Assembly (NCBI RefSeq): GCF_910592395.1
Contig: NC_088315.1
Coordinates: forward strand, 7,132,501 to 7,196,500
Length of the DNA stretch: 64,000 nucleotides
Direction of reading: 5' to 3'
Source: Lineus longissimus
Lineage: Eukaryota; Nemertea; Pilidiophora; Heteronemertea; Lineidae
In this document: piece by piece, positions 1-64,000 of the stretch
Numbering within the stretch: position 1 is the stretch's first letter
How the letters are laid out: each line of letters begins with the position of its first letter
Program-made: the position numbers and the translations under genes
Notes under the pieces: model-generated
Told to the model about the DNA's origin: nothing
Seen by the model: the letters and a program-made list of their open reading frames with translations, nothing else
Database searches by the model: none

Positions 1-967
1 AATTATGATAGTCAGCAAAGCACCACTGAACAAACTATCATATCAACAATGACTAAAGCAACTCACAAATGAGCAAATTTAGTCACTGCAACCTGCACTA
101 TTTATCACATGAGACAAAAATCTCCTTTGCCTGGGTCGCACAGTTTCATTTAATAGCCCAGGCCTCGGTGAGGCGATCAGACAAAAAGATCAATAGTTTG
201 GAGAAAATTGGCTATCGCAGCGCTAGGTTGCTGTTGTAAAGTGGGAGACCCTGCAACGAGCACTGCAATAATCATCGCATGTCGCTGCAATGAACATATC
301 TCATTTGAGGAACTCGCATCTATTTTTCCAGATGGATAACAAAATCATTTTTGATGACAATCAAAATGGAAACTCCAAAAATAGAATACAATAATGGATG
401 ACTTTCAGCAATATTCAAATAGAAATCATAAAATAATTGTAGCTAGGGGCTGCCAGATTTACGTAGAGCGTGGATTAATGTTGAGAATGATGTTCATGAC
501 ATCTAATAATCGATCTAATCATGTCTGCGTATGAATGTGGTGTTCTTAATTTTTTAGAAATGTGCAAAGTTAGAATTAATTGTCTCAGTCAATGGCCATT
601 TTGTCAACAATTGAATATTAGAATGGTTGATAAAATACATTTTATTCATTTCTTAAACTAACAAATTGAATTATTGCTTTTTATCAAAATTTCAAAAGGG
701 AAACATGGTGAATAACAGGAAAAGCATGAAATGACAGAAAAGAGTACAAGTAGCTTTATACTGTAGCCAATTAGCTTATTGGCTTATTGACCAAAATGCG
801 TTCTACAAAGACAATATTTGATTGTCTGGTTAATTTTCTTTCTTGCAGAAAAATTATGAATATGATAGGTCTTCAGTGAAAAGCAGAACTTACCGATGTA
901 AAACTTCAAGTTAAAAACCACTGGTTTTGGAGCAAATAAATGATGAAATACTCTAACCATTTTCAAT
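1..967. other. No gene seen; AT-rich intronic or intergenic DNA
   Basis: No open frame or splice-bounded exon could be supported here. The stretch ends in a pyrimidine-rich acceptor ending in TTGCAG at about 981, which opens the exon annotated next, so at least its right part is probably an intron of that plus-strand gene. Confidence 0.5.
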
Positions 968-981
968 TTGTCTCATTGCAG

Positions 982-1405
982 AGTTGCCAGCATGCAAGAT
1001 GGTGCAGACCAAAACAAGAACCCAAAGGTGATGCATGAAAAGATTCGGAACCTGCGCCGATCGCCAGAGACAAGCAGCTTATGGCTCTTTGACAATGAAA
1101 GTGGTCTCTTTGATGGTTACGAGCTTATGTATCCACACAAGCCACGGCCGTCGGCGAAAAAATTTATCGACTTTCATAAGACAATGCTCCAGTCAATATG
1201 CATATTTCGAAAGTCGACTATGGATAATATTCGGCGTTTAACGACCAGTAATTCTCCGCAGGAAACGTTGATCTCATTTGCAGCCCAACACGAGCCGATG
1301 CTGCACAGACTACGCAACATTCACTATCATCGGCAATTCATGACATATTTTAATGAAAGGTTATACGAAGTGAGTGACTGGATTGAAAGTTGCAGGAAAC
1401 GATAA
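982..1405 (+). CDS. 3' terminal coding exon of an unrecognised protein
   Basis: A plus-strand open stretch runs from a good acceptor (pyrimidine tract then CAG, exon from about 982) to a TAA at 1403-1405. It encodes about 140 residues. If translation starts inside it, the first ATG is the one in AGCATGCAAG at about 1001, giving about 134 aa. The product is basic, His/Arg/Phe-rich and predicted mostly helical, with W, Y and H residues spread through the second half (for example IHYHRQFMTYF and SDWIESCRKR). I see no signal peptide, membrane segment or zinc-binding spacing. I do not recognise the family. Codon use looks coding and the frame is open with no repeat. The upstream exons would lie left of the window or in positions 1-967, where none could be picked. 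It could instead be a single-exon gene. Confidence 0.45.
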
Positions 1406-4400
1406 AGTTGCAAGATTTGTAGGGACAAAATAATTTATGCATTTAAAAGGGCAAGATAATCTCTTATCTCTAGACCACAAGCATTTTTGTCAATGTCACT
1501 CACTGAGAAAAAACGCCGCTGTAAGAAACCCCCATCACCAACTTTTTCTGCTGCATGAAAAACGATGAAATACCAACTCTGTTTAAGGTAAAGCATGTGC
1601 GGCAGTTCCAATGCAGGCTTTAAAGTTTTCTTTTAACTTTCATAAAGCCAATAGTTTAAAAAACTTGTTTGTTGATTAATTTCTTGCCATTGATTTTGGG
1701 TTCTGAAGTCTGTAAAAGAAGCAGATACAAAGCACCCGCTGAGAAATAATCAAGAAAACGAATATTCAATAATTTCAGTTCAAAGACCAGTCAATTATGA
1801 TATCGAAGAGAACAATGCAGCATGAAGCAGCATAAAACAATTGAGAGCAATTCAAAAACCATGACATAATAATGGCAAATATTAATTCCTAAGCTGAGAA
1901 ATTTAACTACTTACGTGAATAATCAGCATGGATGGGGGGGGGCACCCTAATGGTGCAATTAATCCACAAAACTTACCCTAAGAAAGGTGATCTGAAAATG
2001 AAGGTAACATTGCATAGAATGAAATTCTTTCTAGACATTTTTTCAAGTGCACTGGAATTTGATAAATAGAAAGTTCATCCTACACAACGACAAGCATATG
2101 CCTTAGTTTTTTTTGTTAACCTTGTTATATTATTAAGTCATCAAAAGAATCAGACATATGATAACTTGATAACTCTGGCTATTTTTAAAGACTTACCTTC
2201 ACAAGCTTTCTGTTTCTCCAAACTGTCATGTGATCTTGTCTTTAAGAAATAGTCAGGATGTTTCCCTGGTAGTCAAGATGCTTCCCTGGTAGTGTCAACA
2301 AGCATTGTATCAAGTCCTTTCAATCACGTTGGTATATATCTGCAAGTGCCACCACCAAATGATTTCTCAAGTTCTGAGTCAACCAAACCTTTTCAAACTT
2401 TCATTTCAAATCTCAATTTCCACACTTTGTGCATATCTCTCTATATTCGTCATGCCAAATGCTTCTTATGTAAATACTTATTTGTATATATAGTGAGAAA
2501 AGATGTGAAATAAATTATATCTCAAAATGAGTACATTTACTTTTTGTGCACTTTTCTGTTCCCAGCAGATCATGTCCCAGATGAAAAGATGAAAAGATGG
2601 AGGATGAACGGATGAACGGATGGAAATTCTGCTGGGAAGAAGCTAAGAACACCACCTAGGGCACAGCTGATGGCTATCAGCAAACCCTCCATTCAAGGAG
2701 TTGGATCTGCCAGGTCACGGTCAACACTCGAAAAGTGTCTTGAAAGCATGAAACCTGGCCCAGGACTCGGAACTTTGAAAGTTGTTTGGGCCTATATATA
2801 CTATAAACATGCATGATAGGACTCCTGAGGTTTAGCCAAAACCTATCACATAAGTCTGGCTGAGTCCTTGATCGTTCCAACCTAGTGTTTTTCTCCCTGG
2901 ATCTGCTCCTCCAGCACATGTATGAGCAGTGGATCTAGTCCTATTTGCCAAGAGGATACTGATAACGCAAAGGGAAGTCCTGACATCCTACTACAACTCT
3001 GCATAAACATACAGTGACCCCCACCCTAGGCTAAAAGAAGGCCTGGCTATGGCAATGTCTAGGCATGTGCATGGACCTACAAGTTTATTCAAAACAACAC
3101 ATCATCATTATGATGGCATCTGGCAATGCAGAGACTAGACCTACAGCAGTCACCCTACCACTTTTCTCCAACCTTCAGCAGTAACTGTCCCAAACCAAAA
3201 AGATACATGTAACATAGGCTACATACCTCATTTCTCCAGAATGGCAGCCGTATAATCTTGAAAGTAGTGACACAAATCGGAAAAAGTTGACTTCTTATCT
3301 AGTATCTTCAGTTATTTCACTTTCAGCAGACATGCGGACTTGTTCTAAGTAGGCGGGGCAATTTTAAGATGTTAAAGGGACTATGGATCCGATTACGCGG
3401 TTAGACTCCTGCGCAGCCAGGCAAATCCAAAATGTGTAAAAAATTGTGAATTTCAATGTTTAAATACATGTTTATAAAAGCTTTTCATTTTCCTTAAAAC
3501 CTGAAACAAGTTTACTTCAACAACCCCAAATAATATTATTTTGGAAAACTTTCAGTTCATTCCTTTTGTGGGCATTTTATTTGCATAAAATGTGTATTTT
3601 GCAGTGATGGGGCGGAATTGATTTTTACTGCTCGTGTGGTAAATTCTGGGTATCATTAGTGTATGGCAGCAGTATTTCTCTGGTAATATGATTAAGTTTT
3701 CCCGCCAAAATTGTTGAACTTATACATAAAGTTCAAATTTCTGAAAAATTTCAAAGCCAAGAATTTTTTGGGACTGATGATGTTTCTTCATTTAATGCAG
3801 AAAAAAAACAAGTGAAAAAAAATATTTGGACTTGGTGACCTGTGACCTGTATTTCAAATGTGAAAATATGGCAAGCGTGATACAAAACCACAGCCCTAAT
3901 CCTTAACCCCCCCCCGCCCCTGGTAATCCCCTCAACCTAACCCATCACACTGAAATCAAGGCAAAGGCAGTGTCAAGTAAAAGCTGTTTCTTGCCAGCTT
4001 TGTTTCCACTCATTTATAAAAATCATCTAACCTCATCAGATAATTGATAAAATCACGTCAAAACTTTCTGTACCCATCCCAGCTGTAAAGGTTTTAACTA
4101 AATCATTTTGCTCTCTGTAGGTTTTGACTTTGAGGGTGACATAGTGTCTTAGAAAAAAGCTTCTTTTTTTAAATTTCTATTTTTCCTGAGTTTCTTTGTC
4201 CTATTTTAGTATGTTACAGGAAAGAATATTGTAGTCAGCCATTTCTAAAGTGCTAAAACAATGTCAGAAGGTCTGTCCCTACAAACAAAATGCCAATTTT
4301 AGCTTTGATTATAGACCGAAGGTAATTATGTCCATCAAATTCAGTTTTGTCATGATAAGCTACTTTTGGATTCACCCCAGAACTGGGTTTATTGATGAAT

Positions 4401-4600
4401 TTGATTGACAGGTTCATTTTTGTATTTTTCACCCGCCTGTGTTTGTACGGTAAAACTGGAAATCTAAATTTTCCGGCACAATGGACAGACGACAGACGTT
4501 GGGCAAGAGGTGATGACACACGCTCACTCATGTGAACTAATGAAAAGGCCAGGGACCATTGTGCTCACCGGTATTTAGGTAACGACTTAATTGACAATGG
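1406..4600. other. Gene-free stretch
   Basis: No exon could be supported. Small features seen are a GATGAAAA/GATGAACG simple-repeat patch at about 2579-2625 and an imperfect hairpin formed by CCCAGCAG near 2570 and CTGCTGGG near 2630. Poly-C and poly-G runs also occur. Short open frames on both strands lack splice or codon support. Confidence 0.5.
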
Positions 4601-4601
4601 A

Positions 4602-5235
4602 CCTTGAAAAGTAGGCCAAATCAAAAACCTGTATAACATGTAATGTATCCTTGCTGGTAATGTATCCTTGCTGGGAGTACAAACCATAAAAATTTCATCA
4701 AAAACAAATCACTAATGAGTGAGATATCACACTTTTTGTGTTTTCAGTTTTGGCCCCCTGGTGGCCAAGTCGAGAATCAGATCAGACCAAGTTGGCTGTC
4801 AGAGGTCATCTGACCTAGGGGGTATGTATGTATGTATAAAAACTTCCAAGCTCATAGCCCTACCAGTTAAGAAACGTGCCACAGTTACACTCAAACGACA
4901 AATTTACGCCATTTGACTTGTGTGACCTTGAAAAGTAGGTCAAATCAAAAACATGTATGATATGTGATATATCCTTGCTAGGAGTACCTACCATAAAAAT
5001 TTCATGAAAAACAAATCACCTATAAGTGAGATATCACACAGTTTATTATCAGTTTTGGCCCCCTGATGGCCAAGTCAAGAATCAGACCGGACCGAAATTC
5101 AGTGTCAAAGGTCATCTGACCTAGGGGGTCATGCAAACAAAGTTTTGAGTCCATAGCCCTAGCGGTTAAGAAATGTGCCATTGTTTTTGAAATAGGATAC
5201 GACGGACGACGACGGACACTGCGGCGTTATATAAT
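4602..5235. repeat. Tandemly duplicated interspersed repeat, two copies of about 300 bp
   Basis: Copy 1 starts near 4602 (CCTTGAAAAGTAGGCCAAATC) and copy 2 near 4923 (CCTTGAAAAGTAGGTCAAATC). The copies share long blocks: the ATAAAAATTTCAT block, the GTGAGATATCACAC block, the TTTTGGCCCCCTG-TGGCCAAGTC block, and the AAAGGTCATCTGACCTAGG block. The array ends in a GACGGACGACGACGGACA tail at about 5200. The two copies have diverged by point changes. The tail and conserved core resemble a short non-autonomous retroelement, but no family is assigned. The 65-codon open frame at 4719-4916 lies inside copy 1 and is not a gene. Confidence 0.7.
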
Positions 5236-6635
5236 CTCACCAATGGTGAGCCAAAAACCCACCCAAATATATAACTAGGGAGACTATAGACAGGGGCCAG
5301 GTTGGTCAGATGAAGTTTCAAGAAGTCACCCAAAGGGTACTCTCCTATCTCATATCACATCAAAACCATTCACATTTCTGATCTAAATGAGGAATATAAC
5401 TATCGTTAATTCAGATACAACTGACAAAATGACCAGGCCCAAATTTGACACCCTAGCTCCGGCACACAGCCCCCTTCAAAAGTGTAAAAAGGATGGTAAA
5501 CTTCATAATTATTCTTATGGGCCTGAGCATGAAATAAGGTGAATAAAATAATTTAGAGCCGCCCCCACCGCCACCCAGTGTTCTGCACAAGGCCATTTGT
5601 CAGGGCGTCCCTCCCTACCTTGACAGCCTACAACCCTACCTTGAAAGAGCCACCCTACCTTGGTCTAGAGTTTCTAAAGGGTTTCTATAGGGCCAACTTA
5701 CCTTAAATTGCAGACCACCCTACCTTGTATTGCAATCCGGCAAAACTTCTTGAATATCAAGGGTACCACCCTACCTTGAGAAATCCCCGTGGAGAACCCT
5801 GCCACCTCCACCACCCTACCCTAAAATAGAGGGCCAGTATAAGAGCATCCCGAGGAAATCAGGGGTTAATGTGCAAGTTTGTGTGTAGGGCCAGAGAATT
5901 GAAAATTAACTCCCAATTTCCTCAGGATGGTTTAAGAGATGGCCAGTGAGGCAGTAGGCATTATACAGAAAGGGATTTTAAAGCAATTGTAAAATGGTTT
6001 AGGTAGAAGCAAGAGGGAACAAGGAATCCACAGATTCCCCCATGTTCACATTATTTGAGCATGCGCTTATTGGCCGTGTGGCAACTGCAATAAGGACAAT
6101 AATGCATCACTAACTCAGTCAGCCGAATAGGGGCTTCTTTTATCTCCCACCTCCAATAACTCAAACCAAAATGATAACAAATGCCCTACCGTCCTTGAAT
6201 TGGCTTCGTGACCACACTTGTAGCAGCAAAACAAACCTGAAAGTGGTTATACCATGCCAAAAACTTGACCTCTTACGATTTTTGGCGCCCGCATCAGCTG
6301 AGAATGGCTTATAGCACATTGACCATCTTATCTCGGACCTTTAATTAAAGTGGTTCGTTCTATTTTTAGAAACCACGTGCTAGGTCTAAAGTAAGCGGGC
6401 GATTCAAAATTTACCCAGTTTTTGGCCTAGTCTCATTAGAGTGTTATCCAGACTTCATCAGGGCTTGATGGATTCTTAACAATATTGAGCTCAACCAGAA
6501 TTAGTGACCAGGGCCACTAACAATGTCTAAATATATAGATAACGGCAGCGTTAGTGAAAGACACTTGTTTTTCTGAACGTCCCTTGAGGTAATTGTGTGT
6601 GTGAGTGACATGAACGTGAGTAACCTCAACTGGCG
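5236..6635. other. Gene-free stretch with ACCCTACCTTGA-like short repeats
   Basis: No coding exon seen. Between about 5600 and 5830 the word CCCTACCTTG(A) recurs irregularly about seven times in C-rich DNA. Confidence 0.45.
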
Positions 6636-7710
6636 GAACAGGGAGTCACAACGAGGATTGGTAAAGTAGGTAGGCTATTACCTCATACAGCTTCTTATTT
6701 TGAGTCACAACCAGGATTGGTGTAGGAGGTAGGCTACTGCCTCATACAGCTTCTTATTTTGAGTCACAACCAGGATTAGTGGTGAAGGCGGCGGGGAAGG
6801 TGGTAGGCTACTGTATCATACAGCTTCTTATTGTGAGTCACAACCAGGATTAGTGATGAAGGCGGCGGGGAAGGTGGTAGGCTACTGTCTCATACAGCTT
6901 CTTATTTTGAGTCACAACCAGGATTAGTGATGAAGGCGGCGGGGAAGGTGGTAGGCTACTGTCTCATACAGCTTCTTATTTTGAGTCACAACCAGGATTG
7001 GTGTAGGAGGTAGGCTACTGCCTCATACAGCTTCTTATTTTGAGTCACAACCAGGATTAGTGGTGAAGGCGGCGGGGAAGGTGGTAGGCTACTGTATCAT
7101 ACAGCTTCTTATTGTGAGTCACAACCAGGATTAGTGATGAAGGCGGCGGGGAAGGTGGTAGGCTACTGTCTCATACAGCTTCTTATTTTGAGACACAACC
7201 AGGATTGGTGTAGGAGGTAGGCTACTGCCTCATACAGCTTCTTATTTTGAGTCACAACCAGGATTAGTGGTGAAGGCGGCGGGGAAGGTGGTAGGCTACT
7301 GTATCATACAGCTTCTTATTTTGAGTCACAACCAGGATTAGTGATGAAGGCGGCGGGGAAGGTGGTAGGCTACTGTCTCATACAGCTTCTTATTTTGAGA
7401 CACAACCAGAATTGGTGTAGGAGGTAGGCTACTGCCTCATACAGCTTCTTATTTTGAGTCACAACCAGGATTAGTGGTGAAGGCGGCGGGGAAGGCGGTA
7501 GGCTACTGTATCATTTAGCTTCTTATTTTGAGACACAACCAGGATTGGTGAAGGAGGTAGGCTACTGCCTCATACAGCTTCTTATTTTGAGTCACATCCA
7601 GGATTAGTGGTGAAGGCGTTAGTTAGTTCTCATACACTGGCTTCTTATTTTGAGACACAACCAGGATTGGTGAAGGAGGCAGGCTACTGCCTCTTACAGT
7701 GGGTATTTTG
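6636..7710. repeat. Minisatellite with a higher-order B-A1-A2 repeat structure
   Basis: About 16 tandem units occur, each carrying GAGTCACAACCAGGATT, GTAGGCTACTG and CATACAGCTTCTTATTTT. Short units of about 60 bp (type B, GGTGTAGGAGG insert) alternate with long units of about 73 bp (type A, GAAGGCGGCGGGGAAGGTG insert). Long units come in two variants, GTGGTGAAGG with TATCAT (A1) and GTGATGAAGG with TCTCAT (A2). From about 6975 on, the order is B-A1-A2 repeated three times, a higher-order period of about 207 bp. The last units degrade and lose the GGCGGGG insert. Confidence 0.9.
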
Positions 7711-8057
7711 AGGAGGCATGCACCGTAGTGGTGGTAAATGGTAGAGTTTGGGTCGAGTATTGTGCAATCAATGGGTAACATCCCCAATAAACCAGGGGAC
7801 ATTGTCATGTATACGGTTTGTGTCACATTGGCACATCCATCTAATGTGCATGTGTCACATCAAGGATTAGTGAACCTGGCACATTGGGCAATCCAGGCAA
7901 TGCGAATGTGTCATATCCAAAATATTTCAGTGAACCAAGAGACATTGGCTCATCCAGGGAATGTATATGTGTCACAATCACATCCAAGATTAGTGAGTCA
8001 GGCGCGTTGGCTCGTCAAGGTAATTTTCTCGTCTTATGAGGGTGAATGTGTCACATC

Positions 8058-8445
8058 CAAGATGAGTGAACCAGGGGACATTGGCACATCCAGCTAATGT
8101 GTATGTGTCTTCTCAGGAATAAGCAGGCCAGAGGACATTGGCACATCCATGGTATGTGCATGTCACATACAGGAATATCAAACAAGGGGACCTTTCTTAT
8201 CTCAGTACATGTATTAGGAACCTTTTACCCATACTGGGTATGAGAAAAACCAAGATGAGTGAACCAGGGGACATTGGCACATCCAGCTAATGTGTATGTG
8301 TCTTCTCAGGAATAAGTAGGCCAGAGGACATTGGCACATCCATGGTATGTGCATGTCACATACAGGAATATCAAACAAGGGGACCTTTCTTATCTCAGTA
8401 CATGTATTAGCAACCTTTAACCTCTTATACTGGGTATGAGAAAAA
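8058..8445. repeat. Tandem duplication, two copies with a 193-bp period
   Basis: The segment starting CAAGATGAGTGAACCAGG at 8058 is repeated almost perfectly from 8251. Within each copy the phrase GGACATTGGCACATCCA occurs twice, so an older smaller repeat is nested inside. Related shorter units (CATTGGCACATCC, GTGTCACATCCAAG) extend left to about 7820. The 119-codon open frame at 7738-8097 runs through these repeats and is not supported as a gene. Confidence 0.85.
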
Positions 8446-9579
8446 CAGACTAAAACTTGCTTGAGTATATATATTTGTTAGATACATCTATATAACTCCA
8501 TGCAGAGACTACATCAACATTATTACTAATCATTAAACACTCTTATTTTGCATGCAATAAAATCATTGCGCCCATACATTGTAGCCATGCTGAGAAATAT
8601 GATAGGAAGGAGAAAACAAACCTTAGATTAATTACTGTTAACTATGAAATGTTTGCGACCAGCTAACAGTCGGCATACTTTTTGATTGGCGTTAGAAATA
8701 GAATGATTAACCAAGGTGTTTAAGAATAAAATTCTGATAACAAAAAAAAGGTTGTATAAACAAACTACAATTCTATCAAAGAATATCATACTTGTAACCA
8801 TACACACTACAACCCAAATTTACAATTGGCTGCATATTATAAGATTTAGATTATTACAATCATGATGATCCAGGCTTTTTTACAACATTCAATTTACACT
8901 GCAGAGGTTGCCTAGCAAACTTTCTACCATAACCAAAGGACAATGATAAAGAAATGGAAATTTGCCTTTTAAATGCATGTACATTTACCTCAACAAAAGT
9001 AAGTTCCCCTTAACCAAATACATTCTAGCTCGCCTTATATATATCTTTACTCAGTGATTTGACACGCATTTTGTATTTGCGAAAGTATTTACAGCAATGC
9101 AATGAAAAGGATTTCACCACTATGATCTTTGGCTGGTGATAAGATCAGTATAGGGTCATACGTATTGTTACACCTGCATGAACCTCAATTAAATGAAAAA
9201 AGGTAAGTTTTTTTAAAGAACTAAAGCTCTCCCTCCAAAAATCTGGCTATTCTCATCAAGTTCAGACAAAGCACTTAAGTTTATTTGTAGCACCTGCAAC
9301 AGCACAAATAGTGAACAATTTGAGGTGGCGAAAGACCAGTAATGGTTTTTACACCATATACATATTTATGACAACTTAACAGCGGCAAAGTCACTTTCCA
9401 AACAGAGTTCACCAAGGAGGATGGGAAAACACACGTGAACTGATGACATAACATGCGGAAAAGGAATCACCTTCGAGTGGGAATGGGAGTTGATGAACAA
9501 CATCTGTATCATCATAATCATACCCCATAGCTGTCTAATAGTACACTCTTCTCATCAAAACACACCGACGGTCAAAAGC
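8446..9579 (-). other. 3' UTR of the neighbouring minus-strand zinc-finger gene plus intergenic DNA
   Basis: No gene is seen. A minus-strand AATAAA (TTTATT at 9280-9285) lies about 300 bp below the stop codon at 9580 and is a plausible poly(A) signal for that gene. The rest is AT-rich with no exon. Confidence 0.45.
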
Positions 9580-12500
9580 TCATATATTTTGGTTGTGCAC
9601 CTTACGCAAATGAATCAATAACCGATCCTTCCGCGGGAAAGCTGCGGTACATATCACACAAGAGAATGGTCTCTCGCCGGTGTGTGTGCGCTCATGTCTC
9701 TTCAGGGCGCTTTGCACCCGAAATGCCAGATCACAGTAGCCACACTTAAAAGCTTTTTCACCAATATGTTTTTTCATGTGTCTTTCTCTGCTGGAAACAC
9801 GGAAGTCTTTCTTACAGTACTCGCAAGTGAATAACTCAACTTTGTGCGTTTTTTCATGGTTTTTGAGGTCCGTTTTCCGATTAAACACTTTGCCACATTG
9901 CAGATTCTCACATTTGAATTGACGCTCTTTTGTGTGCGTATTAACATGAATATTGTAATTCCCTCTGCGGGAGAAACCCTTCCCACAGTGTTCACAAAGA
10001 AAAGGCAGGTCACCAAAATGAACAGTGAGGCGATGGTGCTTGAGAGACTCCTTCCCCGCGTAACCCTTCCCACATAACTCACACCTGAAAGTGCAATCAC
10101 CATTGTGGTGTTCAACATGCGACTGAAGTTCAGCTTTCCCCTCAAAAGACCTCATGCAAAGTCGACAAACGAAATATTTCGCTTCTTCATCGTCGGAGTG
10201 TGTGCGAGAGTGCAAGTTGAGTAGTGTATTGTTGGCATGGGCGTGACCGCATATTTCACATACGAATGGTTTCTCAATGTTGCCTTCAACGTCGTGCGAG
10301 TCGCACATGTGTGAGAGGAGTTTTTTTATCGTCGCAAACGATTTCTCACACTCTGTGCACTTGTAGGGGAGATCAGCTTGGTAAACCTTAACCCGCGTCG
10401 TGTTTGGTTCACCGATTTCATGGCTCTCAAATAAGTGATTCTGCAGGCTGTATTTCGTACCAAATGCCTTATCACAATGAGAACATGAAAATGGTTTTTC
10501 ACCAGTGTGAACACGTTCGTGCTCCTTAAGGTAGGCCTTTCTCAAAAAATGCTTCTCGCACATGTGACATTTATATGATGCTGTGCAATCCCCATGAGCT
10601 CGGAACTTGTGGTCATGAAGTAGGTCCTTACGGTGAAACGCTTTTTCACACAGATCACATTTGAATGGTCGTTCACCAGTGTGTTTTCGTCGATGAACTT
10701 CTAGATAGTTCTTGTTGGTATAACTCTTGTCGCAGTCTTTACATTGGAACAACTTCTCCAGAGGAGTTCCGATACCATGAGCTTTGATTTTGTGAGCTTT
10801 GAGACCTTCATTCCGATAAAATGCTTTGTCACACAAATCACACGCAAACGGTTTCTCCCCAGTGTGTCTCCGTTGATGGCCTTCCAGATAAACCTTGTTG
10901 ACAAAACTCTTGTCACAATCTTCACATTTATACAAGTTCTTGGGCGTACTACCATCTCCATGAGCCCGGGATTTGTGAACTTTAAGGAGGTCATTTCGAT
11001 GAAATGCATCGCCACACTGATTACACGCAAATGGCTTCTGCCCGGTGTGTTGCCGCTGATGAACTTCAAGATACGCTTTCTTGACGAAACGCCTGTCACA
11101 ATCCCCACATTTGAACAACTTATCAGGAGTATGAACACGCAGGCAATGGTTTTTCAATGTTTCATTTCGGGGAAAAACAACACCACAATGTTTACACTTG
11201 AACGGATTATCACCAGTATGACGTCGGAGGTGAACATCCAGAAAACACTTTCTTGTGTAACTTTTTGGACACAATCTACACTTGAACGGTCGAAGACTTT
11301 CGGACTGTGACCCATGGACACGCATACAATGAATTTTCAAGGATTCTTTCTTTGTGAACGCACTACTGCATTGATTGCATTCAAAAGGCTTTTCGCCTGT
11401 ATGAATTCGGAGGTGAACATTTAGATCGACCAGTCTTGCGTATCGTTTCGGACAAGAACTACACCTAAAAGGTCTTTCTGATTGTGGCATGTGAACACTC
11501 ATGTAATGAAATTTCAAGCTATGTTTTCTAGTGAACTTCCTGCTGCACTGGGCACATTCAAAAGGTTTGCCAGCTGAATGCATTAACTGATGCGTACGAA
11601 GAGCTGCATCGTGTTCAAAACTTTTCGGACACTGATCGCAAACAAAAGAAGAGGTTGCACAATGAGCAGTCCTCCTATGATCATCCAAATGAAGCTTTTG
11701 CGCGAAGATATCATTGCAATGATCACACTTCAGAGACTTTGCATCTTTTCCTGTCTTCTCATGACTCTTATGTGCTGCAATACCCTTCTTCTTCAGACTT
11801 GCTGCTGGCTTTTTCGCTGCGGCCACCGAATCTGAGTGTACCTTATCAGCACTGTCACCTGCTTTTGCGGGTTCTACGTGGATGCTGTCCTTGGTATTTG
11901 CTTCCAACAATGTCTCAACAGTTCCTGGTCGAAGGCAGTAGTGTTTTTGAAGTCGAAACCAATACTTGAACCTCCTGTTACACCTTTGACAGTCAAACCA
12001 ATCAACGCCTGCAGCACCTTGGCCACCTGAAATCAAGGAATAAAATACTTTTCATTTTTTGTACAGTAACAGTATATTGCCTAAATACTCAATGGCACTT
12101 TCTAACTATTCATTCTTTCCTGTGTTCGTTGTGTGGCACCAAAGTTGGGGCCTAATGGTAACACCTTGGCCTAGTGACTGCCCATGGAGAAAGTGCCCAT
12201 CATTAATGCCTGTTTTTGGGGTAATGACATTTGCCAGCTTTGCTTTAGATATTTTTGTTGGCATAATGGTGGATTAGATTGGAAAAGACTGAGAGCCTGG
12301 ACAGAGATAGACACGTACGTCTTTCCCAACACATGTTAGCCATTATGTCATGAAAACATGACTATTATAATTATAGGGACCAGTTGCCCCTAAAAGTATC
12401 AAAGGGCATTAAATATGGTATTGGCACACATTGGAAATGAGATCATGTTGATCAAGGGCTCTATATTTACATGAATTCCATACTAACCCTTTCCATTTTC

Positions 12501-13967
12501 CCCCTGTTTGGTGAAGAAACCCGAGGTTGTTCTGACATTAGATATCTCAATCGTCAACGGTTCATCCTTAACCTGTGGCGAAATCTGAAAAACCAATGCA
12601 AATCACCAAGCTTACAATCAGATCATACAGGAAGTGTTTCTCAGGAAATTTGGAAGGTTAGGACATGGATTTTTGCAAAGAGTAAAAAAAGGGAAGGTAA
12701 ACTAAGAAATGGGAGAGGTTTGTTTCTTTTGTAATAATGCATGTAGTCGTTCTCAAAAAGGCAGGGAGCACTTTAAGAGGGATAAGTTCAGCACCCTTCT
12801 TTTTTTATTTAGAAGTAACACTGGATCATTTCTCCATACAGATAACGCCGTTCCTTTTTATCAAAGGTAAAACTTATGTACATGTTTATGTACACTCGTA
12901 ATACACTGCAGCAAGTGCAAGAGTTGTCTCCGATAAAATACCTGTTGGCTCTGCAATGGAGAAACACGTGGATATAAGATTTAAAGTTGAACTGAAGGCT
13001 TTCATTTTATACTTACACTCAATGAGGCCATGTCATCATTTTCAGTTTCTTTCCCAAAGTTGCAACTGTCATCACCAATATCAATGCCATCGTTGTCTTC
13101 ACTGAGATTGTCAGCGGCACCACCAACAAGAGGGCCATCGTCACTCGCATTGCTCGCCCTATCTTGGTAAACATTGTTGACTAATCTTTTTGGCACAATG
13201 CTAACCATTTTCACTGTCTGACCAACATAAACAGAAGATTCCTTGTCAGGATTCTCCGATTGTCCTCTGTCTCTCACACCAAACCAGTTAGGATTATTAC
13301 CATTCACACAACTAGGTGTTATCGAATCAACTGTCGCATTTACAGTTCCAGTCACAAAAGGTCCAACACCATGGTCTACCAGTGTTATATTTTTTTGTAG
13401 AGAAGTGTCAAATACTGACTTGAATTTTTCAGCTGCACTATAAGTTCCTCGGTCTTTATTGATGTCTTGCTCAAAACCGAGGTTTTGCCAACTTCTACGG
13501 GTCTTCATTCTATTTTGTGGCGCCACCAATCCCCTGACCTGTTCCTGGGGTCTTCTTTCGGATTCCTCTTCGTCCACATCCAACGCTTCGTACACTTGGA
13601 CCTTCATCTTATCGCCCTCGTCAGCCACTACTGAATAAATTCCTGGCTCCACCTTAAACATGTTGATATTGTTCACACGTACCATGTTACTTGACTCTTT
13701 GTCTTCCCATCTTATCTTATCAACCTTCGGCTCTCTCCCTTCGGACCCGGGCAAGTTCACATTAGCAGCGGCACCAAGGCTAGGATTAGTACACACCAAA
13801 AGAGAACTGGGCTTTTCATCACTATTAGGATTGTACACCCCAATGGCCACCCCAGTTCCTCTTTTTGACTTGATGCGGATCTCATGAATAACATAATCCG
13901 TCTCATCAGAATCAGAGTCTGGTTGCTCAATTTTGACATCAACGGAGTGACCACGTTTCTCCATCAT
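9580..13967 (-). CDS. C2H2 zinc-finger protein with 24 fingers and N-terminal SUMO-type sites
   Basis: Three coding exons: 13967-13017, 12584-12488 and 12026-9580. They total 3495 bp, 1164 aa, and all phases close. Exon 1 (aa 1-317) is acidic and disordered, with psi-K-x-E sites VKIE (aa 11-14) and FKVE (about aa 104). Exon 2 is only 97 bp and adds a third site, VKDE. Exon 3 starts with a degenerate finger (FDCQRC, about aa 360), then a Lys/Ala-rich spacer, then 24 C2H2 fingers from about aa 448 to the C-terminus, most joined by TGEKPF-type linkers. Fingers 8-13 repeat as two-finger units: a DCDxxF/Y finger ending H-x3-H, then a C-[ND]-x-C-x-x-AF finger ending AHG. The role is inferred as a nuclear DNA-binding regulator; the target is unknown. 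There is no KRAB, BTB or SCAN domain. The start is the first of two adjacent ATGs. It is head to head with the zinc-finger gene at 16005. Confidence 0.93.
12488..12584 (-). other. Short internal coding exon (exon 2) of the 24-finger gene
   Basis: On the minus strand, TTGGTTTTTCAG precedes ATTTCGCCACAGG, and AAAGG is followed by GTTAGT. The exon is 97 bp. It enters in phase 0 from exon 1 (donor GTAAGT at 13016) and leaves one base that pairs with the acceptor at 12027. Without it, exons 1 and 3 are out of phase when the strong GTAAGT donor is used. It encodes about 32 residues including VKDEPLTIE. It is too short to appear as a stand-alone open frame. Confidence 0.85.
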
Positions 13968-16004
13968 GACAGTCGAGTCTATCCTGTGTGACTGGCACAG
14001 TTACTGCTCAACGTTCCACACTCGCTACACTCCCTCTTCTGCCTTGTCTCCTTCTGGACTTCACAATCATATTACCATCACGAGGCATCAGCGCAACCTA
14101 CAATGACAATTGACAATGAGAAGAAGCCACAAGGCAAGCAGACCTATCTGCTTCATGGCCTGAGACATTGTCACAACCTTAATATATAGATTATAGTCTT
14201 GTCTAAGATGTTCAGAAATCTTGAAAATCGCTCTCTAATTAACGATTGCGTATTTTACATGGTATGACGTCATTTTCCAAAACATGGCTGACGTCTGTTT
14301 TTCGTGCCCAGATATTTGCACCTTGAAAGGTAGATTTAAATCCCCGATATAGGTCATGCAATGTTGTGGAATCAGCAAAACAGTTGAAAGACATACATTT
14401 CAACATACTACCGGTCATATACTGCTGATTACAGTAATCAAACAGACTGTATTTTACAGTTCAATTCCCTTACAAAATCCGTTTATCCAACTCAGCTCAG
14501 CTTGTACCAACATAAAAACCTGACTCATCATTCTGTGGATAATCATGTTTATTACTTATGTTTTGCAGGCTTCACAAATCTGCCAGAAACTTACACAAAG
14601 TATGTACAGCACCATCTTCATTGAGGACCAGAAAGCCGAGAGAATCGTGAATGCGATCAATTCCTTGGGTGATGGTGGACATTCTACCTGGTGGGCTGGT
14701 CACTGTTCACTAAAAGATTGGAGAAACAAGTCGTCATATGCAATTTGAATTGCAGCGGACGTTGCAGTTTAACATAAGTTGTGTACCGGAGCTACGGAAT
14801 ACGCTGTATAACACAAGGGCCTTAACATCACAGTAGAAAAGAATCATATTGAATTCACAGGGCTCAGCCAGGCCTCTGAATCTGATGATTGATGGGGCGC
14901 GGGCGAGGGGGTTGATCCAGCAGCGGCTGGCAGCGGACATTTGTCTTGACTCTTGCTTGGCGCTGCTACAGCTAAAGTGATGTGGTACAGCCTAGAAGCA
15001 GTGTCATCATTGGCGAAATCGACTAAAGTTTGTGAGGGGTTGAGTTTCGTCCAAAAATAGATCTGTTTACACACTAAGGCAATGGCGTATTGCAGGTACA
15101 CGTCAACGGATCATTCTCATTGTCGGACGTCAGTTCACCAAGAAAGCCAAAGGAATCGAAGGATTCATTGAACTCATCAACACATCATTAGTTTTCATTA
15201 AAGTTCAACTGTATTCCTAGAAAAATCACTTTGGTATATAGAGAGTAAGATTACAATTAACTCACGTTAAAGTTTGAGTTCCGGGGAGGTAGCGTTGCCA
15301 GTACGTTGGTTTAGGGGCGCAATAACCTAGCTTATAGCGAGCAATTAGTACACTATCCACTCTATTGGCACTTCAGTGTTGAGCACGTCGTCAAATTTAT
15401 GAACAAAAGCTTGAGCAATTTCAAGCCTTTTTAGCCTAAAAACACTGAGATTATGCTGTTGCCTGCTTTGAAAAAGTGTTCATTAGAAGCTTAAAAGATA
15501 TTTCAGACCAGGTAGCTACTGCAAAGATGTTAGAACGATCCAGAAGATGGCAGGCTTGGGCCAAAAAACCATAGAAGTGATCCGCAAAGGCCAAGGGATT
15601 TTTCGGAAGTAGACTGTAGGCTACTATAGATCCATGCACTTGATTGGGAACAACGTTTACGAAGACGTCGCATCTTGTTACGTTACAGTAATGTAAAAAT
15701 GCAGGGTGACGTGACGACGGCCAACACTACGTTATGTAAACGTTGTTCCCAATCCAGTGCATGGATCTTTAGAGAAGTTTCGCAAGCCAACGACATACGA
15801 CGTGTACGTTAATGTCAGAAACAATCATGACGTCGCATTCTGATCATCACAGCAAAGGGCTTGATGATTCGGACAGAACACTTCCAATAATTTACTCCGT
15901 TACATTGGCCTGTGCATCAAGCATTTGTTCTTTCCCGCTGGTTGACTTTTGAATGTGGTTGAGTACCCGTACGTATGGAAGATTTCTCTTTGTTTTTTTC
16001 AGCA
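13968..16004. promoter_or_regulatory. Head-to-head intergenic region between two zinc-finger genes
   Basis: About 2 kb separates the start codons of the minus-strand and plus-strand zinc-finger genes. It must hold both 5' regions, including at least one 5' untranslated exon for the plus gene, because its first coding exon opens at an acceptor 2 bp before the ATG. No TATA box or promoter element is claimed. A perfect-arm inverted repeat sits at 15628-15768. Confidence 0.45.
15628..15768. mobile_element. Short terminal-inverted-repeat element (MITE-like or foldback)
   Basis: The left arm at 15628-15660 (AGATCCATGCACTTGATTGG then GAACAACGTTTAC) is matched by its reverse complement at 15736-15768, with one or two mismatches over 33 bases. 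The 75-bp interior is rich in ACGTC/GACGT words. No open frame is present. A target-site duplication is not clear. Confidence 0.75.
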
Positions 16005-19000
16005 ATGGCAACCCAGTATGATGTCCATACTTGTGGTTCATGTAAGGTGGAGTTTCTCAGCATAGAGTCCTTTATTCACCACAAGCAGAAGTCATGTCTA
16101 TTCCTACAGCCAGACAGCTCCGAACATCGAGGCCAGGAGGTTCTTCTCGTCCTGAAGCCACAAGGGAAAACTAACAAAGGCTCGGACTTGGTTAATCAAG
16201 CAATGCACGTTCATAAGTCCAGTCAAGTCAAAATTAAATCAAGTTCTCTGTCACCAGTACGTGTTGTCGGCCAGAATTCACCACCAATACCTCTAATCCA
16301 GTGTGTCACACAGCTTTCACCAGTTGTCCAATCCACTCATCAGAAATCGCCAATTGGGGGCAGACAGCCAATGCGCTTTGGCCCTCTGTTTTCACCAGCT
16401 GTTCCACGATGCCACATTGTCTCCCAAAATTCATCAGTTGTGCAGTCAGTCCCAAACTCGTCAGCTGTTCCACAGATATCGCCTGTTAGGCAGCCAATTC
16501 GTTACATCCAGCAGAAATCGCTAATTGGGCAGAGAACTCACCGAGCAACTCTATTCCAAGTTGGTAATGCAACTAAGAAAGCTGTTTTCCCATCACAAAC
16601 ATTGTCCAGAATAAGATCAAGTCAGGAAATCAATCAGGCTCTTGAGTTCTTAAAGACAAGTGCCAGTTCTTCTCCTGGAGTCCATGAAGCCAGGCAACCA
16701 TATAGCCAGGCCCACATTTTGGATGCTCAGAACACTGCTACTGTATCAGATGTTGTTGTTGAACCTGCTCAGGGCAGTCAGTCATGTCAGTCGATCAGGG
16801 AAAAGTTGAGTTGTGACAGTCTATATATTACTGACGATCTGCCTGCAGGCACTTCTGAGGATGAGTTTGCCACCAAGGATCTTGGTGCTACTTCTCATCC
16901 TGAGCAAGATGGGCCTTTGAATCAAGCTTTGGAATTCTTAAAACCAACTGAGGAAAGTATTGTGCTTCAAGAGTTCTATGATGAGCAGGTGAAGAAGGAA
17001 GTAAGCCAGATGTCGCAAAGTATTGCGGGAGGGTATGTCTCAGATATCCCAACTAGATTGTGCTGCATCCAGTCAAGCAAGGATTCCTCTTGTACACAAG
17101 GGGAAGGTGAAGTTGGTCAGTTGATCAATCAAGCGCTATTTTTCTTGAAGCCAGCCAAAGGAAATGATGGAGAATCTGTAGAGGCTAAAACACAACCGAA
17201 GAAAAAGAGGAAATTGATAAGACCAGTTCATGCGAAGGATCCAGAGCTTGGGCACGTTGACACAGAAGCCCAAGAGACAACCGGGTTGGATCTCTCGGAA
17301 CCAGCTGGTACTGCTACTGCAGTGAACACTGGGGCCTTGATGCCGGGGAATCAAGATACATTGATCAGCAATTCAAAAACTATTGGGGATACCGTGCAAA
17401 ATACTTGGGGTGAGAATCAGTCACAACCGTGTCGTCAAAATATTCCAGATTCCGTAATAAGTAGGCCAGATAGTAACCTTGAAATCTTTGAACACGAAAA
17501 TTTTGTAAACCAAGGAGCCTTTTTCTTGAACCCTGATGGAACTAAGAAGCCTTCAGAAGAACAGATCAGGAAAACTGTGGAAGATGTTCAGACACTATTA
17601 GTGCTCTATCCTTCTAGGGCGTTGACTGCCCAGCCTTCAAGTCCGGTTCAGTCAGTACCCAGTTCAGCTGTATTGGTTTCTGATTCAGTTCAAGTTGGTG
17701 AAACTGGCGGTGTGTTTGGTGCTGATACAAGTGAACTGGTTCCAGGACAGGTTGGCGATGTTCTGACTGATCAGGATAGAGAAACCGATATACCAATAAA
17801 TCAAGCCCATTTCTTCCTGAAGTCGGCCCATGAAACTTGGCAGCCCACTGAAAGAGATATTTCCCTCAAGGATCTGTCTATTTTGGTGAAGAATGCCGTG
17901 AAATCAACCCAAAAAGATCCAGGACAGCATGGTAGGTCATTTTTCGTTTGTCATGTTAATCCTCTTCAACAGATAGATTTACTATTTTGTTTCTTTTTCA
18001 GTCTAACCAATCAATCCGAAAAAGGAATAAAAGGATTACAATGTGGCACTATTTCCACCTGATTAAGTCAGTTTTATGTTTCGTTTTCAGACAACGTTTT
18101 CAAAAAGACAAGAAAGAAAGTACATGAAAAGCGTGAGTGTCAGGAATGTGGCAGCATTCTTCGATCCGAGCTGAGCTTCATCGCCCATCAAGTTGGACAT
18201 GATGATAAACGCTGCCAGTACTGTTACAAGGTATTCCATACAAAAGGTTGGAAGGAAAGGCATGAGCATGACAAACACAATATAGGACAGTCTAAATGTG
18301 AAATATGTGGCAAGGTGTGTAAGACTCATTCCGGTTGGAAAACACATATGAAGTCACATGAGCAGAAACTTCGGCAAAAGTTTCATTGTGGACAATGTGA
18401 TAGGAAATATGACTCGGAGTTCCTACTCGAGCATCATAGACGTAGACATGAAGGTAAAGACGATTGTGCACTGTGTGGGAAAATTTGTAAAACTGAAAGA
18501 ATCTGGAAGGTTCACATGATGCATCATAACCCGACTGTGTCGTGTGAAGACTGCGATAAGAAGTTTGTCACAAGGGTTCAGTTGAGCCGTCATCGACGTC
18601 ATGCGCATCGACCGATGCGTCTGCCAAAGGTTAAGAAATCTTCGAATAGACCGAACCAGAAGTGTGAAATCTGTGATCGTGTATTTTTTTGGCCTGAATC
18701 ATTTAGGAGGCATAAGAAAATTCATGAAGTAGGACCAAGTAAAGTACGTAAGCCTAAATGGACAAAAGTGAAAATGACAGAGAACATTTCTGCCTCTGTA
18801 TCTTGCGGTGATGAACAACCAAATGACCTCCAAGACTGTGAGACCATGTTGACCGCTGCCAGCGCTGGTACCTCTAAAGACACTACTGAGCATCACAGTG
18901 ATGAGGAATCTGGGCAGCTCAGTGAAGAGGATTCGGATGACACTCTGGCCATGATTAGAGAAGCTGTGTTACTGTTAGAGCGACGAGACCCTGATGAGAG

Positions 19001-20618
19001 CGATGCGAGAGAGACCGCGGAGCCAGAAGAGGTGCAGTTTGTAGCAGAGGTGATGCCAACTGGTGCAGTAAACTTGAAGGTGAGCTGGATTCCATTGTCA
19101 TGCTATGCGTCTCAAACTTGGCATCAGTATACTTCTTGTAAGAAATTCCTATCCTCGAAGGCTTAACATAGAGTCTAGAATGACTTTCTGCCTGCCACAT
19201 TTAGTGACATACATGCACTTATTACAAATGGCTCCATCTGGAGCATAGGTTATCAAGAGTCTCACTCCACTTCTCACAACCACGTGCTGCTCCTTCATTT
19301 TGCCTCCATGAGATTTTTAGTGAGCTTGTAAAACTGAGATTCCTTGTTTGTGCTGCAAGTGCCATTGCGAGTGAGTTCTCCTTGGCTGTAGACTGACTGA
19401 CTGCCAATAACTTCAGTTGGTGCCCAAAGGTGCAGGTGCACCACCAACACTCACAAAAGTTCAATATGAAGAAGAACTGAACGGATAGCAAATTAATGTC
19501 AGTAAAATTCTATAACAAATTTTGGTATCTTTTGTATCACATTTCAGGTTACTAAAAGGAAACGAGAGGAGATACAGTTGACTGGTGATGTTGCCGAGGG
19601 AAAACAAGTGGAAAAGAAGTCGACGGATAAAGTTGCTAAAAAGAGGAAAGTGGAGAACACTGATGATGTTGCAAATGACTCCGATACGAGTGGGTTGACA
19701 GAAGGTGTGAACAATCTCCGATGTGTGTTATGTAAACAAGAATTTGCGAATGAGTTGTCATTCATTACCCATGATTGCATGACAATCAAGCCACTTACGT
19801 GTAAACACTGTGAAAAGAAATTTAACGACTTAGTGAAATTCCGGTTGCATCTTAAGCGTCATCGCCTGATCAGATATGATTGTGACAAGTGCGATTTGAA
19901 CTTTCGTTCTTTGGATATTTGGCAGCGCCATATGAAGGAACACGAAGAGGAGGGGGGGAAAAGACATAAGTGTGAGAGTTGTGTCATGGAGTTTTTCCAC
20001 GAGGAAAATCTCCTGCTGCATGCGAGGAAGCATGCATTTCGAAATGTTCATGAATGTGGCATGTGTCCAAGGGTATACATGGCAAAACACGCTTTGAAGA
20101 AGCATGAGGAATCACATGTCAAACCGGAGTATTTTCAGTGTAAAATCTGCCTGAAAAACTTTGTATTCAAGGCGAAGTTTGTACAGCATGCCAAGAACTG
20201 TCGCCAATGCCGAGCTTGTCATGAGATTTTTGAGAAAAGAGGATCATATTTGAAACATGTGCGTGAATTTCATCCAGTTTTTCATGTTTGTGAATACTGT
20301 GGTAAAAAATCCAAGGGAAAGAAAACTCATCTAAAGCATCTAGGTCGTCACGCAAACCCCCTGATGTGTAAAGTTTGTCATAGAGTCTTTAAATTTAAGT
20401 GTCAACTGGTGGACCATGAAGTGATACACTTCAGCGACCGGCCATTTAAATGTACGTTCTGTGAAAAAACTTTCAAAGTGGAAAGGGCGAGGATCAGCCA
20501 TGAGCATATCTGCCATCCCACTGAAAACCCCTGGAAATGTAAGCAGTGTGGAGAAACATTTCTTCAGAGGTTCGACTTCAGAATGCATGTCCAAAGTTGC
20601 AGCGAACTAGCAAGCTAA
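16005..20618 (+). CDS. C2H2 zinc-finger protein with 19 fingers and a repeated NQAxxFLKP motif
   Basis: Three coding exons: 16005-17931, 18091-19079 and 19548-20618. They total 3987 bp, 1328 aa, and all phases close. The first exon begins at an acceptor (TTTTTTTCAG, exon from 16003), so the ATG at 16005 lies two bases in. An in-frame ATG at 15975 would be used only if that intron stays. An N-terminal CCHC-type finger (HTCGSC) is followed by about 600 disordered residues carrying five copies of [LIV]NQAxxFLKP (starting at aa 209, 305, 374, 501, 598) and an SV40-type nuclear signal, PKKKRKL (aa 398-404). Exon 2 holds seven fingers, then an acidic Ser-rich stretch. Exon 3 opens with Lys-rich sequence and holds eleven fingers, three of them CCHC. 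The role is inferred as a nuclear nucleic-acid-binding regulator; the family is not recognised. Reading into the first intron would stop at 18062 and lose all but the first finger. Confidence 0.92.
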
Positions 20619-21060
20619 CTGAAGCGGCTCTGTAGAATTGACTAGTCTGACTGCAGAAATTGTCTTGAGATTATTGAGTAAATGACAGTGTGTGGTTCAA
20701 CACTGAGTTCAGGTGAGGGAGCATGTTATCATGAATTTAAAAAAGAAACTGTTCATCTCGGGGGGGGGGGGGGGATGGTCAAAGAAAATGACCCCCATCT
20801 GTTCGTCTTCATTTTTTGGCTTTGTATAATTTTGACATGTTCCCTCATGAGCTTGAAAGAATGGTGTTGATCAATTATGGATGATCCCTGACCTGTTATC
20901 GAGAGGAAGAGAATGTTTAGTGTTCTGAGATTGTTTGAAAGATAAAGGTGTTCAGTCGTGCCTGTACGGGCAGACAGTTGTTTCGAAATCAATTGTCGCA
21001 TATTTTGCATTGTTGTTTTTCAATGTGACCACTTGTAAATAAAATTCCAATATACTGAAT
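20619..21060 (+). other. Probable 3' UTR of the 19-finger gene
   Basis: After the TAA at 20616-20618 there is a 13-base G run near 20761 and an AATAAA at 21038-21043. The signal is followed within 20 bases by an AT-rich stretch, suiting an end near 21060. Confidence 0.55.
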
Positions 21061-23582
21061 TGAACTTTTTTAGTCTGTTGTACATGTATTCAAAGGAGAA
21101 ATGATGTGAAATTCTATATACTACCAACTGTATAGAGGGTACCACTGTGATGCATCCGGAAATGTGCACAAACCTCCTGCCGATTACACATGCCATTTGC
21201 CACCAACACACTGGATTTGATAATCCCGTCTTCTCTTCTGCTCGTGCCCAATGGCCATATCGCCAATAGCTAGAGCTGGAGGGTACACTGGGTCATCTCC
21301 AACAAAGGTACCCTCTAGGTCCAGTCCAAGCCACCCAGCCAGAGATGAGCATCCTAATTGCTCTTAGGGGGAGGAGCTGCTTTTGGAAGTTCGAACTACT
21401 GAAAAAACGTAATACACGTACATTTGTACTGTATCTGCTAGTTGGGAAGTCCAAATCCTTTTGAGAACAAAGTCACAAGCAAAAGGCTGTGGTACATCCA
21501 CTAGGTCAAACCTGGCTGCTGGACTTCAAAAGAGGCCCATCAGTTGTCCTGTACTTGCTAAGTAAGCATGTCAGATAGGAGAGTTCTTCATGCAGTCCTC
21601 TCGGACAGACTTGGAGACAATGCATGAAAAGGGGACTCGAAGAAATTGGCCTCAGACAGACACACAGGACTGGAGGAAGCCCCATGTACCACCTATGGCA
21701 CTAAGATTCCTAAGGGAGTGTAAAGATATTTTAACGCCAGAGAGAGATAAAGTCACCAAGTCATTGGTTTGAGTCAACAAAATTATGGGACTGGCAGTCA
21801 AACCAGCAACAACAACACGTCTAATACTGTACAGAGAAACCTCAAATCATGAGCTCCAAAGGTTCAAACGTGCTTAGTCCACCATTCATGAGCTAGGATC
21901 TGGAGCATCATAGTTCAGGTAGGCCACAACGCTATAAGCCACAATGTCTTCCACAAGTAATACAAGTACGGACGGATGGACTGACAAGAATCAAGTTTAA
22001 TGATACAATGTAGATTGATTTATTCTGTAACTGTACAAAATTGCTTATTATAATCAGAAATCTTATTTACAACTCATTAACAAGCGATTCCCTAAAATCA
22101 TAGACTAACAAAATAGTGCAAATTCATTGTTTAGCAACATGTATCATGGAATTTCAAAACTTTTTTGTTTTAAAAAATACCAAAAAGTCAACTTCAACAA
22201 TGGGGCATTACGTTAACTGACATAATCAACATCAAGAATAAATAAAGTCTTTATGAATTCCTGTTAACATATACATTTATCAAAAAATGATCATCTTTCA
22301 ACTAGGATGAAATAAATTCATTAAATTCTGCCTTTTTGAATTTTGAGTACAAACAAATAAGTCTTTTGAAACAAATAACACATTTAACATAGGATAAATC
22401 CAGTGAGAAAACTATTTTTAGAATTGTAAAGCTAGTGTAAGGAACCACTTTCAGGTGGCTTTTAATATAGTTTCTTTGAAAGGCAAGAGTGTCTAAAAAT
22501 AATCAACCAAGAGTATAGACAAATGATACAAGAACACTGCAAATCATCAAAACCGCTGATCAGGTATTACTTGATATTTGTCCTCTAACATTCCTCCTCA
22601 CCAGAATCAAACTTTTTCTCAAGCAGATATTTGAAATCAAAAAAATCTACAATGTTTGATTGGTCGTACTAAGAATACACCGACCGACCACTTGAACTCG
22701 ACACATTTTAAAAACACAAAATATAAATACAAACACCCTTGACAAACATAACAGACAAAAATAGTCTGACATTTCTTTTCGTAAAATCCCTCGGCAAAGT
22801 TATGGCTTTGTAACCCGGTAATAATAATACATGATGTCATTTCACAAAACAATGATTCAGTTGAGTAGCACATCCAGACCAATAAATTTAAATACGCAAG
22901 GTATGGCACTGTCAGTGGACGTCACCTATGATTGGAGAAATTCATGTACACAACTCCTTCACATATTACAACATGATACATGTACATGAACAAAGTGAAT
23001 CCTATATAACCACGGCCTTATTTGAGTTCTCAGCAAATTCAAAAGAGTTGTCCTTAAAAAGGAAACATACTGAACCGCCAGGTACATTGTATTCAAACTC
23101 TGGCTATGTCTGTGCAATACATTTACATTACAAAGCATTCACACTCTGATCCAAGCAACGATACTAATACATGTATAATTTAAAAATCAACTCTTAAATG
23201 TACTAAACTGGAAGCCGATAATATGGCAAGATACTCTTCTCCCAGATGCCACCACAATACTGCGAGTCCAGAAGGTCTCTACATTAGAGGAGCACCAACT
23301 ACTCAACAGCACCAGGGGGTAGCTACATGAACGGGGGCAGGGGCCTCAATGGACTGATATTTTGGGGCGTATGTAATTACATACGCTACGACGGACCTTA
23401 ATACCGGTCACATGACGTCATGATGCATTGTTTCATTGCATGACATCATTGCCGCGAATGACAATGACACTGCAGCAAGCCGTAATCAACCATATAACAT
23501 CGACGAACATTCCGGTGGTGAAGTGGTTATCAAATGCTGATAGCAACAATCACTGGGAGAACTGGACAGTAACAGTCCTCCC
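21061..23582 (-). other. Convergent intergenic DNA and probable 3' UTR of the Death-SEFIR gene
   Basis: A minus-strand AATAAA (TTTATT at 22019-22024) would give the minus-strand gene a 3' UTR of about 1.6 kb. From 21061 to about 22000 no gene is supported. An open minus-strand run at about 21195-21350 is discussed as an observation. Confidence 0.4.
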
Positions 23583-26500
23583 CTATTGATAAACGTTCTG
23601 CTTATACAGTCTTGCTTGATCACTGCGTTGCCCAATATGGTCACTCAACAATCCAACCTGTCGAAAGATCCAATACAGATTCTTCTGATCCATTTCGGTC
23701 AGCAATAGATTCGATGAAACTGGAAGCTTGTATCGGGTTTGCGACGAAGCATTTAACAGCCACTCGGGGAGGAGCCTCAGATCAATGTCTGGTGTATAAA
23801 AGAGAAGGATTTGGTGTGCACTTGGTCCATGTCTCTGATACTCGGCTTTCAGCAGGGCGTAGGTGTAACGAATGTTGAAGTTCTTGTTCCGCGGCAGAGG
23901 TCTGTATTTTTCACGGCTATCTTCGAAGTCCCGTATGACCTGCACATACGGCTTGTCCAAACATATAGCAATCCAGTTGCTCTGAAAAATGCAAGGATAC
24001 ATGATTTGAAGGAGTACCGGTACCGCTGTTGGAATCAGTGTTTGAGGCATTCTGCGCTACTGTACCTACAGGAACTGGCCAAAAGCTCCAGGCAGATTAT
24101 CCCTTTGATATGTTTATTATTTCCCTATTTCATTAGCAATCTATTTTTTGGAAACCATTTTTTCAATTTGGTTTAAACTCGATTACATTACATGTAGATT
24201 AATTTAGCGCGTTGACAAACCAAGAAGAGTAATTTCAAATGGAGTTGCTTTTTCACAGACAAATATTTGGTGTCTATCTCCAACATTTTTAACACAAAAA
24301 TAAAAGGCACACAAATAATAATTAAGTTTAGAGAAGTACATCCCTAGATGAGACAAGACCACTAATGAATATTCATAGGTTGGAGGGTCGAGGCCTATCA
24401 ATTAGACGAGTGCATGTTTTTTACTCTCAAGTACATATTTGGAGAGGTATTGAAAAAATATTTGCTGTGGCAAGTCTACAGATATAAAGAAATTATTTGA
24501 TGAAAAAATTAATTTCGAATTTTGCTAATTGGGTAATAGGGGGCGTGTTTTGAGTTTTTTCTGCCAGTTGGCTGAAAAGAGTGGAAATATCAAAGTCTGT
24601 CTAATTCGTCGATTAAAAAAAAATTTCCGTGGTCAATCACCAATTTAAATCGCACCAGTTACTCGCAAGACTAACCCGTATATCATATCCGAATTTCAGT
24701 TTCACTACTTGACGCATTCTTTGATGCGTCGCGGTCAAACATTGACAATTTAACTGCTAAAAGGCTTAAAAAATCAATTGTGGTCTTGTCTCAGATGGGA
24801 GAAGGGATAGGCAATTCCATTTTCCAGAATACTAAAAGAAACCCGGTCGACCCATGCTAATGACATAATTTTTTTGTGCAAAATCGTCCAGACTAAAGTG
24901 ACAGCATGCCATACATGCTGTGTATTGTGGTGCACCTTCATGTACACACTCCCTTCCCCCAGAGTGCCCTTGAATTGAATGGCATTGAACCAGGAAGTTC
25001 AAGTTCATTGAACCGTTTATATTTTATAGATGACTTTATTACAGCAACAATTGACAAGCTGGAATGATGCCAAATTCCTGAGAAGCAAAGTCTGGTATAT
25101 AATTCAACATATTTATCATCAAGAACAAGCTTTATTATTGTGTTATCAAAGCAATACCTGGTATACTGTTCATGTAGATAGAAAGACACGAAAGCCATTT
25201 ATTTTTATAGACACCAAGTTTCTTCAGACTATAAAAAACCCAAAGAAAAACACTATGCCTAGATACAAGTATTGAGTGCTGTACTATGAGCACCGTTTAG
25301 CCCAAAATGATCTTACAATATGCAGTGTTATATCGTAAACTATTATCTCAGGACAAAACTGTATCTCACATCTCACAACAGTTTGTCACTGATGAGCTCT
25401 GGGTTTCAAGCTAAAACTATGTAAGAAAGGAACTCAGTAACTCTGGATTAGCTCCCAGAGGAAACCTTGGCAGTCAGCACTGAAGGATACAGGGGGTGAA
25501 CTTATCAAAACCCCCCCAAGTCACATGATTTTAAAAGCCAACATACCTTGACAACATCTTGCATAATCTCTTGTCCTATCTCCTCACAACCTTCATTCTT
25601 TAGGGACCAGTACCCGAGCTTCACACCAATTTTGAACTGATCGTAGAAGTACCTCCCCATCGCACAAGCCCTTTTCTGGCTACAGGCATTAAAAAGAAAG
25701 AGGAGGCGCCCTGAAAAAGCAAGGGTACTTCTTAGCATGGCAATTACAATGCTACCGCTCTATACTCAGACAGGTTAGGTTTCTCATTTCTTGCTCAATG
25801 TGCAGAGGAAGATTTTCCCATGTTGGCGTTGAATAAACCTCTGCTGTACAATGTATGAGTTATCAAAGATACCCAATCATACCACCGTATTGTGTAGGGA
25901 ATAGATTTCTGCTAACAACAGACTATTTATTTTAGAAAAATTAAGAAGGGCAAAATTTAACAGTATCAGATCGGGACTTTTTATTCTGTTATTCAACTCT
26001 CATACTAACCTCTACGGAATTCACTGTACTGCATATTTCGTGGTTCAGACCGAGTCTGTGATCCATTAGTAGGGGTACTTCGCAGACCAGACTTAGGCCA
26101 TGTACCGCCAGGCTCCGGTCCTCCTGTCGGCATCGGTGGACCCATGTTTATGCCAGGTACCCTAGACTCGACCACAGACTGCGATCTGTTGGGTGGTTCA
26201 CTGCTGCCAAGGGATGGCACTTGAGTTTTCACGTTGCCTTTGCATGGTTCAGGAGCTGATGCAGATCGCGGCAAATCTCCTCTCCCTCGCTGAATAGGCT
26301 TATCGGGGTTCTGCCACTGCATGGTGTCTTTTTGGAGCAGAGTCGCATCTCCCTCATGATAGCCATTCATGACTCCATTTCGCTGTTCGGAAGCATATCT
26401 GGACTCGTAAGCAGTAGTCTGGCGATGCACAAATTCTCGCTTGGGTGACTTTGGCTCAGCTTTAACTCGTAATTTACAAATTTCACCATTTTGTTCTTGG

Positions 26501-28230
26501 CGAAGGAGGTCCACAGCATTATGCTCCCAGATCGAACTGATATTTGGCAAACCCACAGAGGCAACAGTTTGACCAGCAGGTCCGTCAGTTTCCATGTCAT
26601 CACCACCAGCCGCCAATTTCTTATTCTGATTCTCCTCTTCGTTCGAATTGGATCTTTTCACCGGGTTTTGATAAGGTGCGCCAATTTCCATAGATACCCC
26701 CGACATCAGGGTACCTGAATTAACAGGTTCTCTTGGAGTTTGATCATAAGGTCCGTGATGAGGGCAACCATCGTTGCATGGAAATGACAGTAAATTTTTA
26801 AAATTTGCCTCTGGACTTGACACATAAATATTCACTGTTGTTGCTGTCACAGAGATATCGGTAGGTGATGTTCCAGTTGAGGGCGAGGGTAGACAATTAC
26901 CTTTCCTCCCAATTTCATCATGATCCTTTCCGGTTAGAAGATGATGCATCGGATCATCAACCTCAGTCGGTGCCTTTGGCGGAATCTTCAAAGTGTACTC
27001 CTTACTGTTCTTGTAGTAGTCCAGGATTGCTAAAGACATGAACAAAAAGAAGCAGTCAGTGATATGTTCATTGAGTTTTTAGACTAAGGGCTGGATGTAG
27101 ACATGACTATTGATGGACTGTATATGTGTCCACAGCACCTCACCTTTCTGTGTGTCTGGCTTGTCTAATACATCTGTTTTAATGTCATGTCTATGGTGAG
27201 AGCCGACAGCACTGTAAAATGTTCTCCACGTTGTCTGACCATCTTCTTTGAGGTAGTCTAGGATGTCCTTTGAAGAACTCTGAGTTCGACGACCCGCAGT
27301 CTGAAAAATTTGCAAAAATATAGGTTCAGTACCTCACCACTCTTGCGAAAGTAATTTTGAAGTTTTGACAAAACAAGTACATGTGGAACCTCTCTGTTAG
27401 GGACACCCTTGGGACTGAAGAGTGCTGTTCTTATTAAGGAGGTGTCCTGATTAGAGAGGTTAAATTGAATGAAAACAACCAATTTGGGACCAAACCTAGT
27501 GTCCTTAATAGAGAGGTTGTCCCTAATAGCTGTGCAGGTATTCCAACTACAGAAAGGGAAATATTTCAGACAAGACCCAGTGCAGTTAGTCATAGTGATG
27601 ACTAACAATAGTCATAGTGATGACTAACAATAGTCATAGTGATGACTAACAATAGTCATAGTGATGACTAACAATAGTCATAGTGATGACTAACAATATG
27701 ACTAAGAAATGCAGAATAACTGGGTCAGGCTATCGCCTATCGGTTGGTTTTGCATATGTTGGACATGTTGGACATGTTGGACATTATATCATGCACTTTA
27801 TTTAAATATACACAGGTCAAGACTTTCTGAATCAAGTGGTTGGTAGTTTATTCAGAGGAGGATATTGTATTGTAGACCTACATCTATGGTTTGTCTAGGG
27901 ACACCAAGGGTTTCTGCAAGCAACTTCTCTCCGTTTCGTCTCACCAACAATATTGCCTCCAAATCGCGATACACTGATGGAGGACAAAACCTGTAAGAGA
28001 GAAAAAATGCACAGAAATGTATTTTATTCTCCACGGCCACCCCTGCCACTCTCCACATTTGTAATAGGGGACCGTACCAGTACAAGTACAATTGTAATGA
28101 ATATCTAGAGTCTATTTGATAAAAAAGCCATCTGACAACACAGAGTTATTAGTTCCTTTTTTGGTTCACCCCGTACATCTCTTACTTACCGGAAGGAAAT
28201 GTCCTTCCAATCCATCTGTTGGTTCGACAT
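23583..28230 (-). CDS. TRAF3IP2: Death + SEFIR adaptor, CIKS/Act1 (TRAF3IP2)-like
   Basis: Six exons: 28230-28190, 27990-27882, 27300-27144, 27029-26010, 25710-25547, 23981-23583. They total 1890 bp, 629 aa, and every phase closes. Residues of about 17-98 fit a Death fold: an L-x3-L-x3-R helix, then KLLAETLGVPRQTI, then SSSKDILDYL, then a helix ending in HRHDIK. The layout aligns with the MyD88 Death domain. Residues 103-442 are disordered; PTEVDD (aa 123-128) fits the TRAF6-binding pattern PxExx-acidic. The C-terminal part (aa 443-590) matches SEFIR: first strand RLLFLFNA, a helix, an IGQEIMQDVV helix, a WIAICLDKPYV strand, and the block NIRYTYALLKAEY ... LLPEWLLNAS, matching the KYIHRMMQIEF ... 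VPTWLQNT block of human Act1. By family knowledge SEFIR adaptors bind IL-17 receptors at the membrane and recruit TRAFs. The Death part is less certain. The gene symbol is by homology only. Confidence 0.8.
27380..27532. mobile_element. Degenerate MITE copy (same family as 56184, 57825 and 60657)
   Basis: In intron 2 of the Death-SEFIR gene. It contains GGAACCTCTCTGTTAGGGAC, TATTAAGGAGGTGTCCTGAT, AACAACCAATTTGGGACCAA and CCTTAATAGAGAGGTTG, in the opposite internal orientation to the better copies. The outer ends are eroded. Confidence 0.65.
27590..27705. repeat. 22-bp tandem repeat, about five copies
   Basis: The unit GTCATAGTGATGACTAACAA plus TA repeats about five times almost perfectly, followed at 27757-27783 by three copies of TTGGACATG. 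It lies in intron 2 of the Death-SEFIR gene. Confidence 0.9.
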
Positions 28231-28865
28231 TATGTCAAGTATCTCAAGCAGATTTCATCTGACTACCGGTTTGGAAGTAACATCATGTTGTCACTGAATA
28301 TTCTAAAACTATAAAAGTTAAAGAAAACAGTGTTAATTTTGACCAGACTGGAGCAACTGCAGAATAGCCGAGACACTCTGTGCTAAATGATAGGAATCGT
28401 GTACATAATGTACAAAGGACACTCGAGAGCTACTACTGTCCGGCTATTCTGTAGTTAGGCCGAACAATGTTAATGAATGCTATTATTCATATACACTACA
28501 CACTCACTCAGTGCATGAGTACGAGTGGACAAATGTCGGAATGAGAAACTGATGTGTCCTCATTATTGCGATATTAAGCATCAAATCGAATATATTTCTG
28601 ACATTCAATGCTAGCAACGACATCACAAAAACCTATTATAAAAATAATTGACAAAAACAGGAAGACAATTTGGGCGAAAAGAGTCGAAATTAGGGTAAAC
28701 TTTACCTTGTCTGGGGTAAAACAATCCGCTTCTATTTCTGGGGAATCCCCTCATTCATCGGGTCCGTTCAGTGGCGCCGTCTATTAACGGAAAGATGAAG
28801 GTCAAGGGATAATTTTAGTTCTCTTGTCCTTCACCAGGAACGACACCGTGCAAGGGTGACAACAA
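28231..28865. promoter_or_regulatory. Shared 5' region between the Death-SEFIR and glycogen synthase genes
   Basis: Only 635 bp separate the two divergent start codons, so the promoters must overlap or adjoin. No TATA box is claimed. Both first coding exons are short and start in this stretch. Confidence 0.5.
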
Positions 28866-31800
28866 ATGATGGCTGGAGGAGGGTCCAAAGATTTTAGAAG
28901 AAGAGGGTCCTTTGCTCGGACCCTCAAAAGCATAGAGCCCGAGTTTGACGACTGTCTTGATTATGGTGTTCATGCCACGCACCTCAACAAATGGGTTTTC
29001 GAAGTTGCTTGGGAAGTAGCCAATAAAGGTGCTGACAGTGACAAACTTCACCCAATTTTCTTATTTTGCTAGATTTTCTGCATTTACTAGGCCTATAGGC
29101 CTAGTATTTTGGCCTAGGCAGGGCTAGGCTGCTATAGCCTACTAAATGATCATGGTGATGTGTTAGACTTGAGCACTTACTCAGCTTCTTGCATTTGCCC
29201 CATAGCAAGCCTATCGCTCTGTGTAGGTTTGATAATAGCGTACTTCAAAATACCAAGGAATGACGTCAATACGTCACAACCACAGAACATTTACTAGAGA
29301 CAATGGCACAACTAGGCTACATGAACTAGCCAAACAATTTGCCGTGTTAAAATGGTTATAATTCAGTTTTAACATGGAAAATAGAAGTGTCAAGTGACAT
29401 GGTATCTCCTTTCCCTTTGATTTTTGGCGTATCCTTCTTTGAAGGTCGTTGTTCTGGTTGTGACTTTGTCCCTACATTGTTTGGTTGCATGGTTTTTGAG
29501 TCACATGATGTAACAATGAGTACAATGTCAATGATGTTTAGCTTGTTAGGCCCCAATGTAACACATATCCAATCATGAGAGAGAGAGAGTAAGGTTTGTT
29601 ATGATTTTTTTTTCAAATGTGAAGTAAATGTTGTCAGAGTTTGAGCAGTTCAGCCAGGTTCTGGATTACACTGAACACCTAGGCCTAACAGTAACAATAA
29701 TCTAATTTTTTCTGCTTTCAGTCGGTGGTATCTACACAGTAATCCGGTCCAAGGCTGGAGTAAGTGTTGAAGAACTAGGAGAAAGATATATCCTCCTTGG
29801 ACCATACAATGAGTCGTGTGTCCGGACAGAGGTTGAGATTGTTGAGCCGTCTGTGCCTGCTTTGAGGGACACCATAAACCAGATGAGGGATCATGGAATA
29901 AAAGTAAGGGTTTGACCAAATAAAATGTGTGCCACGGGAAAGATGTTTGCCACCATTTTTCCAAATTGATATTTTCGAACTTGAATGAAATGCAGTTTCA
30001 GAACTTATAGACTTCAGTTTTCACTTGACAGGCAAGTTGGTGGTAGGAATGACCTTTCTGTGGAGTACACCCACAAAGCTGATGCCTGCTGTCCTCAATT
30101 CTGATACACAGACTGTCCTGATTTGAATTGTCTATGTGTATTGACCAGTTTGGGACAAAGTGATAGTATCCTCGGTGAGGATGGCCTTCTTAATACTGAG
30201 GTGTCTTGGAAGTACTGGCACTTGTGTCAAACTTTTCCTGTTTGTAAGTGAGGAGGAGAATTCAAGATGCCAGTGGACTACCACATCACTTCACTTTACT
30301 CCGAATGTTAAGATTTTCCTGTCAAATTAAAAGATTTTCTCCCACAATGAGGTCAGGTTTGCTTCCCCTCTACCCCCTTGGTAAATCTATGACCTTCATT
30401 TGCCGTCTTTGTATAGGGTTACCATCCTAAAAAATGCAGACATCTGACCTTGAAATATGTCATTATTTTTTCAGGTTACGTTTGGACGATGGCTCATTGA
30501 AGGTTATCCTGAAGTTGTTCTCTTTGACATTGGCTCGGCTGCATGGAAACTTGACGAATGGAAGAGGGAATTATGGGATGCGTGCCATGTCGGACTCCCC
30601 TGGCACGATCGAGAAGCTAATGATGCCATTATATTCGGAGCTTTGGTGGCATGGTTTTTAGAAGAGGTTTGCGTCTTGATTATGCATCCATCTCCTGAAT
30701 AGTATCTTTACCCCTTAAGAAGATTAGATTCAAATCTCTTTAAATAGACATATTAGTCAATTGGACAGGAAAATTGCACTGTGCCATGGAAAAAACTAAA
30801 AATGGCTTGGAAATTAAATGTAATGATATGTTGTATGGAGCAGATTGTAATGATGATGTGGTGTAAATGGTGTGAATGGTCAAAATATGTTTATACCCAT
30901 TTTTGTATGTGATGTCAGAGTCAATAATTAGACAAAATTATTGGTGTTTTCTTGGTGTTTTCCAGTTCCGGAAGAACAGTATAGGAGAACCTCTCATCAT
31001 CGGTCACTTCCATGAATGGTTGGCCGGAGTAGGTTTGATCCTGTGCAGGATGAGACATCTAGATATATCGACAGTTTTTACGACGCACGCAACACTCTTA
31101 GGACGATATCTCTGTGCTGGGAGTGTGGATTTCTACAATAATTTAGCTAATGTAAGTTCTGAACTTCTGGTTTTCACTTCCTTCCTGTGTTCATGTGTGT
31201 ATAACAATGCTCAGATCAAGAACAAAAGAAAATCTCCAAAAATGCCTAAATCAACATCTGTACAGATGAAATAATTGGCATTAATTAATTGTATAATCCT
31301 AATCTGCCAATTTGTATTTTCAGTTCAATGTAGACAAGGAAGCTGGCGACCGTGGTATCTATCATCGCTACTGCATGGAACGCGCAGCTGTGCACTGTGC
31401 CCACGTCTTCACCACCGTGTCACAGATAACGGGTTTGGAAGCGGAGCACTTATTGAAGAGAAAACCTGGTAAGAATTCGCTGTACTGAATTTGACCATGT
31501 TTTGTTTGGTATTCATGCCCTAATTTCATTTGAAAACTCGTTAGCTGGTGTACCGACTGCCGTAATAAAGACAGCTTAATGCTAATAAAAGTTTTGTTAG
31601 AGAAATAGAACTTTAAAAATCATAATATGTACATGTACATGTACTCAGATAAAAGTATTACTCTAACTAAGTACCGACATGAAAACCTGGGCGTATCAGC
31701 TTTTCTCTCAACCGTTCTTACTTTCTACTATTGTTACAGTGCTAGTGCTACATGTACCCTGCTAAATGTAATGAGTTGCCTTTCTTCGCTTATTTGTACA

Positions 31801-34800
31801 CGTATTTGAAATTGTTATTAATGGATGAATCGAACCGAGTCCATATTAGATTCGATCATATAGTAGAATTTTAGTGTCTGTACATACATGTAGACACTGC
31901 CAAGCATCAATGCGGGTAGGCATTAGATTCCAAAATTATCCATTATTACTATTGTTACAGTGCTAGTGCTACCCTGCTAAATGTAATGAGTTGCCTTTTT
32001 TCGCTTAAGTGTACACGTATTTGAAATTGTTACTAATGGATGAATCGAACCGAGTCCATATTAGATTCGATCATATAGTAGAATTTTACTGACCTGTACA
32101 TACATGTAGACACTGCCAAGCATCAATGCAGAGTAGGCATTAGATTCCAAAATAATCTGTTCCACCGCTGAGCACTATCTAGCTTTGAACTTGGACAAGT
32201 TCTCTCAACGCATAGTTTGCTAAAAGTTGCTTTGTACATGTAATTCTTTTGAGCAGTGTGTACCGTACAAGTGAAAAATTGTGTGTCTTCTCCCCAGTAT
32301 CGGTTTCTGTTAAAAGCATGCAAAGCTATGGACCCTTTATGCGTTTGTCCTTTGTCATATAACTGACTTTTAGTTCATTTAACTATCCTGATCATAACAT
32401 TCAAATGCAGTGGCTGCCTCGTGGTTGAAGTCACGTAAATGATGAAGCACTTGTTACCATCATTCACCTGCACATGACAAAGTGCGATAATCAGAAATCT
32501 GTTAAAAGCATGCAAAAATATGGACCGTTTCATTTGTCATTTGTCTTATAACTGACTTTTAGTTCATTTAACTATCCTGATCATAACATTCAAATGCAGT
32601 GGCTGCCTCCAGGTTGAAGTCACGTAAATGATGAAGCACTTGTAACCATCATTCACCTGCACCAACGGCAATGATGGAACAGAAATTGAAGTAAAATGTT
32701 ATTGACACAGTAAGAGGTTCTAAAAAATTCACCAAGTGAGATTTATTGGCTGCCTCCCTGGTTCAAGTCAGTGCCCTGTTGCCTGAAACCTATTACAGAT
32801 CAGACTGAAAGTCCTCACTTTTGTCTTTTATCATGATATATTTTTTTGCCTCCGCTAGATATCATAACGCCCAATGGTCTGAACGTCATCAAATTTAGCG
32901 CCCTGCATGAGTTCCAGAATCTACACGCTAAGTCCAAGGAAAAGATCCATGACTTTGTTCGTGGTCATTTCCACGGGTAGGTTGAAGTTAGGAATGCTTT
33001 CTTTCTAAGCAGACTAACAAGCACAGAGCAGTTTTTATTGTTCCGGTGTGGCTTACAGGATTAGGTTTCTGAGGGGCTGATGAAGTGTCAATTCATCCCT
33101 TTCTAACCAGTTTCCATCCCTCCCTCAGTCCATCATGTGCCTTACTGTCAACCGATAAATTTTTGCCAGTATCTTATTTTCAAGTAAAACGTCTTCTCGA
33201 TTATTTTTTTTGATTTAAAAAGAGAAAACTGTAAGAATAAAAACCCTGAAATCGAAATTTCTTTTAGAAATTTTCATGAATCACAAAAATGAAGAGGAGC
33301 AAAGAATTTACGGTTTGCAGTGCTTTTTCCTTGCGCCTTTCACATGTCTTTCTTTCTGACAGTTACCACTGCTTTTTCCCGCTTCACTTATTGCTAATGT
33401 TTGTCCCTTTTCTTTTCTTCCCTCTATTGCATAATTTGTTTCTTCAGCATGGGTCAGAGTGCACTTCCTCTTTGGTTTGCCAAAGAAGTCCAGGCTGGTT
33501 CCCCAATGACTGAGTTCCCTTCATTTGAAATCTCCTTCTGGGGTTCCATGCTTTGGTATCTTTTCAGTTTGCATGCTTCTGCTTGTAGTTTTCTGATAAC
33601 TTTCTATTTCCTAACATAAAATTTGTATTGACTTGGTGACTGATGGTGATTGCTTGAATTGGCGCTTGGACTGGTAACTGCCAAAAAACTAACTAAAAAA
33701 ACTTGTGCTGTCTCAAACCGTGTATACAATAGAATAAGATGCTTTGGACTGAGTATTTATCAAGAGCAGGTCAGTAACAACAATAAACTCAAAAGGGGTG
33801 ACTCTGTTGGCTCGACAGTTCCAGTCCTACATGCTACTGAATACTCACCATCCGTCTCATATCTAAACAAACAACTGGGTGACAGTCGAGTGGTAAACTG
33901 TGTCCCTTTCTCTGCTTCTCGCGCCCTAAGATGTGATCACTCCAAATGGGCTGAATGTCACCAAGTATGCAGCCGTTCACGAATTTCAAAACATGCACGC
34001 CAAGTCTAAGGAAAAGATTAACGATTTCATTCGTGGTCACTTCTATAGGTAGGTGCTGTTGTTGTTGTTGTTGTCGTCAAAGACGTAATTGGGCTTTTTT
34101 TAACCCCTGACCCTTTCTAATCTGAGAAGTTTGATTGGCTCGTTTGAACAACAACATTTCAACATGTGCGTGCATGTAAACTATTTCAAAATAGTGCCAA
34201 TTTTACAAATCAATTTATCTTAGCGTATATAGAATAAGTCTGAGACAATGGATATTTTTAAGGTCAATCTCCCTTTCAGTCATTATGATTTCGACCTTGA
34301 CAAGACGTTGTATTTCTTCATTGCCGGACGTTATGAGTTTTCTAATAAAGGTGCTGATGTCTTCATTGAGGCCTTGGCAAGGCTTAACCATTACTTAAAG
34401 GTAGGAGAGCGCTAATTGTTCTGATTACTAGGTAGGTTGTAAACTCATTGGCAGTCCACCACTGCGATTGAATCTCGGATACCTTGAAGTGGTCGGGAAA
34501 AGGTGTGCGCTGAAATTGTGGCTGCTACTGACACCTCAGAGTGCCTCTGTGGAGACCGGTTCTTCTTCACTCTGCATTCACTCAGCACTTGGAGATGTTA
34601 TTCTCCAGGGAGTATTCCTCCTCCAGGCAGGATGAGTGTAAGGCACCAGTGCGGTTTATTAGCCCGGTGACTCAGTCTTCGGCCAGAGGTAGAGTCCCCT
34701 CCCTCCTCTTGAGTTTGTGGGTCACTGATTATTTACTGCCTAAGCATTTATTTACTTTGTAATTCAAAACTAAGTTTGTAACTCCTTTTCATTCTTTGTT

Positions 34801-37800
34801 TCAGTCCTCTGGTAGTGAAATGACCGTAGTGGCATTCTTGATCTTCCCCGCCCGAACAAACAACTTCAATGTGGAATCATTGAGAGGTCAGGCCATTGCT
34901 AAACAGCTGAAGGATACAGTTGCTCAGGTCCAGGGAACTTTAGGAAGGAGAATATTCGAAATATGTCTCAGGTTTGTTGACTCTTGCTGGCAGTTTTGTC
35001 AAATATCAAACTGGGTGCTGAGTACATGTGTGCTGATACATATGCTAGTACATTGATGTAGCTTGTTAAGCTCGTAGCTAAACATTAGTAGGCCTCAGCT
35101 GATTACAACCCTAGATGGCTAGTGCCCAAGTACAGTGATGTAGCTTCTTGAACCCGTAGTCTGAGGTTTGTAGGCTCTGTCTGAATGCATGCTAGTTGAC
35201 TGGTACGCAATGTGTACAATCCACTTGCCTTATTGTATCTCTGAGGTATATGAAAAAACACGTTTTCTCCTGTAGGGGTCATATCCCATCTGGTGCGGAA
35301 ATTCTAGTCCAAGATGATATCGTCAAGCTGAAGAGGTGTATCTTTGCGGCACAGGTAAGGACAGGGCGAAACCACTTCTAGACTTTTGCAGTATTTATCG
35401 AATGGTTCTTGGTTAAGTAGACTTCGAACTTTGAACAAAAACTATTGGTCTCAACCTTGATACATTGATCCATCTTCTATGATTCTGCTATACTAAAATA
35501 ATTATCTATTTCCTAGTGGCAACAATGCAGTCTTGATGTCGAAAGATATCACAGAAGTTCAATTCATATTTGTACCCGTTTGGCATCTTTATGGAATTGA
35601 TGACTGTTTTTCTGTTTGATTTTTTTTCTCTGTATAATGTCTCCTGTGTTCAATGACTGACACAAAAGAGTTAACGTGGTACCCAGTCGACTGATAATTC
35701 TAGAGTGGGGAAAAGATAACAGTAGATCCGCTCGAGAAATCTATTTGGCTCTCTATTACTCTTAGTCGATTGAGCACTGAGGTTAAGTTGAATTAACATA
35801 TCCTGGGTCTATGTGCATGTTCGATCCTTCTGTTTAACAGCATTTGCTGGCATGCAGCATTTCTATTCGAAATAATGTGGACATGTGATTCAAAACTATA
35901 CCAGAAATTGGCGTGTTGTGTTCGCTTTTAAAAAAAACTTTTGTGTACATAATACAATGACTTATGACAGCCTGTTGCGTCTGTTTTTGGCTTAAATTTT
36001 TTTCTGCCCTTAGGTACTGTTAGATCTCAGATGTTATCCTTGCCAACCTGATGATGAAGTGCGAAACAATTCTATTTCAGCTGTCTGTCACTAACAAACC
36101 TTCTGATTAATGATTGTTTTGCAGAGACATAGCATGCCCCCTGTATGCACTCACAATGTCTGCGATGACGGCAAGGATCCCGTTTTGAATGCTATACGAC
36201 GGTGCCAGTTGTTTAACAATAGCATCGACCGTGTGAAGGTACAGTAATGCAGCCGAGTGCTACACGTACTAACGATAAAGAGTGATTGATTGTTCCCTTA
36301 ACTCCATTTCACGAAAGAAGCCACTGCATGCAAAGAAAGCCTCAATGGCTGGGAGAAGTTGTCAGTACTTTGTTTCCAATGGTTCTTGGTCCGTTGAAAT
36401 ACAACATTATGTTCAAATGTGTCATTTTCTGAGCAAAATCACCAGAAATCAGAAGGCCATTCTTTCGTGAAGTGGAGTATAGTCTCACGTTTGGTGTGTT
36501 CTGTGCAGGTTTTGATCTATGTTTACCATTCCCTGTTAAGATCGAGTTACAAATTCTATCTTCAGGTCAGATTTGGTGGAAGGAGTGAAGACTGGTCCCA
36601 ATTGTACACAAACGTAGGATTTGGACATCCACTTCTTCACAAATTCCTTCAAGGTTAAGGAAAAAATTCACACCCGTCTAAAACTTCCTATGTTGCAGGA
36701 CATTTTCTCTTGGTTTATGTTCCTTTGACATTGTTTGAAGGAAAAAGTTTGAAGTTCTCGATTCACAAGTTTTGGTAAACATTTGGTAAGCAGGGATGGT
36801 GAACATTGACTTGAGCCTGCACAGCCAAACCAGCTAACCCAGTGTGTGGTGTTCTGTTTCAGTTCCTAGGCTATTTATACATGTAGATTCACTCTTTAAC
36901 TTCAGCGGAGTTCGCTGCCTCCGGTTTGTACCCACAACGTCATTAATGACGAACATGACCCGGTGCTAAAAAGCATCCGGAGGGTCCAAATGTTCAACAC
37001 CCAAACTGATCGGGTCAAGGTTAGTAGGTCTGGATCCTGAAGTATCGCTAACTTTTGCTTGCATGAAATGCTTACCAGTTATTGATGTCCCTGCTTTGAA
37101 ATGAGATGCTGCACCAAAAAATTGGAGACTAGCAGCCACGGGTCAGCAATATCAGTTTTTAGCTGCTTTAGGTCACATCTTGAATGATTCTGAAATATTT
37201 ACACTCTGGAGGCACTCGCGCTATTTTAGTCAAACTTACTGTTCTGGATACTCAGTGCGGTATACATGTAGTGAATGGAAAACAGGTCAGTCAGAGAGAG
37301 CACCGAAGCAAATAGATTCAGTGCTTCATATCCCTTGGTTTGCTCCGGTTTCTATCCCCATTTGACTGCTGCTGTTTTGGCCAGGGATATCCGGTTCTCT
37401 TGTCAAGTACTCGTATCAGTCCACTTCCTGCCAGACGAGTCCTCACTGATGTCGTGGTGAGAAACAGGTAGGGTTCTAGGTGTATTAGTAAAGATAGATA
37501 GCAGTGTTAGAATGTTTTTGACTTCCTTTAAGCGGACTTGACTTCCTGATGTCGGGAAATGTTTGAACACAAGTTTTGCCACAATGAAGTTGTAACATTA
37601 GTAAAGTCTTCTCTGATAAGTGTTAGTTTCACTTTGTAGCGAATCTCATATTGCCTTCTGCTTTTACAGATCATCTTCCATCCTGAGTTTCTCAACTCCA
37701 CTAACCCACTTTTCGGACTGGATTATGAAGATTTCGTACGAGGATGTCATCTAGGAGTGTTTCCCTCTTACTATGAGCCTTGGGGTTACACACCAGGTGA

Positions 37801-40121
37801 GTAACAACTCACGCAAGCTGATCAGTCAGCGCTACAACCTAACAATTCCCGACCGGTACCCATTGATACACTCGGGTGGAGTAAGGCACGAGTTCAAATC
37901 CAGGTCCAAGATGGATAATCGTATTTTGTACATTCCATTTTCAGCTGAATGTACCGTTATGGGTATCCCGAGCATTTCAACCAATCTGTCCGGATTTGGT
38001 TGCTTCATGGCCGAGCACATTGCCGACCCGATGTCGTATGGTATCTACATCGTAGACAGACGATACAAGTCTCCGGAAGAGTCAGTTCAGCAGCTTGCAC
38101 AGGTCAGTGAAGAACTAGCATACTTGGGGCCCATACATCATTAAACAATGTACATTTAATGTAATTGAGCGCCCTGTGTACATCTATGTTGGTGATTTTG
38201 GCCTAAATAAAATTTACGATTCCATGTTCTCTTGATTTCAGTACATGTTTGACTTTACGTGCTTATCAAGGCGACAACGAATCATCCAGAGGAATCGGAC
38301 AGAGCGGCTCAGTGAGTTGCTCGACTGGAAAAATCTAGGAATTGTAAGTTTAGAGCATTACTGTTCCAAGGCAAATAGTTGCTCTGGGATTTGCTGCTAC
38401 ATTGTATAAACTTGCATTGTAAAGAACATGGTGAAAATGTTTTCTCACACATCAGTTAGTAATAGGCTTTAGCTACCTGTTTGAATCGTATAATTCATAA
38501 ATGATATTGCCACCATTGTATTAGTTAACCCTTTGACCAACATGGTCGTAAATTTAGGTTTTGAAAGTCATCTGTTGACCACCAGGTACGGTATAAGGTC
38601 TAGGAACCGCCATTTTTGTCTTTGGCGGTCAAAGAATTCATTCTTAATTTCAATCATTGCAGTACTACAGAAAGGCTCGTCAGCAAGCTCTCGTCAAGGT
38701 GCATCCGGAACTGTTTTCTGATGACTCACCAGCGGTAAGTCAGGATTAATTATCATTCAGATTCTTTTTTACATCCCTTTGCTCTACTTTATATGTGCTT
38801 CATATCAGGCTTAATTTTGTTTGTAGGGGCAAGGATGGCTGTTTTATATATTGCAGCCATCACCTTCATCTGGCAGCCATTACCGAAATTCTACTGCAAG
38901 AGTCTTTTAGTAATCACAGGCATGTGAAGATACCAGAATTGTTACGATCAACTAGACCCAATCAACCGATTTTCACAGCCTACAAAACACTTCTCAATCT
39001 TTTATAGGGTCTGATTGATCAGTTGTATTTTAGTATCTTCATGCCCCTGTGAGCACAGGGTGTAATGGAAAACTGTTTTGGCAGAGAGAATAATCCTTTG
39101 ATTTGCTTGGAGAATAGAGCTTTTTTAGTTTGTTCCCTGCTTATCCAAATGTTGTGGCATGTATGTGAATGTAGAAAGTTGTTTATGCAGGAGGAGGAAG
39201 ATAAACCTATTAACGTAAATGTGTCTGAAAAACCTAAGGTCAGTAGAATTTTAAATGTGGAGGACTGAGAGCTTGGGATCAGTGGTAATGTGTATGTTAT
39301 GTCATGCAGCCTCAGTCCTCAGTCCTTGGTCTTCTATCCTAAGGTGTCTTCTGTCGACCTTTGACAGTTGTCCAGGCTGTGGTAGTCTTCCTTATGTTGC
39401 TTTCGCAAAACCTATCTCCAGGGAATTCAGTGCGTGTTCGATATCAATTGGTGGCAGTTTCATCCTCCTTTAATCTCATTTTCATTTTCTTCATCATCTA
39501 ATTTCTGTGTGACTATGTCTGTTGTGTGTGATGCCATGCTTCTCAGCTCTTGCCTATACTCACCCTCTATAGCCCTTTACCCATATCAGGGTTTTCAGTA
39601 TACTGACCAAGCATACATGTATCGTATAACCCATGTAATCTGAAATAACATCATCTTTCATCGGGGATATAGTGCTGTCAGGAAATGCCTCAAAAGGAAT
39701 CGAAAACAGTTTGGCCTTTCACAGCTGAGGCCTTCATTTGACCACTTTCAACATTGTAGAATGACCACTGTCGATAAAAGAATTCCCTCATAACAACTCG
39801 TATTAAAATCAATTGTTTATTGTGCTTCATGTACATGAAGCTTAGCAGTTTCGTTTTTCACTAGAAAATTGGAAGATGAAGATAAGTCTTAGCACTGTTT
39901 TACTCTACAACTCGATTCTTTTCTAGGGCATGATGTTCCGCTACCCTAAGCCAGCATCAGAGCCGCCTTCTCCGTCAATCTCCCGCGCATCTACGCCAGC
40001 ACCTTCTGAGCACGGGGATGACGAGGATGAGGAGATCGACTCGGAGCAGGAGGAGGAGGAACTGAGAGAGCTGGAGATCAAGAGTCAGGATAGCGTAACA
40101 AGTGGCGCGAGCAGTCACTGA
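28866..40121 (+). CDS. GYS: Glycogen synthase (GT3 family)
   Basis: Adds glucose from UDP-glucose to glycogen by alpha-1,4 bonds in the cytosol. Exons: 28866-29028, 29722-29903, 30475-30666, 30966-31151, 31324-31468, one of 32859-32976 or 33931-34048, 34280-34400, 34805-34971, 35276-35354, one of 36125-36238 or 36906-37019, 37670-37796, 37945-38102, 38242-38343, 38663-38734, optional 39191-39238, 39927-40121. Without the optional exon this gives 706 aa (human forms are 703 and 737). Conserved parts: EVANKVGGIYTV near the N-terminus, [24 protein letters not shown], the catalytic [16 protein letters not shown] with both glutamates, and the Arg cluster [16 protein letters not shown] that binds glucose-6-phosphate. 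RRRGSF near the N-terminus fits a PKA-type site. The C-terminal [11 protein letters not shown] segment keeps the GSK3 ladder of S/T every four residues, ending before an acidic CK2-type run. The start is the first of two ATGs. Confidence 0.96.
31730..32157. repeat. Tandem duplication in glycogen synthase intron 5, period about 221 bp
   Basis: The segment from ATTGTTACAGTGCTAGTGCT at 31730 is repeated from 31951. Copy 1 carries a small CATGTA insertion. Both copies include GGATGAATCGAACCGAGTCC and GACACTGCCAAGCATCAATG. Confidence 0.9.
32309..32661. repeat. Second tandem duplication in glycogen synthase intron 5, period about 192 bp
   Basis: The segment from GTTAAAAGCATGCAAA at 32309 recurs at 32501. 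Both copies include ACTGACTTTTAGTTCATTTA and GTTGAAGTCACGTAAATGAT. The two copies end just upstream of exon 6a. Confidence 0.9.
32859..32976 (+). other. GYS: Glycogen synthase alternative exon 6a
   Basis: 118 bp, entering in phase 1 and leaving in phase 2. Acceptor TTGCCTCCGCTAG, donor GTAGGT. It encodes (D)[17 protein letters not shown] and onward to RGHFH, residues 290-328 of the protein. It is followed 954 bp later by an equally long homologous exon. Confidence 0.9.
33931..34048 (+). other. GYS: Glycogen synthase alternative exon 6b
   Basis: 118 bp, with the same phases as exon 6a. Acceptor CTCGCGCCCTAAG after a long pyrimidine tract, donor GTAGGT. It encodes (D)[17 protein letters not shown] and onward to RGHFY. 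About three quarters of its residues equal those of exon 6a, and most differences are conservative. Joining both would break the frame (phase 2 exit into phase 1 entry), so they can only be used one at a time. Confidence 0.9.
36125..36238 (+). other. GYS: Glycogen synthase alternative exon 10a
   Basis: 114 bp, phase 0 at both ends. Acceptor GTTTTGCAG, donor GTACAG. It encodes 38 residues, from [15 protein letters not shown] to SIDRVK. It is homologous to the exon at 36906. Confidence 0.88.
36906..37019 (+). other. GYS: Glycogen synthase alternative exon 10b
   Basis: 114 bp, phase 0 at both ends. Acceptor TTTAACTTCAG, donor GTTAGT. It encodes 38 residues, from [15 protein letters not shown] to TQTDRVK. 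About 25 of 38 residues match exon 10a. Including both would keep the frame but duplicate the segment, so mutual exclusion is inferred from homology to a single exon in other glycogen synthases. Confidence 0.88.
37812..37915 (+). repeat. Short SINE-like fragment in glycogen synthase intron 11
   Basis: The stretch with CGACCGGTACCCATTGATAC, ACTCGGGTGGAGTAAGGCAC and GAGTTCAAATCC has a B-box-like end. It resembles short interspersed elements seen in marine invertebrate DNA. I base this on the general look, not on a matched family. Confidence 0.35.
39191..39238 (+). other. GYS: Glycogen synthase optional 48-bp cassette exon
   Basis: A run of 16 codons ([16 protein letters not shown]) is bounded by TTTATGCAG and GTCAGT, phase 0 on both sides. 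It sits between the exons at 38663 and 39927, in a part of the protein that varies in length between species. The splice sites are moderate and no homologue is known to me. Confidence 0.55.
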
Positions 40122-41460
40122 TAGTGGCGAGTCACAGGACTGTTCGGAATTATTCACAGGGTGTTATAATCGCAGTGAGCAGTCATTTGAATTGCTCGTT
40201 TATGGAAAGCAATCATCTTGTGCTTTTGAAAAGATTTTCAAACATTTTCAAAAGTGTGGAGTAGCTGTTTATTTCCAGCACCCTCAGCGCAGGAATGCTG
40301 TACAATGACTGGGGGCCAGCTTTCAAATAACTGGAGCTTCATCTTCTCCTGTGAAACATGCTCTTAATTCAACATCTGCATAGTTGAGTAGTAAGTTAAT
40401 CTAGTAGATATATTTAACCTACAAATTTATTACACTTGTTGAAACTTGATGAAAAGTACAGGAATGTCATTTATTTACGCTAACTCTTTTCCCCTATAAT
40501 TGTTAACATTTAGCTAAATTATTGATTAATCAAGACAACGATATAATGTATGCCACACATCTGCTCATGGTCTTGTTGATGTCCCTGCTCTGTCTATTGG
40601 TGTGGTGTGGTGGTGGTCCGATTCAGGGAGATATCACAAATTCTCTATGTACATTGTATGTAAAATGTGGCACATTTTGGGTATTCGGCTACGTGCTGGT
40701 ATACCCCAATCAAGCTATCTCCGTCAAAGACACTACTCAAGCTGTGCTGTGGTAACTCCTGGCTTAGGCGAATCAAGGCATTTTGGTGAAGTGTTGTAGA
40801 CCAGTTAATAGTCGACAACTTGCATAACAGGATCTTTGTCTGACTGTTGACTGCATGGTATATTAAGGATAAGTTTGTTCATGATATGTACTGCATGTCG
40901 TGGGCTGAGTGCAAAACTGTTGTATCTACACTTCCTTAGGTTTTGAGGAAAATGACTTCAAAGATTTGAACTTCATCAGCAGTCATCAGCCTCGTTTGTT
41001 TTGAGGAAGCCATTTTGAATGCAGATACAATGTTTTTGCACTCGTGTTTTCCTGTAATCTGCAGATACAATAGTATTACATTAGTAGTTTAGGGGCGTAT
41101 GATAGAAGGCAGCACTAATCAACACAATAATATTGTGGATATGATGTTTTTGCATAAATTTCTGGGGCTAACTCATTTTTTTCAAATTTGTCAGTTACAA
41201 CAGTTTTGCGCTCAGCCCACGATGTGTAAGACAATATTACTAATGAAGTTGTTCATAGAGTGTAGATATATTTGTGCGGCAGCTACTTCCATTGTGCTAC
41301 TTGTGTTATTGAGTACCGATGTGCTGTTCACATTAACTTACCGTGCTTGATGGGTGCACACACCATCAAACGATGTGTATTTTGTGTAATTGAGAGGCGA
41401 TTTCACAGATAAGGAATGTGCAGTAGATTAATAATTAATAAATGAATATGAGCTGAGAAT
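40122..41460 (+). other. GYS: Glycogen synthase 3' UTR
   Basis: About 1.3 kb without a coding exon follows the TGA at 40119-40121. AATAAA at 41437-41442 is the best poly(A) signal. It lies about 30 bp from the oppositely oriented signal of the MAM gene. Confidence 0.6.
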
Positions 41461-41471
41461 ATAAAATAAGC

Positions 41472-41477
41472 TTTATT
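41472..41477 (-). terminator. Poly(A) signal of the MAM/ShKT gene
   Basis: TTTATT on the plus strand (AATAAA on the minus strand) lies 80 bp below the stop codon at 41557. It is opposed by the plus-strand AATAAA of glycogen synthase at 41437-41442. Confidence 0.6.
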
Positions 41478-41556
41478 TTGTTCTTTTTATACATATACCC
41501 TGTTATGCCTTATGTTCTTTTCTTGTTTTTTGAAAAACAATTCGGTTCTGTAAAAG

Positions 41557-44500
41557 CTACTTTCCGCAATTGTCACAAGCCTGTTTACATGTTTCTAGCA
41601 TGAACGCTGCATTGTTCAAACAATCTCCCATTTCTGCCCACAGAGGGCATCGCTGGTCTTGGTCCTCGCATGATGTATTTAAACCTGGAAATGAAAGGCA
41701 GTGAAGTTATTTTGAGATTGGACGTCATTGCTGGCTGTGATCAACTCGACCAGAACCCAGAATATGAAGTACTGTATTAAAACTTTTCAAGTAAAGACAC
41801 CGTTGGAGCTGATATGTGCTGTCCTCAATAGGGAGGAGTCTTCAGTAGGCTGTCTTTTATGTAGGGGGGTGCCTGAGTACACTCTGAACCTCACCTACTA
41901 CACAGGTCTGCCCGCTGTTCACCTTGATGTCATCAATTGCCAAGTCTCCCCTGAAACTTCTGCCCCTCGTTGCCTCGAACACCAATTGGTATCCCTGAGA
42001 TACTGTTGCTGACAAGATGGTCGCCTCGCCCTTTAACCAACGGTTGCCTTGGTTACCAGAATTTGAGAAAATTAACTCTGGCATGTTCTCAGCCACCTGA
42101 AATGACGAAACCAATAAAATTCTCTATTATAAAGTGGATGTTGGTTACTTTGTGACCTTGGGCGAAACACACTGTGATATATCATTTTAAATGAGACAGG
42201 ACAGGTCTTGTCTGGTCAGGGGGTTGTGCAGTCAGAATTGCCTTCTCTGAGTCCATAGTCGGCCCTGTCTTTGAAGAAGCTCGGAAAAAAATTGATGGGG
42301 ATCCTGTATCTGTGTGCAAATACAGCATATCTTCTTACCTTGGTGTAAACATTGATTGTACCTATCCCATGGCCGAACATGTGGTACCAGAACTGCAGGC
42401 ACATGTCCGAGATTCCAGTGATTGGGGGTGAGGTGATGACTGCCTTGTCGCCCTCCTTGGCTGGAGGAGAGGACTCGAGGTACAGGTAGTGTCCTGAAGT
42501 AACAGACAGGTTACGCCACGGACAAGACATGAATGCTAGTAATATCATCTTGCCCAATCTGATCCTGATATTTAGAACATCCTGATTTGTCCCCTTTCCA
42601 GTGTGAGGAGAGGGTCAATAGCATGAACTATTGACTGACTCTGGGTTCAATTGAGGTATTGAGAGGAATGATGCTTTGATTAGATTGAAGCTACTGTAAA
42701 GTGTTAAATCATTGAGAAGAGGAAAGGCACTTGAATTTGACACCCTATCCCAAAAGAGTTGAATCTAATGCAAAAATGGCCCCATCAAAAAGAAATAGGA
42801 CTTGGGGATTGAACGTCTACCTTGCACTGTTGTACCATACTTGGTCCTTCCGAATGTGTGGTCCATGTTGGGTCCAGTCATGAATGTGCCTGTTGATCCT
42901 GAGTTCCATGTCCAATCAAGGTCATCTTTCATCTCCTGGGTGTAACCGCAGAGGTTGCTGGCCTCAAAGTCACAATCGGCTGCGTCTGTAATCGTGAATT
43001 GGAACATATATTCTAGGGCTGCCCTGATGCACTGTGGTGCACTTGACTTCAAAAGAATAGGCGAGGTAGGCCTACACGAAGTGTCCTCCAGCTGTCCTCT
43101 ATTTTCAGACACACAACCCATTCTAGACACTACGAAAGCAATCAAATGTCTTCTGAAGATTCAATTTTTTCTAACAGGTACTTGCCCTCATTGAGACATC
43201 GACCAGTGGTAAATGCGATGTCATCTAATGTTGCATTTCCGTCTCCATCACCAACTAAACCTTTGAAGACAATCTGAAACAAACTCCCCACAGAAAAGTA
43301 GAAAATTAAAGTGCTTAGAATAGATCAATAGATGCGTTTTCCGATCCTGGCATCTGTAAATGAGTTTATAGTTGCAAAAAAGAATGTTTTTTTACTGAAA
43401 AATCGTGTGTTACCAACATTTTATTTGGCCACATGTGATGAAAAATTGTTGACAAAACTTCCGAAATTCTTGCCATGTACCTTGTATTCCTTCTTCTCTA
43501 AAATTGTAACCCTAGCATTGACCAACTTGTCAACCTGTGAGCCTTTCTTCATCCATATTGGAACTCCTTCAGTCTCTCCTTGCTGCAGACTGACCTCAAG
43601 GCTGGCAGTGTCCGGACCTGTCAATCTGTACCAGAAGGATAGACAGTCACCCTCTGGGGATGGTGTGATCAAGGGGCTCACAAGCACAGCATTAAAACCT
43701 TTTTTGTCGGCCATCATGATCAGCTGTGAACCACCTAAAAGAGACATGGAGTATAGCTAACAGAATGATTTGATGTTCAGCCTCAGGACTAGTGGTAGGC
43801 TACAGTGTGTGGGCTGTGAAAATGATTCATTCAATAATAGGTCTATTGTACCCAACATTACCCAAATTGTTATGAAAACATTCGAAAAGAATCCTTATAA
43901 TGACCCTGTTGGACATGGAGAGATTCTCCCAAATCGGTCTTATGAGGACAAAGTCACAACCACAGGCTGATGTAGGACCACTACCCATTCATCTCTAATC
44001 GGTCCATGAGGACAAAGTCACAACCAGAGGTTGAGATAGGACCACGTTCAATTTCCATTTATCTCAAATCGGTCTTGTGAAGACACAAAGCCACAACCAG
44101 TGGCTTGGATAGGACCAATTTCAATTTATCCCGAATCGGTGGTATGAGGACAATGTCACAACGAAGCTGGGAAAGGACCATTTTCCGAGCTCAAACCAAT
44201 GACACGTCACTGGAAGGGAAATAACCTTACCCCAACAAATTCCAATTGGGTTTCACAGCTGCATAGAAATGGTAAAAGAATAACTTGAAGAGGCATAGTC
44301 GGCCAGTTTCGTCTATCTTACCTGTGGAAGAACGGCCCATTTCAGACCCCTCATCGTCCTTCCGTATCGTCCAAGCGATACTGCCTCTCATTGAGTTTGT
44401 GTAACCGCAAGTATCGGACTCGAAGTCGCACGATGCCCCTGAAATCGATGTTTGATCGACTGCAATAAGGTGCTGGTGTTTTCGCGCATAACACGATGGT

Positions 44501-47500
44501 GTTGGGCAGAAGATTGTGTTCCTGAAGAAACAGGAGACCGCCTTTCTCATTGAATTTTCATCGACCGGATGGGGTTCGGAAAGGACACTATAATATGCGG
44601 TCCCTGGTGTTATTGTCGTCCCCGGCTGTCAACTAAAACAGCTTGTGCAAGTTCTTGTTGTATTTCTTCTTCACCATTCACCAGCAAGACCATAGGAGAA
44701 TTCGATTTTAAGATTTCCGCTGACTGCTTCATTGGGGGTACTCTTGGGAAAGCCAAAATATACGTAGGGTATATCCTATTGGTGGTAATCCGAATATCAA
44801 AACTATGCAGAGTTAGAGAACTAGATCATGTTTGACTTGGTGATAAAAGTATTTATCCAGACGTGAAAGGTTCCGATGCATTGTGCTCGATGCGAGACAG
44901 CTATCTGGAGTGCTTGTCACAACCTGTCTTCTGGGTAATACCACGGTCTGGACGGAAAAGGTTTTGTGTGCAGACGTTACAAACACGTGTCTCAAATTTA
45001 TGTGACTAAAATTATCAAGTAACGTTACACTATCAACGACTTAATTGATTTAGCCCACCTTGCACCTGGTTATAGTTTCCTTATAGCTTTGGAATGGACA
45101 GATCTGAGAACTTTCTATTGCATCACTTACCGGCATTTGGACATAGACCTTCATTAATCTCAAAGTCGTCGATGGCGATATCTCCATGATAACTCGTGCC
45201 GACCACGCCCTCCATAACTACCTGGTGGGGCACGTTGAGTCTACTAAGCGGCAGGCTAACATAGGATTGGTGCCACCGGTCACCGAGGTTCCCTGAAATG
45301 AAGCTCGTGATGATATGTACGTGCGCAAAATGAAACTCAATGTCAATGAATAACACAAAAACGGCATCACCCAACACAGTATGAGTCACTATGCATATAG
45401 TACATACATTATTAAGCAAACAACTCACCAGACTTGGTCCAGATTGCCTCGCCCCTATCACCATTTTCGTCCAAATATACCTTGAGGCTGCCCGTGTCGG
45501 AGCCGTACATGTGGTACCAGAACGAGAGACACCGGGACGCGGTGGAAGGGCTGAATGATGGCGTGAGGAGGAGAGCCGATTCTCCCTTCAGTCGGGGGTA
45601 GGACGTCTCAATGAACATGTAGTAACCTTAGGGCAAAATGAGTGAAACTTATTTTTGGTTGTTTATGAAACGTTGAGGCGCCGATACTCAAGGCCATTGG
45701 TGTCTATAGCCATGCACAATATGTTATGCGACTAAAGAGGCATGACCAACATCCATGGAGACTAAAATTATCATCATACTGGTCTTGGTCAAGAGATGAC
45801 TAGTGAACAATCGGAACACCACATAGTCGTAGAGTCAGTCGGTCATTCGATTTGGTAAGAAGCGATAGTTAGCGAAACTACTGTGTGAGAAATGAATAAA
45901 GCGAGCAACCTCTTACTTACCGTCTTTCGTACTGTTGGTGTGGTCACTGGCTGGACCCGTGTTCTTGGATTCCGTCCTCCCGCTGGCTCGCCTCCAAGGG
46001 AAGTCCGCTGATTTGTCGGCAATGAAGCCACAAATCGTGTAGTTCTCAAAATCGCATTTGAATGGTTTGAATGCGGGTGTGTCCGGCGTCTTCGCACCAC
46101 AGTCATCTCCGTCGCAGTCGAGCGTCGGTGGTTCTATACCTGGGGTAATTAAGAGGACTATCGCAAACAGTTTTGTACACGTACATCCCAAAAGATATCG
46201 GCCTTTAAATCATGTACAATATCAGTATTGATATTTCATTTACGGTTGACTAAATGGGACATGCCAGTCAAAGTAGCAAGCATTGCCTCATGGACCTTTG
46301 AATGCGTTTGGTGACAGTTATCGACGGATATGTTACATGTATGTTCATTCTTCTCATCATGATTCGAGAAATGAAGTCGAGAAATTAGCTTATTAAAAGA
46401 TTTGGTATGATATTCAAAATTGAGACAAGTCAGTTTGTTTCGAGAATAGCAAGGCGTTGGCAACAGTAGTTCGACCACGACCACGTTCGATTCTGAACCA
46501 TCAAACATTCCCGCAACGATAACGGTATAATGCCCGTAAGTCTGGCATTGGGCATGACCGGCCCTGTTCAGGCATACCTTCCGTTGGTTTAGGCATCTTC
46601 ACAGCCTCTTCAGTCGGAAGTGCGCCACTCCCGTCTTCGATTTCTCCATCACCGCTAGATTCCTGTCCTGGGCAGAGTAGGCCCTCGGACGCGCAGTTGA
46701 TAGAAGGATCCACTGTGGTCGGCGGGCGGGTTGTCGGTTTGGCCGGATATGCGGCTTTTGGTTGAACTGCAAATTAGAAATCGAACAAGTTAAACACTAC
46801 CCTTGAAAGTGAGAGACAAAAACGAAAATGCTCGGATGCCAAATGTGAAACAAGAAGGGAAGATCTATGGAGAAGAGGGAAGTCTTCATCGTTCATCTTC
46901 ATCGGTTGACATAATTCTCTGTATCAGTTATCTACGCACCTGGACACACGCCTTGTTTAAATGAGATGTCATCCAAAGCGATTGCACTTTCGATGCCATC
47001 TGCTATAATTCCTTCAAATATGATGTTGAAGGCGACCTTGCTGGAGATTGGTGTTTGACCTTTCTGCCACTTCTCTCCTTGGTCTCCACTTAATCGCCAG
47101 ATGATTCGGTCGGTCGTATTACCATCAACTTTAAGGAAATAATAGATAGGTTTCACTTTGCCACAAAGTACGTAAACGTAAGGAACAACGATGTTAAGAG
47201 TTATAACACTATACTATTCGGTAAATACTGATAATGAGCCTTACCGACTGCATCACGACCCTGGTATTAGCAACTGTCAATTTCTTACCCGAATACTATT
47301 TGCGACAATAAATCCTGACCTACCTGACGACCGCAGGAGCACATTGAGAGTTCCAGTCTGTCGGCCATTCATGTTGTACCAGAACGATAGGCAGCGTCCG
47401 CTGGTTGCCTTGGAGCTCTCGATCGTAGTAGTCCATGCCTTGTCTCCAGCGGACCTGGGTCTCCCAGCTCCAATGTACGCGTACTTCCCCCGGCCGGGTT

Positions 47501-50500
47501 TGCCGATGGTGTGATCGGACTTGGGTCCTCTGCTCGGGGCACCCATGATCCCAAAGACAACTTGCCAATCAAACTCGTCTCCGTCCGTATTTATCCAAGA
47601 ACATTTTGACTCGAAAGAGCAGCTTGCTGAAATGAAAACCAGATGTTTAGAAATGAAAAGCCTTAAAGGTTTTCACAAAACCTTTATTTCTTAGAAGTGA
47701 CAAACCTCTGTCTGTATTTCAACATAATAGTTTGACAACTACAACGGTTCAGAAGAAAAAAAGTAGGAAGTTTCTGTTGTTTACCGGATAAATCCTCCTT
47801 CGTTTGTACCGCTGGCGTCTTCGGGATAGTTTTAGTAGACTTGGTAGTTTTGGCCGCAGTGGTAGTTGTAACAGTAGCTGGAGTCTTTTTAGTAGTTGGA
47901 GTTGGAGTAGTGGTGGTGGTAGTTGGAGCTGGCGGGGTAGTTCTCTTAGCATCCGATGGCATGAGAGAACATGGACCATTGGTGATGATGATGTCATCTA
48001 GAGCAACGCCACTTGAGGGTCCTAATCCTCGGAATACCTCAAATATCACCTGTGAAAGCAAAGCACGTTGAAGATATTAGTGCAAGACGATGGACAAAGA
48101 AATGGGCAAATCAACAATTATAACGATATGAGTCGTTTTATGGATCATTGGTGTGACAGCTTCATTTCGTAGTCCTTTTTCCTACCTTGTATTTTGAGGG
48201 TGTCTTCATTATGGGTACGGAAGCTTGTACCCACATCTCTCCCATTGGTTTTCCGTAGCTCCATACGATCTGTTCCCGCGTCCTGTGCTTCAATATCACC
48301 TCTAAAGAGCCTCCATCCATACCGCTCATGTAGAACCAGAAGTTCAGACACATCGGTTGCATTACCTTGGGAAAGGTTTCACTGATCAACCTGGCCTTTT
48401 CGGCCTCAGCCTCAGAGGGACTGGCCTCTATAAACACATAGTAACCAGCCTCTGTCCCAATGGTGTGGTCAGCTGGTGGCCCTGAATGTTTTGAGCCTGT
48501 GGACCCACTGGCTCTCGCCCAGTCGAAGTCATCGGAGTTATCATTGATCCATGAACAGAGGTCACTTTGGAAATCGCACGATCCGGGAATACAGGCACCT
48601 TCATCCAGACTCAGATCGTCTACGGAAATGTCCGCACCGCCAGTACCAGCTACAGCCTCAAGGCTGACCTGCAGCGGACCAAGTTGTGCTGGTATTGTGG
48701 CCTCGCCCAGGAGCCACTTGTCCCCTTGTGGTCCTGTCCTGCTCCACAGCGCCCCGCCGAGGCCGCCGGAACTCCGCCCATAGATGTTCAGCGTCTCCGT
48801 GGTACCGTTGAACATGAAGTAGTGGAACCTGAAGCAGAACTGCTTTCCTCCTATATAACTTGGTGATACTATGCTCCCTTTCGCACCCGTTTGCCATTTT
48901 CGGGATGTTGGGGCAGCCGTAAAATGTCCTGCAACACAGAATGTGACCGTTATTACAGTCTCTGCAAAGCGAAGTTCACATTATGCATAAATCAATATCC
49001 GTTGGTCTACATTTACTATGTGTTTTGGCTATCGAAAGAATCCACAACTTATACCTTTGGATGTTCCATATGTGTGATCAACCATAGGTCCAGCGCCTTT
49101 GATTGGCTCCGAGTCTCCAAATCGCGACCAATCAAAATCGTTTTTTTCACCAGGCATCCAACTGCAGAGCCCGATCTCCTCGAAGTCGCACTTCTTGTCG
49201 GCGTCGGGTGAAGGTTTGCTGACGGAAATGCAGGGGCCACTGGTCAGCGTGATGTCATCGACAGCAATATCGCCTTTGTAGGTGACACCTTTAACTGCTT
49301 CGATGATAACCTGAAGAAGATGATGACGTTTTGGGGTCCATTCACAACTTTCAACTTGCGGCATTTTCAGGACTTCCTGTATGTATGGCCCATTTGGAAG
49401 CCCCCACTTCTAGCTAATCTGGTGCAGGTACAGGATTGAGGGCTTCTGATTGGCCGATGAAACCGGCAGGAAGTCTTAAAAATGGCTTATAAGGAAAGCA
49501 GTCAATGCATGAGCCGATGAAACAGCGTTTACATCATAGTAAAGGAGTGCATTACAAAGATAGGCCAGCAACGACGGCTGAGAGGAAGTTCCACAGTATG
49601 AAAACCTACCTGATGTTTCTCACCATGACCAATGGTGAGCTCACCCTGTCCCCATCTATCCCCTTGGTCACCACTCCTAGTCCACACGAGTGTTTCAAAA
49701 CCTGCGCCGTTCTTCAAATAGACATTCAACTTCTCAATGCTCTCGCCGTACATGTGGTACCAAAACTGAAAACACAGGCTGGGACCTCCCTCTACGGAAA
49801 ATGTTTGACTGTTAAGCCTGGCTCTACTGCCCCGAGCTCCTCCGGACGTCTCGAGGAATATATACGATCCGGCTGAAATGGAAAATTAAATTTTCTAGCC
49901 AGTGTTCTTTCTCATCTTACAGCGTTTTTATCCATTCAAAAATCTTCCAAAGTATATAGATCGAAATGCTTTGACATTCGAGGAGGAAATGCATTTTGCA
50001 TCGCCAAATGTACCCCAATGAACGCTGGACGTTTCCATACACGTTCCCCTTTTTGCTCATCTGACATGCATCTTTTCTACAATCCCAATGATCTTCTCAA
50101 TACGGGCTCCCCTCTTTTTGCTCATTTGACTTTTCATCTTTCTACAAACCCAATAACGTTCTCCATCCACGCTACCCTCCTTTTACTCATCTGATAACAA
50201 GTTTGAATTCCTAGCGCCTGCCTATAGCCGGTCAACGAATGACGATATATGAGGTACAACAAAACATAACGTTTCAGTACAGTTGATTTGCACAAAGATG
50301 GAAGAATGTCTTTGAGTTGAGATAGAAGCTTCTCAATTGCCTTCCTTCAGATGGCTAGCGCAGTGTTTTGACAGCGCACATCCTGCATACTTACCACCAG
50401 AAGTATGATCCTTCGACGGCCCAGTCCCGCCAGAAGGCGTGCTGCCTTGCTGACGTATCCAATCGAAGTTGTCATCATTCACTTCCTGACTCCACGTGCA

Positions 50501-51095
50501 GAGATCTTTGTCAAAGTTGCACTCCAGCTGACTTACAGCACCTGAGAATGACGATTGAATAACACAACAATGGTTCAAATATATTTTTTTGTAATTGAGA
50601 ATAATCCTGATGTAAGCACGAGTCGAGGTACAGATTGTCGGGAGCTTGCCCAGGATGATCTGATCTGTAACCTGGGTGTATACGGATCGTCGCAGGGTAA
50701 GGGAGCCTACCGAGGATGACCAGTACCCTGTGTCGTCGGAAGCCTGCCAAGGATAATCCGTCCCTTTGCACCGTCCGGGGACAGATCCTTGGGAGCTTGC
50801 CCGAGATGATCTGAACCCGGATCACTTTGGGCAGAAACACTGGGAATGTCAGGTAGTCAAATAATGTAAAGGAAGTCGGTACAACTACAACTATGTGTAT
50901 TTGACCTTATTTCAAGACCAAGGCTATGTGCGTTACCGAACATTACGCCCCGTTACCACTTTCTGTTGACAAAATGTCCTTGTCCTGAGCGTTTGGTAAA
51001 ATGACAGAGAACTCATCTTCTTTAAAAAAGCCAAACATAACATATTTACCTGATGCCAATATCGCCAAGAAGATCGCAAAGTATAATCCCATCAT
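41557..51095 (-). CDS. Secreted seven-MAM-domain protein with C-terminal ShKT domain
   Basis: Nineteen exons: 51095-51050, 50541-50395, 49872-49610, 49310-49055, 48928-48186, 48049-47785, 47626-47324, 47128-46940, 46766-46578, 46139-45921, 45626-45429, 45292-45131, 44438-44322, 43734-43481, 43273-43186, 42985-42821, 42493-42339, 42096-41895, 41684-41557. They total 4089 bp, 1362 aa, and all phases close. A signal peptide (MMGLYFAIFLAILAS) is followed by MAM domains starting near aa 20, 193, 375, 574, 826, 994 and 1147. Each shows CDFE..LC, DFDW, GP..DHT, a CL.FWYHM strand and a GDIA.DDI end. A Thr/Pro/Lys-rich stalk (about aa 508-573) follows MAM3, and an acidic linker lies before MAM5. The last exon is an ShKT domain with six Cys in C-x6-C-x8-C-x10-C-x3-C-x2-C spacing and WAEMGDC. 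There is no membrane anchor. MAM domains mediate adhesion and oligomerisation; the specific role is unknown. MAM6 is the most diverged. Confidence 0.92.
42986..43185 (-). other. GC-AG intron in the MAM gene
   Basis: The phase requires the exon to end GAG G and the next to start AC GCA GCC. The only donor that satisfies this reads AGG then GCAAGT, a GC donor with otherwise perfect consensus. The acceptor is ATTACAG. The flanking exons give ...CLNEG-DAADCDFE, the expected MAM6-MAM7 boundary. Confidence 0.8.
43940..44170. repeat. Four-unit tandem repeat in a MAM gene intron
   Basis: Units of about 65-72 bp contain AATCGGT, GAGGACAAAGTCACAACCA and GATAGGACCA. They lie in the intron between the exons at 44322 and 43734. 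The core GACAAAGTCACAACC also occurs in reverse near 29455 and 51497. Confidence 0.85.
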
Positions 51096-51890
51096 GGTGA
51101 GGCTACTTTATTTGGCCGTTTTTGGTGTCTTTTGGCACGGATCTAATGTCGGCGTGGCCAATATCGACTAAGACCAAAGATTGCACATATTATGTACATG
51201 ACGAAGTATATGATTGTCTGTTACGTAATCAGACAATGACAACGATATTAACAAATATATATGTAATCAAGGTCGAATGAGATCTCGAAGGGGTGGCCTT
51301 GTAGTTTTTCATTGTCTTAGAGGTTGTTGTTTTGTGGAACAATCTAGACAATAGTGGTAAACTCAAAATAACCATTTCTTGTGTTTTATATTTATAACAG
51401 ATTACGATTATGATATCTATTTCTGGAATGTAAATAACGGTACTTTAATTGACGCAGTGAAATGCATGTATTAAAGTGACCTTATCCCTTCATTCTGGTT
51501 GTGACTTTGTCCCCAAAAGACGAATTTGAGGTGAATATAACACAAGACTCTCTTTCCGAACATGTCAATTCCGTTCATACAATAACCTGATATGATAACA
51601 TTTATAGCATATCATGATAAACGAAAAGCGCCTACACGCTTTTTTTGGCTACTCCATCCATTATCGGGAAAAACGACATCTTCTGGACGGGTTAAACATA
51701 GAGCCATCTGGTGTCAAAAGTTCACACTAAAAGAAAACTGTCGCTGTTCTTTCTGTCTCTCCAGGCTTCAATATGTGACTAGGATGTGACTAAGAATCTC
51801 GAACTCTCGCATATCAAGAACGCTTTGTGGTGTCCGCTCTAGGAGTGTGACTGTCTACAGGGTCTACAGATCCACAACAACTTGGCAACC
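51096..51890. other. Upstream region of the MAM gene; no gene seen
   Basis: No exon could be supported. It contains TTCTGGTTGTGACTTTGTCC near 51495, a copy of the motif in the MAM intron repeat and of the sequence at 29451. Confidence 0.4.
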
Positions 51891-54800
51891 CAGTTTTTCT
51901 CTTTGATAAAAATGTAATTTATTCTGGACTATAATAATCATGTATACATGTACAAGTGCAAATATAAGAGAACTTATATGATGGACTGTAACAACCACAA
52001 AATATTATATACCTACTGGATGGAAAAATTACAGGTGACAATGCACACTGGACTCAAATTTTAGCCCTTCATTGTATATCGGAGTAACTTTTTTATACAG
52101 ACCTCGCTGTTGATTTCATTGGATTTGTTACAGTACGCCGGCCAAGGCACAGGTGTTAGTGCCTCCCTGTACCAGAGGTAACAGGCAGTGTAACAGGCCG
52201 GTGTATCTTCAATGCGCAAGGCACCTTATACTACACTGTGCAAGTCATTTAGAGTGTATTAAAAATAAATCTGAATTATACAAATGTGTTTTAAAATGTC
52301 AGCAGCCAACTTTCAAATATCTTTTCTAAAATTCTGAGCTATTCATGCAAATGCACATTGCAGATTTACAGGGCCTACATTTTTTCCCTCACTATACCAA
52401 TCGATCTCATTTTTGATTCCTATAAAAGGAAAAAAAAATCGTGACCCACGAGAAGGTAACCTAACTAATGAACTTCAATACAAGCTTAACTCAAAGCCAT
52501 GCATGTCAAATATGAAAATACATAAAAAATGAATTCGTAAGTCTTGGTTTTCAATAAAGTGCAATCTAATAGTGTCCATGTCAAAAGTGAATGCAGCAAA
52601 CAGAGATATTCTACAAAGGTTTAATGCAAAGAAGGCCATGACTGCCCCAAACCCAAATTTACACAGATGATTAGAAAAAATGAGGTTGTAAAAACAGCAA
52701 AAGGGAAACCATGGCCGTCATAAGATGTTTGATTTTCTACAACTACAGAGAAAATATTAAGCATAATTTATGAGAAATATTATGTACATCCAATGAGAAA
52801 TGCAACAATTACATGCACACTATCAGTGTTATAATCACATTACAATATGATGTCGGATTTAAGTCATATGATGTCACCATCCAAGGAGATCAACCAATAT
52901 TTTCGCAAACTTGACCGATACATGGGCGAGTTTCAAAAAGTTCATTCCGTCCTACACTTTTGTTTTAAACTTCAGTGAATAACTGTGAAAAAAACTTACA
53001 AATTTTTATCATAGTTCTCACAAGAGCAATGCACAATCTCTCTCAGATAAATTTGATGTTAATATATACTCCAAATTCCTTTTACATTTCTTCAAATTAG
53101 CATTTAAAAGCTTGGTGTACGCTGGCCAAATTAGGTGACAACCACTCCTAAAAGAAACGCCCATACGTGGCTTCGAATGAAACCACAAAATCCTCGAGAA
53201 AGTAATCTAATTATAATCTCAAATATCTGTATAGCATTATAAACCCTTCTCTCAAATTTAAACTAAATTCACAACACAAATTGACATCATTATATCATCA
53301 ACAGGACCAAGACACTAAATATAAAAGTTTAAAATGGCACTTAATTTGTTAGAAAATACAAATTTCATCTGACATGATGATGAAATTACTTTTAACAAAA
53401 ATTTCTTTTTGTGCCAGCCAGTGCCATATACATGTAATATCAATTCAAAAATATTAAGACTTGGTGAATTTGGTGCACAGTCTAGTACATAAAACCTATC
53501 CATTGTGAATGCCACGGTGTCTTGGAAAACGAATATCAAATGGTGTGACAGCGACTTTTATGTAATCATTTATAATTCTCAAATAATCTCGGGGTTTTTC
53601 AAACCAGCTAGCTATCTATACAGGCCAACCTTAGTGAAAATACACCTAACTTCTTTCCTTTATCATGTTCATAGCTTTATCAAAGAGCTTGGCTATTCTA
53701 CTATCTACTACACTTGACCTCCACTAATACAAATATGGCAATCTGATAAAAAGTATTTACACTTTACCAACATTGGATGTAAAACTAGCCTTCAAAAATA
53801 TACAGAATGAGAATTATCAATTCTATTGCAACTTTTAACAACACCCACAGCACATTTGTTTGGACACTGCGCTAACCGATTCTTTTCATACCTTCAATGA
53901 CCACTGAAAATAAGTGATTTTAGTCACAATGCGATTAAGATCGCACACCAAAGCAATTTAGATTGCTTGTCTGCGGGGCACTATGAGCGTTAAATTTCTA
54001 ATCAATATCTCATAATACATCAGGGTATAATCACAACATGTACACTACTCTGCACAGGAATTGCTAGCAAGTGTATGATACATTCGTGTCTCAGGTGACT
54101 GACGACAAGAGCATATCTATGTCTGTGTAACTCTACCAACACAGGAACTTTAAGTGTTGGCCCGACATTTTCTAGACCTTTAATCATATCATACTGAGGA
54201 AGCAATTTCTGCGCACAGGAGTTGATCACAACATCAACAAAAAAAAAGACCTGGAGATATCGTAAAACCTTCTCATCCCCAAATGGCTTTCACACAAACA
54301 ATGTACATCTGTTTATACATACATGTATTCCAACAGGGACGAGTTCTGTACAAAAAATATCCCTCCCTGGGTAAACAAAGAATATCAACCATGATACAAA
54401 GATATGATGATTTTATGGCAGGAGAATTAACAAAAAATATGATATAAAGTATTACAACTGGAATGTTTTGTTGAACACAATCTGCCTGAAATATTCTGTT
54501 ACAGTAAGAAAACTTCCCTGCTTCTGCGCTCTTTGCTCTGGTTTTTGATGAAATTTCACCCTTTTTTAATAGAAACCCAAATACAACAACTTGGAGGGTG
54601 TCACTATGTAACAGTATGTAACAATATGCTCATGAAGCACATGTTAAGTATAAAAGCGGAAATGAAACTGAAGAAGGAATGTTTTTTCAAGGACGGAATC
54701 CTTAATCATAATAGAGATGCTTTAAAATGTACATGGACTTGCTGTTAAGAAAATAACAGACATAATGGAATGTAATGTAAGTAAGAGTGACACATATAAT

Positions 54801-55489
54801 GGTGTTTACATTTTTTAGTTAGAAATTACATCATTTTGTTGGTGATAAAGATAAATTTTTAAAATGTGATCCAATTTATAAAATCAATTGAATTATTCCC
54901 CCTTTTCATAATCTCAATTCATCAGGTATTCAGATACTACTAGTTAAAATCAATCGTTTTAGTACTCTATTTCAGCAAAGACACTGAGCACTTTGAAAGG
55001 AAAAAATCACAAAAGTATTGATAGACTGTACTGTAAACCACTTTACTTTTGCAAGCCTGCTATTATTTGGCAACGCCAAGAGGGTACAATCGCAAACAAC
55101 GGTTTCATCCTTGAAAATGGACCCATTGCGGATGCAAAATAGACACAGTAACTGCTAAGGATGTTTTCACAAAGATTTAGGGCTGCAAAAGTAAAGGGGT
55201 TTACTGTATTTAGAGAGTCAAACAGTCAACTAGGAAATGTACAAGGATGAGACCAATATTGACAGAAAGAGGTGTGTACTTTAAAATATGCCTTGTTAAT
55301 GTTAAGCATCACATGTAATTCAAACTGACTACTTCTACGAGGACGTACAGCACACAGTGAATTTTATTCCGTGGCCAGACACTTCCCAAAAAATCATGCC
55401 ATGTACTGCTGAAACTATGACAAACATACTTTTAGTACACTAGGTGCAGAATTTAACACGCCACCATTCTAATTCCTGTTTTCTATAGG
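51891..55489 (-). other. Probable long 3' UTR of the cholinesterase-like gene
   Basis: 3.6 kb of AT-rich DNA with no exon. A minus-strand AATAAA (TTTATT at 51918-51923) lies at its far end; nearer signals may also be used. Assignment to the UTR is inference, and part may be intergenic. Confidence 0.35.
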
Positions 55490-58400
55490 TTAATTCATCC
55501 AGGCATACTTCCAGTCGATGCCTGCGTTGGTAAATGTAGTACAATCTTTGTACAATGTTATATCATCATATGCCATACTTCTTGACGCTGTCGCATTGAA
55601 AACCATATACTCACTCGGTGCCCTATTCCAAGCGGCTATTTTACCAGTGGTGGCAAATTCGGCTAATTTCTCCTGCAACTTTACTTGAAATTGTTCCTGG
55701 CCGGTAAAATAATTAGAATAGTAATCGGCAAAGGCTCCGAAAGCTGCCAACATGTCGACCCCACGGAAGGCGTAACGCGACCAGAATCCTCTTGCCAATG
55801 CATCTATTCGGCTAGAAGGCTGTGTCGAGAATATATAACGATAAACAGGCTGCGCCAGCATTCCCCCCCAAACTTGGACCATCTGGTTTGTCGGACATCT
55901 TGCCCGCATGTCCGTAACCATCAACATGTAAGCTTGCTCGTGAGTTCTGGCGGTCTTCTCGTAATCATCTACCAGGGTAGCGAGTGTGTTGCTAAATTCT
56001 TCAAGCTGTGAGCTAATTAATACCCGCTCCGTCGTACTCAGGGAGGGGTAACTGCCCCTTTCAAAGTATGGTGGATCCAAATCTGTGGCCTCTTGACCAT
56101 TGCCTATAAAAATAAAGATGAGAAAGAAATGTTATCGATAAAGATACCTGATATTAGGTACTGAATATGTACAGTCATAAGTACAGTAGAACCTCTATTA
56201 GCGGACACCCCTCTATTAAGGACAACCTCTCTATTAAGGACACTAGCTTTGGTCCCAAATTGGTTGTTTCAATTTGACCTCTAATCAGGACACCTCTCTA
56301 TTAAGGACAGCACTTGTCAGTCCTGAGGGTGTCCTTAATAGAGAGGTTCTACTGTACATGTACCAACACCTCCATTCTATTAGTATTAGCAGTAATTTGT
56401 CTACTCGAGCCAAATATTTTAGGGCTTTTTTGCGATGGGGCTGGGGTACAATCAAAGTTTTCCAAAATCAGTGAACAACTTTTTCCTTTCTCATGACAGA
56501 CTAGCTTAGCAAGTTAGAAGACCTGTCCGGGGTGCGGTAAGCTAGGAGAACTGATTGATTCTCTAGGGTGAAAATGCTCTCGTTATTGATTCCATAACAC
56601 CAATAAAAGACTCGCCCTTGTACCACCGGTACTGTTAGTTCTACTTCTTCTGGTACATGACACAGACCACAACCGGCGCATTATTTTCCATATCATTTAC
56701 TGATTTAGTCATCATTGAACAATACCCGGAGGCCTATGTTAATTTCTGAGTGTGCACCAACATGAATATTGATGTGCTGCAAAATCCCCGGGTCCAAAGT
56801 AAATAAAGGTGTTTGTACGTGTGGCAGATGGTGCACAACTTGTGACCATGTGTATGAGTAGCAAAATATATGTACAACAAACACTCATGTCAATTTGCAC
56901 TACAAATTGCACTGAAATTAAAATGATCGATAAGATAAGCCTTTCGAATATGTGCAAAATATGAATAATAACAGCTATGAATACAATGGAAAATCCCTCC
57001 TGTTTAAGCACAGCACAAACAAGTGATTTTAATTGCTGCATCCTACGATTTTAATCGCTGCTACATCGGACAAAGGATCACTTGTCTGGGCTAGGTTTGA
57101 TATTGAGAGGCAGTTACTGCCATCACCAATTCTAGTGGCATACAAGCAATCATCATCGCAGTAGCGTTTAAGGGTACAATAAAAAGCCAATTTCTTACAG
57201 AGAAAATGTTTTCATCCCCTAATGATAACTACACAGTAGCATGATGTATTACATTGTAGGAGCTATTGATCAGTTGTGCTTTGAAAATATAAAAAATTCA
57301 TTTGTAGGTTAGCATTATTGTACATTGTATATTGTCCTTATTCACTATTCATGATCACAGCCAAATACTAGAACGGTCCCTCTCACTCTCAGGTAGACAT
57401 GAACGTCTTGAAACAGAAAATAAAATAAAAATAAAAAACAGAGATATAAATCACATATTACCTACTTTTATACAGTAGTCTCATTCTCAATCTGTGCCAC
57501 AGTTAACTGATAGTGATACACTGGTATCTCAAAAGGCCTATTTAATTGAATTGTACCTCTTCTGACAATATGGCATTTACTATTGGCAATCAATGAACAA
57601 TAACATGAAAATTTTACACTTATACATTGTTGAATGTTACTGAATCATGTATGCCATATAATAGTAATTCTTTTCTCATACACTGGGGACCTGGTTGTTG
57701 AAAAAAAATTTAGCATAATTTATAGTGAAGGCAACATTATTTATCAGACGATTATCTGGGATAAAGTCCCTTTGACATGTTTGATATAAAGACAAACATG
57801 CCATGCTCAGGGGCAGGGCTAATACAGTAGAACCTCTATTAGCGGACACCCCTCTATTAAGGACAACCTCTCTATTAAGGACACTAGTTTTGGTCCCAAA
57901 TTGGTTGTTTCTATTCAATGTGACCTCTCTAATCAGGACACCTCTCTATTAAGGACAGCACTTGTCAGTCCCGAGGGTGTCCTTAATAGAGAGGTTCTAC
58001 TATACACTCATCGTAGACCATGTCTCACTCATTAAAAGAGGTTCAGTCTATCGATCTGTTGACACATCATCTGCGAAATGGCAGAGCTGATTAACTAATC
58101 TGATAATGGAAACTGATATCAACTATTCATATCGTGCCGGGCAAAATAGAGCACAATGCATTAGCTGACCATAGAACAGCTTAACTATCATCAGGTTATC
58201 AAAGGGTTGTGATACTCTTTGAATTGTCGTTATCAAATCAAAAAAATTTGTGTCAATGATATGATTCTTAGGGATCCCATACATTTGTAACTGTCATAAC
58301 TTCTCTGATAAATTAGTATTTGCAGCAAAAAAACAAAACACATGATTTAGAAAATTTACAGCATTAACACAACTTACCAAAGACAATAGGCACATGGTTT

Positions 58401-61400
58401 ACAAGGGTTCTGGTATTGAACATTTGGAGTGTGGACTGCTTCACAATATTACCTGAAATACATTGAAGTAAAAAAAAGGTGAATATTTCAAAGCCTTTGG
58501 GAAGGAGGCCAGGTCTGTATGAGTCTAGACTGACTCTTAATTTCAAATTTCACAAACTTCCATTTTTAATGTACAATTCATTTTTGTAAACACAGTCACT
58601 GTCGTGCCAAATATTATACGTCATTGTGCATGTCACACCTTTACCTAACATGCCAAGCATGTGAATGTGTTTGTACATACATGAACATGCATGCCATTTT
58701 ATTCAATAAACACTGTATTCAAAATTCATGACAACAGCTGGTATCCAGAGTCATTACGAACAAAACCTACAAAATCTCAATAGAATCACATTTACACACG
58801 TACGGAACATGTACACTTGAGACATTATTTTTGCAACTGATTCGGTCTCAATTCCTTGATTATTTTTTACACACTCACCATCGACGGTTATCATCGCTGC
58901 CATGAAATCATCCTTCTTGGGTACGGCGTACATCTGAGGTAGTGTCCACCTAGAGCCGTCATTCCATGACACAGAGTTCGTGATTGCATCCGATGACATC
59001 GCATACAGACAATCCATGACGTCACTGGGTGTTCTTTTGGTTGAACAACCAGTGTTGCTGAAATATAAGGCGATGATTTGCTAGTCTCGAACAAGGTTTT
59101 CTATTTTGAAAATGCCTTTCGCCAACCTCAAATTTTCATGATTGTAGAGGGTAGAATCGCTAAACTTTAGCGATGCGAAAAAGTTCAACTTAAAACATGA
59201 AATGGTTTTATCATTGAAAATTGCACCCATTTCGCAGAAATAAATGGACGCAATATCTGAACACAATGTTTTCGCAAACATATAGGACCTCACAAATAAT
59301 GGCGTTTACAGTAAATGAGGCATTATGAAATCGGGTAATTTCAAGAACAGCCGACAACTATACCCAATGTTACTTACGATAGGAAAGCTCCATTGACATT
59401 CAGAGTTTCATTGAGGGTCTGATCGCGAATGAATCCTCCATCCATTACCCAAGCGCCGTGGAACAGATTCGAAGCCTTCGCTGAATTTAACAGGGCAAGC
59501 ACACTGCTACCACCCGACTCCCAACCAAGAAGGGTCACCTGAAATTCACACATGTTCACAGATTATATTTGTATCAGCACTGGCATCATACTTTACAGTA
59601 TAAATAGAGTAGACGACACAGCACATGCATTCATTACCTGAAGATACAATGTAGTGTGGAGGACATGTTCAGACAAAAGATACATGTATGTGAAGGTTTT
59701 TAGCTAAATATGGATAGGAAATGTCAATGGGTAAAATAAGTCACATGCTGTTAACTGAACTGCTAAATGCCTATGAAAGTTTTGCGGTTTAGAGTATTGG
59801 TTGAATATCTTAACATTCCTACTGATCTTCTTACCTTAGTAGGAGCACCCCCAAATTTCTTTATATTTGCCTTCACCCAATTAAGGGCGGCAATCTGATC
59901 CATCAAGCCGTAATTCCCGGTCATACCAGTACTGCGGTAATCTGGGAACTCCTTCAGCGCCATGAAACCAAACGGTCCCAATCGGTAGTTCATCGAGACG
60001 ACAACCACCTTGTATTTTTTTACAAAATCGTGGACGCCGTAACTTGCTATTTCATCTCCACCACCAAAGGCTAGCTGGCCGCCGTGAATGTAGACAATAA
60101 CTGGCAACCTGAAGATAGAGACATTTTTATATTAAAGTCTCGATTCCAAAAATCATGTATACAAAACAAGCAGACCTGCCAACCACAGAACAGCGGCGAT
60201 CCTTCCGAGAGTCGAACACATGACCTCCTGAGTGATAATGAGCCTGGCACTCTATCCACTAAGCCCCTGATCTCCCATCAGTTGTAAAAACGGCCAAGTG
60301 TTCAATTTCAAACAGTTATTTCGATAACTTACCCTGCATCTGTCTTATTTGTTGATGTCCACACATTCAGAGTCAAACAATCCTCGCTGCCACCTTTATA
60401 ACCATTTTTGATTCGCTGATAACATCGTGAGCCAAACTTATCTGTCGCGGTAGGAATTTCACTAGTACTGTTTGGAAATTTTAATCTGCAGGACGCCTCA
60501 TTATGGAGTTCTCTTGGGGGTGTCCAACGATTACGGCCATCTGGAGCCAAGGCGTACGAGATACCCTGAAAAGACCCACAGACAACTTACAATAGGAGTA
60601 CATGTAATTGGTAAATAAATACAAGACAAAAAGGTTTCAGTTTAAGATTCACACTACAGTGGAACCTTCCTTAGTGGACACATCTCTATTAAGGACAACC
60701 TCTCTATTAAGGACAACCTCTCTGTTAAGGACAACCTCTCTGTTAAGGACAACCTCTCTATTAAGGACAACCTCTCTATTAAGGACAACCTCTCTATTAA
60801 GGACACTTGTTTTGGTCCCATATTAGTTGTTTCCATTCAATTTGACCTCTCTAATCGGGACACCTCTCTGTTAAGGACAGCACTTGTCAGTCCCATGAGT
60901 GTCCTCAATAGAGAGGTTCTACTGTAGTACATTTTACATACATTCTCATATCAAGGATACATCATCAACCTCCTTTATGCAATCAAATGTAGACACTAAG
61001 ATAAGTGAGAAGAAAATTCTCACCTTAAAAACGGATATATTTTTTTCATAAACTCCCGCTATCCACGCGCAGCTGACTTGGGCCAATGGTCTGGCAACCG
61101 GTGTTTTGCTTTCTTGTGGTTCTCCACCTCGCCGAGTGAATACGATTGGTAATACGATGATAATAATCAACAGGATTAAGAGTAGGATTATCAACAGTAG
61201 TGCTCGTGGTTTTTCATATTTTGGGTTATTGAAGAATTCAACGATTTTTGCCTTTGGAGAATTGGGGTCTTTTGGCTTTTCCGCTTTTCCATCGACAAGT
61301 TCCGCATTAGAGGCAGTCTGGAATTAATCGAGGAATTTTTCTTAGAAATAGAACATGCACACAAATGTAGAATTGAAGACGGAATTGACATGATAGATTA

Positions 61401-62879
61401 AAATTGACTTGTTGTTTGTGTAAGTTAAGAGAGTTCGATATTGACACAGACTTCAGTAAATATTGTTGTCATAAGCCCTCCACTCATGGACGCCTTATGC
61501 CCGAGCTATGAGTTCATGATGATGATGACAGACACAACCTTACCGGGATGGCAGGCTATTGTTCCAGTCAGTAGTTTCATGCTTTTTATGCACATATGTG
61601 TGCCACTTGCACTAATCGCCAATAGCCTGAGGCAAACTATTGTTCATCTATTCTCTTTAACTCAGACATGGACGGCCTGAAGGCACAGACTTTGAATGGT
61701 TTTCAGGTGCTTGTTCAACATGTTCAATCCAAATAATGAACACAATACATGCAATATATACTGTAAAATGCAAAATTTTCATGGGCGTAACATTTTTTGC
61801 AAGTTTTTTTGCGGATTCAAAAAATTCCACACCAACAAAATGCAACAACCCAGTCGAATACATTCATCCCACTAAGCAATTCAATGGTTACATTATTCAT
61901 ATTTCCAATACTACACCCAGTGACAGTGTGACTAATATCAAACAATGGCGATTGCAACCACTTCTGGCATCTGATTCACAGTAGATCAACAATATAAGCG
62001 CAAAGATGCATTTATACAGGATGACCTAGACCGCCCACAATTCAAACAAACTAATTTGTTGTGTGTTTGGTTTGTTGTTGACCATCCATGATCACAGATG
62101 TATTGATGCTTCAGAGACAAGGCTCGTAGAAAAAAACAATACACCGAATGTCTACACATTTTTCATGTATGGAGAATTTTGAAATGAGAATTTAATATAA
62201 ACAACAGTACCGCGTTTTGGCTGTTGCCCACATAACGTATACACCGACGCAGATATGGCTAGTGCGCTGCCTCTTCCCTTAGGTTTTATTGCAACGTTTT
62301 CCAGTTTCTGTCTTCAATTTAAGTCTGGGTGCCAGGGCCCAGGTACCAAGCCCAGACTTCCTGGTTTGATTGTTTAGTTTTCCCCGCAGACTGTGAGGAA
62401 ACGAGAGGGGGGGGGACAGAATTGATGCATAATAATAACATATTGAGACACGCCACCACAAGTTAACGACTTACCACTGATGGTGCGTTAACAGTACTGT
62501 TACTGGCTGCCCTCGACGGGAGACGATCCAAACTTGGTAAGCGACGCAAGTTAGATCTCTGTGGGGAAGTGTAACGTGGATTAGAATACACTGCCGGTTT
62601 TCCATCTGTTGACGAGCATCCCACAGGAGGACAGGCAAGACGCTGCCCAATTTCATTTCCATAGCCTCTATGTCTTTCTTCTATTCCCAGATCAGTCTGC
62701 GAGTCGCCATGTCCCATACTGCTAACTGTTGGGTCGTCTTCAGCGTACCGCATCCCAAGAAAGTCACTTCTGGCAGGTTCATCATGAACTGTTGACACGC
62801 TGTCGGCGTACGACTCGTTCATGTTTGGGTTGCGCTCCCCCAGCTCCACATCATTTGGATTTGCTGTGTGGTCCGCCAT
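55490..62879 (-). CDS. Type II membrane cholinesterase-like protein, neurotactin-like, probably non-catalytic
   Basis: Eight exons: 62879-62475, 61317-61024, 60565-60333, 60108-59835, 59538-59378, 59057-58879, 58452-58378, 56103-55490. They total 2235 bp, 744 aa, and all phases close. The start ATG at 62879 has the context ACAATGG. Residues 1-173 are a polar cytoplasmic tail with Ser/Pro-rich segments. A single membrane helix follows at about aa 174-196 (Leu/Ile-only run ending LPIVF, then TRRGG). There is no signal peptide, so the carboxylesterase-like domain (aa 205-744) faces outside. It keeps DGRNRWTPP, the EDCLTLNVW signature, VYIHGG, MNYRLGPFGF and GNYGLMDQIAALNWVKANI. At the nucleophile elbow, GESAG is replaced by GWESGG (extra Trp), and the catalytic His region reads YAFRGVDMLAAFG with Arg where His is expected. 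Drosophila neurotactin has this topology and is a cell-adhesion protein; adhesion is inferred here. Confidence 0.85.
56184..56354. mobile_element. MITE with CAGTAGAACCTCT terminal inverted repeats
   Basis: 171 bp beginning CAGTAGAACCTCTATTAGCG and ending TAGAGAGGTTCTACTG, flanked by TA on both sides. The interior has TCTCTATTAAGGACA units. The ends and TA duplication suit the Tc1/mariner superfamily, pogo/Tigger-like. No open reading frame. It lies in intron 7 of the cholinesterase-like gene. Confidence 0.85.
57825..58002. mobile_element. Second copy of the CAGTAGAACC MITE
   Basis: 178 bp, same ends and same orientation as the copy at 56184, also flanked by TA. The right end carries one change (CTACTA for CTACTG). 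It lies in the same intron. Confidence 0.85.
60188..60272 (-). repeat. tRNA-derived sequence (SINE head or tRNA pseudogene)
   Basis: On the minus strand, GGGCTTAGTGGATAGAGTGC (A-box-like) is followed by GGCTCATTATCAC and then GTGTTCGACTCTC (B-box-like), with tRNA-like spacing. The stems do not pair well enough for a working tRNA. It lies in intron 3 of the cholinesterase-like gene. Confidence 0.5.
60657..60924. mobile_element. Third CAGTAGAACC MITE with an internal 18-bp expansion
   Basis: 268 bp, TA-flanked, ends CAGTGGAACC and GGTTCTACTG. The excess length over other copies comes from six to seven tandem copies of TCTCTATTAAGGACAACC at about 60681-60805. It lies in intron 2 of the cholinesterase-like gene. 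The two opposite open frames over it are repeat artefacts. Confidence 0.88.
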
Positions 62880-63505
62880 TGTCACTCAAGTTTAAGACTG
62901 AAACTGAAAGAAGAGGCGTCATCGAAACTGAATTTGATTTTGAATAATTTATGAGGCTTTTGAGTTTATCTCGATTGCCTAGCCCTAGTCCGCCACTAGT
63001 CGAGTCTGGGCCTAGTGATGGCTGATATTTATTTTCGCAGGCTGTGGCGAAAATCTTCTCACAGTCACAACATGGCGATGCATTTTTGTGGAACGATACT
63101 ATACATATCATAGTCAATGTCTACACAACACTACAGTTCAGTAAATAGCCTTTCTGCCTATTACGTGCATTGTGGCCAATGTGGGTATAACGTAGTGCAA
63201 ACACCCATGATATGCATACATGCAGAAGTACTGTGTCAGTGTGTGTGCACAGACTCGCTCAAAAATATATAGGTCATGAAAAAATTCCAACGTTAGGCAA
63301 GAGCTTGCATAGCTTATCCGGTACAAACTCGCGGGAAATTACAACTCACAAATAATCCAAAGAATACAGTTATCTTATGACGATGGCTTCACTTGCATTT
63401 AAGATGCAGAGCCGATAAGGGTCATAACTTTCCAAAAACGTCCTGAAAAGATACGCGATTTGTTACATCCTCGACGTGTCGTATGATTGAGGGATGTCGG
63501 AGTTC
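62880..63505. promoter_or_regulatory. 5' region of the cholinesterase-like gene
   Basis: The stretch just upstream of the start codon at 62879. No further exon or specific promoter element could be supported. Confidence 0.35.
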
Positions 63506-63680
63506 TTCTAGTAATAACAGGTGACGCCACCATTAGTTCATGGGTTCCTATACGCGGGAAATACGAATGCGCACGTGTGGACTTGGTTACTTCTGGTAAT
63601 AACAGGTGACGCCACCATTAGTTCATGAGTTCCTATACGCGGGAAATACGAATGCGCACGTGTGGCCTTAGTTACTTAGT
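63506..63680. repeat. Tandem duplication with an 85-bp period
   Basis: The segment from TTCTAGTAATAACAGGTGAC at 63506 is repeated at 63591 with very few changes. Both copies hold GACGCCACCATTAGTTCATG and TATACGCGGGAAATACGAAT. Confidence 0.92.
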
Positions 63681-64000
63681 AGCAAACAGTTTTAGACTTT
63701 AAAAAAGGGATGACCCCCGCCTGCCCGGACCCCTGTAGGATTTGTGAAGGGGGTCCTGGTGGAGGGGGGGGGGGGGTTCATACTGTTGATAAGATAAACC
63801 ATTCAATGGGAACTCAGGTGAATTTGATCATCTGAGGCGTTCATCGATGGATTCATACTGGTGATAAACAATGTAAACTCAAGTGACTGTAGTCATCTGA
63901 GAAATGCGGATGAATCATCATCATCATGTCCCGTAGACGCCTTGCGACCATTGGGGCGACCCTAAGCTGAACGATGTGACACCACGTCGGCGAGGCGGAT
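63681..64000. other. Gene-free end of window with a G run and degenerate repeats
   Basis: A 12-13 base G run lies near 63762. A diverged pair of segments follows (GGTTCATACTGTTGATAAGA at about 63776, GATTCATACTGGTGATAAAC at about 63850). The last 90 bases (ATCATCATCATGTCCCGTAG onward) look like part of a longer dispersed repeat cut by the window edge. Confidence 0.4.

What the first reader, a model, noticed from the sequence alone, without database searches (positions are those of the whole stretch)
32859..34048. Mutually exclusive exon pair 6a/6b in glycogen synthase
Two 118-bp exons with identical phases (in 1, out 2), their own pyrimidine-rich acceptors and GTAGGT donors encode alternative versions of residues 290-328. 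About three quarters of residues match, and most changes are conservative (I/V, F/Y, L/M, V/I). Including both would shift the frame. Both copies look under purifying selection: neither has a stop, and both keep the ITPNGLNV and HEFQN blocks. Vertebrate glycogen synthases have one such exon. I know of no report of alternative exons here, which suggests switchable forms of a core metabolic enzyme.
Basis: partly seen in the sequence, partly recalled or inferred. Interest (0 to 1): 0.9.

Follow-up and report, generated by a model that had tools for sequence, protein, structure and literature searches.

The report
Swappable exons in worm glycogen synthase
A glycogen-making enzyme gene of a ribbon worm carries spare versions of two of its exons, one of them covering the part that senses glucose-6-phosphate, so alternative splicing could make several differently tuned forms of a basic metabolic enzyme from one gene; this has not yet been seen in RNA.

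Summary
Exons 6a (32859-32976) and 6b (33931-34048) of a 15-exon glycogen synthase gene are 118-bp tandem duplicates with matching phase and their own splice sites. No other of the 15 exons has a second copy in the window. All four 6x10 combinations give one clean 706-aa frame. Both pairs are old (synonymous sites saturated) and constrained: pN/pS 0.14 and 0.24. The species is Lineus longissimus (Nemertea) or very close: its public protein 'isoform X3' equals my 6b+10b+14b translation. Exon 6 encodes the glucose-6-phosphate-sensing loop and helix. The pair swaps Leu for Val at the residue that in human GYS1 (Met290) wedges the regulatory helices apart, and 6b replaces a glycine found in 226 of 226 other proteins compared. 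My reading: mutually exclusive exons that tune allosteric control. Splicing could not be tested; only the b-b form was seen, so exclusive use, tissue pattern and effect are inferred. It is a new member of a known kind.

The parts
28866..40121 (+). glycogen synthase gene (start codon to stop), 15 exon positions plus 14b
   Evidence: spliced model, 706 aa, one stop at the end; human GYS1 is the best PDB match by sequence, 1031 bits
32859..32976 (+). exon 6a, residues 290-329; Leu305, Gly329; usually closer to other species' exon 6
33931..34048 (+). exon 6b, residues 290-329; Val305, Ser329; used in Lineus longissimus isoform X3
36125..36238 (+). exon 10a, residues 452-489, 114 bp, phase 0-0; usually closer to other species' exon 10
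36906..37019 (+). exon 10b, residues 452-489, 114 bp, phase 0-0; used in isoform X3
39191..39238 (+). exon 14b, 48 bp, [16 protein letters not shown], next to the C-terminal tail; presumably optional (inferred)
   Evidence: present in P0001, found in the window with AG and GT borders
31324..31468 (+). exon 5, upstream neighbour of 6a/6b
34280..34400 (+). exon 7, downstream neighbour of 6a/6b
35276..35354 (+). exon 9, upstream neighbour of 10a/10b; ends the long helix 437-450 of the model
37670..37796 (+). exon 11, downstream neighbour of 10a/10b
38242..38343 (+). exon 13, encodes the arginine-rich regulatory helix (RRQRIIQRN) that exon 6 acts on
34171..34176 (+). TGCATG (Rbfox-type motif, label recalled) 123 nt after 6b; a post hoc lead only
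36325..36330 (+). TGCATG 87 nt after 10a; a post hoc lead only
37060..37065 (+). TGCATG 41 nt after 10b; a post hoc lead only

Best explanation
One glycogen synthase gene of a ribbon worm (Lineus longissimus or very near) has two pairs of tandemly duplicated exons, 6a/6b and 10a/10b, of which one of each is spliced into a given mRNA, plus a probably optional 48-bp exon. Exon 6 encodes the loop and helix that bind the activator glucose-6-phosphate. The copies keep the contact residues but swap residues around them: the wedge residue that pushes the regulatory helices apart (Leu or Val) and an otherwise invariant glycine (Gly or Ser). The exon choice therefore most likely sets how strongly the activator, or relief from phosphorylation, switches the enzyme on. 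Exon 10 swaps the linker between the tetramerisation helix and the catalytic domain. Shown: the exons, their frames, conservation, and a public protein model using 6b and 10b. Inferred: exclusive choice, use of 6a and 10a, and the effect on allostery.
For: Exon anatomy and clean frames in all four combinations. No second copy in the window of the other 13 of 15 exons. pN/pS 0.135 (bootstrap 0.05-0.27) for exon 6 and 0.24 (0.13-0.39) for exon 10, with synonymous sites saturated in both. P0001, Lineus longissimus isoform X3, equals the 6b+10b translation except for exon 14b, which is also in the window; its 90%-identity cluster holds 4 sequences on 1 contig. Exon 6 corresponds to human 275-314. 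In human GYS1, His291, Glu292, Gln294 and Lys301 contact the activator, 290-292 become ordered on binding, and Met290 drives the regulatory helices apart, with Leu as its C. elegans and Phe as its yeast equivalent (PMC9287172, passages and section 8). A second human structure also reports a loop ordered only on activator binding (PMC9188544, passages). The contacts are identical in 6a and 6b; the wedge is Leu in 6a and Val in 6b. The AlphaFold model starts helix 305-326 at that residue.
Against: No RNA reads were available; only a b-b form was seen, so 6a and 10a could be rarely used. Joint inclusion of 10a and 10b stays in frame, so the frame does not enforce exclusivity there. No RNA pairing beyond controls. 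Many swapped positions vary among species: the wedge is L 95, V 57, I 49, M 24, T 1 of 226, and the ribbon worm Tubulanus has Val in the one form seen, so the functional effect may be small. No relative's genomic DNA was examined, and the gene's copy number was not checked because the genome search did not complete.
Confidence: 0.6

Rival explanations
1. The exon pairs are genuine and mutually exclusive, but the two versions are functionally near-equivalent; the value of the duplication is regulatory (tissue- or stage-specific expression or mRNA turnover), not a changed enzyme.
For: Many differing positions vary between species anyway; all glucose-6-phosphate contacts of exon 6 are kept.
Against: 6b has Ser at a position that is Gly in 226 of 226 other proteins and Tyr302 where 221 of 226 have Phe; the two versions have been kept different while synonymous sites saturated.
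Confidence: 0.25
2. One copy of each pair is a fading or very rarely used exon, and the gene effectively makes one enzyme.
For: The only public sequence of this gene seen uses 6b and 10b.
Against: All four copies are open, have GT/AG splice sites and differ little at nonsynonymous sites; the unseen a copies are the ones usually closer to other species (exon 6: a closer in 190, b in 16, tie in 20 of 226; exon 10: 151, 21, 48 of 220).
Confidence: 0.1
3. Assembly artefact: two haplotypes or a collapsed paralogous gene make one exon look doubled.
For: Tandem duplications do occur in intron 5.
Against: 71% and 57% nucleotide identity with saturated synonymous sites is far too diverged for haplotypes; only exons 6 and 10 have second copies; the public model, from a 21-Mb contig, skips 6a and 10a and uses 6b and 10b.
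Confidence: 0.02

Closest known systems
PKM (pyruvate kinase M; exons 9/10, numbering recalled) and PFKP
   Same: Metabolic enzymes in which tandem duplicated exons swap part of an allosteric site; PMC9741552 (section 10 read) says PKM and PFKP isoforms differ at a residue binding fructose-1,6-bisphosphate.
   Different: Different enzyme families and effector. Here the activator contacts in exon 6 are all kept and the change is at the wedge next to them; and two separate exon pairs lie in one gene.
KHK (ketohexokinase) exon swap
   Same: One-for-one exon swap beside a ligand site, with the ligand residue conserved in both (PMC9741552 section 10).
   Different: KHK's swap lies next to the ATP site; here it is an allosteric activator site in a tetramer.
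Vertebrate GYS1/GYS2 (muscle and liver glycogen synthase)
   Same: Two enzyme forms that differ at the same wedge position: Met in human GYS1, Val in all 6 mammalian entries named 'liver''s list.
   Different: There two genes; here, by inference, two exons of one gene, with Leu and Val.
Lineus longissimus 'glycogen [starch] synthase-like isoform X3' (NCBI)
   Same: Identical to the 6b+10b+14b product of this window.
   Different: Nothing; it appears to be this gene. The other sequences of its cluster were not visible here.

Membership tests
Eukaryotic glycogen synthase (GT3, PF05693) | Sequence homology over the enzyme and the precomputed PF05693 domain | tested here: met
   Human GYS1 matched over residues 41-680 with 1031 bits; P0001, identical to the 6b_10b product plus 14b, carries PF05693
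Eukaryotic glycogen synthase (GT3, PF05693) | Glucose-6-phosphate site: His291, Glu292, Gln294, Lys301, His501, Arg579/582/586 of human GYS1 | tested here: met
   All present by alignment; the exon 6 residues are conserved in both 6a and 6b
Mutually exclusive tandem duplicated exons | Adjacent homologous exons of equal length and phase with own splice sites | tested here: met
   6a/6b 118 bp, 10a/10b 114 bp
Mutually exclusive tandem duplicated exons | Both copies maintained as coding sequence | tested here: met
   pN/pS 0.135 and 0.24, upper bootstrap bounds 0.27 and 0.39; a pairwise measure, so it does not rate each copy alone
Mutually exclusive tandem duplicated exons | Each copy is spliced into mRNA | tested here: inconclusive
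   6b and 10b are in a public protein model; no evidence for or against 6a and 10a
Mutually exclusive tandem duplicated exons | Never both in one mRNA | not testable with these tools
   Frame forbids it for exon 6 only; RNA data needed
RNA-structure-directed exclusive exons (docking/selector pairing) | Intronic elements pairing beyond chance | tested here: inconclusive
   Only splice-site regions against introns were tried, in one species: 9 pairings of alternative splice sites (8 acceptor, 1 donor), best p 0.065 and 0.095 against shuffles; 8 control pairings, best p 0.045 and 0.075. No support.
Steric or U2/U12 incompatibility of exclusive exons | Very short intervening intron or mixed splice-site classes | tested here: not met
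   Introns between the copies of 954 and 667 bp; all donors gt, none GTATCC

The most novel reading that the evidence does not exclude
One glycogen synthase gene makes a combinatorial set of enzymes (four from the two exon pairs, eight if exon 14b is optional) whose glucose-6-phosphate response, tetramer linkage and tail are set by splicing. This would let a ribbon worm do with exons what vertebrates do with the GYS1 and GYS2 genes.
Probability: 0.35. Interest if true: 0.72.

Novelty: new member of a known kind. Interest (0 to 1): 0.52.

Why it matters
Glycogen synthase is controlled by phosphorylation and glucose-6-phosphate; splicing of its allosteric segment would add a third, hard-wired layer. 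The pair is a natural swap of the wedge region in an otherwise identical enzyme, so it offers a direct test of the recent structural model in which that residue drives activation. It would also add glycogen storage to the core metabolic steps (pyruvate kinase, phosphofructokinase, ketohexokinase) with tandem exon swaps.

Tried and rejected
Competing RNA structures: the repeat finder gave inverted repeats touching the 10a and 10b acceptors. Duplex energies against 200 dinucleotide shuffles gave nothing beyond the controls (17 pairings, 9 alternative and 8 control), so I dropped the idea. A Rfam scan of 28000-41500 gave 0 matches at gathering score.

Rbfox-type motif: TGCATG lies within 200 nt downstream of 3 of the 4 duplicated exons (6b, 10a, 10b; not 6a), of 0 of 12 constitutive exons, and not within 200 nt of exon 14b; 3 or more were seen in 0.7% of shuffles. 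The motif was picked after looking at the sequence and does not tell 10a from 10b, so it is only a lead.

Age of the duplication: trees of the 38-40 residue segments with 25 animal proteins (my choice from the 120) leave exon 6 unresolved (a+b sister, AU p 0.36; a+Tubulanus, 0.27). For exon 10, a+b sister has AU p 0.025 but KH and SH p 0.23 and 0.24; a+Tubulanus is acceptable (AU 0.50). The best exon 10 tree puts 10b with a chiton (support 93), which is not believable as history. It hints at a duplication older than the Lineus-Tubulanus split, but the segment is too short to rely on.

Same exons elsewhere: region searches found no other protein with a 6b-type or 10b-type segment (150 proteins, 120 listed; best non-Lineus matches 81% over the whole region and 86% over 98% of it; none of the 226 other proteins held has 6b's Ser329; 2 proteins, the other 71%; only 2 candidates passed the word filter, so it is a weak search). 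Only 90%-cluster representatives are searched, so alternative isoforms inside clusters are missed; this is not evidence of absence. The DNA collections here are prokaryotic, viral, plasmid or metagenomic and were not scanned.

Literature (search listings unless stated): glycogen synthase with 'mutually exclusive' (1176 papers, 30 listed, mostly GSK3), 'mutually exclusive exons' (43, 30 listed, no title on glycogen synthase exons; PMC6611504 opened as passages, where the two terms are unconnected), 'exon duplication' (11, 10 listed, none on it), splicing plus exon 6 plus invertebrate (3, unrelated), nemertean plus alternative splicing plus mutually exclusive (0). A search for a GYS2 variant in exon 10 gave 0. 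PMC5740500 and PMC9741552, on human exons, hold no mention of GYS1 or GYS2 in the main text (supplements not looked at). The library lacks most subscription journals.

Full report
The gene. The stretch 28866-40121 on the + strand is a complete glycogen synthase gene. I placed 15 exon positions by their AG/GT borders and by homology; the spliced product is 706 residues with one stop at the end. Its best sequence match in the PDB is human muscle glycogen synthase, GYS1, over residues 41-680. The best match among 5.8 billion proteins is P0001, 'glycogen [starch] synthase-like isoform X3 [Lineus longissimus]', a heteronemertean ribbon worm. Removing 16 residues from P0001 gives exactly my 6b+10b product, and those 16 residues are encoded at 39191-39238 with AG and GT borders, exon 14b. 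The window is therefore from Lineus longissimus or something almost identical, and the public model of the gene uses 6b, 10b and 14b. The 90% cluster that P0001 stands for has 4 sequences on 1 contig; the other three were not visible, so whether they carry 6a or 10a is unknown. Whether the genome has other glycogen synthase genes was not checked, because the genome search did not complete.

The finding's pair. 6a and 6b are confirmed as described: 118 bp, phase 1 in and 2 out, own acceptors, GTAGGT donors. They encode residues 290-329 with the junction codons. In 40 residues, 10 differ: I291V, I300T, F302Y, S303A, L305V, L311M, H320N, V323I, H328Y, G329S. Joining both gives a stop inside 6b; joining neither gives a stop near the end of exon 7.

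A second pair. Exon 10 is duplicated too: 36125-36238 and 36906-37019, both 114 bp in phase 0, 25 of 38 residues shared. Here inclusion of both would keep the frame and insert 38 residues, so exclusivity is not forced by frame. tblastn of the 15 exon peptides against the window found second copies of exons 6 and 10 only; all other extra hits had E of 0.03 or more. With two pairs and exon 14b, if that is optional, the gene could make up to eight forms.

Both pairs are old and constrained. Nucleotide identity is 84 of 118 and 65 of 114. Synonymous differences are saturated (pS 0.93 and 1.06), while nonsynonymous ones are few (pN 0.12 and 0.25); pN/pS is 0.135 (bootstrap 0.05-0.27) and 0.24 (0.13-0.39). 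Haplotypes or recent copies would not look like this. The a copies are usually closer to other species: for exon 6, a is closer in 190, b in 16, tie in 20 of 226 proteins; for exon 10, 151, 21 and 48 of 220 with enough letters. These 226 are the listed hits of two searches without P0001: animals and fungi, with near-identical strains repeated.

What exon 6 does. Aligned to human GYS1, exon 6 is residues 275-314. The cryo-EM paper PMC9287172 (passages and section 8 read) reports that glucose-6-phosphate is held by Gln294 and Lys301 of this stretch, and by His291 and Glu292 of the neighbouring subunit, with Arg579, Arg582, Arg586 and His501 from elsewhere; that residues 290-292 become ordered on binding; and that Met290 then sits against Ile583 and Ile584 and drives the two regulatory helices apart, with Phe as the yeast and Leu as the C. 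elegans equivalent. (It also lists His287; by the alignment human 287 is Phe and the nearby conserved His is 297, so this may be a numbering slip.) In this gene the contact residues are the same in 6a and 6b, exon 13 keeps RRQRIIQRN, and the wedge is Leu in 6a and Val in 6b. An AlphaFold model of P0001 from a 45-sequence alignment (mean pLDDT 79.5; 76-90 in the blocks of the helix) starts the helix at that residue, 305-326. Across 226 proteins the wedge is L 95, V 57, I 49, M 24, T 1. The six mammalian entries named 'liver''s list have Val and human muscle GYS1 has Met. So the swap is of a kind seen between enzymes, here placed inside one gene; equally, Val is common, and the one Tubulanus form seen has it, so Val by itself is unremarkable. 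6b also has Ser at residue 329, Gly in 226 of 226, and Tyr at 302, Phe in 221 of 226.

What exon 10 does. It corresponds to human 437-474: in the model, the loop after the long helix 437-450, a short helix (470-477) and the run into the next strand, with low confidence in the loop (block pLDDT 57 and 67). None of the ligand contacts given in the passages I read falls in it. Lys429 and Arg430, which make an inter-subunit contact lost on activation, end just before it. A role in subunit coupling is a guess.

How the choice is made. The introns between the copies are 954 and 667 bp, and no donor is of the U12 type, so neither steric exclusion nor splice-site class explains it. Pairing of splice-site regions with introns was no better than in controls. 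TGCATG downstream of 3 of 4 duplicated exons and 0 of 12 constitutive ones is a post hoc lead to an Rbfox-type regulator (the link to Rbfox is recalled, not searched). For exon 6, wrong combinations would be out of frame and probably removed by nonsense-mediated decay (general knowledge).

Known or new. Tandem duplicated, mutually exclusive exons are a known kind, including in metabolic enzymes; PMC9741552 notes that PKM and PFKP isoforms differ at a residue of their fructose-1,6-bisphosphate site (section 10). I found no report for glycogen synthase in the held library, within the limits given under Tried and rejected. Region searches found no 6b-like or 10b-like segment elsewhere, but only cluster representatives were searchable and the exon 10 search was weak.

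Verdict. That both exons of each pair are used, and exclusively, is likely (my estimate about 0.85 for exon 6, 0.75 for exon 10) but not shown. That the exon 6 choice tunes activation by glucose-6-phosphate is the best mechanism on hand, about 0.5 on its own.

Noticed in passing
36125-36238 and 36906-37019 (+): Second duplicated exon pair (10a/10b) in the same gene, not mentioned in the finding.
   Followed up: yes
39191-39238 (+): 48-bp exon 14b beside the C-terminal tail, present in public isoform X3.
   Followed up: partly
31724-32157 and 32306-32662: Intron 5 holds two separate tandem duplications with units of about 215 and 190 bp, 88% and 96% identical over their longest parts.
   Followed up: no
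6643-7699: Minisatellite with nested periods of 59, 74, 133 and 207 bp, up to 97% matching.
   Followed up: no
60683-60805, 56192-56242, 57833-57883: The same 18-bp unit (YCTCTATTAAGGACAACC) occurs as short arrays at three places.
   Followed up: no
9580-12036 (-): 818-codon uninterrupted reading frame of C2H2 zinc fingers; further zinc-finger frames at 18315-19166 and 19578-20618 on +.
   Followed up: no
15975-18062 (+): 695-codon open frame without any Pfam match at E 0.001.
   Followed up: no
36301-36319 and 36460-36478: 19-bp inverted repeat, 95% complementary, in the intron between 10a and 10b.
   Followed up: no
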